Source of the DNA: Methanothrix harundinacea 6Ac
Lineage (GTDB): Archaea; Halobacteriota; Methanosarcinia; Methanotrichales; Methanotrichaceae
Assembly (NCBI RefSeq): GCF_000235565.1
Contig: NC_017527.1
Span: 1,550,001 to 1,614,000 of the forward strand
Direction of reading: 5' to 3'
Length of the DNA: 64,000 bases
Part shown: in pieces, positions 1 to 64,000 of the stretch
Layout: every line of letters begins with the position of its first letter
How positions within the stretch are numbered: the first letter of the stretch is position 1
Program-made: the position numbers and the translations under genes
Notes under the pieces: model-generated
What the model saw: the letters and a program-made list of their open reading frames with translations, nothing else
Databases searched by the model: none
What the model was told of the DNA's origin: nothing

Positions 1-382
1 TGAAGTTCGAGTAGCCGAGGATGTACTCCTCCGCCTCGAAGGCGCGGACGTCCCGGCACCTTCTGCCGATCACCACCGCCACCTCCCCCTCGTAGTCGAC
101 CTGGCTGCTCGAAGGAGGCATGACGATATCGGCGCCGGGGCCGATCACCGCCGTCGGAGGCTTCAGGAATATGATCGGCTCCGTCGGAAGGTCCATCTTC
201 AGCTCCTTTGCGTGGAGGAGGTAGTTGAGGCCGACGCAGACTACCTTGCTCGGCGCGGCGGGGGCGAGGATCGCGACCTCTCCGATCTCGTAAGCCGTGC
301 CGTCCGTCTCGATGGAACCGTCGGACACTTTCCCCTGGCGGACGACGCCGTCAAATAGGAACCTGGCGATCATTTGATTCAT
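1..382 (-). CDS. Fumarylacetoacetate hydrolase family protein, N-terminal part (runs off window)
   Basis: The reverse strand opens with an ATG at 382 whose bases overlap the stop of the upstream pyrK gene (ATGA), and the frame stays open to the window edge. The translation has the FAH-fold features: an N-terminal domain, then KVVCVGLNYLLHAKEL, the loop PPTAVIGPG, and YEGEVAVVIGRRC. In the family the two acidic residues of YEGE bind the catalytic divalent metal. Members hydrolyse or decarboxylate 2-oxo acids such as oxaloacetate or fumarylpyruvate; the substrate cannot be read here because the C-terminal half is missing. A second ATG at 373 is possible. Third gene of the pyrD-pyrK operon by overlap. 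Confidence 0.88.
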   Translation of the reverse strand, partial: MNQMIARFLFDGVVRQGKVSDGSIETDGTAYEIGEVAILAPAAPSKVVCVGLNYLLHAKELKMDLPTEPIIFLKPPTAVIGPGADIVMPPSSSQVDYEGEVAVVIGRRCRDVRAFEAEEYILGYSNF

Positions 383-1149
383 CCATCCCTTAATAATTTT
401 ATGCCGCTCGCCCCCCTCCTGTAACGGCCGAACTCCGTCCCGGCGAGCCTGTCGGCCCTGAAGACCGGACCCTCGACGCAGACCCTGATCCCGGAGGGGT
501 CGAGGGAGCAGGAGCCGCAGATCCCCATGCCGCACTTGAAGTAGCGGTCTATGGACGCCTGGATCTTCGTCTCCATCCCGGCGCACCTGCCGATGACGTC
601 CGCCATCATCGGCTCGGGGCCGCAGAGGTAGATCTGGTCGAACTCCTGGAGCTGGAGGGCCGAAAGCCCCGCCGAGGCCCGGCCGCATATCCCCAGGGAT
701 CCGTCGTCGGTCGTTATCACCACTTCCCCGATCCGCTCAAACCTCTTGAGGAAGAGGAGGTCGTCGCAGCACCGGGAGGCGAGGAGGGTGGTGACCTCGA
801 TCCCCGCCTCCGCCGCAGCCTCCCCCAGGAGGGCGAGGGGGGCAGCCCCCACCCCGCCCCCGACGAGGAGGATCCTCTCGCCAGAGAGGGTGAAGCCGTT
901 TCCCAGGGGGCCCCGGAGGCCGAGGCTCCCGCCGACCTCAAGATCGAAGATAGCCCTCGTCGCCTCCCCCACCAGCTGGACGGTGATCCCGTCTCGATAG
1001 GAGAAGCTCATGGGGACCTCGTCGATGCCCCTCACCCAGACCATCAGGTACTGGCCTGGGACCGGGCCGAGGGAGCGGTCGAACCGGAGGCTCCTGACCG
1101 TCGGAGTCTCCTGTACGATCTCGACTATCCGGGCGGAGATCGGCCTCAT
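379..1149 (-). CDS. pyrK: Dihydroorotate dehydrogenase electron transfer subunit
   Basis: A 256-residue PyrK. It has an N-terminal FAD-binding barrel, a nucleotide-binding loop LLVGGGVGAAPLALLGE near residue 95, CGPEPMM near 176, and a C-terminal cluster of four cysteines in CGMGICGSCSLDPSG plus RVCVEGPVF that ligates a [2Fe-2S] centre. PyrK passes electrons from PyrD-bound FMN to the acceptor during pyrimidine synthesis, giving class 1B dihydroorotate dehydrogenase. It overlaps pyrD by four bases upstream and the FAH gene by four bases downstream, so the three are translationally coupled. Length matches the family. Confidence 0.95.
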   Translation of the reverse strand: MRPISARIVEIVQETPTVRSLRFDRSLGPVPGQYLMVWVRGIDEVPMSFSYRDGITVQLVGEATRAIFDLEVGGSLGLRGPLGNGFTLSGERILLVGGGVGAAPLALLGEAAAEAGIEVTTLLASRCCDDLLFLKRFERIGEVVITTDDGSLGICGRASAGLSALQLQEFDQIYLCGPEPMMADVIGRCAGMETKIQASIDRYFKCGMGICGSCSLDPSGIRVCVEGPVFRADRLAGTEFGRYRRGASGIKLLRDG

Positions 1150-2135
1150 CTCGCCCTCCTGGCAAGCCCCACCAGCTCCTCCATGCCGATCCCCTTCCGG
1201 TCGAGGTATGCGGAGAGCCCCGCGGCGATGGACCTGAATACCCCGTACCCTTCAACCATTCCCAGGGCCGTCCCCACCTGGACGCCCCTGGCTCCCGCCA
1301 TCATCATCTCGGCGGCGTCCTCCCAGGAGGCGATCCCACCGACCCCGATCACGGGGATCTCCAGGGCGGAGGCGAGGTCGTAGACGCACCTCACCGCCAC
1401 CGGCTTTATCGCGGGGCCCGAGAGGCCTCCGAACCTGTTTCCCAGGATCGGCATCCCGGACTCGACGTCGATGGCCATCGCCCGGAGGGTATTTATCGCC
1501 ACGACCCCGTCGGCGCCCCCCCGCTCGGCGGCGAGGCCGAGGCCGACGACGTCGGCGACGTTGGGGGTGAGCTTCACCCAGACCGGGACGTTTACCTCCT
1601 CCTTCACGGCCCGGGTGATCGCCTCGACGTTGCAGGCCTCGCATCCGATCTCGGCGCCGAGCCTCTCGGCGTGGGGGCAGCTGAGGTTCAGCTCGAAGCC
1701 GTCGGCGTCGAGGCCCGTCGCCACCTCGACGAACTCCTCGGCGCCCGCGCCGAAGATGCTGGCCACCACCGGGGCGCCTCCACCCCGGCCGATATCTATC
1801 TCCTCCTGAAAGTTCCGGTACGACGGGTTTGGAAGCCCCATGGCGTTCAAGAGCCCCCCCTCCACCTGGACGACGGTGGGACCCCGGTGCCCCTCCCGGG
1901 GGGCGACCCCCACCGACTTGGTGACGACGGCTCCCGCCCCGGCCAGGGCCGCTCTCCTGAGGGAGGCGCCGGTAGTCCCCAGGATCCCCGCTGCCAGCAT
2001 CACGGGGCTCTCCATCCGGATTCCTCCCACCTCTCCCGAAAGGGATGCCATGACGGGAGAGTCGTCAGGGGAGGATAAAAGGCTTCCCGAAGACGGTTCT
2101 TCTCCGGGAAGCGGGATACGTCGGCGGTTGGCCAT
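1146..2135 (-). CDS. pyrD: Dihydroorotate dehydrogenase B catalytic subunit
   Basis: A 329-residue class 1B PyrD, oxidising dihydroorotate to orotate with FMN. Visible motifs are SPVMLAAGILGTTG near the start, the active-site NLSCPHA with the catalytic cysteine, VKLTPNVADVV, GGLSGPAIKPVA, and the FMN phosphate loops VIGVGGIASWEDAAEMM and ARGVQVGTA. The first 28 residues are a proline- and serine-rich extension not usual in the family; a GAGGGGGA run about ten bases before the ATG at 2135 supports that start, but Met29 at 2051 is the conventional one. It leads the operon with pyrK. Confidence 0.95.
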   Translation of the reverse strand: MANRRRIPLPGEEPSSGSLLSSPDDSPVMASLSGEVGGIRMESPVMLAAGILGTTGASLRRAALAGAGAVVTKSVGVAPREGHRGPTVVQVEGGLLNAMGLPNPSYRNFQEEIDIGRGGGAPVVASIFGAGAEEFVEVATGLDADGFELNLSCPHAERLGAEIGCEACNVEAITRAVKEEVNVPVWVKLTPNVADVVGLGLAAERGGADGVVAINTLRAMAIDVESGMPILGNRFGGLSGPAIKPVAVRCVYDLASALEIPVIGVGGIASWEDAAEMMMAGARGVQVGTALGMVEGYGVFRSIAAGLSAYLDRKGIGMEELVGLARRAR

Positions 2136-2185
2136 GGGCTGCCGTCCCCCTCAGGAGGCGCGGGACCAGACAGGACCCGTGGAGC

Positions 2186-3613
2186 TCATCGAGGCCGGCG
2201 ACCTATACCGGCCTTGGGGGGCGGATGGTCGCTTCCTTTCGTCGAGGCCTCCGACCCCCTCATCCCCGGAGGGGTCTCGACGGCCGAGATCGATCCTCCT
2301 TCTGCCTCCGATGAGTTGATCACCTTCACCGGGAGGGATGGATCTATCAGGGTCACCTCTCCCGTGGAGTTGACGATGGTGATCGTCCCCGTCGGGTTGA
2401 TCAGGGTTACAGGAGCCGTCTGGTTCACCAGAACCAACGGCTCGGACCCGCCGGAGGAGCTGAAGGGGCCGGTCTCTTCCCTTCCCTCCAGGGAGTCGTA
2501 GTAGCTCACCGCCCCATCGGTCTCGTTCCCCGTCTCGTTCGGCGGGGCGGCCTCCACCTCGATGGCGGGTTTTCCGGGGCTGACGTTGACGACTGGCTTC
2601 GTCGGGTTGACGTTTACCTTCGGCTTTGCCGGGTTTATGTTGACGCTGAGCCGAGAGATGTTGACTTCGACCTGGGGCTTGGTGGGTTTGATATCGATGT
2701 TCAGCCCCTTCGGTTTCGTCCCCACCGCCTCATCGGCGCTGATGTTATCCTCGGAGACGTTCTCCTGCGCCGGCCACCAATCCGCTGGGTTGAACTCGTT
2801 ATCGGTGGAGTCGTTCAGCTCGGCGATCCCGTAGTCCACCAGCATCCTGTTGAAGGATGGGGATAGGAGGGGGCTTCCGTCGAGGCCGGAGAGGTAGAGG
2901 ACCGCTACCAGCTCCCCCTCGGAGTTCCGTCCGTCCTCGGAGATGTCGTCGATGTCCAGCCAGATGGTCTTGTTGAGGAGGATCGCCACCGCCAGGTCCT
3001 TCGCCGATGGGCCCTTGGGGACCGACCCCTCCGCCGTCACGTTGTTGGTCTCCAAAAGTGATCCGTTCGTCATCTCGGCAGAAGGCTCCATCTGGGGTTC
3101 TTCCTCCGCACCGATGAGATGGCCGCTCCTCGACCCCTTCATCGGCTCGTCGATAGATCCGCTGAAGGACTCGTTCATCGATCCATTCATCGGCTCGTCG
3201 ACAGATCCTCGGAAGGACTCGTTCATCGATCCATTCATCGGCTCGCTGATCGATCCGTTGATGGACTCGTTCATCGATCCATTCATCGGCTCGCTGATCG
3301 ATCCGTTGATGGACACGTTCATCGATCCGTCCATCGGCTCGTCGACAGATCCGCGGAAGGACTCGTTCATCGATCCGTTCATAAGCTCCAGGAGGGTTTG
3401 GTCCAGGGGTTCTTCGGGAACCTCCAGATCTGCCAGAGTGACCCTCTCTACATTATATATGATCCTAGGATCGGATCTCTCCATCATGATCTCGAAGGTC
3501 TTGCCGTCGATGACGGCGATGACGGTCCCCCTCGCCTCGTACGGCGATCCCCAGGCTGTCGCCGGGATCAGTAAAAGCAGCAACGCCACAGATGCTATCT
3601 TCTTCGGCCTCAT
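2186..3613 (-). CDS. Exported SNase-like protein with an inserted Asn/Ser-rich repeat array
   Basis: A signal peptide (hydrophobic core ASVALLLLLIPATAWG) leads into ARGTVIAVIDGKTFEIM and RVTLADLEVPEE, which resemble the first strands of the staphylococcal nuclease/thermonuclease OB fold. After a long insert the pattern resumes with LNKTIWLDID, DGRNSEGELVAVLYLSG and NRMLVDYGIAEL, which resemble the second half of that fold and its closing NxxLVxxGxA element. The insert (about residues 77-200) holds 16-residue repeats rich in N-G-S and N-E-S sequons. The C-terminal part has two further low-complexity blocks with recurring KP and INPTG/VNSTG phrases. Whether the nuclease residues are all kept is unclear, so activity is not claimed. 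ATG at 3613 follows a GGGGGAAAG ribosome site; GTG at 3616 is alternative. Confidence 0.75.
   Translation of the reverse strand: MRPKKIASVALLLLLIPATAWGSPYEARGTVIAVIDGKTFEIMMERSDPRIIYNVERVTLADLEVPEEPLDQTLLELMNGSMNESFRGSVDEPMDGSMNVSINGSISEPMNGSMNESINGSISEPMNGSMNESFRGSVDEPMNGSMNESFSGSIDEPMKGSRSGHLIGAEEEPQMEPSAEMTNGSLLETNNVTAEGSVPKGPSAKDLAVAILLNKTIWLDIDDISEDGRNSEGELVAVLYLSGLDGSPLLSPSFNRMLVDYGIAELNDSTDNEFNPADWWPAQENVSEDNISADEAVGTKPKGLNIDIKPTKPQVEVNISRLSVNINPAKPKVNVNPTKPVVNVSPGKPAIEVEAAPPNETGNETDGAVSYYDSLEGREETGPFSSSGGSEPLVLVNQTAPVTLINPTGTITIVNSTGEVTLIDPSLPVKVINSSEAEGGSISAVETPPGMRGSEASTKGSDHPPPKAGIGRRPR
3131..3382 (-). repeat. 48-bp tandem repeat, about five copies, inside the SNase-like gene
   Basis: Units encode 16 residues of the type EPMNGSMNESFRGSVD or EPMNGSMNESINGSIS; the last is partial (EPMKGS). 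Each full unit carries about three N-x-S sequons, so this segment may be a glycosylated linker. Unit-to-unit DNA differences are few, which implies recent expansion or homogenisation. Confidence 0.9.
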
Positions 3614-3956
3614 CACTTTCCCCCTTCAACTTATCTTCCTCCCGATTATAAGAAATATCTTTCGACCCGATATTTCGCCCTCTTCTTTGTCAAATCCGGA
3701 CCTTCCACCAGAAGGTGGCTTGCGAAATGGACCCTTTGGGGCTGAGATCTTTTGATAGAGGCCGGATGGCCGGCCCACCGAGGCGGCCGGGGCGTTCGGG
3801 AGATCCGGGGGATGAGACCTCCTGAGGTCTTCTCCAAAAGCTTTAAGTGATATCTCTTCCATAACTATCCACGCAGGTGAAGGTCGCAGACCAGGGTTTC
3901 GCGCCGGATCTCTTCCGGCATCTTTATGGCGGCTGGGGATTGCGACATATACGGCG
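3614..3956. other. Divergent intergenic region with promoter-like elements
   Basis: No gene is convincing here. Reading leftward, CTTATAAT near 3643-3652 followed by a purine-rich ribosome site could drive the SNase-like gene. Reading rightward, GCTTTAAGTGATA near 3839-3851 is a possible TATA element for the small gene at 3957. Longer open frames in this stretch have no recognisable content. Confidence 0.4.
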
Positions 3957-4160
3957 TTGGATGTGGCTGAGATGGTTGAAAAAATTTATATGGAATTCAG
4001 GAAGATGGAGAATGGGAAGAAGGTGGGGATGGAATGCCTCGGCCGGCATTTCGACTACGGCGACCGGGTGGAGCCCTCGGATCTTGGGTTATCCATCAAC
4101 GCGGCCGAGGAGATGGCGGCGAAGTCCAACGGGAGCATCAAGATAATAAAGAAAAAATAG
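3957..4160 (+). CDS. Small conserved-looking protein, unknown function
   Basis: A 67-residue reading frame beginning MDVAEMVEKIYMEFRKM and ending in a lysine-rich tail (IKIIKKK). Composition is balanced and acidic/basic like a small soluble protein, unlike the arginine- and proline-rich noise frames typical of this GC-rich DNA. It contains one cysteine (GMECLGRHFDYGD). No family is recognised. Met6 at 3972 is an alternative start. It lies convergent to the helicase gene. Confidence 0.55.
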   Translation: MDVAEMVEKIYMEFRKMENGKKVGMECLGRHFDYGDRVEPSDLGLSINAAEEMAAKSNGSIKIIKKK

Positions 4161-4202
4161 CCGACCCTCCGGGAGAGGCGGCGGTGATGGGGTCATCATC
4201 GT

Positions 4203-5459
4203 CTAGCGCCGCGGCCCGGGACGGCGCGACCTCTGCGGGGACGGGGCCGCTCCCCTCGCCCTCCTCGGGGGCCTCTTCGACCCCCCCGGGGCGGGCTCGG
4301 ACGCCGCGCCCGAGGCGTTCTTCGCCTCCTCGGAATGGTATCGATGTTCCACCTCTCGGATCTTCGTCCGGGTGAGCCTCTCGATATCCCGGAGGAAGCT
4401 CCGCTCCTCGGCGGAGCAGAAGGAGTACGCAGTTCCAGCTCTACCCGCCCTGCCCGTCCGGCCGATCCTGTGGACGTAGCTCTCGGGCTCGTTGGGGAGG
4501 TCGTAGTTTATTACGTGGGATATATCCTCGACGTCGATACCGCGGGCGGCGATGTCGGTCGCCACCAGCACCTGCAACCGGCCGGCCTTGAAGCCCCTCA
4601 GGGCGGCAAGCCGCTGGTTCTGGGTTCTGTCGCCGTGGATGGCGTCGGCCCGGATCCCGCTTCTGGTGAGGACCTTTGCCACCCGGTCGGCCCGCCGCTT
4701 CGTCCTGGTGAAGACGAGGACCCTCTTCAGGAACTTCTGCTGGAGGAGGCCGATGAGGAGCGGGTTCTTCTCCTTCTGGTCGACGAAGAATATCCTCTGC
4801 TCTATACTCTCCACCGGCGTCGCCTGGGGAGCCACCTCGACCCTGACGGGGTCCTTGAGGAGCCTTCCGGCGAGCTCGCCGATCTCCCGCGACATGGTGG
4901 CGGCGAAGAAGAGGGAGTGGCGCTTCTTGGGAAGGGCTGAGACGATCCTATGGACGTCTTTTGCGAAGCCCATGTCCAGCATCCTGTCCGCCTCGTCGAG
5001 GACGAAGAACTCGATCCCCTTGAGGTCTATGTGCCCCTGCTCCATCAGGTCCAGGAGCCGGCCGGGGGTGGCGACGAGGGCCTCGACGCCTCGAGAAAGG
5101 GCCTTCACCTGGGGCTCCTGAGAGACTCCTCCGAATACGGCGGCGTGGCTGAACTGGAGGAACTGGCCGTAGGTCCCGAAGGACTCGTCTATCTGGGCCG
5201 CCAGCTCCCGGGTCGGCGCCAGCACCAGGGCCCGGGGGGCGCCCGGGACGGTCCTTCTCCTCTCTTCGGAGATCCTCTGGAGGACGGGCAAAACGAAGGC
5301 AGCGGTCTTGCCGGTCCCGGTCTGGGCTATGCCGAGGAGATCCTCCCCCCTCAGGAGATGGGGGATCGCCTCCGCCTGGATCGGCGTCGGATTGGCATAG
5401 CCTTCTTTCGTAAGAGCTCGCTGTAGCGGCTCTGCAATATCCAAATCTTCAAACAGCAT
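4203..5459 (-). CDS. DEAD-box ATP-dependent RNA helicase (RhlE/DeaD-like)
   Basis: 418 residues with the full set of helicase motifs in order: Q motif (NPTPIQAEAIP), motif I AQTGTGKT, Ia PTRELA, Ib TPGR, II DEAD, III as AAT rather than the usual SAT, IV VLVFTRTK, V ATDIAARGID and VI HRIGRTGRAGR. It unwinds RNA duplexes with ATP, in archaea and bacteria usually in ribosome assembly, RNA decay or cold adaptation. The last 45 residues are an Arg/Pro/Ser-rich basic tail, probably for RNA contact. It stands alone on the minus strand. Confidence 0.95.
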   Translation of the reverse strand: MLFEDLDIAEPLQRALTKEGYANPTPIQAEAIPHLLRGEDLLGIAQTGTGKTAAFVLPVLQRISEERRRTVPGAPRALVLAPTRELAAQIDESFGTYGQFLQFSHAAVFGGVSQEPQVKALSRGVEALVATPGRLLDLMEQGHIDLKGIEFFVLDEADRMLDMGFAKDVHRIVSALPKKRHSLFFAATMSREIGELAGRLLKDPVRVEVAPQATPVESIEQRIFFVDQKEKNPLLIGLLQQKFLKRVLVFTRTKRRADRVAKVLTRSGIRADAIHGDRTQNQRLAALRGFKAGRLQVLVATDIAARGIDVEDISHVINYDLPNEPESYVHRIGRTGRAGRAGTAYSFCSAEERSFLRDIERLTRTKIREVEHRYHSEEAKNASGAASEPAPGGSKRPPRRARGAAPSPQRSRRPGPRR

Positions 5460-5742
5460 TTATACCTCTTCAGGAGGAGAGAGCAGGGCGCACCATATGA
5501 ATTAGGGGAAGAAAAGTCCACATCCGTCGGCTCAGATCTGATCCGGGAGCCAGACTCTGGCGGTCTCTTCAAGGGCATATGAGCTTTGACGTTCCAACTC
5601 TGCAGATCCTGCAGCTGATGATCATTGTAAAGCTGACAGATGATCCAACCTCCCCTAGATCCCCTCCCCCCTATTTAAATAGATGGGGTTGAAGGGGGGG
5701 GAGGGTCCGCTGCCCTTGCCATCGGCATCGATTTGGAGAAGA

Positions 5743-5958
5743 TCAGGTCATCTCGCCCACCCCGGCGGAGAGGAGCTCCTCGAATTTCTCGTCCCCCTCA
5801 AGACACCCACAGCTGGGTGGCGGGAATCCCAAACCATCATCCGCATCCTCCGAGACCTCCTCCGTCACCTCCGAGGAATCCGGCTCCTCCCCGATGCATC
5901 CACAAACAGCTGCGAGGATCAAAAGCCCGAAGAATAACCCCTGCCTCAATCGGATCAC
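5743..5958 (-). CDS. Small lipoprotein-like protein
   Basis: Starting from GTG at 5958 the product is 72 residues: a basic N-terminus, hydrophobic core LFFGLLILAAVCGC with a lipobox-like LAAVC/CGC, then an acidic mature part ending with a cysteine-containing PPSCGCLEGDEKFEEL. AGAGGA lies about ten bases upstream of GTG. The frame extends upstream to an ATG at 6051, but that extension has no signal-like content. It follows the thioredoxin/CcdA genes on the same strand and could serve the same extracytoplasmic thiol chemistry; that is inference from position and cysteines. Confidence 0.55.
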   Translation of the reverse strand: MIRLRQGLFFGLLILAAVCGCIGEEPDSSEVTEEVSEDADDGLGFPPPSCGCLEGDEKFEELLSAGVGEMT

Positions 5959-6052
5959 CGGTGTATCTCTATTCCTCTGACCCGAATAACCTTTCGGCGT
6001 CTTCCGGCTCCGGGGAGACGGGGTCTGGCCGAAGTTCCGCCCCTCTGCCATT

Positions 6053-6406
6053 CTACCAGAGGAGATGGGGGGCGAAGAGGAGGAGCAACCCCAGGATTGC
6101 GAGAATCGTCCCGCCGACCACCTTGCACCATCTCGCGTACCTCTCCCCTAAGGAGCTTCCAGCGGCAAAGGCCGCCAGGCTGAAGATCACCATATCGTCG
6201 AGCATGAAGAAGAAGGTGTAGAGGGCGATGAGGAGATAGTTCTCGATGGTGGAGGTCCCGCTGAGGGCGAGGATATGGGTGAAGACGGCGGGGATCGCCG
6301 ATGAGCAGAGGAACTCGACGGCGTTGACGAGGATGGCGAGGGCGACGATGGAGAAGAAGATGGAGACGGAGAGGGGCTGGCTTACGATCTTTTCTATCCT
6401 TCCCAT
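6053..6406 (-). CDS. CcdA/DsbD-like membrane protein, C-terminal half (frameshifted from upstream gene)
   Basis: From ATG 6406 this encodes 117 residues with three membrane segments: VSIFFSIVALAILVNAVEF, the stretch after ENYLLIALYTFFFMLDD, and VGGTILAILGLLLLFAP. EFLCSSAIPAVFT carries the second redox cysteine of CcdA-type electron carriers. The first cysteine (NPC) is on the preceding gene, so the two halves are needed together. The ATG overlaps the end of the upstream gene by 13 bases, so separate coupled translation is conceivable, but adding one G to the G7 run at 6426-6432 joins the two frames into one protein. Confidence 0.75.
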   Translation of the reverse strand: MGRIEKIVSQPLSVSIFFSIVALAILVNAVEFLCSSAIPAVFTHILALSGTSTIENYLLIALYTFFFMLDDMVIFSLAAFAAGSSLGERYARWCKVVGGTILAILGLLLLFAPHLLW

Positions 6407-7332
6407 CGTCTCTCTCCGCCCCTCTCCCCCCCGACCCTGCAGGCGGGGCTCCCTCCTGTGGTGAGATGGTCTCTGATGCTCAGGATCCCGCCGCCGAGGG
6501 CTACAAGGCCGATGAGGATCGTCAGGATCTGGACGTATCCCAAAAGAAGGAAGACGTTTATCCAGGCGGCCATGATGAGAAAGTACAGCGCCCCCGAGGC
6601 GAGGACGAAGCTTCCCACGATCAGCCATGCCCTTCTCCGGTCTCTCACCCCGGCGAGGAGGCCTATCAGGTAGACGAGGACCCACATGGCGCAGGGGTTG
6701 AACCCGTCTACAAGCCCCAGGACGACGGCGAGGGTCGGAAGCGAGAACTTCAAGAGGTCGGTCTCACCGAGAAGCGGGAGCTGAAAATGGGCGCTGTCAA
6801 TCTCCGGTTCCGGGGCTATTCCGGCGCCCTTTATTCCGTCGCCCTCCTCCTCCTCCTCCTCCTCCTCCTCCACCCCATCCTCCCCCTCGGCCGCCCTCTT
6901 CTCCTCGCGGATCGCCGCGAGGAGCTCCTCCTCCGTATGGAGCCCCACCAGGGGCCTTCCCCCGACGAAGATGGTGGGGACGGTCAGGCTCTCGACGGCG
7001 ATCCCCCCATCTTTGGCCATCTCGCGGAATAGGGCGAAACCTTCCGGCTTCGAGACGTCGACGGAATAGAACCTCGCCCCCGGGACCCCCTCCCTCTTCA
7101 GTGCCTCGAAGATCGGCTTCTGCTCTCCGCAGGTGGGGCAGGTGGGGAGGTAGAAGAAGTGGATCTCTATCGAGGACGATGCCGATGCTCCCGAGCCCTC
7201 CGCCGGCGCCGCCGGTCCGCTCTCTCCCGCGAGGGCGTAGGAGAGGGCGCCCAGGATCAAAAGGAGCGCCAGAAGCCCGATGTTGAACCTCGACTTGAAG
7301 ATGTGACCACCGATGCCGCATATCCTGACCAT
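6394..7332 (-). CDS. Thioredoxin-like/CcdA-like fusion, N-terminal part
   Basis: 312 residues: a membrane anchor near 18-36, an extracytoplasmic thioredoxin-fold domain with the redox motif CPTC at residues 65-68 and the cis-Pro loop VPTIFVGG, a linker with a run of nine glutamates, then CcdA-type membrane helices starting at LPTLAVVLGLVDGFNPCAMW. NPC is the first CcdA redox cysteine. In the family such fusions carry reductant across the membrane to exported thiols. The frame then departs from the family in a basic tail after ACRVGG and stops; the expected remaining helices lie in the next frame (6053-6406). The other long frames across this region are shadows. Confidence 0.85.
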   Translation of the reverse strand: MVRICGIGGHIFKSRFNIGLLALLLILGALSYALAGESGPAAPAEGSGASASSSIEIHFFYLPTCPTCGEQKPIFEALKREGVPGARFYSVDVSKPEGFALFREMAKDGGIAVESLTVPTIFVGGRPLVGLHTEEELLAAIREEKRAAEGEDGVEEEEEEEEEGDGIKGAGIAPEPEIDSAHFQLPLLGETDLLKFSLPTLAVVLGLVDGFNPCAMWVLVYLIGLLAGVRDRRRAWLIVGSFVLASGALYFLIMAAWINVFLLLGYVQILTILIGLVALGGGILSIRDHLTTGGSPACRVGGERGGERRWEG

Positions 7333-7436
7333 CGTACCCCATCCCGGAAAGATACCATATCAGCGATCAGCGAGCAGGTCGCCTGTTCTCTCCTTCCCCA
7401 GGCCGCTCTCGCCCTTTACCTTTATCCTCATCTTAT

Positions 7437-7765
7437 GAGATACGTCTTGCTGATGGCCGTGATCAGCAGGGCCAGGAAGACCGACCCCAGGAGCCGCTGG
7501 AATATGACCCGCCGGGTGTGCCTCTCCGCCTCGTATTCGATTGAGGGTTAGAGAAAGGAGGTCAGGCCAGAGGTGAAGGTAGTCAGGCTGAAGAGGAAGG
7601 GGTCTCTCACCGCTCGATCGCGGCCAGGATCTCGCTCGCCTGGACTATCTCGCGAGAGTCTGACGCGCCCTCGGACGCGCCTGCCGCCAGCAGGAGCGCC
7701 ATCAGTATCAAAGGCGGGATCGATCTCGTCGGGCCTACCTCCTGGCAAATACTTTGCCTCCATTG
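7437..7765 (-). pseudogene. Decayed membrane channel-like gene (internal deletion and frameshifts)
   Basis: Three fragments in three frames lie in order on the minus strand. First, a signal-like LILMALLLAAGASEG followed by SREIVQASEILAAIER, resembling the start of exported pentapeptide/channel proteins of methanogens. Second, RDPFLFSLTTFTSGLTSFL, like the pore region of ion-channel-type proteins. Third, YEAERHTRRVIFQRLLGS followed by VFLALLITAISKTYLIR, a typical C-terminal helix. Stops and frame changes separate them and the middle is missing. The family assignment is my reading of the fragments and is uncertain; the decayed state is clear. Confidence 0.5.
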
Positions 7766-8049
7766 TAAAAGAAGCTTCTTACGTTATGTTGTGAATTCGA
7801 TAAACCGATTTAAAAGACTGGAAGCAAATTAGCGCTGATGTGAATTTATCGCCAATTTACTGGTAAATTGATCTCTCAAATGGTCGCGCAGGTAGAATTC
7901 TGGTATTTTTCTGTGGACTCTATTAGCTTTAGGTGACGCTCTGATAGTATGATAGAGGTGCGCCTAATCTCGTGCTTAATACGGTGAATATATGGGATAA
8001 ATACGGTTGGCAGGAAAAACGACGCAAATAGGCAATAAAATGTCATCAA
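7766..8049. other. AT-rich boundary region without a gene
   Basis: Base composition falls sharply at about 7780, marking the left edge of the accessory island. The stretch holds a near-perfect palindrome, AATTTACTGGTAAATT at 7854-7869. A minus-strand frame covering 7876-8118 is hydrophobic but lies over the promoter of the next gene and is not supported. Confidence 0.5.
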
Positions 8050-8091
8050 ATATTTATACCATGAAATACCACTAGACTTGATACAAGGTGA
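8050..8091 (+). promoter_or_regulatory. Promoter and ribosome site of the winged-helix gene
   Basis: ATATTTATACC at 8050-8060 is an archaeal TATA box about 36-46 bases before the ATG at 8096. AAGGTGAT at 8084-8091 is complementary to the 3' end of 16S rRNA and sits five bases upstream of that ATG, which decides the start over the TTG at 8078. Confidence 0.6.
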
Positions 8092-8095
8092 TTTA

Positions 8096-8521
8096 ATGAA
8101 TATGCAAGAAATCGACATGAAAATTTTGAGCGAAGTAGTTCAATCTGAGCATGGAATTAGCGATTCCTATATTGCAGAGAAACTAAGATTAGATCTCGAA
8201 CGAGTGGGTGACCATTTTGTAATGTTAAAAAAAGACGGATTTGTCGAGCTGATCAGGACCTTTGACGGACGTTACAGCGCTTACCCCACATCTGAGGGGC
8301 GATTGATGATCAAGGAACCAGGATACATGTTAAGGAGATTAACCGGTCCTATGATGATACAGGTGCTTAAAGAAGCCGTCGAAAAAGACGAAGGCATACC
8401 TAAACCTGAGAAGAAATCAATAACCGACATGCTAGATGATTTAAAAGATAATCAATATGTTTCTGGCCTCAGCACTGCAGCAATTTTCGAAATTGCTAAG
8501 ACACTTATAGGATTTTCATAG
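8096..8521 (+). CDS. Winged-helix DNA-binding protein, unknown target
   Basis: 141 residues from ATG 8096. The first 70 form a clear winged helix: IDMKILSEVVQSEHGISDSY begins it, the recognition helix is SYIAEKLRLDLERVGDHFVML and the wing is DGFVELIRTFDGRYSAYPT. The remainder is an acidic helical tail (AVEKDEGIPKPEKKS...) of unknown role. Similar proteins are common in mobile regions and act as repressors. The gene is AT-rich compared with the chromosome and sits at the left of the island. A palindrome TTTACTAGTAAA 124 bases past its stop and a related one upstream could be operators, which is speculation. Confidence 0.75.
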   Translation: MNMQEIDMKILSEVVQSEHGISDSYIAEKLRLDLERVGDHFVMLKKDGFVELIRTFDGRYSAYPTSEGRLMIKEPGYMLRRLTGPMMIQVLKEAVEKDEGIPKPEKKSITDMLDDLKDNQYVSGLSTAAIFEIAKTLIGFS

Positions 8522-8904
8522 TTATAGGAAATAATATGACACAACAGGAAGAGATCTCGTCCCGACATTAGCCTGAGAAGGTCAAGTAGTACCGGCAAAA
8601 CGGATCGCTCGGATATCTCAGCCAGTTCTAGACTTTGTCGCGTTTTTACTAGTAAATTATGGCTGCGAATACTTGGGCATATAACTCAGACCACTAACAA
8701 AAACGCTCTAAAATCCACAGAAGGCCGTCCTGTGCAAAGAACATCGCAAGCTGGATATAACGAGCGTCTGGCGGGCGCCGAGGGCAGCACAAGGCATCTT
8801 GCGAGCCACTGTGGATAAGGTTGGAAGGATCAGCCGACTTGTCTTATCTTCGCGCTCGCGTCCATTTGGATGGAAACCACCAGATGGTTTAGACGGGAGG
8901 AGAC
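8522..8904. other. 383-bp gap, no supported gene
   Basis: Mixed composition: AT-rich up to 8720, then GC-rich. A perfect 12-base palindrome TTTACTAGTAAA lies at 8645-8656. The minus-strand frame 8708-8908 has no recognisable product. The composition change near 8720 may mark an old insertion or deletion junction. Confidence 0.35.
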
Positions 8905-9576
8905 TCACGCCTTGAAATCTAGCGATTTCATGAATCTTTTTACCACGTCATTAGAGAACTTGCCGGCACGTTCGGTTAATATGGATACACCAATTGTCCC
9001 ATCGTCGGAAACACTGATCTGACCGATAGTCATCGGATCATCAGGAGCATCATACGCAGTGTTATATAAATTGAATTTATAATATACAATATCAAGTATA
9101 CTGTTATCCTCTATACTAGCGTAGTTGTTGAAACGAATTTCGGCTGAATCGGCATACTTTTTTGGGCGATCAACACTGAAATACATGCAATCGTAAGTCA
9201 CATACTCAAGCGGCGTTTGTGAGGTGCCTTCCGATCCGAGTTCGAATTCTAGCCTGTCAATAATATGCTGCATTACCTCATCAGACACGGTTCCATTCAA
9301 CACATTGTCAAATGAAGTCACATATGTAACCATGTTGATATCTTCGCTTACGGTTATGGTGGTGGTGGTTGCGGAGTCTAAATCGATGAAATTGTAACTC
9401 CATCCCCTTAAACTGGTATCAGGTTTCTTTACTACGATCCAATCTGATGGGTATTCGAGGCTGAAATATTCGCAGTCATACACTTCATATGCCGTGTCAT
9501 CATCAGCTGAAGCCACACCACCGCCAAAAAGGCAGAACACTGCCAGCGCGCCAAACAACATTTTAGGTAATCTCAT
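8905..9576 (-). CDS. Exported protein of unknown function
   Basis: 223 residues with a signal peptide (MLFGALAVFCLFGGGVASA). The mature part contains two similar openings, YEVYDCEYFSLEYPSDW near residue 31 and YVTYDCMYFSVDRPKKY near 126, each with a cysteine, suggesting two copies of one small beta-rich domain. The YFSLEYPSDWIVV phrase recalls PsbP/DcrB-like domains, which is a weak resemblance only. It has lower GC than the core genes and stands alone. Confidence 0.75.
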   Translation of the reverse strand: MRLPKMLFGALAVFCLFGGGVASADDDTAYEVYDCEYFSLEYPSDWIVVKKPDTSLRGWSYNFIDLDSATTTTITVSEDINMVTYVTSFDNVLNGTVSDEVMQHIIDRLEFELGSEGTSQTPLEYVTYDCMYFSVDRPKKYADSAEIRFNNYASIEDNSILDIVYYKFNLYNTAYDAPDDPMTIGQISVSDDGTIGVSILTERAGKFSNDVVKRFMKSLDFKA

Positions 9577-9676
9577 TATAAATGCCTCACTGGATGTTCT
9601 TCTTTGGTCTTTTTAAAAATATCCCTCAAAAAGCTTGACGATATTGTGGGATTAACCTCTCGCCTTGACCTTTTCC

Positions 9677-9957
9677 TACCAGGTAGACGCTCGGGTCCTT
9701 GAGAGGATGAACGGTAGCATTAGGGAGAAGGAGAAGGTCATGAGGGGCATCAAGGTAGAGGCACGCCCATCATCCCCTTGAATCAGATCTATTACAACTT
9801 CATCAGACCGCATATGGGGCTAGACGGGATCACACCAGCAGAAATGGCTAGCGTGGGTATTGAGGGAGATAATAAGTGGATGGAGCTAATCAGTAGGAGT
9901 ACAAAAGGGCTCAATGACTTTGACCAGTTATTGGTAAATAATATTTCAGATCTATAA
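9677..9957 (+). pseudogene. Transposase C-terminal remnant
   Basis: Plus-strand fragments read YQVDARVLERMNGSIREKEK, then after a one-base frame change near 9765 IIPLNQIYYNFIRPHMGLDG and ITPAEMASVGIEGDNKWMEL. The ERMNG..REKVMRG and YYNFIRPHMGLDG.TPAEMA phrases are the C-terminal end of a DDE transposase of the kind common in methanogens. The N-terminal two thirds are absent and the tail runs into the 3' end of the opposing PIN gene. This is a dead insertion sequence. Confidence 0.7.
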
Positions 9958-10585
9958 CATCCTTTATTTCCAGATTGGATAAAATTTTATCTCTGCAACC
10001 TATAGATATGCCGCCATCGAAGGTCCAAAACTGTAATTCGTCATTAAGTTTGTTTAAAATAGGATCTAAAGCCAGATCATGCGCATCTAATATTATCCCC
10101 CTATCTCCATCACCATTATGAACACACTCTATTATTGCGGATTCCTCCGTTGGATAATTATTTATTCTTTCGTGCATCTTACAGAGTGATTTCAATTTAT
10201 ATAAACGAATATTTTTTCCAGATCCCATTGATAGTAGTATATCCTCGATTTCATTGCATAATTCCTCCTTCGATATCGGATACATCATATCTGCATATAA
10301 TCTTTGGAAAAAAGGTCTAACCTTATCATCCGCAATTTTAATAAGTTTGTCCCTGTGATCTATCTCGATCATATCTGGAAAATTTTTCCTTATATTCTGG
10401 ACATGCCGCCGTATTTTATTATCCAAGTCTACCTGAATCTTTCGATCTTTCCGCTTCCACTCAGTTAAAACTTTATCACTCAGCCATAAATTATCCATCT
10501 CTTCGAGTATTTGGCACTGATCATTATAATTATGGGCTTCGAAGCAATAGGCTATGAAAACATTGGTATCTATAAAGTTCAACAT
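9911..10585 (-). CDS. PIN-domain protein, predicted ribonuclease (toxin-like)
   Basis: 224 residues. The opening MLNFIDTNVFIAYCFE is the PIN signature with the first metal-binding aspartate; VLTEWKRKDRK carries the conserved glutamate, and GIILDAHDLALD and FWTFDGGISIGCRDKIL supply later acidic residues. It is longer than VapC (about 130) because of a helical insert at about 50-130. PIN proteins cleave RNA with Mg2+. It begins one base after the stop of the Panacea-like gene, so both are co-translated, and both are AT-rich compared with the chromosome. Pairing of a PIN nuclease with an upstream neutraliser suggests a toxin-antitoxin or defence role; this is inference. Confidence 0.8.
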   Translation of the reverse strand: MLNFIDTNVFIAYCFEAHNYNDQCQILEEMDNLWLSDKVLTEWKRKDRKIQVDLDNKIRRHVQNIRKNFPDMIEIDHRDKLIKIADDKVRPFFQRLYADMMYPISKEELCNEIEDILLSMGSGKNIRLYKLKSLCKMHERINNYPTEESAIIECVHNGDGDRGIILDAHDLALDPILNKLNDELQFWTFDGGISIGCRDKILSNLEIKDVIDLKYYLPITGQSH

Positions 10586-10586
10586 A

Positions 10587-11582
10587 TTATTTTAATATGG
10601 ACTTAAGGCATTCACAATAGGCATTACATATGTCTTTATTTAGACCTCCAGATGGGCGATAAATCGAAGAATAGAATTTGGTCTCCAGTTCTTCGAAATT
10701 CTGTTCATATCCATCTTGTTTCGCTGGTAATTCCCGTTCCCATTTCGATATCAATGCGTCTGGTAGGTTCCGATACTCCTTTACTCTTAGAAACATACAG
10801 AATAATTTATCCCAATATATACTTGATAGATCTAATATGAATTTCGAATCTATTGTGGATAATTGGTTAATAGAATATTTTGTAAGTGTTTTCCATTGCA
10901 GCAAATCATCATAAATTTGAGGAAACTCAGATTCATCAAAAATATCAACCGCCCTTTCAAGGCGACTAACATCCTCCTTTTCCCTTAATCCTTGGACTTT
11001 GCAGAGTATATCTCTATCTGAGACCTTATGTCGAATATATTTTATAAAATTCTTATATTCACGCTGAAACGGGTGTGGAGCCATGCTGTACACATCCATA
11101 ACAATCTTAGGTGTTTTAGCATTACTGTAATTGTCCCACAGTAACGCGACCGAATCATCTATAAGTTCTTTATTACTGGACGCGATCCTAGTAGGTAGAC
11201 GACGATTCCTAAGCAAGACCCACTTTCCTTGATACTTGTTCCAATCCATAGATCTTAATTCTATTATTCCGCCTGGTAGAAATGCATAAGGTACTACTGG
11301 ACCGTGGCGATACCAAAAATACGGTAATTTGATATCCACACCACGGTTCATCAGATCAGCAGATAATATATATAACAACTTATAGAATTTGGTTTGAGAT
11401 ACTTTCCCAGTGTTATCAGGATCGAAAGCAGAAATTAGCGCGCCAATTGAGTATGCTAAACTTTCATCCGAGACACGATAGCTATAGCTCCCAACAGCGC
11501 GCCAATCGGCGTTGAATTCTTGAACGTCTACTAGGCTGCCTTTTTCTTCTCGGTTAGTAAAAGCAGCCTCTATATTTGTCAT
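10587..11582 (-). CDS. Panacea-like (DUF4065/SocA-type) protein, possible antitoxin partner of the PIN protein
   Basis: 331 residues. Residues 44-105 have the Panacea pattern: a helix then TKFYKLLYILSADLMNRGVD and LPYFWYRHGPVVPYAFLPGG, matching the KLxKLLYxxxxxxxxxG...YxxGPVVP signature of SocA/GepA-type antitoxin domains. The remaining 220 residues are helical, AT-rich and unlike anything I recognise, and could hold the toxin-binding or sensing function. Panacea domains are known to neutralise many unrelated toxins and are normally encoded next to them. The downstream PIN gene starts one base after this stop. The assignment rests on one motif, so a different role is possible. Confidence 0.65.
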   Translation of the reverse strand: MTNIEAAFTNREEKGSLVDVQEFNADWRAVGSYSYRVSDESLAYSIGALISAFDPDNTGKVSQTKFYKLLYILSADLMNRGVDIKLPYFWYRHGPVVPYAFLPGGIIELRSMDWNKYQGKWVLLRNRRLPTRIASSNKELIDDSVALLWDNYSNAKTPKIVMDVYSMAPHPFQREYKNFIKYIRHKVSDRDILCKVQGLREKEDVSRLERAVDIFDESEFPQIYDDLLQWKTLTKYSINQLSTIDSKFILDLSSIYWDKLFCMFLRVKEYRNLPDALISKWERELPAKQDGYEQNFEELETKFYSSIYRPSGGLNKDICNAYCECLKSILK

Positions 11583-11659
11583 ATCACTAATTACCTCTTC
11601 AACCTCAGTTACAGCCTCGCTTTTATCGATTAACGGGTTATTAAGCGTTTCGAGTCGTC

Positions 11660-11680
11660 AATTCAACAGTTTGAATTTTT
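11660..11680 (+). terminator. Hairpin followed by a T run
   Basis: AATTCAA-CAGT-TTGAATT (11660-11677) is a perfect seven-pair stem with a four-base loop that runs into a T tract on the plus strand. No plus-strand gene ends here, so it may be leftover from a lost gene. Confidence 0.35.
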
Positions 11681-11739
11681 TATTACACGCTGGGACTTGA
11701 AGTAACACACCTTCAGGAAGTTCCCACTCACCGCCGCCA

Positions 11740-11865
11740 CTAATGCAACATCATGCATGCACCACCCTCAAACGCAACAGAACCATCGGCCCAAAGCAGA
11801 ACGTACTTCACTGGAGCCCTCGCCCTCTCCAAAGCTTCAAGCTGCCGCTCAAGCCTGTGGTTCAT
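11740..11865 (-). CDS. Very small protein in a compact gene run (41 residues)
   Basis: ATG at 11865 lies inside the end of the 97-residue gene, and both frames are read through the overlap of 17 bases. The product begins MNHRLERQLEALERAR and ends AFEGGACMMLH. Its opening resembles the opening of its upstream neighbour (MKSDLKRRLEALESVH), so it may be a truncated relative. Such overlaps are typical of viral or plasmid genes. Function unknown. Confidence 0.4.
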   Translation of the reverse strand: MNHRLERQLEALERARAPVKYVLLWADGSVAFEGGACMMLH

Positions 11866-12142
11866 CCTCCCTCTCCATCACACGCCAACATTTAGTGCAC
11901 GCGGGTTTTAGTTCCGGCAAATTCTCGAAAAAATCCACAAGCTCCGCCTCTTCCTCTGGCGATATCTCGTATTTGGTCGATGGTAAGGATGCGTCGCGCA
12001 CACCCATCAGGATGGCTCTCAATACGTATAATTGCCCGCTGGAGAACGTCCCCATGCGCTCCGCAAGATAATCACATTGGGGGCATAGTGGCGGATGCAC
12101 CGACTCCAGGGCTTCCAGCCGCCTCTTAAGGTCGCTCTTCAT
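11849..12142 (-). CDS. Small protein with two CxxC pairs (zinc-binding-like)
   Basis: 97 residues from ATG 12142 (TTG at 12151 is an alternative). It starts with a coiled-coil-like MKSDLKRRLEALESVH, then CPQC near residue 20 and CTKC near residue 85, spaced by an acidic helical segment (SPEEEAELVDFFENLPELKP). Two CxxC pairs suggest a single structural zinc. Its start overlaps the end of the 60-residue gene and its end overlaps the next, so the group is one operon. It looks like an accessory-element protein; no family recognised. Confidence 0.65.
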   Translation of the reverse strand: MKSDLKRRLEALESVHPPLCPQCDYLAERMGTFSSGQLYVLRAILMGVRDASLPSTKYEISPEEEAELVDFFENLPELKPACTKCWRVMEREDEPQA

Positions 12143-12308
12143 CCTCACCAATTCCCAGCCGCCCGTTGATCATCTCATTTATCCAGGGAGAAAACTCGAC
12201 ATTTTCATCTAACGGCTTCTCAGCAGCCCAAACCACAAAGTCTCTCAACGTTGCGATCTGTCGCGGTGGTGGAGTCAGTATCTCTTCCAGCTGGGCATCG
12301 CCCCTCAT
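12126..12308 (-). CDS. Small protein, 60 residues, unknown
   Basis: MRGDAQLEEILTPPPRQIAT then LRDFVVWAAEKPLDENVEFS and a short acidic tail. Composition is protein-like, and the frame begins directly after the stop of the preceding small frame (TAA-ATG) and overlaps the next gene by 17 bases, the arrangement of a compact phage-like operon. Function unknown. Confidence 0.55.
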   Translation of the reverse strand: MRGDAQLEEILTPPPRQIATLRDFVVWAAEKPLDENVEFSPWINEMINGRLGIGEDEERP

Positions 12309-12416
12309 TTACTGGATAAATTCGCGAGGCATACCGGCCCGGCGGAGGAGGTGAAGAACCAGTGGCGTCAACAGTCGGGAATGATGCACCATCAGGTCAG
12401 AGTTTTGATCATGCAA
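12309..12416 (-). CDS. Possible 35-residue leader of the small-gene run
   Basis: From TTG 12416 (or ATG 12392, 27 residues) the frame encodes SDLMVHHSRLLTPLVLHLLR and ends RAGMPREFIQ, stopping exactly before the ATG of the 60-residue gene. The exact junction and sensible composition support it, but it is very short and may be a remnant of a longer gene. Confidence 0.3.
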   Translation of the reverse strand: MHDQNSDLMVHHSRLLTPLVLHLLRRAGMPREFIQ

Positions 12417-12499
12417 AACCCATTTTTCTAGTATTCAGTCGGCCCATTGAATCGTAAGCTAATTTATTCCAACAATGTTATTTCACAGAAGGAAAATTT

Positions 12500-12625
12500 T
12501 GGCGCTGAGGGTGAGATTTGAACTCACGAGGCGCGTGAGCGCCACCGGTTCCCCCGTCGGACCGCTCGCTTTCGCCGATGGTCCGAGTTCAAGACCGGCG
12601 CCGTGGGCCGCTTGGCTACCTCAGC
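12500..12625 (-). tRNA. tRNA-Ser (UGA anticodon) with a 37-nt bulge-helix-bulge intron
   Basis: The acceptor arm GCTGAGG (12625-12619) pairs fully with CCTCAGC (12510-12504). The T arm is GTGAG-TTCAAAT-CTCAC. A long variable arm GGCGC-TCAC-GCGCC marks a class II tRNA, and G73 fits serine. CCA is encoded at 12502-12500. The anticodon stem is CCGGT/ACCGG; once spliced the loop is CTTGAAA, giving anticodon TGA. The intron spans 12551-12587. The splice region folds as a textbook archaeal bulge-helix-bulge: three-base bulges AAC and GGA flank a four-pair helix CTTG/CGGG, next to a seven-pair intron stem TCGGACC/GGTCCGA. The 3' end faces the AT-rich island. Confidence 0.93.
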
Positions 12626-12718
12626 CCGCGCCTCTTTCTTGGGGCCGGTTCTTCTTAAGGCTGGCGATCTGGGCCCCTCGCAAAAGTTTTAACGCCGATG
12701 GCGGCAGATGAGGAAACC

Positions 12719-13969
12719 ATGCTGATCAGAAACGCCTCGATCGTGGCGGGCGGAAGGCTCCTTCGAGACCAGAACATCGCCATCGACGGCCCCCGGATAT
12801 CGGGGGTCGGCCCCGGGATCGCCGACGAGTCGGGCGACGGCGAGGTGATCGAGGGAAGGGGAAAACTCGCGATCTCCGGCCTCGTCAACGCCCACACCCA
12901 CCTGGCCATGACCCTCTTTCGGGGGTACGCCGACGACATGGAGCTTATGCCCTGGCTCTCGGAGAAGATCTGGCCCCTGGAGGCGAAGCTGACCGCCGAG
13001 GACATCCGCTGGGGGGTAAAGCTGGGCTGCCTGGAGATGATCAGATCGGGGATCACCTGCTACAACGACATGTATTACTTCATGGACGAGGCGGCCCGGG
13101 CGACGAAGGAGATGGGCCTTCGGGCCGTTCTGTCCGGGGTCCTCTTCGACATGAGGCCCGATCTGATCGAGGACGCCGAGCCCTTCATCCGGAGGTGGAA
13201 GAACGACGACCTGATCGTCCCCGCCGTCGGCCCCCACGCCGTCTACACCTGCTCGGAGGAGACCCTCTCTAGGGCCCTGGACCTCGCCGAAAAGCACGAC
13301 GTCATGATCCACATCCACCTCTCGGAGACGAGGTCGGAGGTGGAGAGCTTCGCCAAGAACCGGGGCAAAAGCCCCGTCGAGTATTTAGATTCTTTAGGCT
13401 TTCTCAGCGACCGGGTGGTGGCGGCCCACTGCGTCTGGCTCTCACCCCAGGACGTATCCATAATCGCCGACAGGGGGGTGAACGTCGCCCACTGCTCCAT
13501 CAGCAACCACAAGCTCGCCTCGGGGATCGCCCCCCTGGACCGGCTGGCGCGGGCGGGGGCGAGGATATGCCTGGGGACCGACGGCGCCTCCTCCAACAAC
13601 AGCCTAAACCTCTTCCAGGAGATGAAGACGACGGCCATCGCCCAGAAGTGCGCCCACTCCCGCCCCGACCTCTTCGCCGCTGGCGAGGTCTGGAGGATGG
13701 CGACGGAGAACGCCTACACCGCCTTCCGCCTCGATATGGGCCTCCGGGCTGGGGCCATCGCCGACCTCTCCCTCATCGACCTCAAAAAGCCCTGGTTCTG
13801 CCCCCTCGCCGACGACAACATCGTCTCCCACCTCGTCTACAGCGCCCAGGGCGGCGTCGAGACCACCATCGTCGGCGGTCGGGTCCTGATGAGGGGCGGG
13901 GTCATCCCCGGGGAGGAGGAGATTCTGGAGCGGGCCCAGGAGCAGTTCAACGACCTTCTGGCGAGGTAG
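12719..13969 (+). CDS. mtaD/dadD: 5'-deoxyadenosine/5-methylthioadenosine/S-adenosylhomocysteine deaminase
   Basis: 416 residues of the amidohydrolase superfamily. Zinc ligands and catalytic residues appear in NAHTHLAMTLFRGYADD, HIHLSETRSEVE, AHCVWLSPQD and LGTDGASSNNSLNLFQEMK. Enzymes of this type deaminate the adenine moiety of SAH, MTA and 5'-deoxyadenosine, the first step in archaeal recycling of these by-products. I chose ATG 12719, since the family starts with a strand like MLIRNASIV, GAGG stands six bases upstream, and GTTTTAACG at 12685-12693 looks like its TATA box. ATG 12698 would add seven residues. It is monocistronic and divergent from the tRNA. Confidence 0.93.
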   Translation: MLIRNASIVAGGRLLRDQNIAIDGPRISGVGPGIADESGDGEVIEGRGKLAISGLVNAHTHLAMTLFRGYADDMELMPWLSEKIWPLEAKLTAEDIRWGVKLGCLEMIRSGITCYNDMYYFMDEAARATKEMGLRAVLSGVLFDMRPDLIEDAEPFIRRWKNDDLIVPAVGPHAVYTCSEETLSRALDLAEKHDVMIHIHLSETRSEVESFAKNRGKSPVEYLDSLGFLSDRVVAAHCVWLSPQDVSIIADRGVNVAHCSISNHKLASGIAPLDRLARAGARICLGTDGASSNNSLNLFQEMKTTAIAQKCAHSRPDLFAAGEVWRMATENAYTAFRLDMGLRAGAIADLSLIDLKKPWFCPLADDNIVSHLVYSAQGGVETTIVGGRVLMRGGVIPGEEEILERAQEQFNDLLAR

Positions 13970-13979
13970 ACCCCCTGGG

Positions 13980-15059
13980 TCACCACCGCCTCCTCCTCCG
14001 GATCCTGGGGAGGCGGAGCCCCCTCCTCACCCCGCCGAGGTAGATCAGGGTTATGAGGATGGCGACGATGGGGACGACGAAGAGAGCCCTAAGCCCCGTC
14101 GGCGCCTTCACCTCCACCAGGGCGGCGAGCTCCTCCGACCTTTCCTCCCCCAACTCGCCGGGGAGGTATCGGACCTGCCAGACCAGGGCCCGTTCCCCAG
14201 GATCGGCCAGTCTGTCCACCTCCAGGGGGTACTCGGACGCCGCCCTCTTCCCCGGCTCGATATCTCCCAGCTCCACCTCCTCGCCGGTGGAGTTGAAGGG
14301 GGGCTGGACGAGGAGCCTCGCCCGGACTTCCCGGGCCGGGACGTCGCCGCCGTTCGCCATCACCAGCTCCAGGGCGGAGGAGCGGCCGGGGGATATGGAG
14401 CCCTTGACCTCCGCCACCTCCAGCCTCGGCCCCGTCATCACCGGTACCTCGATGGATATGGTCTCCGTAGCCTCGGCCCTCTGGAAGTGGATCTCGGGGT
14501 AGAGGGGGTTACCCCGAACGAGAACGTCCTCCAGCCTCTCGTAAGACACCTCCAGGAGCATGGGGTAGACCCCGGCGCTGGCGGAGCTCTCCGCCCGGAC
14601 CGAGAACTCCATCGGCCTCTCTAGGGCCTCGCCCCCAGAGAGGGAGCCGGCCAGCTGGGGGCGGGAGAGGACCTCCAGCCTCCCGTCCCTGGACGAGAGC
14701 TTCCCCTGGATCCCCACCGCCTCCGAGCCCTCCATCTCCATCTCCCCCTCCAGAAGGGCTAGCATCTTCTCGTCCTCGGTTTGGGGCGTCCTCTTCTCCA
14801 CGAGGCCGCTGATCTCGCCCCGGTTCTCGATCTTCACGAAGACCGATCCCGTCTTCCCCGTCTCGAGGCTGGAGGTGACGGAGGTGACGAAGATCTGGGG
14901 TCCCCCCTCGGCCCTGTAGAAGTCGTCCTCCGCCCAGGCCTGGGGGGCGAGGAGGAACAGAACCACCCCCCCCACCGCAAGGATGTAGGAGGCGATGGCA
15001 GCCCTTCGGAGATCGCCTTTTCCGCCTTCTCTCTCTATCAGCATCACCCTCTTTCTCAT
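13980..15059 (-). CDS. Exported COG1361-type (S-layer/CARDB-like) protein with C-terminal membrane anchor
   Basis: From ATG 15059 the product is 359 residues. It has a signal sequence (AIASYILAVGGVVLFLLAPQ), a beta-rich ectodomain with recurring NRGE/NGGDVPA phrases such as SVFVKIENRGEISG and LELVMANGGDVPAREVRARL, and a C-terminal helix (LRALFVVPIVAILITLIYLG) followed by a very basic cytoplasmic tail. This is the layout of archaeal COG1361/NEW3 surface proteins tethered at the C-terminus. An upstream start at 15230 adds an unlikely segment. Role: cell envelope, exact function unknown. Confidence 0.85.
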   Translation of the reverse strand: MRKRVMLIEREGGKGDLRRAAIASYILAVGGVVLFLLAPQAWAEDDFYRAEGGPQIFVTSVTSSLETGKTGSVFVKIENRGEISGLVEKRTPQTEDEKMLALLEGEMEMEGSEAVGIQGKLSSRDGRLEVLSRPQLAGSLSGGEALERPMEFSVRAESSASAGVYPMLLEVSYERLEDVLVRGNPLYPEIHFQRAEATETISIEVPVMTGPRLEVAEVKGSISPGRSSALELVMANGGDVPAREVRARLLVQPPFNSTGEEVELGDIEPGKRAASEYPLEVDRLADPGERALVWQVRYLPGELGEERSEELAALVEVKAPTGLRALFVVPIVAILITLIYLGGVRRGLRLPRIRRRRRW

Positions 15060-15332
15060 ATCGACGGTATCGACACCTTCGATCTCTTTTCCTCCTCCTT
15101 GATAGCTTTCGTGATATAAGCACGTCCCTCCGCCGAGGCCTGGTCTCTGGAACCCGGGGATGTGATCGATCGGAATTAGGGGGAGGAAGAATAGGCAGGA
15201 GGATGGGAACGGGATCAGGACGATAGGCAATGGTCGGGGCTACCTACCCAAGGCATATCGCCGCAAGCGTTCTTTTAGTAGCTTTTTTAGGGATGGGTGG
15301 CCCGGGGCGGGCGGCCGTCCCCCCGTTCCCCT

Positions 15333-16130
15333 CTATCTTCCCATCTCCAGGGCCTCCTCCGCCGTCATCCCCCTGTGGACGATGGAGCAGATCTGCCTGG
15401 TGATGAGGGTCGGATCCCTGTGCTGGAAGACGTTCCGCCCGATGGCTACCCCCCGGGCTCCGGCGCCGATCGCCCCGGCGACCATCTCCAAAAACTCCGC
15501 CTCCGTCTCCGTCCTGGGCCCTCCGGCGATGACCAAGGGGACGGGGCAGCCATCCACCACCTCCCGGAAGGAGTCGGGGTCGCCGGAGTAGCTCGTCTTG
15601 ACGACGTCCGCCCCAAGCTCCGCCCCCACCCTGGCGGCGTGGGCGATGTAATCGGCCCGGTGCTCGTCGTCGATCTTCTTCCCCCGGGGGTACATCATGG
15701 CGAGGAGCGGCATCCCCCACTCCTGGCACCGCCGGGCGGTCTCCCCCAGGGTCGACAGCATCCTCGCCTCGTCCTCGGCCCCCACGTTCACCTGGATGCT
15801 GACCCCGTCGGCTCCGATCTTCAGAGCCTCCTCCACCGTAGCCACCAGGACCTTGTTGTTGGGGTCGGGGCCGAGGTTCGTCGAGGCCGAGAGGTGGAGG
15901 ATCAGACCCAGGTCCCGGCCGTACCCCCGGTGGCCGAAGGTGGCCGCCCCCTTGTGGACGACGGCGGCGTCGGCCCCCCCCGCGGCGACGAGGTCCGCCG
16001 CCTCCCTGACGTTCTTGATCCCCCGGATCGGCCCGACGGTGACGCCGTGGTCCATGGGGATGATCACCGTCCTATCCGTCTCCCTGTTGAAGATCCTCTC
16101 CATCCTGACCGACTTTCCTATCAAAGCCAT
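15333..16130 (-). CDS. 2-amino-3,7-dideoxy-D-threo-hept-6-ulosonate (ADH) synthase
   Basis: 265 residues starting [20 protein letters not shown], then [55 protein letters not shown] and [11 protein letters not shown], the class I aldolase-type barrel with Schiff-base lysine (VVKTSY) and catalytic tyrosine (MYPRG). In methanogens this family (MJ0400 type) condenses a C6 sugar-derived unit with aspartate semialdehyde to begin the DKFP route to 3-dehydroquinate and aromatic amino acids. A class I fructose-bisphosphate aldolase is the alternative, but the start and metabolic context favour ADH synthase. Stands alone. Confidence 0.85.
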
Positions 16131-16248
16131 CTCTCCTCATCTTGATGTATTTTTACGTACATTAAAGTACTTTATCGGCCTCTGATGGACATTATTTTTA
16201 GTATTTATAAGTTCCCGTTCATCGTCTCGCCAGGCTGAAATACCATCG

Positions 16249-17307
16249 ATGTATCTCCCTCCGGATCGGGGAGTGATCATCATCGAGAATAGTAGATCGA
16301 TTCCAACTCGGGAGGGCGGCGGCCGGATATCGGGGGGGCTCCTCAGATCCGCCATCTCGTTTATCATGTTTTTCGCGGTCCTCACCAGCATCAGCTCTGC
16401 TGGGGGGAATATGAACTGCCCGGACTGCCCGGACTGGTCAAATTTTGACGCCTGGTGGGCGAGATACCATAAAAACCCTGCCGCAGCGGAGCCCTCTACC
16501 CCCCAGGCGGCGCGGACTCAGGCCGTCGAGGCGAGGAACAGCTCTGAGGAGGTCGAGGTGGAGAGGGGAGAGTATCCCGTGGCTTCGATCCTGATCCGTC
16601 CTGGGGACGACCTAGAGGGAAGGGTCCTCCTGGACGCCCGCTCCCCCGAGGATTATGAGAGGGGGCACCTCCCGGGGGCGAGGAACCTCTACTGGAGGTC
16701 CCTCAGGGCAGGAGACGTCCTGGACCTGGAGGTGGCGGCGGGAGAGCTCCGGCGGCTGGGGGTGAACGAGACCGACTCGATCGTCGTCTATGGGAGAGGT
16801 GACGACTCGGCCTACCTCTTCTGGGCCCTCGATTACCTCGGCCACCAGGACCTCAGCCTTCTGGACGGGGACGTGGAGGCCTTCCCCGAGGTCGGGCTGG
16901 TCCAGAACTCCCCGGAGCCGGCGCCTTCCAACTACACCCCCTCCCTGAGGCCGGAGCTCCTGGTCAACGAGTCGATCCTCAAGGAGGCGCAAGGGAGCGT
17001 CAGGGTCCAGATCGTCGACACCAGGTCCAGCTACTCCGACCGCGCCGCATCCCGCATATCAAACTCCATGTACTTCAAGCCGGAGGAGATCTACTCCGAC
17101 CCTGAGGCCCGGACCCTCAAGAGCCCCGAGGAGCTCGATCAGCTCTTCCTCCGCCGGGGGCTTGAAGATCGGATGGTCCAGATCGTCTACGGGACCCCGG
17201 AGGCCTGCGGCTTATACGTCGCTCTGAAGGCGATGGGGTACCGGGCGACGGTCCTCGACGGCACCTGGTGGAAGAGGACCGAGTTCGCTGTCAGCTCCCT
17301 ATCCTGA
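16249..17307 (+). CDS. Exported tandem rhodanese-fold protein lacking both catalytic cysteines
   Basis: 352 residues: an N-terminal membrane/signal segment (SAISFIMFFAVLTSISSAGG), a short region with CPDCPDWSNFDAWW, then two rhodanese domains. Domain 1 has VLLDARSPEDYERGHLPGA followed by SIVVYGRGDDSA; domain 2 has VQIVDTRSSYSDRAASRI followed by QIVYGTPEACGL. In active rhodaneses the position after VY is the sulfur-carrying cysteine; here it is glycine in both domains. A cysteine stands five residues later in domain 2. So sulfur transfer by the normal route is unlikely and a binding or structural role is possible. AGTATTTATAAG about 40 bases upstream of the ATG is a likely TATA box. Confidence 0.85.
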   Translation: MYLPPDRGVIIIENSRSIPTREGGGRISGGLLRSAISFIMFFAVLTSISSAGGNMNCPDCPDWSNFDAWWARYHKNPAAAEPSTPQAARTQAVEARNSSEEVEVERGEYPVASILIRPGDDLEGRVLLDARSPEDYERGHLPGARNLYWRSLRAGDVLDLEVAAGELRRLGVNETDSIVVYGRGDDSAYLFWALDYLGHQDLSLLDGDVEAFPEVGLVQNSPEPAPSNYTPSLRPELLVNESILKEAQGSVRVQIVDTRSSYSDRAASRISNSMYFKPEEIYSDPEARTLKSPEELDQLFLRRGLEDRMVQIVYGTPEACGLYVALKAMGYRATVLDGTWWKRTEFAVSSLS

Positions 17308-17317
17308 GGCTCCTTGC

Positions 17318-17337
17318 GCCCCTCTTCTCCGAGGGGC
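17318..17337 (+). terminator. Stem-loop after the rhodanese-fold gene
   Basis: GCCCCTC-TTCTCC-GAGGGGC is a perfect seven-pair hairpin beginning 11 bases after the stop codon. There is no T run, so it may be a processing or stabilising hairpin rather than a true terminator. Confidence 0.45.
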
Positions 17338-17637
17338 AAGGGGTAGGAGGCTGCCTCCGGGGGATGGAATGGCGGAGGAGAGTTTGGGGACGGGAATCCC
17401 TTTGAGGGAGGAGAGGAGAAGGCCGGGGCTTCGCGGCCGAGGCCTTCTGGTCTATGAGGTTTTTCACCTTGCACCCAGGGGCCATTCCGACGAGGGCTCC
17501 GGGGTCTCTGCCCTTCTCTCGGGAGCAGATGTAACTTCCTTTCCGCGGCCCAGGATAAATAAATTGTGGTTAACTGAACGCAAGATTACTTGTTTAGAAC
17601 CAAACACTTAATATGTATTAATTTCGACCGTATATCC
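17338..17637 (+). promoter_or_regulatory. Intergenic region with the likely promoter of the HTH-ectABC unit
   Basis: GC-rich non-coding sequence up to 17540, then AT-rich. CACTTAATATG near 17605-17615 is a plausible TATA element. It would place transcription start within a few bases of the ATG at 17638, making that message leaderless; no ribosome site is visible before that ATG. Confidence 0.4.
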
Positions 17638-18069
17638 ATGCCCAGGCCTGAACAGGTCTCCATAAGGAGATGTATGCCCTCCGAGGAGCTCGACGCCAGG
17701 ATAAGGAGGCTGGAGAGATGCGTTGGGGTCCTGAGGAGGCTGCACTTCATAAGATACCGTTACCAGGGGCTCAGCGTTGAGGCATCGGCCCACCTCGTCG
17801 GCGTCACCAGGAGCGTAGGATATACCTGGCAGAGGAGGTGGAACGACGGCGGCTATGAAGGGCTCAAGCCGAGGCACGGGGGCGGAAGGCCTCCGAAGCT
17901 CTCGGCGGCAGAGAGGGAGACGCTGGCGATGCTCCTCCGCCAGAGGGGCCCCTCGAGGACGGGTGAGGTGAGAGATCTCCTCCGAGGCGAGTTCGGGGTG
18001 GAGTACACCTCGAAACAGATACGGATAATCCTGAAGGGGCTCGGCGTTGAGACCACCCGGAGCCGTTAG
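17638..18069 (+). CDS. Orphan IS630-type helix-turn-helix protein upstream of ectABC
   Basis: 143 residues: MPRPEQVSIRRCMPSEELDA, then a helix-turn-helix (GLSVEASAHLVGVTRSVGYT with WQRRWNDGGYEGL) and a second winged-helix region (LRGEFGVEYTSKQIRIILKG). This is the DNA-binding front of archaeal IS630/Tc1-like transposases. It stops at VETTRSR, before the PRDYRRP linker and DDE domain of that family, and no catalytic half follows. Instead the ectA ATG begins one base after its stop. It is either a truncated insertion sequence or a domesticated regulator of the ectoine operon; position favours the second but does not prove it. Confidence 0.75.
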   Translation: MPRPEQVSIRRCMPSEELDARIRRLERCVGVLRRLHFIRYRYQGLSVEASAHLVGVTRSVGYTWQRRWNDGGYEGLKPRHGGGRPPKLSAAERETLAMLLRQRGPSRTGEVRDLLRGEFGVEYTSKQIRIILKGLGVETTRSR

Positions 18070-18070
18070 A

Positions 18071-20430
<2,360 letters not shown>

Positions 20431-20443
<13 letters not shown>

Positions 20444-20754
20444 TCGGTCCGGATGGGGGAGAAGATCTCGACGGCAACGGAATCTTCAAGGATAAGGGCG
20501 CCATGCTCGACGCCACCGGGTATGCACCAGCTATCCCCTCGTTCTGCCTCGAACTCCTCTGAGCCGATGGAGAGGAGCATTCTGCCCGAGACCATATACC
20601 CCGTCTGCTCTTGGGGGTGGCTGTGCTGGGGAAGGTGGCTTCCCCGAGAGAGCCTGAACTCCGTGAGGAGGCTTTCCTTCCCGTAAACCAGGGTCTTCTG
20701 GCTTATCCCCGCCAGGGGCTGCCTATACCCTTCATCCTCGCCTTTGTAAAACAT
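20431..20754 (-). CDS. Cupin-domain protein
   Basis: 107 residues, a single cupin barrel. Motif 1 is [20 protein letters not shown] with two His and a Glu/Gln site, motif 2 is [14 protein letters not shown]. Small cupins of this type bind a metal and act as isomerases, dioxygenases or sugar/ligand sensors; the substrate is unknown. It converges on ectC with a 13-base overlap of the two 3' ends. GAGGTGAG just upstream of the ATG is a good ribosome site. Confidence 0.88.
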
Positions 20755-20952
20755 GCTCTCACCTCTTTGGTATATTTCGGCTCCAATCGTCGAAGCCTTC
20801 TTTCTCCCCCGCTGAAAGGGGGGTCGTCGGCCAAGTCGGCCCTATCGCCAGATCTCCGGCTTTACCCAGCGGGCAGATGGCGGACCTCTAACCGGTCCGG
20901 AGGACCCATATAGCCTCACCCCTTATTATCGCCTCGCCTTGGAGGTGGGGCG

Positions 20953-21615
20953 ATGAAGATGGTCGATAGTACCCTGGAGATCTGCGGCTCGGAAGGTGAT
21001 TTGAGCTGCGGAAGCTGTGAACTCCATCGAGGGCTGATCTGCCGGGAGGATCGAGGAGAGCGGAGGCTCTTCGTCCTGAGCCAGCTTCCCTTCTTCTTCC
21101 TCTCCTTCTCGGGGATGGGGGCGGTGGGAGCCGCCACGGGGGTCTGGTGGCCCCTCCTGGCTTATTCGATGGCAGGAGTAGCATTTCTCGGCCCCGTGGG
21201 GATGGCCGCCCTCTGCCGCCACTGCCCCCATTACTCCAGGGGCGGCACCCGCCTCCGCTGCATCGGGCCTAACCCCTTCCCCAAGCTCTTCTCACCCCGC
21301 CTCCAGCCTATGAGCGGCTTCGAGAGGGGCGTCGTCATCCTCTTCATAGCCTTCATCCTCCTCTTCCCGATCGTCGTCCAGGGTTATGGAGCCTGGCAGC
21401 TCTCGGGGAGGGGGCCGGCGCCTCTCGGGATCGCATTGGCGGGGCTGGGAACGGCCCTGGCCGCCCTCCATCTCCTCCGGACCCTCACCCTCCATTTCTG
21501 TCCCCGGTGTGTCAACTTCTCCTGCCCCCTAAATCGGGCTCCCAAGGCCCTCATTGATCGTTATCTGGAGAAGAATCCGCTAGTTGGGGCCGCCATGGAT
21601 ACGGAGGGCCGATAG
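20953..21615 (+). CDS. Membrane protein with conserved cysteines, unknown function
   Basis: 220 residues. An N-terminal cytoplasmic motif CGSEGDLSCGSCELHRGLIC has four cysteines, followed by membrane helices near LSQLPFFFLSFSGMGAVGAA and WWPLLAYSMAGVAFLGPVGM, a loop CRHCPHYSRGGTRLRC, two more helices (VVILFIAFILLFPIVVQGYG; LGIALAGLGTALAALHLL), and a C-terminal FCPRCVNFSCPLN. The paired cysteines suggest metal or Fe-S binding at the membrane. GGAGGTGGGGCG immediately before the ATG is a strong ribosome site. No named family recognised. Confidence 0.8.
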   Translation: MKMVDSTLEICGSEGDLSCGSCELHRGLICREDRGERRLFVLSQLPFFFLSFSGMGAVGAATGVWWPLLAYSMAGVAFLGPVGMAALCRHCPHYSRGGTRLRCIGPNPFPKLFSPRLQPMSGFERGVVILFIAFILLFPIVVQGYGAWQLSGRGPAPLGIALAGLGTALAALHLLRTLTLHFCPRCVNFSCPLNRAPKALIDRYLEKNPLVGAAMDTEGR

Positions 21616-21730
21616 AGGGGCAGAGGGCCATCGCCCCCGGAATTCCGGAGGAACGAACGGCTAGGGGACCGGGTCCGTTTGAAGCAGGAATGGAAGAAGA
21701 GGTCCCCCGCAGCATCTGAGGCGGAGGGGG

Positions 21731-22180
21731 CTAAAGCCCGCCCTCGGCCTTCCAGGAGGCGTCTTTGAATACCGTTCCCGGATACTTGACCTCGGAGGTG
21801 AGCTCCTCGGTCACCAGGCGGTACTGCCTCTGGGTTCTGTTGCCGCGCCGCTCGAGGACGCCGTCGTAGAACATCCTCGATAGGTATGTAGATACGGTGC
21901 TGAGCTTTATGTCGTCGGATACGGTCTCATACCGGTCCCTCAGCTCGTTCGATGAGAACCAGGAGTCAGGAAACTCCTCCCGGATGAAGATCTCCAGCCT
22001 GTCTCTGAGGGTACGGCTGTTCTCTGATTTGGGGAACGGCACCTCTGGCATCTGATCTGAGCCTTCAGAGAATACGCCAGCTGCGGTCAAGAAATCGATG
22101 ACCCTCTCTCGGACTATGGCCCCCTCGAATACGTGCGTGGACCTCATGCCCTTATCTTCGATCTCGATCTTGACCTTCAT
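21731..22180 (-). CDS. Winged-helix-like protein, unknown function
   Basis: 149 residues from ATG 22180 (ATG 22189 is an alternative). The N-terminus KVKIEIEDKGMRSTHVFEGA is a beta hairpin-like segment. Residues about 60-130 look like a winged helix: LRDRLEIFIREEFPDSWFSS, KLSTVSTYLSRMFYDGVLER and RQYRLV. Such proteins are frequent in methanogens as putative regulators. Target unknown; it stands alone. Confidence 0.72.
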   Translation of the reverse strand: MKVKIEIEDKGMRSTHVFEGAIVRERVIDFLTAAGVFSEGSDQMPEVPFPKSENSRTLRDRLEIFIREEFPDSWFSSNELRDRYETVSDDIKLSTVSTYLSRMFYDGVLERRGNRTQRQYRLVTEELTSEVKYPGTVFKDASWKAEGGL

Positions 22181-22189
22181 CCAACCCAC

Positions 22190-22926
22190 CCCCTCACGCG
22201 AGGGCTGACGGGACTTCCGCTGGCATGGAGAAGCCCGGCAGATGGATGGAAGATCCTCTGGAGTGGCAGGACTAAACCGGGCCCTGTCTCCCTTGATCTG
22301 AGAACCCTTCCTTCGGCTTCATCGGCCGCTGAGTGATGAAGGGCGAACCGGGATGGGAGCCGTCTCGGAAAGCTCCATCTCGATCCGCCCACCCCCCTTC
22401 ATTGCTATCTCCCTTACCATTCACAGATGTAAATGTGAACTTGGAGCTCCCGGATTCATCCCTGAGTCGCTCCAAAGACAGAGCAAAACCCCGGATCCTG
22501 CCTCCCCTTCACTTCCCCTACCAATGAAGAACCACCGCCCCCTTCAAAGCGGAGGTCCCCCCTTCATTGCTCTGTGATCAGACAGGATCCGAATTTGCTT
22601 CTGCAATCATCCCTTGTGTTATATTGGTATATAAACCTTTCTGAGTGTAGGGAGATGTAGTAGCCAAGTTAAAACCGATAAAGATGGTCTAATTTCAAAT
22701 TTAAGCCGAATAAACAGGTTTAACTATGTTCACAAGGCCTCAAATAGGCTTCGGATATGGACAGTCCCAACATGAGGCGATCGATGATCTAAAAACAAAT
22801 TAAATCAGGAGGATTCCTCTGCGACCCCAGGAGAGATGGTGAATATCTCAAAAAGTCCTCTGGCCGCCACCATCGAAGATAAATTGGGGTCGGGAGGGGC
22901 CTTACCATCGCAGGGGATAGGCCGCC
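22190..22926. other. 737-bp region without a supported gene
   Basis: GC-rich until about 22600, then AT-rich to 22810. The phrase CCCCTTCATTGCT occurs twice (near 22397 and 22560). GTATATAAACC at 22629-22639 is a good TATA-like element on the plus strand but leads only to a 25-codon frame starting at 22726. The longer open frames are low-complexity shadows. Confidence 0.4.
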
Positions 22927-23094
22927 TCAGTCCTGCCCCCCGAGGAGGTCGCCGGCCCGCCGACCGCCAGCGCACTGGCGGCATACCCCGGAGCCCGGGT
23001 CGAGACATCGCGCGCAGACGAGCCCCCCACAGAGCTGGCAGGTGAAGAGCTTTCCCGCCGCGCCGCATGAGCTGCAGATCCCCAAAAGTTCCAT
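22927..23094 (-). CDS. Small zinc-ribbon-like protein (55 residues)
   Basis: The frame starting at ATG 23094 reads MELLGICSSCGAAGKLFTC then QLCGGLVCARCLDPGSGVCR and QCAGG. It contains four cysteine pairs (CSSC, CQLC, CARC, CRQC) in the cross-brace spacing of double zinc-binding domains. It follows a 40-residue gene by four bases on the same strand. Other frames over this stretch are longer but arginine-rich noise. Function unknown, perhaps protein or nucleic acid binding. Confidence 0.72.
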   Translation of the reverse strand: MELLGICSSCGAAGKLFTCQLCGGLVCARCLDPGSGVCRQCAGGRRAGDLLGGQD

Positions 23095-23098
23095 GGTA

Positions 23099-23221
23099 TC
23101 AAGACGCCTGATGCAGTTCGAAGTACTCCTCCACCAGCCAGTCGCCGATCTCTTTCATATACTTGCGCCTCCGCTCGTCCTCCAGAGCGGCCTGGTAGAT
23201 CTCGGATAGGTCTTCGTACAT
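23099..23221 (-). CDS. Small helical protein (40 residues)
   Basis: MYEDLSEIYQAALEDERRRK and YMKEIGDWLVEEYFELHQAS make one or two amphipathic helices with sensible composition. It ends four bases before the zinc-ribbon gene, so the two are probably co-translated and may be partners. No family recognised. Confidence 0.6.
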   Translation of the reverse strand: MYEDLSEIYQAALEDERRRKYMKEIGDWLVEEYFELHQAS

Positions 23222-23336
23222 GGATGTCCAGAGGGCTGGCAAGAACCCATTTAAATCTATCGCGACCCCCGGAGGCGCCCTTTTTGGGGATTATCTCCTC
23301 GCTGGAGGGGTAGCGGAGCCCCCCGGGACGGCGGTT

Positions 23337-24095
23337 TCAGCCCAACCCCCTCCACCAGAGGATCAGGGCCACTGACCCCGAGTCGAAGACCCCCTGGAGC
23401 TTTCCGGCATGGATGGGGTGGTCCCCGCAGACCATCAAAATCGCCCTTTCCGAGATCGCCGCAGCCATCTCTCCGATGAGGCCATCGATGGCGGATGCTG
23501 CCTCCCGGATCTCCTCGATCCCCCCGCCCCGATGCGCCGCCCGGTCGATCCCGACGAAGTGGGCGACGAGGACCCTCGGGTCTCCTTCCAGGGCCTCGAT
23601 AGACCGGGCCAGGATCTGCCGGTCGAAGTCGGGGGCACTGAGGGCCCGGGGGACGCCGAGGGCGATCTCGACGAAGCCCTGGAAGGTCCGGGCCCCCTCC
23701 TCCTCCATCACCACCGCCGATCGGACCCCCTCGGAGCCCGCCCACTCCAGGAGGCTTCTGATCTCCGATTCGGAGGCCTGGCTGGTGTTGCTGATCCCGT
23801 GGTTTTGGGGTAGGAGGCCCGTGAGGATCGAGGCGATGGCCGGCGTCGTGGAGGTCGCGACCGCCTCGGCCTCGAGGAGGAGCCCCTCCCTCGCCATCTT
23901 CCTCATATTCGGCAGGTAGGGCTCCAGGGACGTGTAGAGGCCGTAGCCGAGGCTGTCGACGATGGCGAGGGCGACGCGGTCGCAGTCCCACCCCTCCACC
24001 CCGCCGATCGGCCTCCCGTCGATGGGAGGGGTCTTCACCCCCAGGACCCGGGCCATGGTGGGGGCGACGTCCACGAGCTTGATGGATCTTGACAT
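23337..24095 (-). CDS. Alkaline phosphatase-superfamily (nucleotide pyrophosphatase-like) protein
   Basis: 252 residues. The fold is shown by VALAIVDSLGYGLYTSLEPY (metal Asp), the nucleophile loop EAVATSTTPAIASILTGLLP with Thr, LVAHFVGIDRAAHR (Asp/His metal ligands) and LMVCGDHPIHAGK (Asp-His pair). These are the metal- and nucleophile-bearing elements of type I phosphodiesterases and phosphopentomutase-like hydrolases. It is shorter than most members. Substrate unknown. It heads the minus-strand group with the two small genes downstream. Confidence 0.82.
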   Translation of the reverse strand: MSRSIKLVDVAPTMARVLGVKTPPIDGRPIGGVEGWDCDRVALAIVDSLGYGLYTSLEPYLPNMRKMAREGLLLEAEAVATSTTPAIASILTGLLPQNHGISNTSQASESEIRSLLEWAGSEGVRSAVVMEEEGARTFQGFVEIALGVPRALSAPDFDRQILARSIEALEGDPRVLVAHFVGIDRAAHRGGGIEEIREAASAIDGLIGEMAAAISERAILMVCGDHPIHAGKLQGVFDSGSVALILWWRGLG

Positions 24096-24231
24096 CTTCA
24101 GCCTTTCCCAATAGGGTGGTCATGCCTCTGGAGCTGCCGGATCCCTACCGGTCCACCCCCACCGATCTCCTTCCCTCGCCAGGGCCCAGCCTCGCCCTTC
24201 CCGTCCCCCTCACCGCCGGAGGAAGTGCTCT

Positions 24232-24441
24232 TTATTCTCCAGCCATTTTGGCGACTTCCCTAGAGCTGATCTCCCGGGCGATGGGCTCCTCGGGGATGAG
24301 CCGGAGCTGCTGCTGAAAGATCCGCCAGCTCTCAGAGGAAGGCAGCGGTCGAGATTCAAATCGCCCCTCTCGTCGGATCTGTAGCCATTTGTGATCCCCA
24401 TAGATGAAATAGGTTTGGCAGCATTGGGATGTTGAGAACCT
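24232..24441 (-). pseudogene. Protein-like remnant without a start codon
   Basis: A frame open between two stops encodes YFIYGDHKWLQIRREGRFES, RPLPSSESWRIFQQQLRLIP and EEPIAREISSREVAKMAGE. The composition is that of a real protein C-terminus, unlike surrounding noise, but no ATG, GTG or TTG is in frame. A neighbouring frame with ATG 24452 (MKSKGSQHP) could be its lost start, joined by a frameshift near 24422. The rest of 24096-24631 shows no gene. Confidence 0.3.
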
Positions 24442-24631
24442 TTAGATTTCATTACCCTGGCCGGATCTGCCGGATTTTATAGGCCCTTTTGCCTCAGATG
24501 GCCGAGGGGGCGGGAGAGCCCGGCCTCGGAGCCCCCCAAGAAAATATCCCGGGGCACAGGGCCCCTCCCGACCCGAGATCCCAAAGGGCTTATCTGGAAG
24601 GAGACGAGATCAGGGCGGGGGCGGATCTATT

Positions 24632-25735
24632 ATGATGTCAGATGTATATTTTACTCCCCTGAGGGCTGAAGGCCCCAAGGAGGGAGAGGGGGGGCGGGTC
24701 CGGGGCCTATTTGAGGCGGCGGGTTTTGAAGCTCTGATCCGGGAGGGAGACCTGACGGCGATAAAGCTCCACTTCGGGGAGCAGGGAAACGAGACCTACG
24801 TGAGGCCGGCCTTCGTCCGTCCGGTCGTCGATAAGGTGAAGGAGGTCGGAGGGAGGCCCTTTCTCACCGACACCGCCACTCTCTACGGCGGGAGCAGAAA
24901 GGACGCCGTCGGCCACCTCCTGACGGCCCTGGCCCACGGTTTTGATCTTTCGTCGGCGGGAGCGCCCCTGATAATCGCCGACGGCCTCTCCGGGAAGAAC
25001 TTCGTCGAGGTGGAGATCGGAGGAAGGCACCTCCAGGGGGTGAAGATCGCCGGGGATCTGGCGGCGGCGGCCTCGATGATCGTCCTCTCCCACTTCAAGG
25101 GCCACTCCATGGCGGGCTTCGGAGGCGCCATCAAGAACCTGGGGATGGGGTGCGCTCCCCCCTCGGGCAAAGCCGATCAGCACTGGGCCTCAAAGCCCGC
25201 CGTGGCGGAGGAGGGATGTACAGGGTGCGGGAGGTGCGCTTCCCTCTGCTCCAGATCCGCTATCGTCCTGGAGGTGGGGAAGGCCTGGGTCGACCCCGAG
25301 GTCTGCACCGGCTGCGGCGCCTGCCTCGCCTGTCCGGAGGGGGCGATGGATCTGGACTGGGAGAGGATGCCGATCTTCATCCAGCGGCTCGTCGAGTACG
25401 CCCTGGGAGCCGTTTCCGGCAAGGTGGGAAGGCTTGGGTTCATCAACTTCGTCATGGATGTCACCCCGGAGTGCGACTGCGCGCCCTGGAGCGACCCACC
25501 CATCGTCCCCGACGTGGGGATCCTCGCCTCGAAGGACCCCGTGGCCGTCGATGCGGCGAGCCTCGATCTGGTCAACTCCCAGGAGGGGATCGCGTCCTCA
25601 GCGTTGCAGTCCCATCTCCGACGGGGCGAGGATAAGTTCAGGGGCTTATGGCCGAAGGTGGACGGAAGCCTCCAGATAAGATACGGCGAGGAGATGGGCC
25701 TTGGGTCCTCCCGATACCGGCTGATCGAGATCTGA
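24632..25735 (+). CDS. DUF362-domain iron-sulfur protein
   Basis: 367 residues. The DUF362 core is seen in TAIKLHFGEQGNETYVRPAF, SMIVLSHFKGHSMAGFGGAI and KNLGMGCAPPSGKADQHW; a ferredoxin insert follows with CTGCGRCASLC and CTGCGACLACPEGA, predicted to bind two [4Fe-4S] clusters. The C-terminal part has ECDCAPWSDPPIVPDVGILA and DPVAVDAASLDLVNSQEG. DUF362 proteins with two clusters are common in anaerobes; the reaction is unknown, probably electron transfer to a bound cofactor. The first cluster's last cysteine is followed by Ser rather than Pro. Confidence 0.9.
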   Translation: MMSDVYFTPLRAEGPKEGEGGRVRGLFEAAGFEALIREGDLTAIKLHFGEQGNETYVRPAFVRPVVDKVKEVGGRPFLTDTATLYGGSRKDAVGHLLTALAHGFDLSSAGAPLIIADGLSGKNFVEVEIGGRHLQGVKIAGDLAAAASMIVLSHFKGHSMAGFGGAIKNLGMGCAPPSGKADQHWASKPAVAEEGCTGCGRCASLCSRSAIVLEVGKAWVDPEVCTGCGACLACPEGAMDLDWERMPIFIQRLVEYALGAVSGKVGRLGFINFVMDVTPECDCAPWSDPPIVPDVGILASKDPVAVDAASLDLVNSQEGIASSALQSHLRRGEDKFRGLWPKVDGSLQIRYGEEMGLGSSRYRLIEI

Positions 25736-25907
25736 ATCCTCGGCCAAGAGTTTGAAGGCGAAGGAGGTCTCCAGGGTGCTGGGATCGAGGGTTCGGGGGT
25801 CGGGGCGGAAGGATAAAACGCCGAGGACCCTGAGGGCGGCGGTGGCAACACTTTTGAATCTACAGGGAGACCTGATACCTGCTATTTGAGCTATGGAGAG
25901 GAAGAAG

Positions 25908-27974
25908 ATGGTAGATCTGTTCACGGAGGTTGCTGGCCGGGCGGAGGCGGAGGATAGAAGATACCTGATGGAGCACGAGGTGAAGGCCGTCCTCGAGGGG
26001 CTGGGGATCTCGACGACGGGGTCGGGGGTCGCCCGATCCGAAGAGGAGGCGGTCGGGATGGCGGAGGCTATCGGCTACCCCGTCGTCCTCAAGATCGCCT
26101 CCCCGGAGGTGGTCCACAAGTCCGACGCCGGCGGGGTGAAGCTGGACCTGAAGGGGCCCGAGGAGGTGGGGAGGGCCTACGCTGAGATGGTGGAGGCGTT
26201 CCGAGGAAAGGAGATCTTCGGGGTCTCCGTCCAGAGGATGGCCCCGCCGGGGACCGAGGCGATCGTGGGGGTCGCCCGGGACCCCACCTTCGGCCCGATC
26301 CTGATGTTCGGCCTCGGCGGGATCTTCGTCGAGATCCTCCGGGACGTGTCGCTGCGGTCGATCCCCATCACCGAGGCCGACGCCGAGGATATGATACGGG
26401 GGATAAAGGGGCGGCCCCTCCTGGAGGGATACCGAGGCCGTTCCGCGGATATTCCGGCCCTCAAGGCCCTCCTTCTGGAGATATCCGACCTGGTGGTGAG
26501 ACACCCGGAGATCGGAGAGATGGACTTGAACCCCGTCATCCTCTACCCCGAGGGGTACGCCGTGGTGGACGCGAGGATCATCATCGGCGAGGTGCCCGAG
26601 CCATCCGCCGAGGCCCCTCCGAAGGTCCAGGACCTCCACGACCTCTTCTATCCGAGGAGCATCGCCGTCATCGGAGCCTCGGGGACGAGGGGAAAGCTCG
26701 GCTGGAACGTCTTCTGCAACCTGATCAACCACGACTTTCAGGGGGAGCTCTACCCCATCAACCCCCGGGCCGAGTCGATCATGGGGATAAAGGCCTACCC
26801 GCGGATCAGCGCCGTCAAAAAGCCGATCGACGTCGCCGTCATCCTCGTCCAGGCGTCGATGACCCCGGAGGTGGTGAAGGAGTGCTGCGACTCCGGCGTC
26901 AAGTACGTCATCGTCGAGTCGGCGGGCTTCGCCGAGATGGGGGAGGCGGGGCGGCGGATCGAGGAGGAGATGAAGGCGATCACCGACGCCTACGGCGTCC
27001 GGCTCCTGGGCCCCAACTGCTCGGGGATAATAAACACCCACTGCAGCATGGTCCAGTCGATCGGGATCGTCGACGCCCTCTCGAAGGGGAACATCGGCCT
27101 CATCTCCCAGGCGGGGGTCTGCGCCGCCGGGATGCTCTGGGGGCTGCGGCACATCATGGACTTCGGGATCGTGGCGACGATCGGAAATAAGCTCGACATC
27201 AACGAGACGGATATGCTGGAGGCTGTGAGCGCAGACGAGAACGTCGAGGTCGTCTGCATGTACCTGGAGTCGGTGAAAGGGGGAAGACGGTTCATCGACG
27301 CGGCCAGGAGGATAACAAGAGAGAAGCCGATCATCGCCCTCAAGTCCGGCCGGACCGAGGCGGGGAAGAGGGCGGTCGCTTCCCACACCGCCTCCATCGC
27401 CGGCGACGACCTCGTCTACAGCGCCGTCTTCTCCCAGGCCGGGGTGATCAGGGCGAGGGACTACGAGCACATGTTCAACCTGGCGAGGGCGGTCTCTAAG
27501 CAGCCCTTCCCCGAGAAGGACGGGGTCTTCATCATCACCTACGCCGGGTCCCTGGGGGTCATCTCCGCCGACGCCGTCATCGACGAGGGGATGAGGCTCT
27601 CGGAGCTGGAGCCCTCTCTCAAGGAGAGGCTGCTGGCCCTCCTGCCGGAGTACGTCGGCGGGACGAACCCCGTCGACTACACCTTCAGCATGGACGCCGA
27701 GACGGTGAAGAGGACGATCGAGATCGGGGTCGAGAGCGAGGACGTGGGAAGCTTCATCGTCATCCTCCAGGCGGAGATCCTCGGAAGCTACGTCGCGCCC
27801 CTGGGCGGAATCGACTATGGGGGCAAACCGATCATGGTCTGCGTCGCAGGAAAGGAGTTCGCCATGGAGGACGTCATCAAGATGGAGAACGCCGGGATCC
27901 CTGTCTATCAGACCCCCGAGCAGTGCGCCGACGCCATATCGGTGATGTACAGGCACTGGCAGTCTTCGAGATGA
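25908..27974 (+). CDS. ADP-forming acyl-CoA (acetate-CoA) synthetase, fused beta-alpha subunits
   Basis: 688 residues. The N-terminal ATP-grasp half is shown by EAIGYPVVLKIASPEVVHKS, DAGGVKLDL and DLNPVILYPEGYAVVDARII. Then comes the CoA-binding domain (FYPRSIAVIGASGTRGKLGW, YPINPRAESIMGIKAYPRIS) and ligase domain (GVRLLGPNCSGI, NIGLISQAGVCAAG). The phosphohistidine lies in VASHTASIAGDD. The order beta then alpha is the permuted arrangement seen in several archaea. It makes acyl-CoA reversibly with ATP, ADP and Pi; with iorAB in the same window, aryl-acetates are possible substrates. GAGAGGAAGA before ATG 25908 supports this start; ATG 25893 is also possible. Confidence 0.93.
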   Translation: MVDLFTEVAGRAEAEDRRYLMEHEVKAVLEGLGISTTGSGVARSEEEAVGMAEAIGYPVVLKIASPEVVHKSDAGGVKLDLKGPEEVGRAYAEMVEAFRGKEIFGVSVQRMAPPGTEAIVGVARDPTFGPILMFGLGGIFVEILRDVSLRSIPITEADAEDMIRGIKGRPLLEGYRGRSADIPALKALLLEISDLVVRHPEIGEMDLNPVILYPEGYAVVDARIIIGEVPEPSAEAPPKVQDLHDLFYPRSIAVIGASGTRGKLGWNVFCNLINHDFQGELYPINPRAESIMGIKAYPRISAVKKPIDVAVILVQASMTPEVVKECCDSGVKYVIVESAGFAEMGEAGRRIEEEMKAITDAYGVRLLGPNCSGIINTHCSMVQSIGIVDALSKGNIGLISQAGVCAAGMLWGLRHIMDFGIVATIGNKLDINETDMLEAVSADENVEVVCMYLESVKGGRRFIDAARRITREKPIIALKSGRTEAGKRAVASHTASIAGDDLVYSAVFSQAGVIRARDYEHMFNLARAVSKQPFPEKDGVFIITYAGSLGVISADAVIDEGMRLSELEPSLKERLLALLPEYVGGTNPVDYTFSMDAETVKRTIEIGVESEDVGSFIVILQAEILGSYVAPLGGIDYGGKPIMVCVAGKEFAMEDVIKMENAGIPVYQTPEQCADAISVMYRHWQSSR

Positions 27975-28193
27975 TCGCTGGACCTTCCGGGGGTCGGAGC
28001 CGATCGGATCCGGGGGGCAACTGCCCCCCAATCGAGAACCTCGGGCCCGATTCGTTCGGTCCCGATCGATCGGCTCCATCGACCGGACCGAAAGATGGGA
28101 TCCGTGGATCAGGCCTGGATATCCGCTTCTGCTGGTCACTTCGGCTTTACAGGTCTTTTACGTCCCACCGTCATATCTGTCCGATGGGCCGGG

Positions 28194-28679
28194 TCAATAC
28201 ATCTTCTGGACGTCCTGGGGCACCGTCCACTCTCCACCCTCGAAGACCTTCACGGAGGATCGGTTCGTTGCATACTCCATAGTTCGAGTCCAGTTCTTGC
28301 TGGACTGCAGAGTCTCCGGGTTGATCATCCTTCTGTACCTGGGGCTCAAGGCGGAGGCCGACTCGTTCCCCGTCGATAGGCTCGCTTTCGCCATCTCCTC
28401 GGCGAGCCCTCTCGCCACCTTCCCCAGGACGGCGGGGGCCTTCGAGGACCCTCCCAGAGACGCCGGAGTTCTGAAGATCTCCGAGCCGAAGTAGGGGTAA
28501 TACTGGCTGTAGTCGACCCTCGATGGCGCGCCCCCGGAGAAGAATATGGGGTCGGAGAAGTAGCTCCTCCACTCAGAGAGGCTGGGCCCGGTCCCGGGGT
28601 CGAGGTAGTCGCCGCCCGCCTCTCCAGCCGCCAGAAGAAAGGCAGCAGCGACTAAAATCGAAATACGGCTTGAAATCAT
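28194..28679 (-). CDS. Exported protein of unknown function
   Basis: 161 residues with a signal peptide (ISILVAAAFLLAAGEAGG). The mature part is rich in Ser, Tyr and Pro (SRVDYSQYYPYFGSEIFRTP) with N-x-S/T sites (GNES, KNWT, TNRS) and no cysteine. GAGAGTGATC seven bases before the ATG is a ribosome site. No family recognised; probably a cell-envelope component. Confidence 0.72.
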   Translation of the reverse strand: MISSRISILVAAAFLLAAGEAGGDYLDPGTGPSLSEWRSYFSDPIFFSGGAPSRVDYSQYYPYFGSEIFRTPASLGGSSKAPAVLGKVARGLAEEMAKASLSTGNESASALSPRYRRMINPETLQSSKNWTRTMEYATNRSSVKVFEGGEWTVPQDVQKMY

Positions 28680-28766
28680 ATCCAGATCACTCTCCCAGGA
28701 GGGGAGTTATCCCGGCTCCGATTTAAATTCTTTTCCCGGCAAATTACAGGATGATCTCCTCGCAGG

Positions 28767-29234
28767 TCACCGCCGCGAGATCCTCATGACGCAGCCCTCG
28801 TCCATCTCCTCGACCTCCAGGTTCATCCCCAGGTCGGCGAAGACCTTCCTCCAGTGGCTCTCGATGCAGGTCTTGCAGTGCTGCTTTGCGACGAGCCCCG
28901 CCCCCAGGCGGGCGAAGGCGTTGATCCCTTCCTTGATGGCGCACCTCTCCCGCCGGATCTCCGCCCAGCCGTCCCCCTCCTCCACCGAGACGGCGGAGCC
29001 GAAGAGGTTCTTGTCGTTGGTGGCGACGGCGATGGCGAGGTCCTTCGGCTCGGATATATCGAGCCTTTTGAAGGTGTCCGCCACCTGGTGGGCTCCCATA
29101 TCCTGGAACTCACGAAGACCCTTTTTGCCGAGCCGCTTTGCTACATAGCCGCTGCTTCCGTAGAAGCTTCCCAGCCACATCGCCACCACCCGCTGCTGGA
29201 TCTGCTCGACGGGGATCTCGGGAACGTCGGTCAT
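28767..29234 (-). CDS. Conserved-looking soluble protein, unknown function
   Basis: 155 residues, beginning MTDVPEIPVEQIQQRVVAMW and ending EVEEMDEGCVMRISRR. Distinct features are AIAVATNDKNLFGSAVSVEE, RERCAIKEGINAFARLG and AKQHCKTCIESHWRKVFADL, with cysteines and histidines (C, HCKTC, H) that could bind metal or a cofactor. The layout recalls small cofactor-binding proteins of methanogens, but I do not recognise a family. It is divergent from the giant surface gene. Confidence 0.7.
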   Translation of the reverse strand: MTDVPEIPVEQIQQRVVAMWLGSFYGSSGYVAKRLGKKGLREFQDMGAHQVADTFKRLDISEPKDLAIAVATNDKNLFGSAVSVEEGDGWAEIRRERCAIKEGINAFARLGAGLVAKQHCKTCIESHWRKVFADLGMNLEVEEMDEGCVMRISRR

Positions 29235-29548
29235 GATGGCGGTTCGGACGGGAGGTGATATAACCCTTCCGAGGGGCCAGGGGGGCGACCTTCTCCGCCG
29301 CCGTCGGCCTCGTTAGTAAGGCTTATTGTTGTCTTATGGCTCTGATAGTAAACATAATAGTTAACTATAGTCTATTTGTACATAAGTTAAGCGGCGATAG
29401 TTATCGATATCTTCAAAATTTATAGACAATATTATAATATAATCAATAAAGATCGTCGGGAATGCTTAAATAGTTTCCGAGGAAAAATTGCCAAGGTAAA
29501 ATCTTCTGGAGGATCCGGAAGGAAGGCGGCCGGGCAGGGAGGGAGAGG
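29235..29548 (+). promoter_or_regulatory. Long AT-rich promoter region of the giant surface-protein gene
   Basis: An AT-rich tract unlike the flanks. Two TATA-like elements are seen: AAATTTATAG at 29416-29425 and GCTTAAATAG at 29465-29474. The second would start a message of about 50 untranslated bases. GGGAGGGAGAGG directly before ATG 29549 is the ribosome site. Confidence 0.55.
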
Positions 29549-32500
29549 ATGGCAAAAAAATCGACCGAAGGATCGAGATTATATAATCATGGAGAATCGG
29601 ATAAAGATCATCTTTTTCATCTAAATAAAATTACGATTCCCACCAACAACCTCAGATATATTTTTAATTCATTGATACGTAAGGGCCCGGGAAGGGCCTC
29701 CACCCTTCTCATCCTGGCCCTCATCTCCTTCGCCTCCATAACGGGTGCCTTCGCCGCCCTCAGCGGGAGCGTCATCGCCCCCGCCTCCGTCAACATCTGC
29801 GAATCGACGGGCTTCGTCGTATACATAAACAACACCGGAACGACCCCAGAAAACGACATCCTCCTCAACGTCACCATCCCTTCCGGCTTCTCTTACGACG
29901 ACGGAACCACCGTCATCACCTTCCCCAACGGCTCATCGAATCAGGACCCCCAGATCAAGGGTGGAGGGGCGTATCTGGAGTGGAACCTGACGGATATAAT
30001 GAGCACAGAGACGGGCGTCGTCCTGAACGAGATATTTCCTAACCCCATCGGCGTTGAGACGAGCAACGAGAGCTTCGAGCTCTACAACGCCGGCGCTAGC
30101 CTCGTCAACGTCAGCCAGTGGTACATCAAGGACGCAGCCGATCACACCGTCCAGATCGGACCGAACGTCATATCCGGGAGCTTGAACCTGCCCCCCGGAG
30201 GCTTCCTCTGGGTGAGGATACCGGGGCAGTCGATCCTCAACACCGGCGGCGACACGGTGAGGCTCTTCGACGGCTCGAACGTCCTGGTTGACAGCGTCAC
30301 CTATCCCGACTCAGCCAGCCACGAGGGTCAGAGCTGGGCTTCCATGCCCGACGGCTCTGAATGCTGGTCCTGGAGGAGCTCCTCCCTGGGGGCGACGAAC
30401 GGCGACCTCGCCGCCGGCGAGCGGATCCGCCTCGATTTCAACCTCACCGCCGGCTGCGCCACCCCTTCGGGGGGGCGGATCAGGGACGAGGTCATCTATC
30501 AGGGCGGGTCTGTCACCCGGTCGTCCAACTCGATCCTGGTGAAGCAGGGCTTTTTGAAGGTGGCCAAGACCCCCACCGTCGTCGAGGCGGGGGCGGGGGA
30601 CGTAGTCAACTGGACGATCACCGTCGAGAACACCGGCCTCGGCCCCGCCTTCAACGTCCGGATGAACGACACCCTCTCCTCGGGGCTGAACCTCCTCAGT
30701 ATAGACTCGCCTGGTGGCGGGCTGAACTGGAGCTACGACGTCATACCTCCCGGGGGGGTGGAGGTCGTAAACATATCGGTGAACGTCACCGCCTGTGAGG
30801 ACCTCTTCAACCGGGTGAACGCGAGCTGGGGGTGCGATGGCTCCCCATGCCAGGAGACCTACGCCAAGGCGAGCGTCAAGTTCGTCCCCCGGGATCCGGA
30901 TCTCGAGTACACCGTGAGCCCGATGGTCGTCCCCTACTGCGGGAGGGTCCCGGTCTACGTCAACGTCACCAACGAGGGGGCGGGCGGGATCACCGAGCTA
31001 CAGCTCCGCTTCGCCGGGATCTCCGCCGACTACGCCGTCACCAACGTCTCCGGTGCCACCTTCTATCCGGCAAACGAGACCTTCTTCATCGGAAGGGTCC
31101 CCGCCGGGGAGTGGAAGAACTTCACCTTCGACTTCGGGATGGCCTACGGTGCTTGCGGCGCGGCGGGCGCCTCCGGCACCATCACCATATATCCTTTCCA
31201 CTGCGACGACTGCGCAAATCCGTGGTACCCGCCGGTGAGCCTTGAGTCCTACTCGATGGACGGATCGACGATCCCCTCGATATCGGTCTCCAAGACCGCC
31301 AACAGATCGGTGATTTATCTGGGCGAGGAGGTGGAGTTCGACCTGGAGGTGACCTACACCGCCGGCTCCTGCGGCGAGAATACCACGAGGACGATCGTCG
31401 ACTCTTATCCATCGAACTTCCTGGTCATCGACTCCGCCGGAGGGGTGAACGACTCTGGGAACCGGACCATCACCTGGGCGGACCAGCTCCTGGAGGACGG
31501 AGTCACCTGGAATAAGACTATCAGGCTCTCGGCGGATCGCGATGCTGCTGCCTGCGACTGTGGAGGGCAGGTGACGAACGCCCTTTCGGTATCCCAGGGA
31601 GAGGACTGCTGCGGATGCAACATCTCCGGAAGCTCGTCGGCGGATGTAGTGGTAGTCTGCATCAACGAGACGGTCTTGGCCTCGTCGAACAAGACGGCGA
31701 CCCCGGTTCCCCAGGAGAACTGCAGGAACGTCACCTACACCACCACCTACACCTTCGCCGACTCCATCGGCTCCCTCAACTGGACCGGGATCAACTTCAC
31801 CGAGCTTGGAGGAAACGGCCAGCTCTTCCCCGACGGTAACACAAGCGGAACGGCCACTTTCACCGTAAACGACTCCTGCAGCGTAGATCAGACGATTACC
31901 ATAGAAAGCCCCAAGAACCTCGGCTTCCTCAACGGGGCCTGCGGACCCCTGGGAGGCGGCACTGTACTGGTGGTGACGTACACCCTGGGCCAGCCGGATA
32001 TCTGGTCAGGGTACGACTGGTCCCGTCTCTGCATCGAAGGGTACGGGACGGAGTGCGGAGGGGACGGCTGCCTCTACGAGGCGGCGCCCGTCACCGTCAG
32101 CCAGGCCGACTACTCCATAGGGATCTCGGGGGTCCCGACGAGGCTCGACGTATGCCAGGAGTTCAACGTCACCATATCCGTCAGCAAGGGGAGCCCCAAT
32201 GAGGATCCCAAGTGGATCGGCCACGATATGTACGTCGTCTACAACGACGAGAACTACAGGTACATCGGCAATGCCACCATCAGCGGGATCACCAACTACG
32301 TCAGCCCAAGCCAATCCGATCTCGTCGGATCTTTCGAGCCTACCCGCGTCGGAAACAACCTCACCTGGCGCCTCGGCGCCAACATCAGCCGCGGCGGGAC
32401 TATCACCTTCCCCGTAGAGAAGAGGTGCCCGGACGGGGGCGTAATGACCGCCCGCCTCAACTACACCGACAACTGCGGCAAACTCGTTGAACGCCCTGCC

Positions 32501-35500
32501 TCGGCGACGCCGTCCCTCATCCTCTCTGGAAACATCATCATCCAGAAGAACCCGGAGGTGATCTTCGCCCTGGAGAAGAACGCCAGCTGGAAGATCTACG
32601 TCACCAACACCGGGTCGGGGACCGCCTACAACGTGACGGTGAACGATACCCTGGACTCCGACCTCTCTTACGTCAGCTCCAGGATCGACGGCTCCGCGGA
32701 CCCGGCCAATACGACGGTCGTCGACGCCAACCACGTCCTCTGGAGCCTCGGGGATATGCCGCCGAAGAAGCAGCGGGTCATCGAGATGGACGCCACCCTC
32801 GTCGGCTGCGAGAACCTCAACAACCGCGTCCAGGCGGTCTGGGGCTGCGGCGACGAGGAGTGTCAGACCCCCGTCACCGACTCCTCCGTCGTCCTCCTCG
32901 TCGACGGCCAGCTTCTGATATCAAGACACGACGCCGAGCCGATAGACGACTGCGGCGACAACTCTTCCTTCCTCATCGTGGTGAGGAACGGCGCCGGCCC
33001 CACCCTCTACAACGTCAGCGTAAAAGAGGCCCTCCCGGCGGGGATCGAGTACGTCCCCGGATCATCCCAGGTGGCTGGAGGTTCTACGACCTCGACGAAC
33101 TTCTCGGGCGGCGACCTGGAATGGAGGTTCGACCAGCCCGAGGGCTGGCCCCCAGGAAAGAGCGTCACCATCACCTTCGACGTCAACGTCACCTCCGACC
33201 CCTGCGAGTTCGTCGGAGGCGAGGCCGTCGTTCAGGTGAACTACACCACCCCCTGCGGCGCCGCCGGAGCTTCCATCAAGAGCGAGATCCTGGTGGAGGA
33301 GACCGACCCCCACGTCAGCATCACCAAGACGCCAGAGCTGACGCGGGCTGGGTTCGGGAGGATTGTGACCTGGACGATTTATCTCTACAGCAACGGGGGC
33401 GACCCCGCGACGAACGTCACCCTCTTTGACCTCCTCCCCGAAAATACAGTCTATGTCTCTGCGACGCCGGAGCCCAACGATACCGATCCCCTCCGGTGGG
33501 ACTTCGGGACCCTCAACTTCGGCGAGTCCCGGACCGTCACCCTGAACGCTAACGTCACTTACCAAATAGCAGAATCCGAGAACAACGCCACCGTCTTCTG
33601 GGGATGCTGTCCTGACGACATGGGGATGGAAAGCGACGTGGCGTTTCTGAGGTCGGACCCGTTGATCACCCTCTCCAAGGATCACGGCTACATCGACACC
33701 TGCGGTGGAAACTTCACCATCACCATCAATAACAACGGCTCTGCCGCCTACACCCCTCGGGTCGAGGAGGTCCTGCCCGTCGGGTTCGTATACAAGGCGG
33801 GTTCGGCAATCATAGCGAGCGACAACGAGAGCCATACCTTCGTCGACGAGCCGGCCTTCGACTACTCTCTCGTCAACGGGACGGTTATCTGGGACGAAAG
33901 TAACATCGACTTGGTCCAGCGGATCGAGACTATAACGATCAGCTTCGAGGTGGAGAGCTGCGCCACGTGCTGCAACGTCTCCGTCACTCCGAACTCAAAC
34001 CTCGTCTACTTCAACTACACCAACAGGTTTGGTGACCCCCGATCGAAGAACTTCTCCCAAGCTATCGCCCCGAAGCTGGCGGTCCTGGAAGTCGAGAAGA
34101 CGCCTCTGAATCAGACGATCGGCGGGTCTGCTCAATGGACGATAAAGGTGACCAACTCGGGGAACAGTGCCGCCTACAACGTGACGGTCATCGACATCCT
34201 CGGAGACGGCTTTGTGGGCGTGGCCGAGGGGGATGGAAATAAGACCGCCGACGATCCCACCTCCGGCTATACCACCATAAGATGGACGAACCTCACCATT
34301 CCCGTCGGAGGGACCTGGGAGAGAGGGCTTACGGCCTCCGGCATATCCTCAGGGAGCCTCCTCAACAACGCCTATGTCTTCGGGACCTGCGAGAACGGCT
34401 GCATCTACAGCCAGGACGATGACGCCGCCTACACCGCCAGGATAAACATAACCAAGGACCCCGATTCGGTGGAGACGATCGGCGGGTTTGCGAACTTCAC
34501 GATCCGGGTGGAGTACTGGGGCGAAGGCGAGAATTACAACAACACCAGGATCGTCGACACCCTTCCTGCGGGGCTGAAATATGATAGCTATCAGTGCGTT
34601 AATGATACTAAGAACGAAGGGTGCGGGACTTTAGACGTCACCGGCAACGTCGTCACCTGGGATCTGGGCAACTTCACGGGTAGCAGGATCATCGAGATCA
34701 ACCTCAGCACCATCGTCGAGAACGTCATCGCAAATCAGAACGGTACGATCCTGGTGAACCGGGTCAGGTCCCTCCACGAGGACGAGAACGGGACGGTCTT
34801 CGAGGATGGTGACGAGGCGAAGGTGACGGTGGTGGAGCCGGACCTCTCGATCGAGAAGACCCCCGACCCGTCGGGTATAGTCGTCGCCGGCGGAGAGGTC
34901 AGGTATACGATAAGGGTAACTCATACCGCCGCCAGTGCATCGGACGCCTTCGACCTGGTGATCAACGATTCGATCCCCAGCGGCCTCGCCTTCGTCCCAG
35001 GATCGAACACCTCATCCCTTACGACTTCCTTTTCGCAGACGGGCCAGAACCTCAGCTGGACCCTCTCAAGGCTGAACCTGACGGGCGCGAACTCCGTCCT
35101 CCTCACCTACAACGTGACCGTCGACCTGGACGTTTTGGGCAACACGACCCTATTGAACTTCGCAAACGTCACCTGGACGAGCACTTCAGGAGCGAACCCT
35201 AACGAGCGTACTGGCAACGGGACGGGTCCAAACGACTACTTCAGGAACGCCTCGGCACCAGTATCGGTCGAGAACTCGACGACGGTGATCAAGCTTCCCG
35301 ACGATCTCCGGTTCCGTACGATCGGCGAGTCGGTCAACTACACGATCGAGGTCGACCTTCCCAACGCCACCGTTGGGGACCTCTGGGTTAACGACACTCT
35401 GCCATCGGGCCTCATCTACAACACGACTAGCCTCGTAGTCTTAGACAAGTTCGGATCCGTCCTCACCCCGACGGAGACGTTGAGCGACCCGAACGACGGC

Positions 35501-38500
35501 ACCTCGACGGTCTTCATCAACTGGTCGTTTGGCACCTTCAACAACTCGGATGACCGAGACATCGTGATCACCTTCGACGCGATCGTTGCGAATGTCGCGG
35601 CAAACCAGGACGGCCGGACCATCGGCAACAACTCGGCCTCTTACAGCTGGCTCGACGGGTCGGGCGTCCGCCATACGGGCACCGACGAGTCGGGTGAGGT
35701 CGAGATCGAAGAGCCCGACCTTGACATAACGAAGACGTTCAGCCCCGCGGGCCCCTTCAGCGTCGGCGACACGATCCATTACGAGATCAACGTGACGAAC
35801 TCCGCCCCGAGCCGCCGTACGGCCTTCGACCTGGTGATCACCGACGAGATCCCGGTCGGTTTGAGCTACGTCAACTCATCGGACTCTGGGGTCTATTCCG
35901 GTTCCAACCGGACTGTCACCTGGACTTTCGCCAGCCTCGCCCTCGACTCCTGGCTTAAGGTAACCTACAACGTGACCGTCGACCTGGACGTTTTGGGCAA
36001 CACGACCCTATTGAACTTCGCCAACGTCACCTGGACGAGCACTTCAGGAGCGAACCCTAACGAGCGTACTGGCAACGGGACGGGTCCAAACGACTACTTC
36101 AGGAACGCCTCGGCACCAGTATCGGTCGAGAACTCGACGACGGTGATCAAGCTTCCCGACGATCTCCGGTTCCGTACGATCGGCGAGTCGGTCAACTACA
36201 CGATCGAGGTCGACCTTCCCAACGCCACCGTGGGGGACCTCTGGGTTAACGACACTCTGCCATCGGGCCTCATCTACAACACGACTAGCCTCGTAGTCTT
36301 AGACAAGTTCGGAGCCGTCCTCACCCCGGCGGAGACGTTGAGCGACCCGAACGACGGCACCTCGACGGTCTACATCAACTGGTCGTTTGGCACCTTCAAC
36401 AACTCAGAGGATCGTGACATCGTTATCACCTTCGATGCGATCGTGGCCAACGTCGCTGCGAACCAGGACGGCCGGACCATCGGTAACAACTCGGCGGCTT
36501 ACAGCTGGCTCGACGGTTCAGGGGTCCGCCATACTGGCACCGACGACTCGGGGAAGGTCGGCATAGTCGAACCGGACCTATCCATCACCAAGTCGGTCGA
36601 GCCCTTCTCTGTGGTCAAGCTGGGGGACGAGGTCAGGTTCACCCTGGTCGTCAACCACACGGGCTTGAGCACCAGCGACGCCTACGATCTGGTCATCGAA
36701 GACGTCTTGCCTCTCGGCCTCACTTACGTATCCAACACCTCGACGCCGGAGGCGAACAGCTCGGCCTACCATCCGGGGAACAGGACGATCCGGTGGAGTT
36801 ACGACCGGCTTGAAGATCCCGGCGAGGTCGTTCTCACCTACAACGCCACCGTCGATGCCAGGCCGGAAGGCCTGATCTTCAGAAACTCGGCTGGCGTCAC
36901 CTGGACGAGCACTGTGGGCGAGAACCCCTACGAGCGGAACGGCAGCGGCACGGGTCCGAACGATTACATCGATTCGACGAGCATCGACGTCATATTCGCC
37001 GAGATTACTGTGGATAAGGTCGCCAACGTCTCTTCGGGCTCGACGAGCACCCGGGTCAACTTCACCATCACCGTCAACAACACCGGGAACGCCACGTTGA
37101 ACCCCGTGGTGGTGACCGACACCCTGCCCGTCGGCCTCGACGATCCGGTGCCGAGCGGAGATGGCTCAGCCTTTGGTAACGTCGTCGTCTGGAACCTGGG
37201 GCAGATGGACCCCGGAGCCTCGCGCGCCCTCTGGCTGACTGCCCACATCAACGGCTCCGCCTTCGGCAACCTGACCAACAAAGTATTCGTGGAGGGGAAG
37301 CCTGAGGAAGGCGGAAACGTCACCGGCAACGGTTCGGCGAACGTGACGGCCGTTGACGCCTCGATCAGCATCGATAAGATGGCGAACGTCACCTCCGGCT
37401 CGACGAGCACCCGGGTCAACTTCACCCTGGTCGTCAACAATACGGGGAATGCGACTCTCGATCCCGTAGTCGTCACCGACACTCTGCCGTTCGGCCTCGA
37501 CGACCCGTTGGCGAGCGGTGGCGGCACAGCCACCGGTAACGTCGTCGTCTGGAGCCTGGGTCCGATGGACTCCGGGGCTTCGAGGACTCTCTGGGTGACT
37601 GCCCACATCAACGGCTCCGCCTACGGCAACCTGACGAACCTGGCCTTCGTCGAGGGTAAGCCGGAGAAGGGGGACAACGTCACCGATGACGACTTCGCCA
37701 ACGTTACGGCCGTCGATGCCTCAATCAGCATCGATAAGATGGCGAACGTCTCCTCCGGCTCGGCTAGCACCAGAGTGAACTTCACGCTAGTCGTCAACAA
37801 CACCGGGAACGCGACCCTCGATCCGGTGGTGGTGACGGACACGTTGCCGTTCGGCCTCGACGACCCTGTGGCGAGCGATGGCGGCTCCACCTCCGGTAAC
37901 GTCGTCGTCTGGAACCTGGGTCCGATGGACTCCAGGGCTTCGAGGACCCTCTGGGTGACTGCCCACATCAACGGCTCGAGGTTCGGTAACCTGACGAACC
38001 TGGCCTTCGTCGAGGGTAAGCCGCAGAATGGCGACAACGTCACCGACGACGACTCCGCCAACGTTACTGCCGTCGATGCCTCAATCAGCATCGATAAGAT
38101 GGCGAACGTCTCCTCCGGCTCGACGAGCACCCGGGTCAACTTCACCCTCGTCGTCAACAACACCGGGAACGCGACTCTCGATCCGGTGGTGGTGACGGAC
38201 ACGTTGCCGTTCGGCCTCGACGATCCAATAGCGAGCGATGGCGGCTCCGCCTTTGGGAACGTCGTCGTCTGGAACCTGGGACGGATGGATCGCGGGGATT
38301 CGAGGACTCTCTGGGTGACTGCCCACATCAACGGCTCCGCCTACGGCAACCTGACGAACGTGGCCATCGTCGAGGGTAAGCCGGAGAAGGGGGACAACGT
38401 CACCGATGACGACTTCGCCAACGTTACGGCCGTCGATGCCTCAATCAGCATCGATAAGATGGCGAACGTCACCTCCGGCTCGACGAGCACCCGGGTCAAC

Positions 38501-41500
38501 TTCACCCTCATCGTCAACAACACCGGGAACGCGACCCTCGATCCGGTCGTGGTTACGGACACGTTGCCGTTCGGCCTCGATGACCCGGTGGCGAGCGATG
38601 GCGGCTCCGCCTCCGGGAACGTCGTCGTCTGGAACCTGGGTCAGATGGACTCCGGGGACTCGAGGACCCTCTGGCTGACGGCCCACATCAACGGCTCCGC
38701 CTACGGCAACCTGACGAACGTGGCCATCGTCGAGGGTAAGCCGGAGAAGGGGGACAACGTCACCGATGACGACTTCGCCAACGTTACGGCCGTCGATGCC
38801 TCAATCAGCATCGATAAGATGGCGAACGTCTCCTCCGGCTCGACGAGCACCCGGGTCAACTTCACCCTCGTCGTCAACAACACCGGGAACGCGACCCTCG
38901 ATCCGGCCGTGGTTACGGACACGTTGCCGTTCGGCCTCGATGACCCGGTGGCGAGCGATGGCGGCTCAGCCTCCGGGAACGTCGTCGTCTGGAACCTGGG
39001 ACGGATGGATCGCGGGGATTCGAGGACTCTCTGGCTGACTGCCCACATCAACGGCTCCGCCTACGGCAACCTGACGAACGTGGCCATCGTCGAGGGTAAG
39101 CCGGAGAAGGGGGACAACGTCACCGATGACGACTTCGTAAACGTTACGGCCATAGATGCCTCGATCAGCATCGATAAGAAGGCGAACGTCTCCTCCGGCT
39201 CGGCCAGCACCCGGGTCAACTTCACCCTCGTCGTCAACAACACCGGGAACGCGACCCTCGATCCGGTGGTGGTGACGGACACGTTGCCGTTCGGCCTCGA
39301 CGATCCTGTAGCGAGCGATGGCGGCACTGCCTCCGGGAACGTCGTCGTCTGGAACCTGGGACGGATGGATCGCGGGGATTCGAGGACCCCCTGGCTGACT
39401 GCCCACATCAACGGCTCCGCCTACGGCAACCTGACGAACGTGGCCTTCGTTGAGGGTAAGCCCGAGAACGGGGACAACGTCACCGCCGAGGACTCGGCGA
39501 ACGTGACCGCCGTCCGCGCCGGCATATCCGTACACAAAGTCGTCGACATACCCGTGGGGGAGGTCTGCACCAACGTGACCTTCACCATATTCGTCAACAA
39601 TACCGGTAACGTCCGCCTCGATCCGGTCGTGGTGGCCGACACTTTGCCTTTGGGCCTCGAATACGTCAGCTCAGCTCCACCGGGAGCCAGGTCAGGAAAC
39701 ACCATCATCTGGAACCTGGGCTCGATGGACCCCGGAGAGATGAGGATCGTCAATCTTGTAGCCCACATCAACGGCTCCGCCTTCGGTGAGCTGCAGAACT
39801 TCGTCAAGGTCGAAGGCAAGCCCGAACGCGGCGACAACGTCACCGACAACGACACCGAGAATGTCACCGCCCTGGGGGCGGAGATCGCCGTCGATAAGAG
39901 CGTCGACATCCCCGTCGGGTCCAGGAGCACCCGGGTCAACTTCACCATCCTCGTCAACAACACCGGGAACGTGGCGCTGGACCCGGTCTTGGTGGAAGAC
40001 ACCCTGCCTTTCGGCCTCGATGACCCGGTCCCGAGCTCCGGTGGTATCATATCGGGGAACGTCGTCACCTGGAACCTCGGCCGGCTGAACGTCGGCGAGA
40101 ATAGGACCCTATGGCTATCGGCCCACATCAACGGCTCTGCCTACGGCGATCTCACGAACGCCGTCCGGGTCGAAGGGGATTCCGAGTTCGGCGAGAACGC
40201 CACCGCCGAGGACTCCGAGAATGTGACGGCCGTCGACGCCTCGATCAGCATCGATAAGATGGCGAACGTCACCTCAGGCTCGACGAGCACCCGGGTCAAC
40301 TTCACCCTCGTCGTCAACAACACCGGAAACGCCACGTTGGACCCCGTAGTGGTGACGGATACCCTGCCATTCGGCCTCGACGAGCCGGAGACGAGTTCCG
40401 GAGGATCGATCACGGGCGGGGTTGCGACCTGGGGATTGGGGAGGATGGATCCCGGGGATTCGAGGACCCTCTGGCTGACGGCTCACATCAACGGCTCTGC
40501 CTTCGGAACCCTCACAAACTTCGTGGAGGTGGTGGGGAAGCCCGAGGAGGGTGACAACGTCACCGACGAAGCCTCGGCGAACGTGACCGCCCTGAAGGCG
40601 GATATCGAGGTGGAGAAGACCGTGGACAGTCCCGTCGCAAAGAACGGCTCGGTTGCGACCTTTACCATAATAGTGACCAACACCGGGAACGCCACCCTGG
40701 ACCCGGTCATCGTCACCGACACCCTCCCGTTCTGCTTCGAATATGTCAGCTCGACGGAGAACGGCACCGCGGCAGGAGGCGTCGTCACCTGGAACCTCGG
40801 ACGGCTCAACTCCAGCGATTCGAGGACGATCTTGCTGGAGGCGAGGGTGAACTGCTCTGAGGCCGGGGTTCTGGAAAACCTGGTGGAGGTGGAGGGGAAG
40901 CCCGAGCAGGGGGATAACGTCACCGACAGGGATACCGCGGAGCTGACGATCGGGAGAAATCTCACCATCACGAAGGTGGCCGATAAATGCGAGGTCCAGG
41001 AGTGTGACGAGGTCACCTACACCATCACCGTCTGCAACCACGGCGGCCTCCCCGAGGAGAACGTCACCGTCTGGGACGTCTTCTACGGAGATGTGGAGAT
41101 CCTCTCGATCACCCCCGCCCCCGATCCCGACCGAAAATGGCACTTCGGCACTTTGCAGCCTGGCGAATGCGTCGTGATCAAGATCAAGATCAAAGTCCCC
41201 GAGCGGCAGGACTTCGAGTTCGGTATGGAGCAGGGCGTCAGCGGCGAGGGTTTCGTCAAGGTGGCGAACGACTACAGCACGAGCTTCCAGGCCTACTTCA
41301 TCAAGAACTGCGCCTTCGTCACCAGCGACTTCTATACGAAGCCCCTCTCGGCCTGCGCCACGATAAGGGTCGGCGAGGACCTGGGAACGCGCCTCTCGAC
41401 TAGAGAGTACGGCTCCGGCCTCTTCGACGCCGAGGAGCGGGTTGCGGTCTTCACGAAGAACAAGTCGATCGAGTGGGAGGAGGACGTCTCGGCGACCTAC

Positions 41501-43231
41501 AAGCCTACGAACCTGACATTATATAACAACCGGACCATCGCTTACGACTCGGCCTGGGTTAAGAAGGCGAGGGCTAAGAACTACGTCACCGGGACGACGA
41601 TGACGGAGACGTACCACGACGCGACCTGGCTGGACCGGGAGTCGAGGATGTTCCTCGACAAGAACGAGTCGGTGATGGAGGTCGACAGTTCCTTCGACGG
41701 CCGGGGCCACGTGGGCTTCCTCAAGATGCCGACGAACAGGTCGTCGCCCCAGACGACGCCGCTGATCGAGGTCCGGGAGGACTACGTCGGGAGCTTCAAG
41801 GTCGTCCAGAAGATCGACGAGTACGGCAAGGGCGTCTCCTACGAGAAGGCGGCCTCCGGCGGCGGCCTGGTGGTGGGCGACCGGCGTATCGGAGGGAGCC
41901 AGAGGAGCTACGAGTCGGGGTCGGGCGCCTACGACTCCGAGGAGGTCATCGAGACCTATACGAACTACATAGCAAAAGACATCAGCCTCGTTTACGCCCC
42001 GACGACGACGAGGCTGACCGACGACGTCTGGATCAACAGCTCGATGAAGTGGAAGGAGGGTCTCTATTCGAGGGTCCCGGCCAGAAGCTACATCGGCGAG
42101 GAGTACACCGGGGTCACCGAGCTGGATAAGGAGACGGTGGCGAGGGGCTTGAACGAGATGGAGACCTCTGCCGACTTCTCGGGGCAGGCCCGGTACAGGG
42201 CGGTGTTCGCCGATCCGAACGATACGAAGAGGCCTTTCGTCGAGTTCGATGAGGTTTACGCCGGCGACTACTCGATCGAGCGGCGGGTCCTCCTAACGGG
42301 TACGTCCAAGTACGACCGGCCCCACCTGAACGTGACCAAGACCCTGGACGGGATCGTCGAAGAGAAGGACAAGTGCGACGGCGACAACTGCAGCAAGACG
42401 AAGTACATAGCGACCTACACCATCCGGATCGAGAACGACGGGAACGCCGCCCTGGGACCGATATACGTCAAGGACCTCTTCCCGCCGGGGGCGGTCTTCG
42501 TCGAGTCGTCGCTGAGGCCTTCGGATATTACGGATAGTTACGCCAACTGGACCCCGACCCACATCGCCATCGGCGGAGTGGTCGAGATCGTCGTCAAGCT
42601 GGACGTCACCAAGTACTATCCGTCGGAGCTGGTGAACAGGGTCGAGGTCTGCGGCGGCTACAACGGCGAGGTGGTCTGTTTCGGCAACACCAGCGCCCTG
42701 GAGGTGAACTGGCTCACATGTTGTTTGAACGAGACGGTCTCGGTGGTGAAGAGCTGCGAGGTCGACGGTGCTGACGGGATGGTGGTCCTGTACCGGATCG
42801 ATATCGAGAACCGTGCCGACGTCACCCGGGTGGCGAGGGTCACAGACCATCTGCCCGAGGGGATGACGTTCCTCGACTCTTCGACACCGGTCGCCTCTTA
42901 CGATGGGGTCGAGGTCGTCTGGAACCTGATCGATATCGGGCCGTTCGAGACGAGGACGATCGAGCTCTCGGCCCGGGCTTCGGCCCCCGGCAGGTACACC
43001 AACGTCGTCATCGTTGACCCAAGGTCCGTCGATGGGCCCGTCGTCCAGCCGGTGACCGCCTCTTGCGTCGTCGAGGTCGGATCCCTCGAGGAGTGCGGAC
43101 CCACCTCCTGCGAGATCTGGAGCCCGCCGAACTGGGACCTCCAGCACATCGGATACGAGCCGGCCGAGGTCGCCTCCGAGGGTCTGGCCTGCGCCGGCTC
43201 CGATGGGAGGGGGTCGTGCCCTGCGCCGTGA
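29549..43231 (+). CDS. Giant exported DUF11-repeat surface protein (4,560 residues)
   Basis: A 46-residue cytoplasmic lead precedes a signal helix (STLLILALISFASITGAFAA). Residues about 155-250 form a lamin-tail domain (TGVVLNEIFPNPIGVETSNE ... GDTVRLFDGSNVLVDSVTYP). From about 335 the protein is built of DUF11 (immunoglobulin-like) repeats with the NTGN...DTLPxGL...WxLGxM signature. Two 286-residue-spaced copies lie at about 1850-2340 and eleven exact-length 120-residue units at 2487-3806. Residues about 3945-4250 hold two copies of a different domain (REYGSGLFDAEERV / RSYESGSGAYDSEEV). Two more DUF11 repeats close the protein. It is crowded with N-x-S/T sequons. There is no C-terminal membrane helix or sorting tail; it ends RGSCPAP. 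Likely an adhesin or sheath-associated protein. Confidence 0.93.
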   Translation: MAKKSTEGSRLYNHGESDKDHLFHLNKITIPTNNLRYIFNSLIRKGPGRASTLLILALISFASITGAFAALSGSVIAPASVNICESTGFVVYINNTGTTPENDILLNVTIPSGFSYDDGTTVITFPNGSSNQDPQIKGGGAYLEWNLTDIMSTETGVVLNEIFPNPIGVETSNESFELYNAGASLVNVSQWYIKDAADHTVQIGPNVISGSLNLPPGGFLWVRIPGQSILNTGGDTVRLFDGSNVLVDSVTYPDSASHEGQSWASMPDGSECWSWRSSSLGATNGDLAAGERIRLDFNLTAGCATPSGGRIRDEVIYQGGSVTRSSNSILVKQGFLKVAKTPTVVEAGAGDVVNWTITVENTGLGPAFNVRMNDTLSSGLNLLSIDSPGGGLNWSYDVIPPGGVEVVNISVNVTACEDLFNRVNASWGCDGSPCQETYAKASVKFVPRDPDLEYTVSPMVVPYCGRVPVYVNVTNEGAGGITELQLRFAGISADYAVTNVSGATFYPANETFFIGRVPAGEWKNFTFDFGMAYGACGAAGASGTITIYPFHCDDCANPWYPPVSLESYSMDGSTIPSISVSKTANRSVIYLGEEVEFDLEVTYTAGSCGENTTRTIVDSYPSNFLVIDSAGGVNDSGNRTITWADQLLEDGVTWNKTIRLSADRDAAACDCGGQVTNALSVSQGEDCCGCNISGSSSADVVVVCINETVLASSNKTATPVPQENCRNVTYTTTYTFADSIGSLNWTGINFTELGGNGQLFPDGNTSGTATFTVNDSCSVDQTITIESPKNLGFLNGACGPLGGGTVLVVTYTLGQPDIWSGYDWSRLCIEGYGTECGGDGCLYEAAPVTVSQADYSIGISGVPTRLDVCQEFNVTISVSKGSPNEDPKWIGHDMYVVYNDENYRYIGNATISGITNYVSPSQSDLVGSFEPTRVGNNLTWRLGANISRGGTITFPVEKRCPDGGVMTARLNYTDNCGKLVERPASATPSLILSGNIIIQKNPEVIFALEKNASWKIYVTNTGSGTAYNVTVNDTLDSDLSYVSSRIDGSADPANTTVVDANHVLWSLGDMPPKKQRVIEMDATLVGCENLNNRVQAVWGCGDEECQTPVTDSSVVLLVDGQLLISRHDAEPIDDCGDNSSFLIVVRNGAGPTLYNVSVKEALPAGIEYVPGSSQVAGGSTTSTNFSGGDLEWRFDQPEGWPPGKSVTITFDVNVTSDPCEFVGGEAVVQVNYTTPCGAAGASIKSEILVEETDPHVSITKTPELTRAGFGRIVTWTIYLYSNGGDPATNVTLFDLLPENTVYVSATPEPNDTDPLRWDFGTLNFGESRTVTLNANVTYQIAESENNATVFWGCCPDDMGMESDVAFLRSDPLITLSKDHGYIDTCGGNFTITINNNGSAAYTPRVEEVLPVGFVYKAGSAIIASDNESHTFVDEPAFDYSLVNGTVIWDESNIDLVQRIETITISFEVESCATCCNVSVTPNSNLVYFNYTNRFGDPRSKNFSQAIAPKLAVLEVEKTPLNQTIGGSAQWTIKVTNSGNSAAYNVTVIDILGDGFVGVAEGDGNKTADDPTSGYTTIRWTNLTIPVGGTWERGLTASGISSGSLLNNAYVFGTCENGCIYSQDDDAAYTARINITKDPDSVETIGGFANFTIRVEYWGEGENYNNTRIVDTLPAGLKYDSYQCVNDTKNEGCGTLDVTGNVVTWDLGNFTGSRIIEINLSTIVENVIANQNGTILVNRVRSLHEDENGTVFEDGDEAKVTVVEPDLSIEKTPDPSGIVVAGGEVRYTIRVTHTAASASDAFDLVINDSIPSGLAFVPGSNTSSLTTSFSQTGQNLSWTLSRLNLTGANSVLLTYNVTVDLDVLGNTTLLNFANVTWTSTSGANPNERTGNGTGPNDYFRNASAPVSVENSTTVIKLPDDLRFRTIGESVNYTIEVDLPNATVGDLWVNDTLPSGLIYNTTSLVVLDKFGSVLTPTETLSDPNDGTSTVFINWSFGTFNNSDDRDIVITFDAIVANVAANQDGRTIGNNSASYSWLDGSGVRHTGTDESGEVEIEEPDLDITKTFSPAGPFSVGDTIHYEINVTNSAPSRRTAFDLVITDEIPVGLSYVNSSDSGVYSGSNRTVTWTFASLALDSWLKVTYNVTVDLDVLGNTTLLNFANVTWTSTSGANPNERTGNGTGPNDYFRNASAPVSVENSTTVIKLPDDLRFRTIGESVNYTIEVDLPNATVGDLWVNDTLPSGLIYNTTSLVVLDKFGAVLTPAETLSDPNDGTSTVYINWSFGTFNNSEDRDIVITFDAIVANVAANQDGRTIGNNSAAYSWLDGSGVRHTGTDDSGKVGIVEPDLSITKSVEPFSVVKLGDEVRFTLVVNHTGLSTSDAYDLVIEDVLPLGLTYVSNTSTPEANSSAYHPGNRTIRWSYDRLEDPGEVVLTYNATVDARPEGLIFRNSAGVTWTSTVGENPYERNGSGTGPNDYIDSTSIDVIFAEITVDKVANVSSGSTSTRVNFTITVNNTGNATLNPVVVTDTLPVGLDDPVPSGDGSAFGNVVVWNLGQMDPGASRALWLTAHINGSAFGNLTNKVFVEGKPEEGGNVTGNGSANVTAVDASISIDKMANVTSGSTSTRVNFTLVVNNTGNATLDPVVVTDTLPFGLDDPLASGGGTATGNVVVWSLGPMDSGASRTLWVTAHINGSAYGNLTNLAFVEGKPEKGDNVTDDDFANVTAVDASISIDKMANVSSGSASTRVNFTLVVNNTGNATLDPVVVTDTLPFGLDDPVASDGGSTSGNVVVWNLGPMDSRASRTLWVTAHINGSRFGNLTNLAFVEGKPQNGDNVTDDDSANVTAVDASISIDKMANVSSGSTSTRVNFTLVVNNTGNATLDPVVVTDTLPFGLDDPIASDGGSAFGNVVVWNLGRMDRGDSRTLWVTAHINGSAYGNLTNVAIVEGKPEKGDNVTDDDFANVTAVDASISIDKMANVTSGSTSTRVNFTLIVNNTGNATLDPVVVTDTLPFGLDDPVASDGGSASGNVVVWNLGQMDSGDSRTLWLTAHINGSAYGNLTNVAIVEGKPEKGDNVTDDDFANVTAVDASISIDKMANVSSGSTSTRVNFTLVVNNTGNATLDPAVVTDTLPFGLDDPVASDGGSASGNVVVWNLGRMDRGDSRTLWLTAHINGSAYGNLTNVAIVEGKPEKGDNVTDDDFVNVTAIDASISIDKKANVSSGSASTRVNFTLVVNNTGNATLDPVVVTDTLPFGLDDPVASDGGTASGNVVVWNLGRMDRGDSRTPWLTAHINGSAYGNLTNVAFVEGKPENGDNVTAEDSANVTAVRAGISVHKVVDIPVGEVCTNVTFTIFVNNTGNVRLDPVVVADTLPLGLEYVSSAPPGARSGNTIIWNLGSMDPGEMRIVNLVAHINGSAFGELQNFVKVEGKPERGDNVTDNDTENVTALGAEIAVDKSVDIPVGSRSTRVNFTILVNNTGNVALDPVLVEDTLPFGLDDPVPSSGGIISGNVVTWNLGRLNVGENRTLWLSAHINGSAYGDLTNAVRVEGDSEFGENATAEDSENVTAVDASISIDKMANVTSGSTSTRVNFTLVVNNTGNATLDPVVVTDTLPFGLDEPETSSGGSITGGVATWGLGRMDPGDSRTLWLTAHINGSAFGTLTNFVEVVGKPEEGDNVTDEASANVTALKADIEVEKTVDSPVAKNGSVATFTIIVTNTGNATLDPVIVTDTLPFCFEYVSSTENGTAAGGVVTWNLGRLNSSDSRTILLEARVNCSEAGVLENLVEVEGKPEQGDNVTDRDTAELTIGRNLTITKVADKCEVQECDEVTYTITVCNHGGLPEENVTVWDVFYGDVEILSITPAPDPDRKWHFGTLQPGECVVIKIKIKVPERQDFEFGMEQGVSGEGFVKVANDYSTSFQAYFIKNCAFVTSDFYTKPLSACATIRVGEDLGTRLSTREYGSGLFDAEERVAVFTKNKSIEWEEDVSATYKPTNLTLYNNRTIAYDSAWVKKARAKNYVTGTTMTETYHDATWLDRESRMFLDKNESVMEVDSSFDGRGHVGFLKMPTNRSSPQTTPLIEVREDYVGSFKVVQKIDEYGKGVSYEKAASGGGLVVGDRRIGGSQRSYESGSGAYDSEEVIETYTNYIAKDISLVYAPTTTRLTDDVWINSSMKWKEGLYSRVPARSYIGEEYTGVTELDKETVARGLNEMETSADFSGQARYRAVFADPNDTKRPFVEFDEVYAGDYSIERRVLLTGTSKYDRPHLNVTKTLDGIVEEKDKCDGDNCSKTKYIATYTIRIENDGNAALGPIYVKDLFPPGAVFVESSLRPSDITDSYANWTPTHIAIGGVVEIVVKLDVTKYYPSELVNRVEVCGGYNGEVVCFGNTSALEVNWLTCCLNETVSVVKSCEVDGADGMVVLYRIDIENRADVTRVARVTDHLPEGMTFLDSSTPVASYDGVEVVWNLIDIGPFETRTIELSARASAPGRYTNVVIVDPRSVDGPVVQPVTASCVVEVGSLEECGPTSCEIWSPPNWDLQHIGYEPAEVASEGLACAGSDGRGSCPAP
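35107..36558 (+). repeat. Two long direct repeats about 595 bp each, offset 858 bp, in the giant gene
   Basis: Copy A spans about 35107-35700 and copy B about 35965-36558. The first roughly 370 bases are almost identical at DNA level; the last 150 differ mainly at synonymous sites, for example GATGACCGAGACATCGTG against GAGGATCGTGACATCGTT. The sharp change in identity within one repeat is what gene conversion or partial reduplication would leave. Confidence 0.85.
37008..40967 (+). repeat. Eleven in-phase 360-bp tandem repeats in the giant gene
   Basis: Each unit begins with a form of ISIDKMANVSSGSTSTRVNF, continues NNTGNATLDPVVVTDTLPFG and LTAHINGSAYGNLTNVA, and is exactly 120 codons. Unit starts are 37008 plus multiples of 360. 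Units 2-7 are close to identical; units 8, 9 and 11 (ISVHKVVDI, IAVDKSVDI, IEVEKTVDS) have diverged while keeping the exact length. Confidence 0.95.
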
Positions 43232-43363
43232 GAGGGCGCGGGGCCATAACCATCATTTATCCTCATCGTGGGGTTCGGCTCAGCGAAGAGGGGATCTCAG
43301 AAGAGATGGGGACGACTGGCGCTCGGATGGTGCGCCAGCGTCTTTGTCATGCTGCGGATACCT

Positions 43364-44188
43364 TCAGACCGGCTCGGGCTTGTCGAGGAGCCCCGTCTTC
43401 GCCAGGATCGCCCCCGACCGGGCGTGGGGCCTCCGAGATACCGAGTCCGTCGACTTCTCCAGCTCCCTAGCCTCGTCGGCGAGCCTCGCCGCAGCCCGCA
43501 TCACCTCGTGGCCTGCGGCGGCGGTGAGGGCGATCCTATCCAGCTCCTTCAGCCTGAAGCAGGCCGCCGCGTCGATCCCCGCCACCGTCTGGGCCATGTG
43601 GAGCGCGCCGATCGCCTTGGCTCGGGCGTAGGGGTTTCTGAAGGCCATCCTGTCGGTGCAGCCCTCAGGGCTGGATAGGATGGTGGGGAGCCTCGGGGCC
43701 CCCGAAATGATGCTGGCCATCGCCCCGTCCAGCTCCTCCTGAACGAGCCTGACGGACCCGCAGATGCTCAGGACCTTGAGGGCATCGGAGTTGAAGAGGG
43801 CCATCTCCGCGGGGTCGAGGAACTCCCGCTTCGCCCCGATGAGGGGGTCGAAGGGGAGGATGATGTAGCCGAACCCCTCCGCCTCCAGGGCCTCCCGGGC
43901 CTCCTTCTTGGAGGGGCCGTCGGAGATGACGATCGTCGGCACGTCCCTGTACAAGGCCCGGGCCGCCGTGGGGCCGGGGGTGGCGGCGTTGGGGCCGACG
44001 ATCACCACCAGCTGGGGACCCCACCCCTTCAGCTCCGCCGACATCTCCGCCTCCTTCACCGTCATCTTGGCTCCGAAGGATAGGGATCTCACCTCTACGT
44101 CGGTCCGCTCGGCGATCTCGTCCAGGGCCAGGTCTGCGACCAGGGAGGATGCGACGTTGCCGAGCTTGATGAATCCGATCTTGAACAT
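43364..44188 (-). CDS. mtd: F420-dependent methylenetetrahydromethanopterin dehydrogenase
   Basis: 274 residues. The start MFKIGFIKLGNVASSLVADL is the Mtd signature, followed by VVIVGPNAATPGPTAAR, TIVISDGPSKK, GFGYIILPFDPLIGAKREFL, LKVLSICGSVRLVQEELDG and NPYARAKAIGALHMAQTVAG. Mtd interconverts methylene- and methenyl-H4MPT with coenzyme F420, a cytoplasmic step of the C1 branch. In an acetate-using methanogen it would serve oxidative or biosynthetic C1 flow. It is the last gene of the minus-strand group with mtrH and phosphomevalonate dehydratase, 48 bases after the small subunit. Confidence 0.96.
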   Translation of the reverse strand: MFKIGFIKLGNVASSLVADLALDEIAERTDVEVRSLSFGAKMTVKEAEMSAELKGWGPQLVVIVGPNAATPGPTAARALYRDVPTIVISDGPSKKEAREALEAEGFGYIILPFDPLIGAKREFLDPAEMALFNSDALKVLSICGSVRLVQEELDGAMASIISGAPRLPTILSSPEGCTDRMAFRNPYARAKAIGALHMAQTVAGIDAAACFRLKELDRIALTAAAGHEVMRAAARLADEARELEKSTDSVSRRPHARSGAILAKTGLLDKPEPV

Positions 44189-44236
44189 GGCAACAACCCG
44201 CTCCGGTGATGCATCCGGATCATAAAAGAGTTCCGA

Positions 44237-44641
44237 TCACAGCCCATCCCTGACGATCACCCTCCCTCGATCGGCGTCTACGGTCACGAGGGTCCCCTCC
44301 TCCAGCCGGAGGATATCGGCGGGGAGGCCGTCGACGAGGGGTATCCCGCTGATGATGGCGCCGACGGCGACGATCGGCTCAGACCTCAGGTTGATCATCG
44401 CCGCCGGGGCGACGCCCCTCTTCTTCAGCTGGTAGATGACGTAGGACCCGACGGTAGACCCCTTGCCTCCCGGGAAGATCAGGACCTTGCCGCCGATGGC
44501 CTTCCCGAAGAGCTGATGGCCGGGGTCGACGACTTCTCCCGTCTCCGGGTCTACGGTGCCGAGGAAGGATATCGCCTCCCTCGAGGCCAGGGCGGGGGCC
44601 GAGGCCGATCCGCCGGATATTTTGTGGCAAAGAAACTCCAT
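44237..44641 (-). CDS. Phosphomevalonate dehydratase small subunit (aconitase X swivel domain)
   Basis: 134 residues from ATG 44641. MEFLCHKISGGSASAPALAS, GHQLFGKAIGGKVLIFPGGK, GSTVGSYVIYQLKKRG, AAMINLRSEPIVAVGAIISG and a GTLVTVDADRGRVIVRD end are the DUF126/AcnX small subunit. The large and small subunits together dehydrate mevalonate 5-phosphate to trans-anhydromevalonate phosphate in the archaeal mevalonate pathway for lipid isoprenoids. The start lies two bases after the large-subunit stop. Confidence 0.93.
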   Translation of the reverse strand: MEFLCHKISGGSASAPALASREAISFLGTVDPETGEVVDPGHQLFGKAIGGKVLIFPGGKGSTVGSYVIYQLKKRGVAPAAMINLRSEPIVAVGAIISGIPLVDGLPADILRLEEGTLVTVDADRGRVIVRDGL

Positions 44642-44643
44642 GG

Positions 44644-45807
44644 TCAGCCCCTCCTGGTGGCGGCTTCGACGCATTCAGCAGCGCTGCCGTAGGCTGCCTT
44701 CATCTTGCAGAGGGTGGGGACGTAGGCTAGGGCCTTTCCTGAGTTGACCATCATCTTATTGTACCGGTCGCTGGCGGGAGAGACGACCATGCAGGTGTCG
44801 CATAAGACCCGCGCCCCCGACCCCTCGATCTTCTCGACGAGGCGCGGGCACCTCTCGGCTATCCCCCGGGCGGTGCAGATCCAGAGCTCCCGTTCCACCT
44901 TTTTCCCCTCCAGGAGGCGGGCGAGCTCCTCCAGCTCCCTCTCCGAGGTGTGGGGGCAGCCGATGGCGACGATGTCCACCTCCTCGTCGGGGGCGTTCTC
45001 CTCCCGGACGGCCCGAAGGTCCGCGGCAGTGACCTCGATCTCCTCCGCCCCCTTCGGGGCCTCCGGCCCCCCCTCCTCGAAGTAGTAGAGGGCGACGGAG
45101 CCGCTCGCCGCCATGGCCGCCCCCAGGGCCTTCAGCTCATCGATATCGGGCCTCCTCCGGAATATGAACTGCGGAACCCCCTCGCCCACCTCTCTTCCGA
45201 CGATGAAGCCCAAGATGCCGTAGTCGGAAGGTTTGAGATCGGCATCGACGGCGATATTGATGGTGGGGACCCGGTTCTCCTCCAGGTGGTAGCCGTATCG
45301 GGGGGTCTTCCCCACCAGGGCCGCCGCCAGGGCCGAGGGCCCCCCCTCCCGGTTCGTCCTCGCCCCGATGACGGAGTTCGCGAAGGAGACGGCGGAGGAC
45401 TCGCTCCAGGCGAGGTGGTCGCCCCTCCGGGCAAAATCGGGCCTGATCTGGTAGGGGGTGCAGGTGCAGTCCGGGGAGACCCCGAGGCGGCGGTAGGCCT
45501 CCACGACCTCGAGCTGCTTTTTTGCGAAACTCTCGTCTATCCCCATCTCCCGCCAACGGTGGAGGTCCATCCCCGCGGGGTTCAGGACCGCGGGGACCGC
45601 GACCTTGCCCTGGAGGTCTGAGATCCACTCCAGCCCCGCCTCGCCGATCGTCTTGAAGGAGACCCCCGCCACCTGGACGGACCTGACGGGGATCAGCCGA
45701 TCGGCTCCGTAGATGTCGCCGAGGGCCACCAGGATCTCCATCGCCTTCCTGAGGCTATCGCCGAGCTCCCCCTGGTGCGCCCGCTCCTCCTCCCGCGATA
45801 GATGCAT
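44644..45807 (-). CDS. Phosphomevalonate dehydratase large subunit (aconitase X catalytic)
   Basis: 387 residues. The family signatures are VQVAGVSFKTIGEAGLEWIS, PAVLNPAGMDLHRW, SPDCTCTPYQIRPDFARRGD, LAWSESSAVSFANSVIGART, REGGPSALAAALVGKTPRYG, AIGCPHTSERELEEL and the C-terminal LCDTCMVVSP with TLCKM. Cysteines in CTCTPY, DTC and TLC fit ligands of the [4Fe-4S] cluster. It forms the dehydratase with the adjacent small subunit. It lies 46 bases downstream of mtrH in the same direction. Confidence 0.93.
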   Translation of the reverse strand: MHLSREEERAHQGELGDSLRKAMEILVALGDIYGADRLIPVRSVQVAGVSFKTIGEAGLEWISDLQGKVAVPAVLNPAGMDLHRWREMGIDESFAKKQLEVVEAYRRLGVSPDCTCTPYQIRPDFARRGDHLAWSESSAVSFANSVIGARTNREGGPSALAAALVGKTPRYGYHLEENRVPTINIAVDADLKPSDYGILGFIVGREVGEGVPQFIFRRRPDIDELKALGAAMAASGSVALYYFEEGGPEAPKGAEEIEVTAADLRAVREENAPDEEVDIVAIGCPHTSERELEELARLLEGKKVERELWICTARGIAERCPRLVEKIEGSGARVLCDTCMVVSPASDRYNKMMVNSGKALAYVPTLCKMKAAYGSAAECVEAATRRG

Positions 45808-45853
45808 GCCCCTCCCCTGGGGCCGGAGATATAAAAAGGCTCAGATCGGGCGG

Positions 45854-46783
45854 TCAGATCAGCCTCCCGATGGGGTGGCCCGCGGCGGGCCAGACCTCCA
45901 GGTCCTTCGCCGCCTCTGAGATGAGGATGTCGGCCATCGCCGCCACCGGGAAGACCTCCCCTGCCCGCTCGATGGGGCCGTAGAGTACGAAGTCGCCTCC
46001 GGCCAGGATCTCGAAGCCGGCAGAGGCGGCGTCGCAGACGAGCCTCGTTCCCCTCTCCTTCGACCGGAGCCACCTCCAGGAGGAGACGGCGTTGTGGATC
46101 CCCGAGCCCGCCGGCAAACCGAACTTCGCCTTCGCGAGGACGGTGGCCCGCAGCGACCTCCCCGCTCCGTCCCCCAGGGGGACGACGCCGGGGTCGATGA
46201 GGATGTTGTTGATCTCGAGGCGGCGGGCGAGGTCGACGAGCCCCTCCTTCCGCCCCGGACCCCCCTCCGCCAGGACCCGGATCGTCCCCTCGACGGTGGA
46301 GTCGGCGGGGCTGTAGCCGAGGAGGATGGCGGAGTCGACCTCGCCGTGGGCCAGGGCCTCCTCCTCCTGGGGGGTGGTGGCGATGCCGATGCTGTTGTAT
46401 ATGCACCTGTCAGCGAGGCCGATCTCCGAGACGGCCTCCGCCATGGCGATCCGCGTCCCCGCCTCGGCGGAGTCGAGGATCAGCGGGCCGGACCAGAGGC
46501 CGTCGACGAAGTCGAGGTATCTGCCGAAGGCCTCCCGGGTCCTGGCGTATATATGCAAAACGGCGGGGTTTCCCGTCTCCTCCGAGAGGGCGGTCTGTCT
46601 TTCGATCAGCCCCTCGGCAGCCCCCTCGTCGAACCTCCCCCGGACCGGGTCCTCCACCAGCCTCTGGCCCTGATAGAATATCGTCCCGCAGAGGGCCGTC
46701 GGGTTCTCCCCCGGCTGCCCCCCTATCTTCACCCCGGCGACGTTCACCACCTCTTGATCTCTCGCAAACCTGAACAACTCCAC
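45854..46783 (-). CDS. mtrH: Methyl-H4MPT methyltransferase subunit H (MtrH family)
   Basis: 309 residues. VVNVAGVKIGGQPGENPTAL, CGTIFYQGQRLVEDPVRGRF, LILDSAEAGTRIAMAEAVSE, IYNSIGIATTPQEEEAL and GIHNAVSSWRWLRS are MtrH hallmarks. In the Mtr complex MtrH moves the methyl group between H4MPT and the corrinoid of MtrA. Here no mtrA-G genes are adjacent, so it is either a displaced complex subunit or a paralogue working with another corrinoid protein. It groups with mtd and phosphomevalonate dehydratase. Confidence 0.9.
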   Translation of the reverse strand: MELFRFARDQEVVNVAGVKIGGQPGENPTALCGTIFYQGQRLVEDPVRGRFDEGAAEGLIERQTALSEETGNPAVLHIYARTREAFGRYLDFVDGLWSGPLILDSAEAGTRIAMAEAVSEIGLADRCIYNSIGIATTPQEEEALAHGEVDSAILLGYSPADSTVEGTIRVLAEGGPGRKEGLVDLARRLEINNILIDPGVVPLGDGAGRSLRATVLAKAKFGLPAGSGIHNAVSSWRWLRSKERGTRLVCDAASAGFEILAGGDFVLYGPIERAGEVFPVAAMADILISEAAKDLEVWPAAGHPIGRLI

Positions 46784-46869
46784 CGCCTCGAACTTGTAAG
46801 AGCTTCAGCTCTCTAGCCAGATCTCTCCTCCCAGGCCAAAAAAGTTCGGATCGCCCTCCCTTCCGGGGG

Positions 46870-48420
46870 CTAGGCGTCGATCGCCTTCTTCTTCAGCAGT
46901 CGATGATAGGTGATGGCAAAACGATGGGCCTCGTCCCTCATCTCCTGGACGAAGAGGGCGGCCTTATCGTCCCTCCTGATCGGAAGAGGCCGGAGGCGGC
47001 CGGGGACGTATATCTCTTCCTCGCGCTTCGCGATGGAGATGACGGGTATGGTGAGGCCGAGCCCCCGCAGCTCCTGAGTGGCTGCCCAGAGCTGCCCCTT
47101 CCCGCCGTCGATGACGATCAGGTCCGGCATCTCCCCCCCCTCCTCCTTCAGCCGGAGGTAGCGCCTCCTGACGATCTCGCCGATGGAGGCGAAGTCGTCG
47201 ATCCCGTCGACGGTCCTCACCCTGAAGCGGCGGTACCCCCTCTTGTCAGGCCTTCCGCCCCGGAACTGGACCATCGACCCTACGGTGAAGCTTCCGGCGA
47301 GGTGGGAGACGTCGAAGACCTCGACGACGTTCGGAGGCCCCGGGAGGGAGAGCGCCTCGGCGAGGGCGAGGAGCTTCTTTTTGTCGCCGAGGAACCGGAC
47401 GGTCACGTTCTTCTCCGCCAGGTCGAGGAGCTTCCTCTTCTCCCCCTGCTTGGGGACGGTGACCCGGACCCGTCTTCCTTTGATGTGGGAGAGGAAGTCG
47501 ACGAGGGAGTCGTCGAGGGCTTCACCCAGGATCAGCTCCTCGGGAGGCGTTTCCTCGGAGTAGTGCTGGACGAGGAACTCCTCGAGGAAGCTCCCGGTCC
47601 GGGCGAAGACGTGCTCCTCTTTCCCCTCCAGGGTCCCCCGGTAGACCTTGAAGAGCATCAGGTAGACGGTATCCCCATCGACGATCCAGCTCAGGACGTC
47701 CTCGTCGTACCTCTTGTCCCGCTCGATCTGCTGGCGGTCCTGGAGGCTCTCCAGGGCCCGGATCTCGTCCCGGAGCTCCATCGCCTGCTCGAACTCCTGC
47801 CGCTCCGAGAGGGCCGCCATCTCCTCCTTCAGCGAGCCGATCAGCTCCCGGGTCCTCCCGCGCAGGACCGCCTCGGCCCTCGCCACCCGCGCCTTGTACT
47901 CCGCGGGCGCGATCTTCCCGATGCAGGGGCCGGAGCAGGCTCCCATGGAGTAGCGGAGGCATTCCCTCTTCGGAAGCCGCCTGCAGGTCCGCAGGCCGAA
48001 GGTCTTCCGGACGGCGGAGAGGACGAGATCCCTCTCCCTCGCGGAGACGAAGGGGCCGAAGTAGCTGCCGCCGCCGGTCCGCCTCCGGGACAGGTGGATT
48101 CGGGGAAACTCCTCGTCGGTGAGGTGGATCGAGGCGTATCGGGAGGAGTCCTTCAGCCGGACGTTGTACTTCGGCCAGTGCTTTTTGATGAGGGCGTTCT
48201 CGAGGAGCAGCGCCTCCACCTCGCTCTTGGTGACGATGAAGTCGAGGCCGCTCGCCGCCGAGACGAGGGCCGAGGTCTTGGGATCGAGCTCCCTCTTCTG
48301 GAAGTAGCTGGCGACCCTCTTCTTCAGGTCCCGCGCCTTTCCGACGTAGATGACGGCACCCTCGTCGTCCTTGAAGAGGTAGCAGCCGGGGAGGTGGGGG
48401 AGGGGTTCAGGGTCGATCAT
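46870..48420 (-). CDS. uvrC: Excinuclease ABC subunit C, lacking the C-terminal HhH domain
   Basis: 516 residues from ATG 48420 (an upstream ATG at 48471 adds 17 poor residues). GIY-YIG nuclease: LPGCYLFKDDEGAVIYVGKA with KKRVASYF; Cys-rich region RTCRRLPKRECLRYSMGACS with GPC; UVR motif QEFEQAMELRDEIRALESLQ; RNase H-like nuclease EVFDVSHLAGSFTVGSMVQF and LIVIDGGKGQLWAA. It makes both incisions in nucleotide excision repair. Bacterial UvrC continues about 60 residues as a helix-hairpin-helix domain; this one ends at FAITYHRLLKKKAIDA. The bacterial-type gene was probably acquired by transfer, as in other mesophilic archaea. Confidence 0.95.
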   Translation of the reverse strand: MIDPEPLPHLPGCYLFKDDEGAVIYVGKARDLKKRVASYFQKRELDPKTSALVSAASGLDFIVTKSEVEALLLENALIKKHWPKYNVRLKDSSRYASIHLTDEEFPRIHLSRRRTGGGSYFGPFVSARERDLVLSAVRKTFGLRTCRRLPKRECLRYSMGACSGPCIGKIAPAEYKARVARAEAVLRGRTRELIGSLKEEMAALSERQEFEQAMELRDEIRALESLQDRQQIERDKRYDEDVLSWIVDGDTVYLMLFKVYRGTLEGKEEHVFARTGSFLEEFLVQHYSEETPPEELILGEALDDSLVDFLSHIKGRRVRVTVPKQGEKRKLLDLAEKNVTVRFLGDKKKLLALAEALSLPGPPNVVEVFDVSHLAGSFTVGSMVQFRGGRPDKRGYRRFRVRTVDGIDDFASIGEIVRRRYLRLKEEGGEMPDLIVIDGGKGQLWAATQELRGLGLTIPVISIAKREEEIYVPGRLRPLPIRRDDKAALFVQEMRDEAHRFAITYHRLLKKKAIDA

Positions 48421-48730
48421 GGTGCTATCTGGCTTTTTTCGGCGACGATCATTGAAAGCTTCTCCGGTCAAACCGGGGACCCTCGGGGGTGTGGATAGGT
48501 GGATCTGACGGATCCGGCCGCTGGAAGCCTTTTCCCAGCCTCAAGCCGGACGGGCCGCGGCGATGGCAGCCGTTTTGGCGTCCCCCCACAGGGCTCGGTC
48601 GAGGGCGCACCGGGACCGTTCGTCCGGGTGCTTCACGGCATGGTTTTTTGGAGTGGCGAGATGATCCGCCCGCCTGAGGCAGCGGCGGGAATGGCGTTGA
48701 TGGCGGTTATCCTCCTCATCGTTAACGGTC
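48421..48730. other. 310-bp gap, no supported gene
   Basis: GC-rich non-coding DNA between uvrC and a divergent membrane-protein gene. It contains phrases that loosely recall the dispersed repeat further right (GTCGAGGGCGCACCGGGACC near 48597), but the match is too short to call a copy. Confidence 0.3.
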
Positions 48731-49168
48731 ATGGGCCAGAACCTGCCGGCTAAAGACGTATATACGAGCAAGGAGGGAGGAGGAAGCACGTCCTCATTGC
48801 TGGATGCTTTAGCCGAAAGGATCATAGCGCGTCTCGTCGGGCCGATGAGCCTTCGATTCGTATTTCAACCACTGGTAGCGGTGCTGCTGGGGATACGCGA
48901 CGGAGCGATGGATGCAAAGGCCGGCGAACCGCCGTTCATCATTGATCTGATCATCGACCGTGGTAACCGGAAGGCCAAAGTTGCGGGAGTTCTCAAGTCT
49001 CTCTCCAAGACGATCATCATAGCAACCGTCTTCGATATGATCGCTCAATACCTCATCTTCGATCAGGTCCGCGTCATCCCGGCGATTATAGTCGGCGTAT
49101 TCGTCCTCACCGTCCCTTATTCTCTGGCCAGGGGGATGACCAACAGGATTCTTTCGGCAAGAAGATAA
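48731..49168 (+). CDS. Membrane protein, unknown function
   Basis: 145 residues with a polar N-terminus, a hydrophobic stretch around LRFVFQPLVAVLLGIRDGAM and two strong helices at TIIIATVFDMIAQYLIF and VIPAIIVGVFVLTVPYSLAR. The RDGxxDAxxGxPPFI segment between helices is polar and looks conserved in type. No named family. It stands alone on the plus strand. Confidence 0.72.
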   Translation: MGQNLPAKDVYTSKEGGGSTSSLLDALAERIIARLVGPMSLRFVFQPLVAVLLGIRDGAMDAKAGEPPFIIDLIIDRGNRKAKVAGVLKSLSKTIIIATVFDMIAQYLIFDQVRVIPAIIVGVFVLTVPYSLARGMTNRILSARR

Positions 49169-49294
49169 GAAGATCAGATAAAAGTCTGGAATCAACGCGA
49201 TTGTAGCAGTCTTGCAAGCCGTCTCCGGAGTTCTTCCTATCCCTTGCTTTTCAGTTGCTCATCGTATGATCCACGGCAATCGTTCTGGATTCTG

Positions 49295-49471
49295 TCAAGC
49301 TTCTCCGTCTTCAAGGATATCCTTCACGTGCAGCGATATAGCGTCCTCCACGTTCTCCAGGGCCTCTTCGTAAGCTTCTCCCTGAGTGTAGCAGCCCTGA
49401 AGCTCGGAACATAAGGCGAAGTACCCGGACTTGTCCTTCTCGATCACCACGGAGAAGCGATAATTCTTCAT
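49295..49471 (-). CDS. HicB-family (UPF0150) antitoxin-like protein, no visible HicA
   Basis: 58 residues from ATG 49471: MKNYRFSVVIEKDKSGYFAL, then CSELQGCYTQGEAYEEALEN and VEDAISLHVKDILEDGEA. This is the partial RNase H-like HicB fold, with YFALCSELQGCYTQGET-type strand and AIxxH helix. HicB normally neutralises a HicA mRNA interferase encoded next to it; I see no HicA on either side, so this is an orphan or a general UPF0150 protein. Confidence 0.82.
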   Translation of the reverse strand: MKNYRFSVVIEKDKSGYFALCSELQGCYTQGEAYEEALENVEDAISLHVKDILEDGEA

Positions 49472-49565
49472 GCATCCACCATTTTTGCACCTCAGATCCT
49501 GATCTGATACCTTAAGAGGATTTCGAAAACCCCTGATGATGGTGGAGACGCGATCCACGCCACAC

Positions 49566-49683
49566 CTCCCTCCGCCCGCGGATCGAGGGCGCCCGGAGAT
49601 CGACCGGCCGGGAGACATGCGCGGAGGGTGTTTCGCGGAAGGCGGAGAGATTACGCGCCTGACCGGTTCGGTGGCGGGGATGG
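49566..49683 (+). repeat. Dispersed intergenic repeat, copy 1
   Basis: Shares CCGCGGATCGAGGGCGCCCG, GATCGACCGGCCGGGAGA, TTTCGCGGAAGGCGGAGA, GCGCCTGACCGGT and GGTGGCGGGGATG with copies 2 and 3, in the same order and orientation. It lies between the HicB-like and first vapBC genes. Confidence 0.75.
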
Positions 49684-49917
49684 GCGACCGCCTCCAGGGG
49701 GGATCAGGCCCAGCTCCTTCTTGCCCCAGGAGATGCCGGAAGAGGAAGCGAAGCCTATTCTCCGACCAGGGATCTTTCATCACGGGATTTGCGTAATGAT
49801 ACTCTATGAGATGGATCTCTACGATCAATGCTCATTCAATGCTCATCTCCTCCCGTCATTCGTCAGAGTGACAAAAGGCTTAAGGACTATCAGTCCCATA
49901 AGTGGGATAGATACTAC

Positions 49918-50178
49918 ATGCCGTTCACCAGAGTCGACAACAAAGGGAGGGTGGTTCTTCCCAATGAGCTGCGGCGGAAGCTCGACATTAATTCTGGCGA
50001 CGAGTTTGCCGTGGAGGTGTTGGCGCCTGATTCGGTCATCTTGAAAAAGGTAGATCTGAGGTCGCTCGTGGAAGAGATGATCGAGAAGGCCAAGACTGTG
50101 GATCTGGAGAAGCTCGAAGCAGAGATCGAGGAAGAGGCAAATAAGCTAGCCAGGCAGAAGTACAAGGTTCTTGATTGA
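49918..50178 (+). CDS. vapB: AbrB/SpoVT-type antitoxin (VapB-like)
   Basis: 86 residues from ATG 49918: MPFTRVDNKGRVVLPNELRR with KLDINSGDEFAVEVLAPDSV, the swapped-hairpin AbrB DNA-binding domain, followed by a helical tail (VEEMIEKAKTVDLEKLEAEI) that would wrap the toxin. Its end overlaps the PIN gene by eight bases. As antitoxin it should neutralise the downstream VapC and repress the operon. An upstream frame start at 49828 is not supported. Confidence 0.88.
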   Translation: MPFTRVDNKGRVVLPNELRRKLDINSGDEFAVEVLAPDSVILKKVDLRSLVEEMIEKAKTVDLEKLEAEIEEEANKLARQKYKVLD

Positions 50179-50581
50179 CACCAACCTTTTCATAGCTGCG
50201 GTCAAGGGCAGAAGGACGAGGAGCACCGAGCTTTTGCTAGCGCTCCTCGATGGGCCTATAGAGCTGGTGGCAGATGATATCCTGATATCGGAGTATGCCA
50301 GATACGCCAGAAGGTTCGAGGCCGATCCATTCCTTGAAATTCTCCTGAAGAAAGTAGTCGTAATCGAGCAATCTATTGAAGACGTTTTGAAGTGCAAACC
50401 ATTCTTCCCTCCTGATGAGGGCGGAGATATCGTTCATGCCGCAACCTGCCTTCACGCGAAGGCGATTCTGATAACAAACGACACCCACTTCAATCGGATA
50501 AGAGATGAAGGGCTGATAGAGGTGTGGAGCATCTCCGAGGCGATTCTGATGCTACTTGATCGGGGCTGTGATCCGGGCTGA
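50171..50581 (+). CDS. vapC: PIN-domain toxin (VapC-like)
   Basis: 136 residues with a TTG start at 50171 overlapping vapB. MIDTNLFIAAVKGRR has the first catalytic aspartate, DDILISEYARYARRF the glutamate, and DEGGDIVHAATCLHAKAILI with TNDTHFNRI the later aspartates. This is a complete VapC ribonuclease active site. Together with vapB it forms a type II addiction module. Confidence 0.9.
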   Translation: MIDTNLFIAAVKGRRTRSTELLLALLDGPIELVADDILISEYARYARRFEADPFLEILLKKVVVIEQSIEDVLKCKPFFPPDEGGDIVHAATCLHAKAILITNDTHFNRIRDEGLIEVWSISEAILMLLDRGCDPG

Positions 50582-51030
50582 TTCTCGGGGCTCGGGAAAC
50601 CAGGAGTAGGATGTAGCTGCGGCTTCTTGTTCTTCTTCCACCAGAACTCCATGAGGACGGCGGAGCGGGAGGGAGATCGCGAAAAACACGCTGCCTCCGT
50701 TCTCAAGGAGGAGAACGGGGGGCTCGTCCAGTCGTTGTCGATAAGGGTCAGATCCCCCCGACGGGCGTCGGGTTCGCCGATCGCGGGCCTTTCGGCCTCC
50801 CTCCCGCCGCCTGCGGATCGAGGGCGCCCGAGGATCGATCGGAGGAAGTTGGGGGCGTGGGTTTCGCGGAAGGCGGAGATAGACGCGCCTGACCGGTGCG
50901 GTGGCGGGGATGCCGGCTCTTTACCTCATAAGATCGACTATATTCATCCGCCGCCATTTCTCGAAAGCGATCTTAACGACGAGCAAGCAGCATCAGGCAC
51001 CAATCTGATGGCCATACTCAACCTCGACAT
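50582..51030 (+). repeat. Non-coding stretch holding dispersed repeat copy 2 (about 50785-50911)
   Basis: Copy 2 contains CTGCGGATCGAGGGCGCCCG, GTTTCGCGGAAGGCGGAGAT, GACGCGCCTGACCGGTGCGG and GGCGGGGATG. Its left part (CGGGCCTTTCGGCCTCCCTC) is shared with copy 3 but not copy 1. The rest of this 449-base gap between the convergent vapC genes has no supported gene. Confidence 0.75.
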
Positions 51031-51441
51031 CTATACTACCGGATCGACTACCTCGATGAAATCTATCCTCTTGAAGGCTTGATCGTGGGTCATGAGCTTC
51101 TCGATCCCCAGCTCTTCCATCGAGGCTAATATTGTGGCGTCTCGACCGCCAATTCCAGTATGCGAGAGCCTTGCCAGATATTCTATTGATCTTCTGGCTA
51201 TATATTGATCGAAGTCGACGATCTCCATAGGGTAGGATAGGAGGACGTCCATCTTCGTCTTCCCAGAAGGTCCCAGGTTCCTTATGAGGTAATGGGCCAC
51301 CTCCATCGCCACCACAGTATTTATGGCCACTCCGCTTTCGAGGGCGTCTTCCAACCTCTCCGAGACGAGATCATGCTCTACGGCGGATCGGTCGAAGTAG
51401 TAGCACCAGATGTTGGAGTCGACGAAGATCAGGCTTTCCAT
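51031..51441 (-). CDS. vapC: PIN-domain toxin (VapC-like), second module
   Basis: 136 residues: SLIFVDSNIWCYYFDRS (first Asp), VVAMEVAHYLIRNLGP (Glu), HTGIGGRDATILASMEELG (Asp) and LMTHDQAFKRID (Asp). All four PIN acidic positions are present. It overlaps its antitoxin gene by 13 bases. It is only distantly similar to the first VapC, so the two modules are not a recent duplication. Confidence 0.9.
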   Translation of the reverse strand: MESLIFVDSNIWCYYFDRSAVEHDLVSERLEDALESGVAINTVVAMEVAHYLIRNLGPSGKTKMDVLLSYPMEIVDFDQYIARRSIEYLARLSHTGIGGRDATILASMEELGIEKLMTHDQAFKRIDFIEVVDPVV

Positions 51442-51659
51442 ATCCTCTTCGCCTCGAGGGGATCGACCTTTGAGCTCTCGACGCAGCCTCTCAGCTCCAG
51501 CTTGAATTTGGCTAAGCTGACTAAAGGCTTCAGAGGCTTGACCACGACTTTTCCGCCTTCCAGCCCAACCTCCACCTCATCGCCGTCCTTCAGCCCCGCT
51601 TTTTGTATGATCGCTTCGGGGATCGAAAGCTTATCGCCTTCAAGTCTGGCTCTCATCAT
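51429..51659 (-). CDS. vapB: AbrB-type antitoxin (VapB-like), second module
   Basis: 76 residues: MMRARLEGDKLSIPEAIIQK with AGLKDGDEVEVGLEGGKVVV is an AbrB/MazE-type domain; the C-terminal VSLAKFKLELRGCVESSKVD is the toxin-binding segment. It precedes and overlaps vapC by 13 bases. ATG at 51656 is an equally good start. Confidence 0.87.
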   Translation of the reverse strand: MMRARLEGDKLSIPEAIIQKAGLKDGDEVEVGLEGGKVVVKPLKPLVSLAKFKLELRGCVESSKVDPLEAKRIWKA

Positions 51660-51749
51660 TGAGGATCACCGGAGGGCTTTATGGGCCTGAACCTAATTAA
51701 ATCCCTCTGAAAACTGAAGATCTAGCGCCCAAGTCGTCGGATTACGCCG

Positions 51750-51883
51750 TCGCGGCTTTTCGGCCTTCCTCCTACCGCCCGCGGGGCGAGGGCGCCCTGG
51801 GGTCGATCGGCCGGGAGATGGGCGGCGTGGGATCGAGGGATCTGCCGAGATGACCCGCCCAACCGGCACCGTACCGGGGATGG
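51750..51883 (+). repeat. Dispersed intergenic repeat, copy 3
   Basis: CGCGGCTTTTCGGCCTTCCT, CCGCCCGCGGGGCGAGGGCG, GTCGATCGGCCGGGAGATGG and GTACCGGGGATGG match the other copies in order, with more differences. It directly adjoins an ATP-grasp-like fragment. Confidence 0.65.
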
Positions 51884-51974
51884 GGGTTCACGTCCACCAC
51901 CCGGGGAAGGTCGCCGGCGACGAGGTCGATCCCGGCGGAGATCCATGAATAGTCAAGAGCAGAAGGTAGAGTTT
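51884..51974 (-). pseudogene. ATP-grasp C-terminal fragment
   Basis: The minus-strand frame reads LDYSWISAGIDLVAGDLPRV then VDVNPHPRYG, which matches the metal-binding end of ATP-grasp enzymes (IDL...VxDVNPxP). Only about 30 residues survive, with no start, between the oxidoreductase gene and repeat copy 3. It looks like the debris of a gene cut by rearrangement. Confidence 0.4.
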
Positions 51975-51981
51975 AACCTCT

Positions 51982-52581
51982 TCAGCTCTCCGCCGGAAAC
52001 CTCGCGCCCACAGTCTCCCGCACCTCCGCAAGCCACCCCCGCCTCTCCTCCGGCGTGCTGGTCACCACCACGGAAAACGTCCTCCTGCGGACGTCGTTGA
52101 CGCCGCAGAGCCCGAAGATGCACCTCTTCCAGAGCGTCTCCAGGGGGTCGCCGAAGGCCTCTCGCTCCCGCTCCTCCGGGGTGTTGGAGGTGTTGAAGAC
52201 GAGGGCGCACCTCGCCCGCAGAAGGCCGACCGGGACCCCCTCGCCGCCGTCCCCCTCGACGAACTCGTAGGCGACGCCGGGCCGTATGACTCGATCGACC
52301 CACCCCTTGAGGATAGCCGGAGGCTGCCCCCACCAGTTGGGGTGAACGATGACGATCCCGTCGGCGGCGGCGATCTCGTCGCAGTGGCTCTTTATGGCGG
52401 GATCGAGGGCGGCGCCCTTCGGGATCTCGGGGCCGGGGAGGATGGGATCGAACCTCTCGGCGTAGAGGTCGTGGAAGGAGACGCCGTGGCCGTTTTGGGT
52501 CAGCGCCTCCACCGCCGCCTCCGCTATGGCGAAGTTGAAGCTTCCGGGTTCGGGGTGGCCGAGGATGACGGATACTCTCAT
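51982..52581 (-). CDS. Flavodoxin-fold NAD(P)H oxidoreductase (MdaB/NQO1-like)
   Basis: 199 residues. SVILGHPEPGSFNFAIAEAA is the FMN/FAD phosphate-binding loop, HDLYAERFDPIL follows, and GIVIVHPNWWGQPPAILKGW with DRVIRPGVAYEF is the flavin-binding and dimer region of the NAD(P)H quinone reductase family. It likely transfers two electrons from NAD(P)H to quinones or similar acceptors, a protective role. It stands alone; its 3' flank is the repeat/ATP-grasp debris. Confidence 0.88.
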   Translation of the reverse strand: MRVSVILGHPEPGSFNFAIAEAAVEALTQNGHGVSFHDLYAERFDPILPGPEIPKGAALDPAIKSHCDEIAAADGIVIVHPNWWGQPPAILKGWVDRVIRPGVAYEFVEGDGGEGVPVGLLRARCALVFNTSNTPEEREREAFGDPLETLWKRCIFGLCGVNDVRRRTFSVVVTSTPEERRGWLAEVRETVGARFPAES

Positions 52582-52709
52582 GGGATCATCGAAAAATAAA
52601 CGGGCTTTCCATCTCTTTCATCCCGATCGAGGGGGTGGAAGAGAACCTTGGGCCCTCGGGCGGCCCGAAGGGCGGCTTCCAGGCCCCCCCTATCGGCCAG
52701 AAGGGCCCC

Positions 52710-53264
52710 TTACTTAATCTCCTTCTTCTCAGGAGCCTTCGCCGTCTCGTAGGCGAGGATCGAGGCCTTGGCGTGGACCCGGACGAAGGGGCTCTCGTCC
52801 TCCTCCGACGCCTTCTTCAGGTGCTTCAGGGACTTCTCGTCCATCATCTCTCCCAGGACCCAGGCGGCTCCGCCCCGGATCTCCTCGTTTGCCTCTCTGT
52901 CGGCGAGGAGCTCCGCCATCCTATCCTGGACGAGCTCTCGGCCCAGGCCCGCAAGCCCCACCATGGCGTTGGCCTTGACGACGTCCTCGGGGTCCTTGAG
53001 GGCGGAGACGAGGGGCTCCACGACCTCCGCCCCCCCCTTCTTGGCGAGGGCGTTTACGGCGTTCGCCCTCACGAGCATGTTCCCCTCCTTGGATACGACC
53101 TCGGCGAGCTTCTCGACCGGCCAGGAGGCGTCGGGGAGGTTCTCGGGGACCTGGGGGCCCGCCAGGGCATCGATTGCCTCCGTCTCGCCGAGGGGGACGG
53201 CCTTAGGCTTCTCCTTCTTCGCCTTCTCTGCTGCCACCTTCTTCTCCTTCTTCGCTTCTGCCAT
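52710..53264 (-). CDS. HEAT-repeat protein
   Basis: 184 residues. A lysine/alanine-rich start (AEAKKEKKVAAEKAKKEKPK) is followed by three or four HEAT/PBS-lyase-type repeats such as NMLVRANAVNALAKKGGAEV, DVVKANAMVGLAGLGRELVQ and NEEIRGGAAWVLGEMMDEKS. These form a helical scaffold for protein binding. It starts 18 bases after iorB and so may be part of that operon, but no functional link is known. Confidence 0.85.
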   Translation of the reverse strand: MAEAKKEKKVAAEKAKKEKPKAVPLGETEAIDALAGPQVPENLPDASWPVEKLAEVVSKEGNMLVRANAVNALAKKGGAEVVEPLVSALKDPEDVVKANAMVGLAGLGRELVQDRMAELLADREANEEIRGGAAWVLGEMMDEKSLKHLKKASEEDESPFVRVHAKASILAYETAKAPEKKEIK

Positions 53265-53281
53265 GGGCTTTTGAATGAACC

Positions 53282-53869
53282 CTATTCTACTTCAATTTTT
53301 CCAAGTTCGAAGGCCTTCCTGTTGATCTCAATATACTTCGCGGGGACGGTCTCCGTCAGCGCCTCCAGGAGGGTCGCCTCCTCCATGGGAAGGTGCCTCG
53401 CCAGGGCCCCCAGCATCACCACGTTCGTCGCCTGGGGGCTTCCCGCCTCGGCCGCCAGGGCCGTGGCGTCGATGGCCCTGACCCTCGAGGCGACCCTCCG
53501 GAGGGGTGCTAGGATCTCCTCGACGGCGGGGTAGCTCGCCTCCCCGGTGGTGACGGTGACGGGGAGGACGGGCCTCGTATTGACGAGGGCCACCCCCTCC
53601 GGGGAGAGGTAGTGGGCATACCTCAAGGCTTCTGCCGGCTCCATGGCCAGGAGGACGTCGGCGCCCCCCGGGGATATCATGGCGCTGTAGCGGCAGCCGA
53701 CCCTGATGTGGTTTATGACGCTCCCTCCCCGCTGGGCCATACCGTGGGTCTCGACCCCCCGGACCGAGAGCCCCTCCCTCAGGGCGGCCCTGCCGATGAT
53801 CTCGGATATCAGGATCACCCCCTGGCCTCCGACCCCGACCACCACGACGTCGCACTCCGATGTCCTCAT
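53282..53869 (-). CDS. iorB: Indolepyruvate:ferredoxin oxidoreductase beta subunit
   Basis: 195 residues from ATG 53869, which overlaps the iorA stop (ATGA). CDVVVVGVGGQGVILISEII is the gamma-type domain start of 2-oxoacid oxidoreductases, followed by VETHGMAQRGGSVINHIRVG and GGADVLLAMEPAEALRYAHY. With IorA it oxidises aryl-pyruvates from aromatic amino acids to aryl-acetyl-CoA, reducing ferredoxin, or works in reverse for amino acid synthesis from aryl acids. Confidence 0.94.
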   Translation of the reverse strand: MRTSECDVVVVGVGGQGVILISEIIGRAALREGLSVRGVETHGMAQRGGSVINHIRVGCRYSAMISPGGADVLLAMEPAEALRYAHYLSPEGVALVNTRPVLPVTVTTGEASYPAVEEILAPLRRVASRVRAIDATALAAEAGSPQATNVVMLGALARHLPMEEATLLEALTETVPAKYIEINRKAFELGKIEVE

Positions 53870-55659
53870 CTCACCACCTCCACCGCCCCGGCGGGGCATA
53901 TCGCGGCGCAGACCCCGCAGCCGGTGCAGAGGGCGTTGATCCTCGCGACCTTTCCGTCGAACTCGATGGCGGGGCAGCCGAACCTGACGCAGACCTGGCA
54001 GCCGCCGCACTTCTCGCTGTCGACGGCGAGCCGAGGCCGCCGGACTCCCGCCCTGATGGCGCTGATGACGCAGGGCCTCCTTGCCACCACCACCGAGAGG
54101 CCGGGATGGTCCCTCGCCCTCTCGAAGGTCGAGATGGTGGCCTCAAGGTCGTAGGGGTCGGCGGTCTCGACGAAGCCAGCGCCGAGAGAGCGGCAGATCT
54201 CCTCCAGGGAGAGGGGGGGCGAGGGGTCGCCGGCGGCCGTAGCCCCCGAGCCGGGATGGGGCTGGTGGCCGGTCATGGCGGTGATGGAGTTGTCGAGGAT
54301 CGCGACCGTCATCCGAGCCCCGTTGTAGGCGGCGTTGAGGAGCCCCGGAAGCCCCGCGTGGAGGAAGGTGGAGTCGCCGAGGACGGCGCATATCGGCCTC
54401 TCCTCGCCCCCGAACCTGATCCCCGCGCCGACGGTGATGCTCGCCCCCATGCAGAGGCAGGTGTCGACGGTCCCCATCCCGACCCCCATGGTGTAGCAGC
54501 CGATGTCGTTTGGAAAGATTGCATCCTTACCGAAGGCCTTGATCATGGCGTGGTAGGCGGCCCGGTGGCCGCATCCTGGACATAGAGCCGGGGGCCTCGG
54601 GGGGAGGATCGAGAGGGCCTCGGGGGCGAGGGCCGGCGCCTCCCTCCGCCGGAGGCCTACCATCCCGGCGATGGCGTTTCCGATGGTGAGGGGGTTGAGC
54701 TCGCCGACGCTCGGAACGTCCCCCGACCTCTTCCCCAGGATCTGGACGTCGGGGTTCCTCTCCTTGGCCACCATCTCGACGAACTCCTCGACGACCGGGT
54801 CCATCTCCTCGACGACCAGGACCCGGTCGACCTTCTCCAGAAAGTCTCCGACGACCTTCCTCGGGAGGGGGTAGGTCCCTATCCTCAGGAGGGAGAGGTC
54901 CGCCTCCATTCCAGCGATCGCCTCCTCGGCGTATAGCCCCGCGATCCCCGAGGCTATGACTCCGACCTCGCTTCTCATCTGTGCCCTGTTCCAGGCCTCC
55001 CCGGCGAGGGCAGCCTCGATCCCCGGCTGCTTGTCGAGGAGCTCGACGTGCAGCGGTCGCGCGTGGGCGGGGAGGGCGACCCTCCTCGCTGGGTCCTTAT
55101 CGAAGCTCAGCTCGGCCCTCCTCTCCCCCGGTGGGCCCACCTCCACGTCGGCCCTGGCGTGGGAGACCCTCGTCGTCGGCCTCAGCATCACGGGGACCCC
55201 GAACTCCTCCGAGAGGTCGAAGGCCCGGAGGGTCATATCCCTCGCCTCCTGGGGGTCGGCGGGGTCGAGGCAGGGGACCCGGGCGAACTGGGCGTATCGG
55301 CGAGAGTCCTGTTCGTTCTGGGAGGAGTGGCAGTAGGGGTCGTCGGCGACGCAGGCGACAAACCCGCCGCCGACCCCTAGGTAGGCTAGGGTCATGAAGG
55401 GGTCTGCGGCGACGTTGAGGCCGACGTGCTTCATGGTGACGGCAGATCGGGCACCGGTCCAGGAGGCGCCGATCGCCACCTCCATGGCCACCTTCTCGTT
55501 CACAGACCATTCGACGTGGATACCCAGCTCCTTGGCGAGGGGGGCGAGGTAGTCCACGATCTCGGAGGAGGGGGTCCCGGGGTAGCCGGAGACGACCCCG
55601 GCCCCCGCCTCCAGGATGCCCTTGGCGATGGCGACGTTTCCCAGCAGATATTCTCTCAA
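53866..55659 (-). CDS. iorA: Indolepyruvate:ferredoxin oxidoreductase alpha subunit
   Basis: 597 residues. The N-terminal pyrimidine domain has VVSGYPGTPSSEIVDYLAPL and EKVAMEVAIGASWTGARSAV; the TPP-binding half has CPGCGHRAAYHAMIKAFGKD, NDIGCYTMGVGMGTVDTCLC and VAILDNSITAMTGHQPHPGS; the C-terminus carries ferredoxin motifs CGGCQVCVRFGCP and CTGCGVCAAICPAGA for two [4Fe-4S] clusters. Length and order match IorA. Cytoplasmic. Upstream 55660-55862 shows no gene. Confidence 0.96.
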   Translation of the reverse strand: MREYLLGNVAIAKGILEAGAGVVSGYPGTPSSEIVDYLAPLAKELGIHVEWSVNEKVAMEVAIGASWTGARSAVTMKHVGLNVAADPFMTLAYLGVGGGFVACVADDPYCHSSQNEQDSRRYAQFARVPCLDPADPQEARDMTLRAFDLSEEFGVPVMLRPTTRVSHARADVEVGPPGERRAELSFDKDPARRVALPAHARPLHVELLDKQPGIEAALAGEAWNRAQMRSEVGVIASGIAGLYAEEAIAGMEADLSLLRIGTYPLPRKVVGDFLEKVDRVLVVEEMDPVVEEFVEMVAKERNPDVQILGKRSGDVPSVGELNPLTIGNAIAGMVGLRRREAPALAPEALSILPPRPPALCPGCGHRAAYHAMIKAFGKDAIFPNDIGCYTMGVGMGTVDTCLCMGASITVGAGIRFGGEERPICAVLGDSTFLHAGLPGLLNAAYNGARMTVAILDNSITAMTGHQPHPGSGATAAGDPSPPLSLEEICRSLGAGFVETADPYDLEATISTFERARDHPGLSVVVARRPCVISAIRAGVRRPRLAVDSEKCGGCQVCVRFGCPAIEFDGKVARINALCTGCGVCAAICPAGAVEVVR

Positions 55660-55862
55660 GATGAAGACCGTCCTTCTAGTTTTATCGTCCGCGAGGCGGA
55701 TAGATGGTGTTCGATATCGTCCGGGGAGGGGTGATCGCCCCTTCGATAAAGCCGTTTCGAGACCTTTTCGACGATCTTGTCGCCGACGGTCCGGGCCGAG
55801 GGAGCCGGACCAAAAGATTATTCGTCTGAAAGCTCCCAGGAGGTTGAGGAGGAATCTACTTG

Positions 55863-56084
55863 GTGAGATCTGTCAGCATGATCATCGCTCTGATGATGGC
55901 GGCGGCCCTCGTCGCCCTCTCCGGCTGCGCCGAGAGATCGACGGGACCGGAGGCTGGTGAAGACGCGAATATTGCAGGCACAGGGGACGGGCTCTCGAAC
56001 GAGACGGTGGAAGAAGCCTGCGAGGATGATTACACCAAGGTCACCGTCTGCCCCGCCGACGAGATAGAGCCGGATCTGGAATAA
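55863..56084 (+). CDS. Small lipoprotein
   Basis: 73 residues from GTG 55863: a signal segment SMIIALMMAAALVALSGCAE with lipobox LSGC, and a short acidic mature part containing two cysteines (EEACEDDYTKVTVCPADEIE) that could form a disulfide. GGAGGAAT eight bases upstream is a strong ribosome site. TTG at 55860 would add one residue. Role unknown. Confidence 0.68.
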   Translation: MRSVSMIIALMMAAALVALSGCAERSTGPEAGEDANIAGTGDGLSNETVEEACEDDYTKVTVCPADEIEPDLE

Positions 56085-56306
56085 GGGGGCTTCCGCCAGC
56101 GCGCGGATTCACCCCCTTCAGCCGGAGGGGTCGCGCCGAATTGAGGCCTAAGGTCCTTCATCGGTTCGGGCGGCCCGGCAAGATCGCCTTCCCTGGAAGC
56201 CCTCGCCCCGTCCGGGGATAGACCAGCTTATTTAATATCCGGTCCTGGAGGTCTAGAGAGGGTGGCGGACCGATGAAGCCGACCCTCTCAGGATGTGATC
56301 TTCGCT

Positions 56307-57119
56307 ATGAGATTCAATTCTCTGATATCAGCCTCTGCCCTCCTCATGGCGGCCCTAGCCGTCACCTCGGGGGCAGCCGCCGGGGCGAGCTCGTCGCACC
56401 CGACGATAGACCAGGACCGGGAGGTCCTCTTTCAGGTCTCGACGATCGACGCCCTCCTCCTGGCCGTCTACGACGGCGTCCTCTCCGTGGGCGTACTGAA
56501 GGAGAAGGGCGACTTCGGCATAGGGACCTTCGATAAGCTGGAAGGGGAGATGATCCTCCTCGACGGCATATGCTACCAGGTCAAGGAGGACGGATTCGCT
56601 TACGTCGTATCCGACGATCTGACGACCCCCTTCGCCTCCGTCACCTTCTTCGACCATGACGAGACGGTCCTGATCGAGGAGGCGGCAAACCTGACGGAGC
56701 TGGTAGGAATCCTGGAGGCCTCCCTCCCGTCGAAGAACGTCTTCTACGCCATCAGGATCGATGGGACCTTCCCCTACGTCAGGACGAGGTCCGTCCCCGC
56801 ACAGGAGAGGCCCTACCCCCTCCTCGTCGACGTCACCGCCAACCAGACGGTCTTCGAGTTTGAGAACGCCTCCGGGACCATCGTCGGGTTCTGGACCCCC
56901 CAGTTCGCGGCGGGGATAAACGTCCCCGGAAGCCACCTCCACTTCATCACCGATGATCGGAAGGCTGGGGGCCACATCCTCGACCTGCGGGTCGATGGCG
57001 TCGAAGTGGCCCTGGACGTGACGGCCAGCATATTGATGGCCCTCCCCGCAGAAGGAGACTTCTTCGATCTCGACCTCACCGGCGACCTCTCGGGGTACCT
57101 GGAGAAGGTGGAGAAGTAG
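56307..57119 (+). CDS. budA/alsD: Exported alpha-acetolactate decarboxylase
   Basis: 270 residues from ATG 56307. A signal peptide (SLISASALLMAALAVTSGAA) precedes the full enzyme: VLFQVSTIDALLLAVYDGVL, DFGIGTFDKLEGEMILLDGI, FYAIRIDGTFPYVRTRSVPA and the zinc-binding GSHLHFITDDRKAGGHILDL. The enzyme converts acetolactate to acetoin. Export is unusual, since its substrate is made inside the cell. TGTGATC six bases before the ATG is the ribosome site. Monocistronic. Confidence 0.9.
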   Translation: MRFNSLISASALLMAALAVTSGAAAGASSSHPTIDQDREVLFQVSTIDALLLAVYDGVLSVGVLKEKGDFGIGTFDKLEGEMILLDGICYQVKEDGFAYVVSDDLTTPFASVTFFDHDETVLIEEAANLTELVGILEASLPSKNVFYAIRIDGTFPYVRTRSVPAQERPYPLLVDVTANQTVFEFENASGTIVGFWTPQFAAGINVPGSHLHFITDDRKAGGHILDLRVDGVEVALDVTASILMALPAEGDFFDLDLTGDLSGYLEKVEK

Positions 57120-57369
57120 AGCTACAACGATCGAAGAGCACGACCGACTAAAATCAGGGGAGACATGGAGCGGCGGCAGCCGCCTCTCCTCGGTCAAATT
57201 GGATCTGAGCCTTCTTCAGCAACGAGCTAGGACGCCTAAATGATTTTTTTTAAATTTATTTTATTTAAAACAACCAGAAAGTTTATTTACAGTAACTCTC
57301 TATAATAACTTTGATGGATCAGACTGAGGCCTGTCCATCAGTTAGGTAAATTAATGTGGGTGGTAAAAG
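57120..57369 (+). promoter_or_regulatory. AT-rich promoter of the HhH-headed protein
   Basis: A markedly AT-rich block (57239-57320) contains TTTAAATTTATTTTATTTAA and, nearer the gene, CTATAATAAC at 57299-57308, a TATA-like element. GGGTGGT lies just before ATG 57370 as the ribosome site. Confidence 0.5.
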
Positions 57370-59310
57370 ATGGCCCAGAAGAAACAATCAGCAAAGATAG
57401 ACCCTAAAACGGTCTCTGAAGGCACGTCCAAGAAGGTCCTCTCTTTTCTCAATGCCGCCAGATCCGCAGAGGAGATCGCCACTGCGATTGAGATTGAAGG
57501 CGAACGTGATATCGGAATTAAGATCGCCGAGAGCCTCCTGGACAGGCGGGCGCGGCTCGGAGGATTCCAGAGCCTCGACCAGGTTGCGGCGACGCCACAG
57601 GTCGGAGAGGCGCGCTTTAGCCAAATTGTAAAGACCCTGGAAGGGAGGAAAGAGACTTCCACCACATATGTGATCGAAGGACAGGTAAAAACGGCGGAGA
57701 AGATCGATTTCGCCAGTGAAAAGCTGGCCGTTCATGCCATAATAAATGGCATAGACGTGGCCAGCGCCGAGGTTGACAAGAACGGGAGATATAAGGTCAC
57801 CTTCGAATATGGAGACGAAGCCCCGACCGCAAAGTTGCGCATTTTGCCTGCGCGAATACCTCTTCTGTCATCCAAGAGCCTAGCCCTCAGCAAAACGGTC
57901 AGCTTTGCTCGCTATAATAGAGACGGACAGATTTACAGGGCTTCTACAGACCTCCATCTGCCTCCAGGGTATGTGAGGCTCTGGGGGAAAGTGACCAAGA
58001 CATACCACATGCACGGGGTCGTTTGGGCCACTACTTTTTGGGGCGGCTCTCCCATCTCGGTGGAGCCGCTGCCGGCTGCCAAAATCGAGTTCTATGAAGT
58101 TGACACGCCCCTTTTCTGGATCGCTGGCACCGAGCCGCCCCTGACAGAAGGATACCTCGGCTATGCCTATACCGCGCCTGACGGGAGCTACGACTTCTCC
58201 TTCAGCTTCAGCTACACCACAAGCGGCCTCTGGACCTGGCTCTTCACCGACAGGGTCCCCGACATACGGGCCCGTATCTCGCAGTTTGTGGACGGTTCTT
58301 GGACGGAGGTCTATGAGGGGCCCGTCGACTGGGAGATCGTCGAAGACTTCCACCGGGACTACTTCGTGCCGAAGGAGTATGTCATACCCGTCCCACCCGG
58401 GGGTGTGAAGCCGGATGAGGGTTTCAGGTTCATCAGCCTCGGCCTTCTCCCGATTGATACGACTCGAATTCAGCTGGGCTACGCTACCTCCCAATTGGAC
58501 GATCCCATCACCGTTTCCCACCAGCCCTTCTGTGATACGCTCCGGATCTTCGGGCTTTTCGCCGAGGCGCCGCCCATAGCCACATATAAGGTGCAGATAG
58601 CCGCCGCCGATGAGGATAGCGTCATCGGGACCTGGCAGGACGTCACCGACCCGCTGCACAACCGCAAGTGGAATGATGCTTCGCAGAAATGGGAGTTTAA
58701 GGTGCTCGGTCCCGACCCGGCGACGGGCCGGTATAAGAACGTCGATACCGAGCCTGAGGCTGATTGGCACGAGCATGCCCTGAAAGTAACGTGGAAGAGC
58801 AGGAACGTAGCTGACGGATACTATGCCCTCCGCATCGTCGGTTATGACGCAGCCGATGCCAAGGTTGGCACCTTCCAGATGCCGATAATCAGGGTAGACA
58901 ACAGCCTGCCTGAGATCAATCTGGAGGCCATAGGCAACTCGGCGGGAGAGCTGACGGATTGTGGAGTTCTCGAGTTGAAAGCTGACCGTAAGATCAGGTT
59001 CGAGATAACCGCGTATGATCCGGAAAAACATGTAAAGAGATACTCGCTAATCTGGACACGCGGCAAATACGGCCAGCCAGCCAGCACGACTCCTCCGCTG
59101 GGGGGGTGGATTGAAAGTCCTGGCTCCGTCCCCGGGTGGGAAGGCTGTAAAGACCTGGAGGTGGAACTTATCCCCGATCCGTCATCATGCTCGGAAATGT
59201 CTTACAACGTTGAGCTTCGCGTCCGGGGTCTATCAACAGATGGCTATTCCGCAGAGCCCCTTTCCCAATGGCAAAGGCGGGAAAGCAATCTTGTTGTCAA
59301 GGAGCCCTAA
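57370..59310 (+). CDS. Large HhH-headed beta-rich protein, unknown function
   Basis: 646 residues without a signal peptide. Residues about 22-90 form a helix-hairpin-helix-like unit: VLSFLNAARSAEEIATAIEI, then IAESLLDRRARLGGFQSLDQ and VAATPQVGEARFSQIVKTL. Then comes a segment like a carboxypeptidase-regulatory/transthyretin strand set (EGQVKTAEKI... NGRYKVTFEYGD), an aromatic-rich central region (SYDFSFSFSYTTSGLWTWLF) and Ig/FN3-like C-terminal domains (YYALRIVGYDAADAKVGTFQ). Similar HhH heads are found on bacterial and archaeal proteins of unknown or cargo-like role. Lower GC than neighbours, own promoter and terminator: possibly acquired. Confidence 0.78.
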   Translation: MAQKKQSAKIDPKTVSEGTSKKVLSFLNAARSAEEIATAIEIEGERDIGIKIAESLLDRRARLGGFQSLDQVAATPQVGEARFSQIVKTLEGRKETSTTYVIEGQVKTAEKIDFASEKLAVHAIINGIDVASAEVDKNGRYKVTFEYGDEAPTAKLRILPARIPLLSSKSLALSKTVSFARYNRDGQIYRASTDLHLPPGYVRLWGKVTKTYHMHGVVWATTFWGGSPISVEPLPAAKIEFYEVDTPLFWIAGTEPPLTEGYLGYAYTAPDGSYDFSFSFSYTTSGLWTWLFTDRVPDIRARISQFVDGSWTEVYEGPVDWEIVEDFHRDYFVPKEYVIPVPPGGVKPDEGFRFISLGLLPIDTTRIQLGYATSQLDDPITVSHQPFCDTLRIFGLFAEAPPIATYKVQIAAADEDSVIGTWQDVTDPLHNRKWNDASQKWEFKVLGPDPATGRYKNVDTEPEADWHEHALKVTWKSRNVADGYYALRIVGYDAADAKVGTFQMPIIRVDNSLPEINLEAIGNSAGELTDCGVLELKADRKIRFEITAYDPEKHVKRYSLIWTRGKYGQPASTTPPLGGWIESPGSVPGWEGCKDLEVELIPDPSSCSEMSYNVELRVRGLSTDGYSAEPLSQWQRRESNLVVKEP

Positions 59311-59336
59311 TACTTAGGCATGTACATATTTTTGTA

Positions 59337-59378
59337 GAGTGCCCCGCAGCTCGGCCGCGGGGTGCTCCGCAATTTTTA
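59337..59378 (+). terminator. Terminator of the HhH-headed gene
   Basis: GAGTGCCCCGC and GCGGGGTGCTC pair over eleven bases (two G-T pairs) around the loop AGCTCGGCC (59337-59367), then CGCAATTTTTAAT supplies a T run. It lies 26 bases after the stop codon. Confidence 0.7.
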
Positions 59379-59431
59379 ATCAGATAGTTTAGCATCCAGC
59401 ACAATTAGAAAAATATTTGGAGCTAGGATTC

Positions 59432-60739
59432 TCAGACGCCCTCCAGCTTCCTCTCGACGAGCCTCTTTCTCACCGACTCGGCGTGGGCGTCGAGCCCCTC
59501 CGCCTCGGCGAGGATGGTGATTGCGTCCTTCAGGAGACTGAGCCCCTCCTTCGAGATCTTCTGGACGGTGATCTTCTTTACGAAGGCGTCGACGTTGAGG
59601 CCGGAGAAGGCCCTCGCGTACCCCGAGGTCGGGAGGACGTGGTTGGTGCCGCTGGCGTAGTCTCCGGCGGCGACCGGCGTGTACGGCCCGAGAAATACGC
59701 TTCCCGCGTTCCTGATCTCGCCGAGGACGGTCATGGGGTCTCTTACTATGATCTCCAGGTGCTCGGGGGCGAAGCTGTTTGAGAAGCTGATGGCCTCCTC
59801 CATCGACCCCGCCACGAGGATCGCAGCCTTCTCCAGGCTCTCTTTGACGATCTCCCACCGGGCCGTCTCTTTTGCCTGCTTCTCCACCTCGGCCCTGGTG
59901 GCTATGGCCAGATCCTCGTCGTCGGTGACCAGAACCGATATCGACTGGGGGTCGTGCTCCGCCTGGGCGATCATGTCCGAAGCCAAAACCTCGGGCTCTG
60001 CCGTATAGTCGGCGATGATGAGAACCTCACTGGGGCCCGCGGGCATATCGATCTCGACGGTGGACCGGAGGAGGAGCTTGGCGGCGGTGACGTAGATGTT
60101 CCCCGGCCCCACGATCTTCTGGACCGGCCGGATCGACTCCGTCCCGAAAGCCATCGCCGCCACCGCCTGGACCCCTCCGACCCGGTAGATCTCGTCGGCT
60201 CCCGCCATCTCGGCTGCGACGAGGGTGATGGGGTTCACCTTCCCCTCCTTCCCCGGCGGGGTGCAGACGATGACCCTCTCGACGCCGGCGACCTTCGCCG
60301 GGACGACGGTCATCAGGGCGGAGCTGGGGTAGGCGGCCCGGCCGCCGGGGACGTAGGCCCCGACGGAGTCGAGGGGGACCACCATCTGGCCGGCCATAAC
60401 CCCCGGGGAGGTCTCGGTCATCCATAGGTCCCGGTCGAGCTCCTGGTGGTGGAAGGCGGCGATGTTCTCCAGGGCGATCTCCAGGGCCTTCTTCAGCTTC
60501 TCCGGCACCTGGTCACCAGCCTTCTCTATCTCGTCTTTGCCGACCCGGACCTTCCCTATCCGGACGCCGTCGAACCTCTCGGTCAGGTCGGCGAGGGCCC
60601 TGTCCCCCCGCTCCTGGACCTCGTTCACTATCTCCACCACCGCGGGCATCACCGACTGGACGTCCACGCCCCTCGATAGAAGGCCTTTCGCCTCCTCATC
60701 GACCAGTTCGCTCATCTTCTTGAATAACAACGCCGACAA
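59432..60739 (-). CDS. hisD: Histidinol dehydrogenase
   Basis: 435 residues. Signatures are GGRAAYPSSALMTVVPAKVA, DEIYRVGGVQAVAAMAFGTE, VGPGNIYVTAAKLLL, DMPAGPSEVLIIADYTAEP, LIASDM-type AQAEHDPQSISVLVTDD, FAPEHLEIIV and SGTNHVLPTSGYARAFSGLN. These hold the zinc ligands and catalytic Glu/His. It performs the last two oxidations to histidine with NAD+. Met9 at 60715 is an alternative start. No other his gene is adjacent; it follows the DNA ligase by 21 bases on the same strand. Confidence 0.95.
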   Translation of the reverse strand: MSALLFKKMSELVDEEAKGLLSRGVDVQSVMPAVVEIVNEVQERGDRALADLTERFDGVRIGKVRVGKDEIEKAGDQVPEKLKKALEIALENIAAFHHQELDRDLWMTETSPGVMAGQMVVPLDSVGAYVPGGRAAYPSSALMTVVPAKVAGVERVIVCTPPGKEGKVNPITLVAAEMAGADEIYRVGGVQAVAAMAFGTESIRPVQKIVGPGNIYVTAAKLLLRSTVEIDMPAGPSEVLIIADYTAEPEVLASDMIAQAEHDPQSISVLVTDDEDLAIATRAEVEKQAKETARWEIVKESLEKAAILVAGSMEEAISFSNSFAPEHLEIIVRDPMTVLGEIRNAGSVFLGPYTPVAAGDYASGTNHVLPTSGYARAFSGLNVDAFVKKITVQKISKEGLSLLKDAITILAEAEGLDAHAESVRKRLVERKLEGV

Positions 60740-60760
60740 CTCCCTAATCTATCCTACAAA

Positions 60761-62443
60761 TCAGCCCGACGATCTGCCGTTCCTACCCCGCTGGGTGGCG
60801 TAAAGGCCGGCCACCCGGTCGAGGGTGTCCGCCTCCTCCACGGCCTTGTCGTCCCTGATCCGGACGAGCCTGGGGAACCGGAGGGCGTAGCCGGAGGAGT
60901 AGCTCTTGCTCTTCTGGATCTCCTCGAAGGCCACCTCGAAGACCACCTCGGGCTTCACCTCCACCTCCATCCCCTCTCCGGCGACGAGGACGAGGTCGCG
61001 GAAGAGCTCCGTCAGCTCGGCGAGCATTTCGTCGGTGATCCCCGTCGCCACCCACCCCACGTCCTCGAGGCGGCCGGTCTCCGGGTCCGGGGATGCCAGC
61101 CGGTAGGAGCCGAAGAAGGTCGCCCTCCTCCCCTCCCCCCACCGGGCTCCGATGACGACGAGGTCGAGGGTCTCCATCACCGGCTTTATCTTCAGCCAGT
61201 TCTTACCCCTCTTACCGGGGGCGTAGGGGGACTCGGGGCTCTTCAGCATGACGCCCTCGTGGCCTTCTGCAATCGCCTCCTCGTAGATCCCGGCCACCTC
61301 CTCGGGATCGTCGGTCACCTTTTGGCCTGCTAGGATCTTTTCGTCCGCCACCGACTCCAGAAGCCTTCTCCTCTCCCGGAGGGGCTCGTCGATGAGGACC
61401 CGGCCGTTGAGATAGATGAGATCGAAGAGCATCAGCTCCAGGGGGATCCTCTTCGCCGCCCCCTCGACCCTGTACTTCCTCCGGAACCGCTTCAGGATCT
61501 CCTGGAAGGGCAGGGGCCTTCCGTCCTCGCCCCGGGCCACCGCCTCCCCGTCGAGGATGGCGGCCTCCGCCCGGACCCCCTCTTTTACGAAGGATACGAT
61601 CTCGGGGAGGGAGCGGGTCACCCTCTCCAGCCGGCGGGAGAAGATCTCCACCTCCTCTCCCCTCTTGTGGATCTGGACCCGGGACCCGTCGTACTTCACC
61701 TCGACGGCCGCCGTCCCCATCTCCGCCACCGACCCTGCGATCCCGGACCCGAGCTGGGCGAGCATCATCTTTATGGGTCGACCGATCTCGATCGTCAGCT
61801 CCTGGAGCCGACCCTCCTTCGCCTGCCGGGCTACTAGGCCGAGGTCGCTGGTGAAGTTGTACCCCCGCTCCACCTCCTCCGGCGATATTCCGAAGGCCTT
61901 GGCGACGGCGTCCCGGACGATCCCCTCGCCGACCCCGATCCTCATATCCTCCAGGGCGAGCCTCGCCATGTACCTCGCCTCCGTCGCCCCGGCCTCGCTG
62001 AAGAGGTATCGGAGGTGCTTCATCTTGGCGGTCTGGCTCCTCCGCCCCGATGCCCGGGCGATGAGGAGGAACCGGGAATGGACCTCGAGGATCGTGAGCC
62101 TCTCCCCCTCCAGGAAGGTCGAGAGGGTGGAGGACCTCCCCTTCTTCGCCAGCTCCGCCGCCACCGCCCCCACGTCTCCCGTCCTCCGGAGGAGCTCCTG
62201 GACCTCGGAGGGGGCCGCCCCGAAGGCCTTGGAGAGGGCGTCGTAGAGGGTGCTCGGTCCCACCCCCAGGAGAAGGTCGGAGCTCGCCGGGAAGGGGGAC
62301 CCCATCACAAAAGAGGGGACGACCGAGAGCTCCTCCTCTTCCAGATCCCGGAGGAAGGAGGCGAGGAGGTCGGCCTTCTCGATGGAGCCGCCGATCTCCT
62401 CGATCCTCGCGCAGAGCTCTGCGAAGCTTTCGAAGCTGGTCAT
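60761..62443 (-). CDS. lig: ATP-dependent DNA ligase
   Basis: 560 residues. An N-terminal helical DNA-binding domain (MTSFESFAELCARIEEIGGS) precedes the nucleotidyltransferase core: motif I EVKYDGSRVQIHKRGEEVEI with the adenylated lysine, motif III PLELMLFDLIYLNG, motif IV EGVMLKSPESPYAPGKRG and motif V NWLKIKPVMETLDLVVIGA. The OB domain ends with GYALRFPRLVRIRDDKAVEE. This is the standard archaeal replicative and repair ligase, of normal length. It sits between hom and hisD in the same direction. Confidence 0.95.
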   Translation of the reverse strand: MTSFESFAELCARIEEIGGSIEKADLLASFLRDLEEEELSVVPSFVMGSPFPASSDLLLGVGPSTLYDALSKAFGAAPSEVQELLRRTGDVGAVAAELAKKGRSSTLSTFLEGERLTILEVHSRFLLIARASGRRSQTAKMKHLRYLFSEAGATEARYMARLALEDMRIGVGEGIVRDAVAKAFGISPEEVERGYNFTSDLGLVARQAKEGRLQELTIEIGRPIKMMLAQLGSGIAGSVAEMGTAAVEVKYDGSRVQIHKRGEEVEIFSRRLERVTRSLPEIVSFVKEGVRAEAAILDGEAVARGEDGRPLPFQEILKRFRRKYRVEGAAKRIPLELMLFDLIYLNGRVLIDEPLRERRRLLESVADEKILAGQKVTDDPEEVAGIYEEAIAEGHEGVMLKSPESPYAPGKRGKNWLKIKPVMETLDLVVIGARWGEGRRATFFGSYRLASPDPETGRLEDVGWVATGITDEMLAELTELFRDLVLVAGEGMEVEVKPEVVFEVAFEEIQKSKSYSSGYALRFPRLVRIRDDKAVEEADTLDRVAGLYATQRGRNGRSSG

Positions 62444-62455
62444 GATTCCGGGTCT

Positions 62456-63458
62456 TCAGCCGTCTACCTGCCTTGAGGTGTAGATGCTGACGATGTCAGA
62501 GACAATGGCGCTGGCGGTCTCTATGGAGCCGGCGCCAAGGCCGGTGACGGTGATCGTCCCGGAGAGGTCGGTCTCGATGGAGGCGACGTTGAGGGTCCCG
62601 CCGACGGCGAGGGGGCTCCTCCGGGGGACGAGCATCGGCTTCACCGTCAGGGCCGGTACCTCGCCTATCAGCTTTACGAGGTAGCCCCTCTCCCAGGCGA
62701 GGTTGAGGGCCTCGGGGGTTATCCCCCTCGATCCCGGTGACGGAGACGTCCTCGTACTTCGCTCCCATCCCGAAGATGGAGTTTGCGAGGATGACGACCT
62801 TCCCGGCGGTATCTATCCCGTCGACGTCGTAGGCGGGGTCCGCCTCGGCGATCCCCAGCTCCTGGGCCTCGGTGAGGGCGTAGCTGTAGGTGTACTTCTC
62901 CTCCATCATCCTCGTCAGAATGTAGTTGCAGGTGCCGTTGAAGATCCCCCGAATGCTGAGGATCTCATTTCCGACCAGGTTCTTCTCGATGAGGCTGATT
63001 AAGGGCATCGTCCCGCCGACGGTCGCCTCGTACTTGAGCATCAAGCCGTTCTCCCGGGCCAGGTCCCTCAGATGGTTGAAGCCGACGACCAGAGGCCCCT
63101 TGTTCGAGGTGACGACGTGCTTTCCGAGCTTCAGGGCCTCCTCGATGTGGCCGAGGCCGGGCTGGCCGTGGACGATGTTGGTGGGGGTCACCTCCACCAC
63201 CAGGTCGGAGTCGATCTCCTGGATCGCCTCCTTCCCGATGATCCCGAGGTTTGCGATCCCCTCCAGGGTTTTGGCGCCGTGGAGCCTGGAGGGGTCGATC
63301 CCGTCGCCGTCGAAGAGGGTCCCCTTGATGTCGGTGACCGAGACGACCCGGAGGTCCAGCCCCATGCTCCTCAAAAGCTCCCTCTTCCTCCTCACCACCT
63401 CCAGAACGCCGTGGCCGACGATCCCAAACCCCACCAGAGAAATCCTCACCTCTCTCAT
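62456..63458 (-). CDS. hom: Homoserine dehydrogenase (frameshifted)
   Basis: NAD(P)-binding start REVRISLVGFGIVGHGVLEV, then VVEVTPTNIVHGQPGLGHIE, GKHVVTSNKGPLVVGF, KYEATVGGTMPLISLIEKNL, SIRGIFNGTCNYILTRMMEE and EAQELGIAEADPAYDVDGID with TAGKVVILANSIFG are all family signatures. After DVSVTGIEG the frame turns to arginine-rich noise. Removing one G from the G5 run (plus-strand C5 at 62723-62727) gives VTGIEGITPEALNLAWERGY, then KPMLVPRRSPLAVGGTLNVA and a normal end SIYTSRQVDG at 62456. It reduces aspartate semialdehyde to homoserine for Thr and Met. It overlaps the ACT gene (ATGA). Confidence 0.9.
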
Positions 63459-63961
63459 ATCTTCTCAGCCTCGATAGGTTCTATCACCAGAAGGTCCTTC
63501 TCCGCCCCCACCTCGCGGAGGATCGAGAGGGACTTTCTGATCTCCTCTTTCCCCGTCGCCCTGATCCTCAGGTAGGCGGAGGAGGGCTCATCGATCCCCG
63601 GCATCCTGAGGGAGAGGTCCTCCACCTCGGCGAAGCCGGTGGAATCGATCCGGTCTATGGTGTCCCCGAGGTCGGTGTGGACGACGTGGCCGATGAGAAG
63701 GACCGAGATCTCCTCGATGAACCGGTCCTCCCCCGCCCTCACCACCACGATCCCATTATCCTGGAGGTGTCTTTTGATGTTATCGATATTTGATGGATCG
63801 ATCTCGAAGACGATCTGGACCGGGACGGTGCCCCTCGGCGTCTTCCGATCCCGGTGATGGACCACGCTGATGATGTTCCCCTTGTACTTCTTGAATGGCT
63901 CGAGGGACTGCATCAGCTGTCCCGGCACATCTTGCAGTTCCAAGTCCATCGAAAGTCGCAT
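63455..63961 (-). CDS. ACT-domain regulatory protein linked to homoserine dehydrogenase
   Basis: 168 residues with an N-terminal ACT domain (MDLELQDVPGQLMQSLEPFK, KGNIISVVHHRDRKTPRGTV, PVQIVFEIDPSNIDNIKRHL) and a second ACT-like half (DEPSSAYLRIRATGKEEIRK). ACT domains bind amino acids; placed directly upstream of and overlapping hom, it is probably the feedback sensor for threonine or methionine synthesis. The partner assignment is from gene order. Confidence 0.88.
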   Translation of the reverse strand: MRLSMDLELQDVPGQLMQSLEPFKKYKGNIISVVHHRDRKTPRGTVPVQIVFEIDPSNIDNIKRHLQDNGIVVVRAGEDRFIEEISVLLIGHVVHTDLGDTIDRIDSTGFAEVEDLSLRMPGIDEPSSAYLRIRATGKEEIRKSLSILREVGAEKDLLVIEPIEAEKI

Positions 63962-64000
63962 AAAACTTATTCCTCGTCAAATTGCTGCTCTCCACCACCA

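Follow-up and report, generated by a model that had tools for sequence, protein, structure and literature searches.

Eleven equal 360-bp units with a homogenized core form part of a predicted CLIPPER (DUF11) stalk in a probable sheath adhesin of Methanothrix harundinacea 6Ac

Related stalk and sheath proteins

Periscope proteins carry tandem, highly similar folded stalk domains whose DNA identity is sufficient for recombination within the gene (PMC8201768). The locus presented here, from a 64,000-nucleotide stretch of M. harundinacea 6Ac contig NC_017527.1 (the window, to which all coordinates refer), resembles them in its tandem similar domains, which have a predicted Ig fold, lie in a surface stalk, and share 85 to 95% DNA identity across units 2 to 7. 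It differs in being archaeal and probably sheath fixed, in having old units 8, 9, and 11, and in repeat-number differences that were seen here only between species. CLIPPER (DUF11, PF01345) stalk domains, represented by crystal structure 9IFR (PMC12617251), share with the units presented here the family, a predicted CnaA-like Ig fold, a Lys-Asp-Asn triad, and tandem placement in long surface proteins. The window differs from known CLIPPER stalks in its archaeal host and in its eleven exactly equal units with a homogenized block, and the covalent bond is predicted only.

Ig-bearing SH (sheath) proteins have been reported from Methanotrichales and ANME-1, with an amyloid-like SH core of two sheets of six antiparallel strands (PMC11576556). 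The protein encoded in the window resembles these sheath adhesins in lineage, in a long run of Ig-like domains linked to an all-beta, long-stranded module, and in having no visible membrane anchor, and it differs in its length of 4560 aa, in a double module near the C terminus, and in an SH identity that is likely only. The accessible parts of the literature on Methanosaeta with DUF11 and on Methanothrix sheath or Ig-like adhesins contained no treatment of this array. Filamentous members of this group construct anaerobic granules and produce much methane, and the locus offers a candidate for the device by which they hold their partners: a long, probably isopeptide-locked stalk that is probably fixed in the amyloid-like sheath and includes a recombination-prone segment.

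Array period and unit identity

Tandem repeat analysis (TRF) detected a period of 360 bp with 9.9 copies at positions 37013 to 40566, and self-match at a lag of 360 extended over positions 36774 to 41092; at 11 other lags tried (300 to 390), no 360-bp window exceeded 50% self-match. Positions 37008 to 40967 comprised eleven units of exactly 360 bp each with zero indels, flanked on both sides by sequence at background identity (about 30%). The coordinates in Table 1 (37007 to 40966) follow the codon phase and describe the identical array shifted by one base. Both the eleven equal repeats and the period exact to the base across the array, as proposed in the initial annotation, were thus borne out. 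The array of a related species had the same 360-bp period. Constant unit length is a feature of the protein, with one 120-residue domain per unit, and the period may stay exact while the sequence drifts because the fold tolerates no indel.

Table 1. Features of the giant ORF and its array in window coordinates
Feature	Coordinates	Strand	Basis
4560-aa ORF, giant Ig-like (DUF11) protein, presumably secreted, probable sheath adhesin	29549..43231	+	ORF list, profile hits, third-position GC 0.845
N-terminal extension with hydrophobic signal-peptide-like segment, residues about 53-69	29549..29758	+	Read by eye from translation
Lamin tail domain (LTD) at residues 153-253, possibly distal	30005..30307	+	Pfam PF00932
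Second, younger tandem duplication, copies 35090-35709 and 35948-36567, 858 bp apart, 93% identical	35090..36567	+	Self-comparison
Array of eleven 360-bp units, each one predicted CLIPPER/DUF11 domain	37007..40966	+	TRF, self-match, profile hits, alignment
Homogenized block, units 2-7, 85-95% DNA identity	37367..39526	+	Identity matrix, unit tree
Old units 8 and 9, grouping with counterparts in other species	39527..40246	+	Unit tree
Mosaic unit 10, core type over its initial 90 bp (94%), remainder 71% to core	40247..40606	+	Alignment
Unit 11, old, grouping with final unit of M17C-04	40607..40966	+	Unit tree
Block shared with same-genome paralog, 92% DNA identity	40958..43239	+	Genome comparison
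Unannotated 333-aa module, all beta, with two halves homologous to each other, probably a double SH (sheath) core	41300..42298	+	Distribution, profile comparison, predicted fold
Two DUF11-like domains, then C-terminal tail with cysteines and W-x-P-P-x-W (43118-43140)	42299..43228	+	Translation, profile scans

The best pairs within units 2 to 7 reached 94 to 95% DNA identity, and identical runs between units extended up to 150 bp. Identity to this block was 77 to 80% for unit 1, 74 to 77% for unit 10, 69 to 74% for unit 9, 62 to 65% for unit 8, and 59 to 60% for unit 11. Young middle units and old outer units were therefore found as initially described, but "almost identical" was slightly strong for the middle, and the "graded identity" was not smooth, since old unit 8 and unit 9 sit between the block and the younger mosaic unit 10.

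Predicted fold and isopeptide bond of the units

The DUF11 profile (PF01345) matched 23 stretches of the protein (E = 5.7e-281), with all eleven units above its cutoff (51 to 73 bits versus 24.6), and TIGR04226 (isopeptide-forming fimbrial domain) matched 6 stretches. An AlphaFold2 model of two units (pLDDT 93.4) resembled the CLIPPER crystal structure 9IFR with a Z score of 14.7 and an rmsd of 2.0 over 116 residues, with integrin legs ranked above 9IFR in the fold list at similar scores and larger rmsd. In single queries, the sequence match to 9IFR was weak, both for the unit (E = 0.22) and with an upstream domain (E = 0.0034), and a PDB profile search with the units found nothing relevant. 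The profile matches and the predicted structure identify each unit as one 120-residue CLIPPER (DUF11) Ig-like domain of the CnaA type, and this assignment and the predicted fold support the stalk reading of the initial annotation.

A Lys-Asp-Asn triad (K4, D38, and N91) was present in all 21 full-length units compared (11 here and 10 from two relatives), and the Lys and Asp aligned with those of 9IFR in a single-query match. Each unit most likely locks itself by a Lys-Asn isopeptide bond helped by the Asp, and such self-locked domains would form a chain of stiff, protease-resistant 120-residue modules. One Ig domain is about 4 nm long, which puts the array at about 45 nm as a rough figure rather than a computed one. 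The triad Asp of 9IFR is printed as Asp-748 (PMC12617251); our own count along the chain gave 749.

Concerted evolution and unit number

When units of three species (that of the window, M17C-04, and UBA1; one genome per species) were placed in one tree, units 8, 9, and 11 paired with their counterparts in the relatives (supports of 100/99, 97/95, and 100/100), and a single clade of units 8 and 9 was rejected (AU test, P = 4.8e-7). Units 1 to 7 and 10 clustered by genome (97/95), as did the UBA1 core (95/91). Gene order was conserved. Third-position identity of unit 10 to the core dropped near base 90 from 87% to 49%; across the same point, third-position identity between the cores of two species went from 60% to 44%. 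In six core pairs, dN/dS was 0.17 to 0.28. Homogenization of the central units by recombination, as initially proposed, is supported by the three-species tree and by mosaic unit 10, and the tree makes the array a clear example of concerted evolution for a surface protein from an archaeon.

The inner units might instead derive from a recent lineage-specific burst of duplication without continuing homogenization, with the outer units as older leftovers. Mean unit identity did fall with distance, from 79.5% between neighbors to 57.8% between the two units farthest apart, which is the pattern of stepwise duplication, but whole-unit duplication would not yield a mosaic with a sharp break inside unit 10, and units 1 to 7 and 10 grouped by genome despite the old units between them, so that a burst is unlikely. 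Under continuing homogenization, long identical stretches between inner units would allow unequal crossing-over and gene conversion, which would homogenize units 2 to 7, spill into unit 10, and could lead to in-frame gain or loss of whole units. Units 8, 9, and 11 would escape and keep their cross-species identity.

Unit number differed between species toward the C-terminal end of the array: M17C-04 had 0 units and the window had 1 between the unit-9 and unit-11 types, and UBA1 had three more units after the unit-9 type. The comparison covered the assembled units of the relatives, as the contig from UBA1 stops within the array and that from M17C-04 carries an N gap directly ahead of it. Such breaks are what repetitive genes cause in assemblies, and the count of eleven could in the same way be partly an artifact; this is very improbable, given that the eleven units were all distinct, down to the best pairs, and that the frame was open throughout, although the true count might still differ by whole units. 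A contig scan with a two-unit query found no match. Tuning of stalk length by copy number, also suggested in the initial annotation, is plausible.

Host protein and C-terminal module

Near the N terminus, the only recognizable domain was the LTD, which scored 43.9 bits against a cutoff of 34.3 (46.8 bits when only the N-terminal piece was scanned); it is a possible distal domain, and no established ligand-binding domain was recognized. The protein is probably secreted. Pfam and NCBIfam scans of the protein detected no archaeosortase-type C-terminal sorting family, and no hydrophobic segment was read from the translation at the C-terminal end of the chain. An NCBIfam match to Cbf5 was far below the cutoff and was taken as chance. 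Minus-strand ORFs over the array (177 to 289 aa) were set aside on the basis of plus-frame third-position GC (0.85) and dN/dS well below 1.

The halves of the C-terminal module were homologous to each other, with long antiparallel strands in both, and the first half matched a small secreted family at 97.2% in hhalign. A contig scan with the module returned 80 loci. The module was present in 50 of 237 genomes of the class, all in the family of the window (Methanotrichaceae), and in 16 of 294 genomes of a phylum sample (10 in the same family, 5 in f11, and 1 in f10). The McrA sequences of the two f11 genomes searched were closest to 3SQG, which we take to be the ANME-1 McrA, and f11 is accordingly read as ANME-1. 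Methanotrichaceae and f11 correspond to the lineages from which SH proteins with Ig-like domains have been reported; this distribution of the module supports a sheath reading, and the double module is probably an SH-type core and the likely sheath anchor of the protein.

Alternatively, the protein could be an ordinary Ig-like stalk held by the S-layer or loosely attached to the cell, with the module structural or adhesive rather than a sheath core. The module had no Pfam or NCBIfam family name in the scans, and fold searches of the PDB and of viral models gave it no hit at E values up to 0.001; a second fold comparison showed resemblance only to open beta-sheets and barrels (best Z score, 9.0). 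Of three small genes that neighbor the presumed SH cluster, two did not align convincingly with the module in profile comparison; the small genes, near 704 kb in a genome that is presumably that of M. thermoacetophila PT, are presumably the Mthe_0667/0668 cluster. The module had no match among the viral contigs scanned, though viral SH-like proteins have been reported (PMC11576556). The agreement in distribution and the match of the first half to the small secreted family argue against this alternative, which is distinctly unlikely.

A giant sheath adhesin with a homogenized CLIPPER stalk is the best explanation of the whole, and we consider it likely. In such an adhesin, the C-terminal double module of the secreted chain would serve as an amyloid-like core of the SH type, inserted in the protein sheath around the filament, and the N-terminal part, with the LTD and other Ig-like domains, would project outward, with the array setting part of its reach. 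Such a protein would function in adhesion, and the length of its stalk would be under selection. The module, which suggests the attachment point of the stalk, lies outside the coordinates covered by the initial annotation.

A paralog with another stalk

The same genome encodes a paralog whose final 2.3 kb matched the gene at 92% DNA identity and which had a different stalk fold (SdrD_B/SpaA). It is possible, though we hold the idea only tentatively, that a periscope-like system with exchangeable stalks is present on the archaeal sheath. In it, one sheath-inserting base (the double SH-type module, two Ig-like domains, and the W-x-P-P-x-W tail) would have been joined by recombination to stalks whose folds are unrelated (CnaA-type CLIPPER and CnaB-type SdrD_B/SpaA), and in-frame recombination within each stalk would change the reach. 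If so, the filament could retune its contact with syntrophic partners, parasites, and granule neighbors without a change of anchor. Since the paralog pair joins one C-terminal module to two stalk folds, the idea of swappable stalks is directly testable. The SdrD_B/SpaA stalk, like the CLIPPER array, consists of tandem isopeptide-associated domains but has a prealbumin-like fold and a period of 267 to 279 bp.

Array structure and unit identity

The array is of the ordinary stalk-domain kind, in an arrangement that is unusually long and partly homogenized. The initial annotation had described eleven repeats of exactly 360 bp, and the period of 360 found by Tandem Repeats Finder, a self-comparison signal at lag 360 (0 of 11 other tried lags gave a signal), and the indel-free units all agree with this description. 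The 360-bp period is also kept in the array of UBA1, a relative of the same genus, and is exact because one unit is one domain; the spacing of the upstream domains in the same protein is uneven.

Features of the array locus and its counterparts in two relatives (window coordinates unless a contig is named)
Feature	Location	Strand	Remarks
Array	37008-40967; codon phase 37007-40966	+	Eleven units of 360 bp, no indel
ORF holding the array, 4560 aa	29549-43231	+	
C-terminal module	41300-42298	+	No Pfam or NCBIfam name
W-x-P-P-x-W	43118-43140	+	Near the C-terminus of the 4560-aa protein
UBA1 counterpart	Contig DAQG01000044.1 (L049/L068)		Neighboring genes match window 43361-48424 at 80-84%
M17C-04 counterpart	Contig JANKMW010000077.1 (L050/L061)		Matches window 43362-44238 at 86%

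Pfam DUF11 (PF01345) matched 23 stretches of the 4560-aa protein (E = 5.7e-281), and NCBIfam models for DUF11-type repeats and an isopeptide-forming fimbrial domain matched 22 and 6 stretches, respectively. DUF11 has been renamed CLIPPER, following a crystal structure in which an Asp lies close to an isopeptide bond between Lys and Asn (PMC12617251). The triad K4, D38, and N91 was kept in all 21 full 120-residue units compared (11 from the window, 8 from UBA1, and 2 from M17C-04, a second relative of the genus; two UBA1 units, one partial and one of 127 residues, were excluded, as were three from a different gene of the relative G008), where it accounts for 3 of the 21 invariant columns. The predicted structure of window units 4 and 5 (pLDDT 93.4) ranked integrin legs at the top of a fold comparison, with an rmsd of about 10 over two domains, and one unit of the model matched the CLIPPER structure 9IFR with a Z of 14.7 and an rmsd of 2.0 over 116 residues. 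With Phmmer, the Lys and Asp of unit 11 aligned with those of 9IFR at a weak E value of 0.22. We infer an isopeptide bond in the units.

Tandem DNA repeats of >60% identity at lags of 240 to 540, with differing periods, were found in 45 of 84 sequences scanned (the window, 80 module-encoding loci, and three others), which makes arrays of this sort a common feature of the protein group. The window's array was the longest among these sequences, at 10.7 copies by that measure, followed by arrays of 8.5 and 7.1 copies, although many of the contigs are short. The array probably works in the manner of a periscope protein (PMC8201768) and is a candidate member of that class, in which repeat number varies between strains. 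A second in-gene tandem duplication lies upstream of the array (35090-35709 and 35948-36567, 858 bp apart, 93% identical). A different gene in G008 (L051; G008:C16:112000-131000) carries a 360-bp DUF11-like array of approximately four units, with flanks that, from a reading of the translation, resemble von Willebrand-type domains.

The 4560-aa protein contained 202 N-x-S/T sequons, compared with 63 ± 7 in shuffled sequences and 67 occurrences of the reversed motif. Within units, the sequon at N104 was kept in 21/21 and that at N82 in 18/21. STT3-type oligosaccharyltransferase had four matches in the genome (C2:545812, 1172704, 1546280, and 1864428), one of them ~3 kb before the window. Together, these sequence features make heavy glycosylation of the stalk plausible.

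Unit similarity and unit number

Units 2 to 7 were 85 to 95% identical to one another in DNA, and identity to them was 77 to 80% for unit 1, 74 to 77% for unit 10, 69 to 74% for unit 9, 62 to 65% for unit 8, and 59 to 60% for unit 11. The graded identity described initially therefore holds as a core of similar units with more diverged units around it, but their order follows no smooth gradient.

Two relatives, UBA1 and M17C-04, had readable array counterparts. In a DNA tree, units 8, 9, and 11 paired with UBA1 unit 5 (support, 100/99), M17C-04 unit 1 (97/95), and M17C-04 unit 2 (100/100), respectively, while units 1 to 7 clustered with unit 10 (97/95) and the core units of UBA1 made up a separate cluster (95/91). 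Forcing units 8 and 9 together was rejected (AU test, P = 4.8e-7). The dS between unit 8 (39527-39886) and its UBA1 (L049) partner was only 0.38, and that between unit 9 and its UBA1 counterpart was 1.02.

Unit 10 was mosaic, with third-position identity to the core of 87% in the first 90 bp and 49% beyond; the corresponding values between the two species' cores were 60% and 44%. In a mismatch-clustering test applied to eight units, unit 10 gave P = 0.002. The longest identical runs between adjacent units were 150 bp, and dN/dS was 0.17 to 0.28 in six core pairs, each from one genome. The species-wise core groups and mosaic unit 10 favor the homogenization proposed initially, but unit similarity dropped as the distance between units grew, as stepwise duplication would also produce, so that continuing exchange and separate duplication bursts in each lineage are separable only in part.

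M17C-04 had no unit between those of the unit-9 and unit-11 types, and the window had one there; UBA1 had three further units beyond the unit-9 type (two of 120 residues and one of 127). These differences indicate between-species gain or loss of units at the C-terminal end of the array. The UBA1 array is partial, its contig ending within it, and an N gap immediately precedes the readable part of the M17C-04 array. Among eight other genomes of the genus, matches to the array stretch were long in two (UBA1, 3156 bases; M17C-04, 809 bases), short only in four, and absent in two.

C-terminal module and tail motif

The C-terminal double all-beta module had nine strong copies in the window's genome. 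It was found in 50 of 237 genomes of the class, all 50 from the window's family, Methanotrichaceae, which was absent among the 20 unmatched class genomes listed (167 more were unmatched). A sample of 294 genomes from the phylum yielded 16 with the module (10 from the window's family, 5 from f11/g81, and 1 from f10/g124, the codes denoting family and genus outside Methanotrichaceae). McrA was present in four of the six nonfamily genomes, all f11, and in the two f11 genomes searched it was closest to 3SQG, which we take to be the ANME-1 enzyme. The 80 module loci listed were labeled Methanothrix, Methanosaeta, Methanocrinis, Methanotrichaceae, or Methanosarcinales.

The module halves were homologous (hhalign, 98.8%), and the first half matched a small secreted family, comprising one protein each from the relative G023 and the window's genome (97.2%, E = 3e-11); two adjoining small G023 proteins gave no convincing profile match to the module. 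The G023 family member presumably sits about where Mthe_0668 should be, going by gene number. Mthe_0668 is named among the most transcribed sheath (SH) proteins in PMC11576556, which also reports sheath-forming SH proteins from every member of Methanotrichales and from some ANME-1. Some SH proteins bear chains of Ig-like domains; these "sheath adhesins" could stand in for membrane-anchored adhesins (PMC11576556). The module model showed long antiparallel strands (pLDDT 92.5), and a fold search with it returned no PDB or viral match with E up to 0.001. The module is likely a double SH core, and the array-bearing protein is probably a sheath adhesin.

L053, a 2138-aa paralogue in the same genome (C2:671724-678137; L053:1725-8138), has its last 2.3 kb in common with the window gene at 92% DNA identity, and the common block begins at window position 40958, where the array ends. 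Its stalk consists of 267- to 279-bp units of the SdrD_B/SpaA/CarboxypepD_reg type, a different fold from that of the window array, and its N-terminal domain is "choice-of-anchor E." One C-terminal part under two kinds of stalk suggests module exchange. The motif W-x-P-P-x-W occurred 10 times in the genome and its reversed control 0 times. By position, 9 of the 10 occurrences lie downstream of the nine strong copies of the module, at distances of about 0.7 to 1.1 kb; the motif is possibly a new signature of the C-terminus.

Elsewhere in the window, a 759-aa minus-strand ORF with no Pfam match (25863-28139) overlaps a 693-aa plus-strand ORF. The minus-strand neighbors at 43367-48471 encode methylene-H4MPT dehydrogenase, aconitase X, and UvrC, and the same gene order is found in UBA1.
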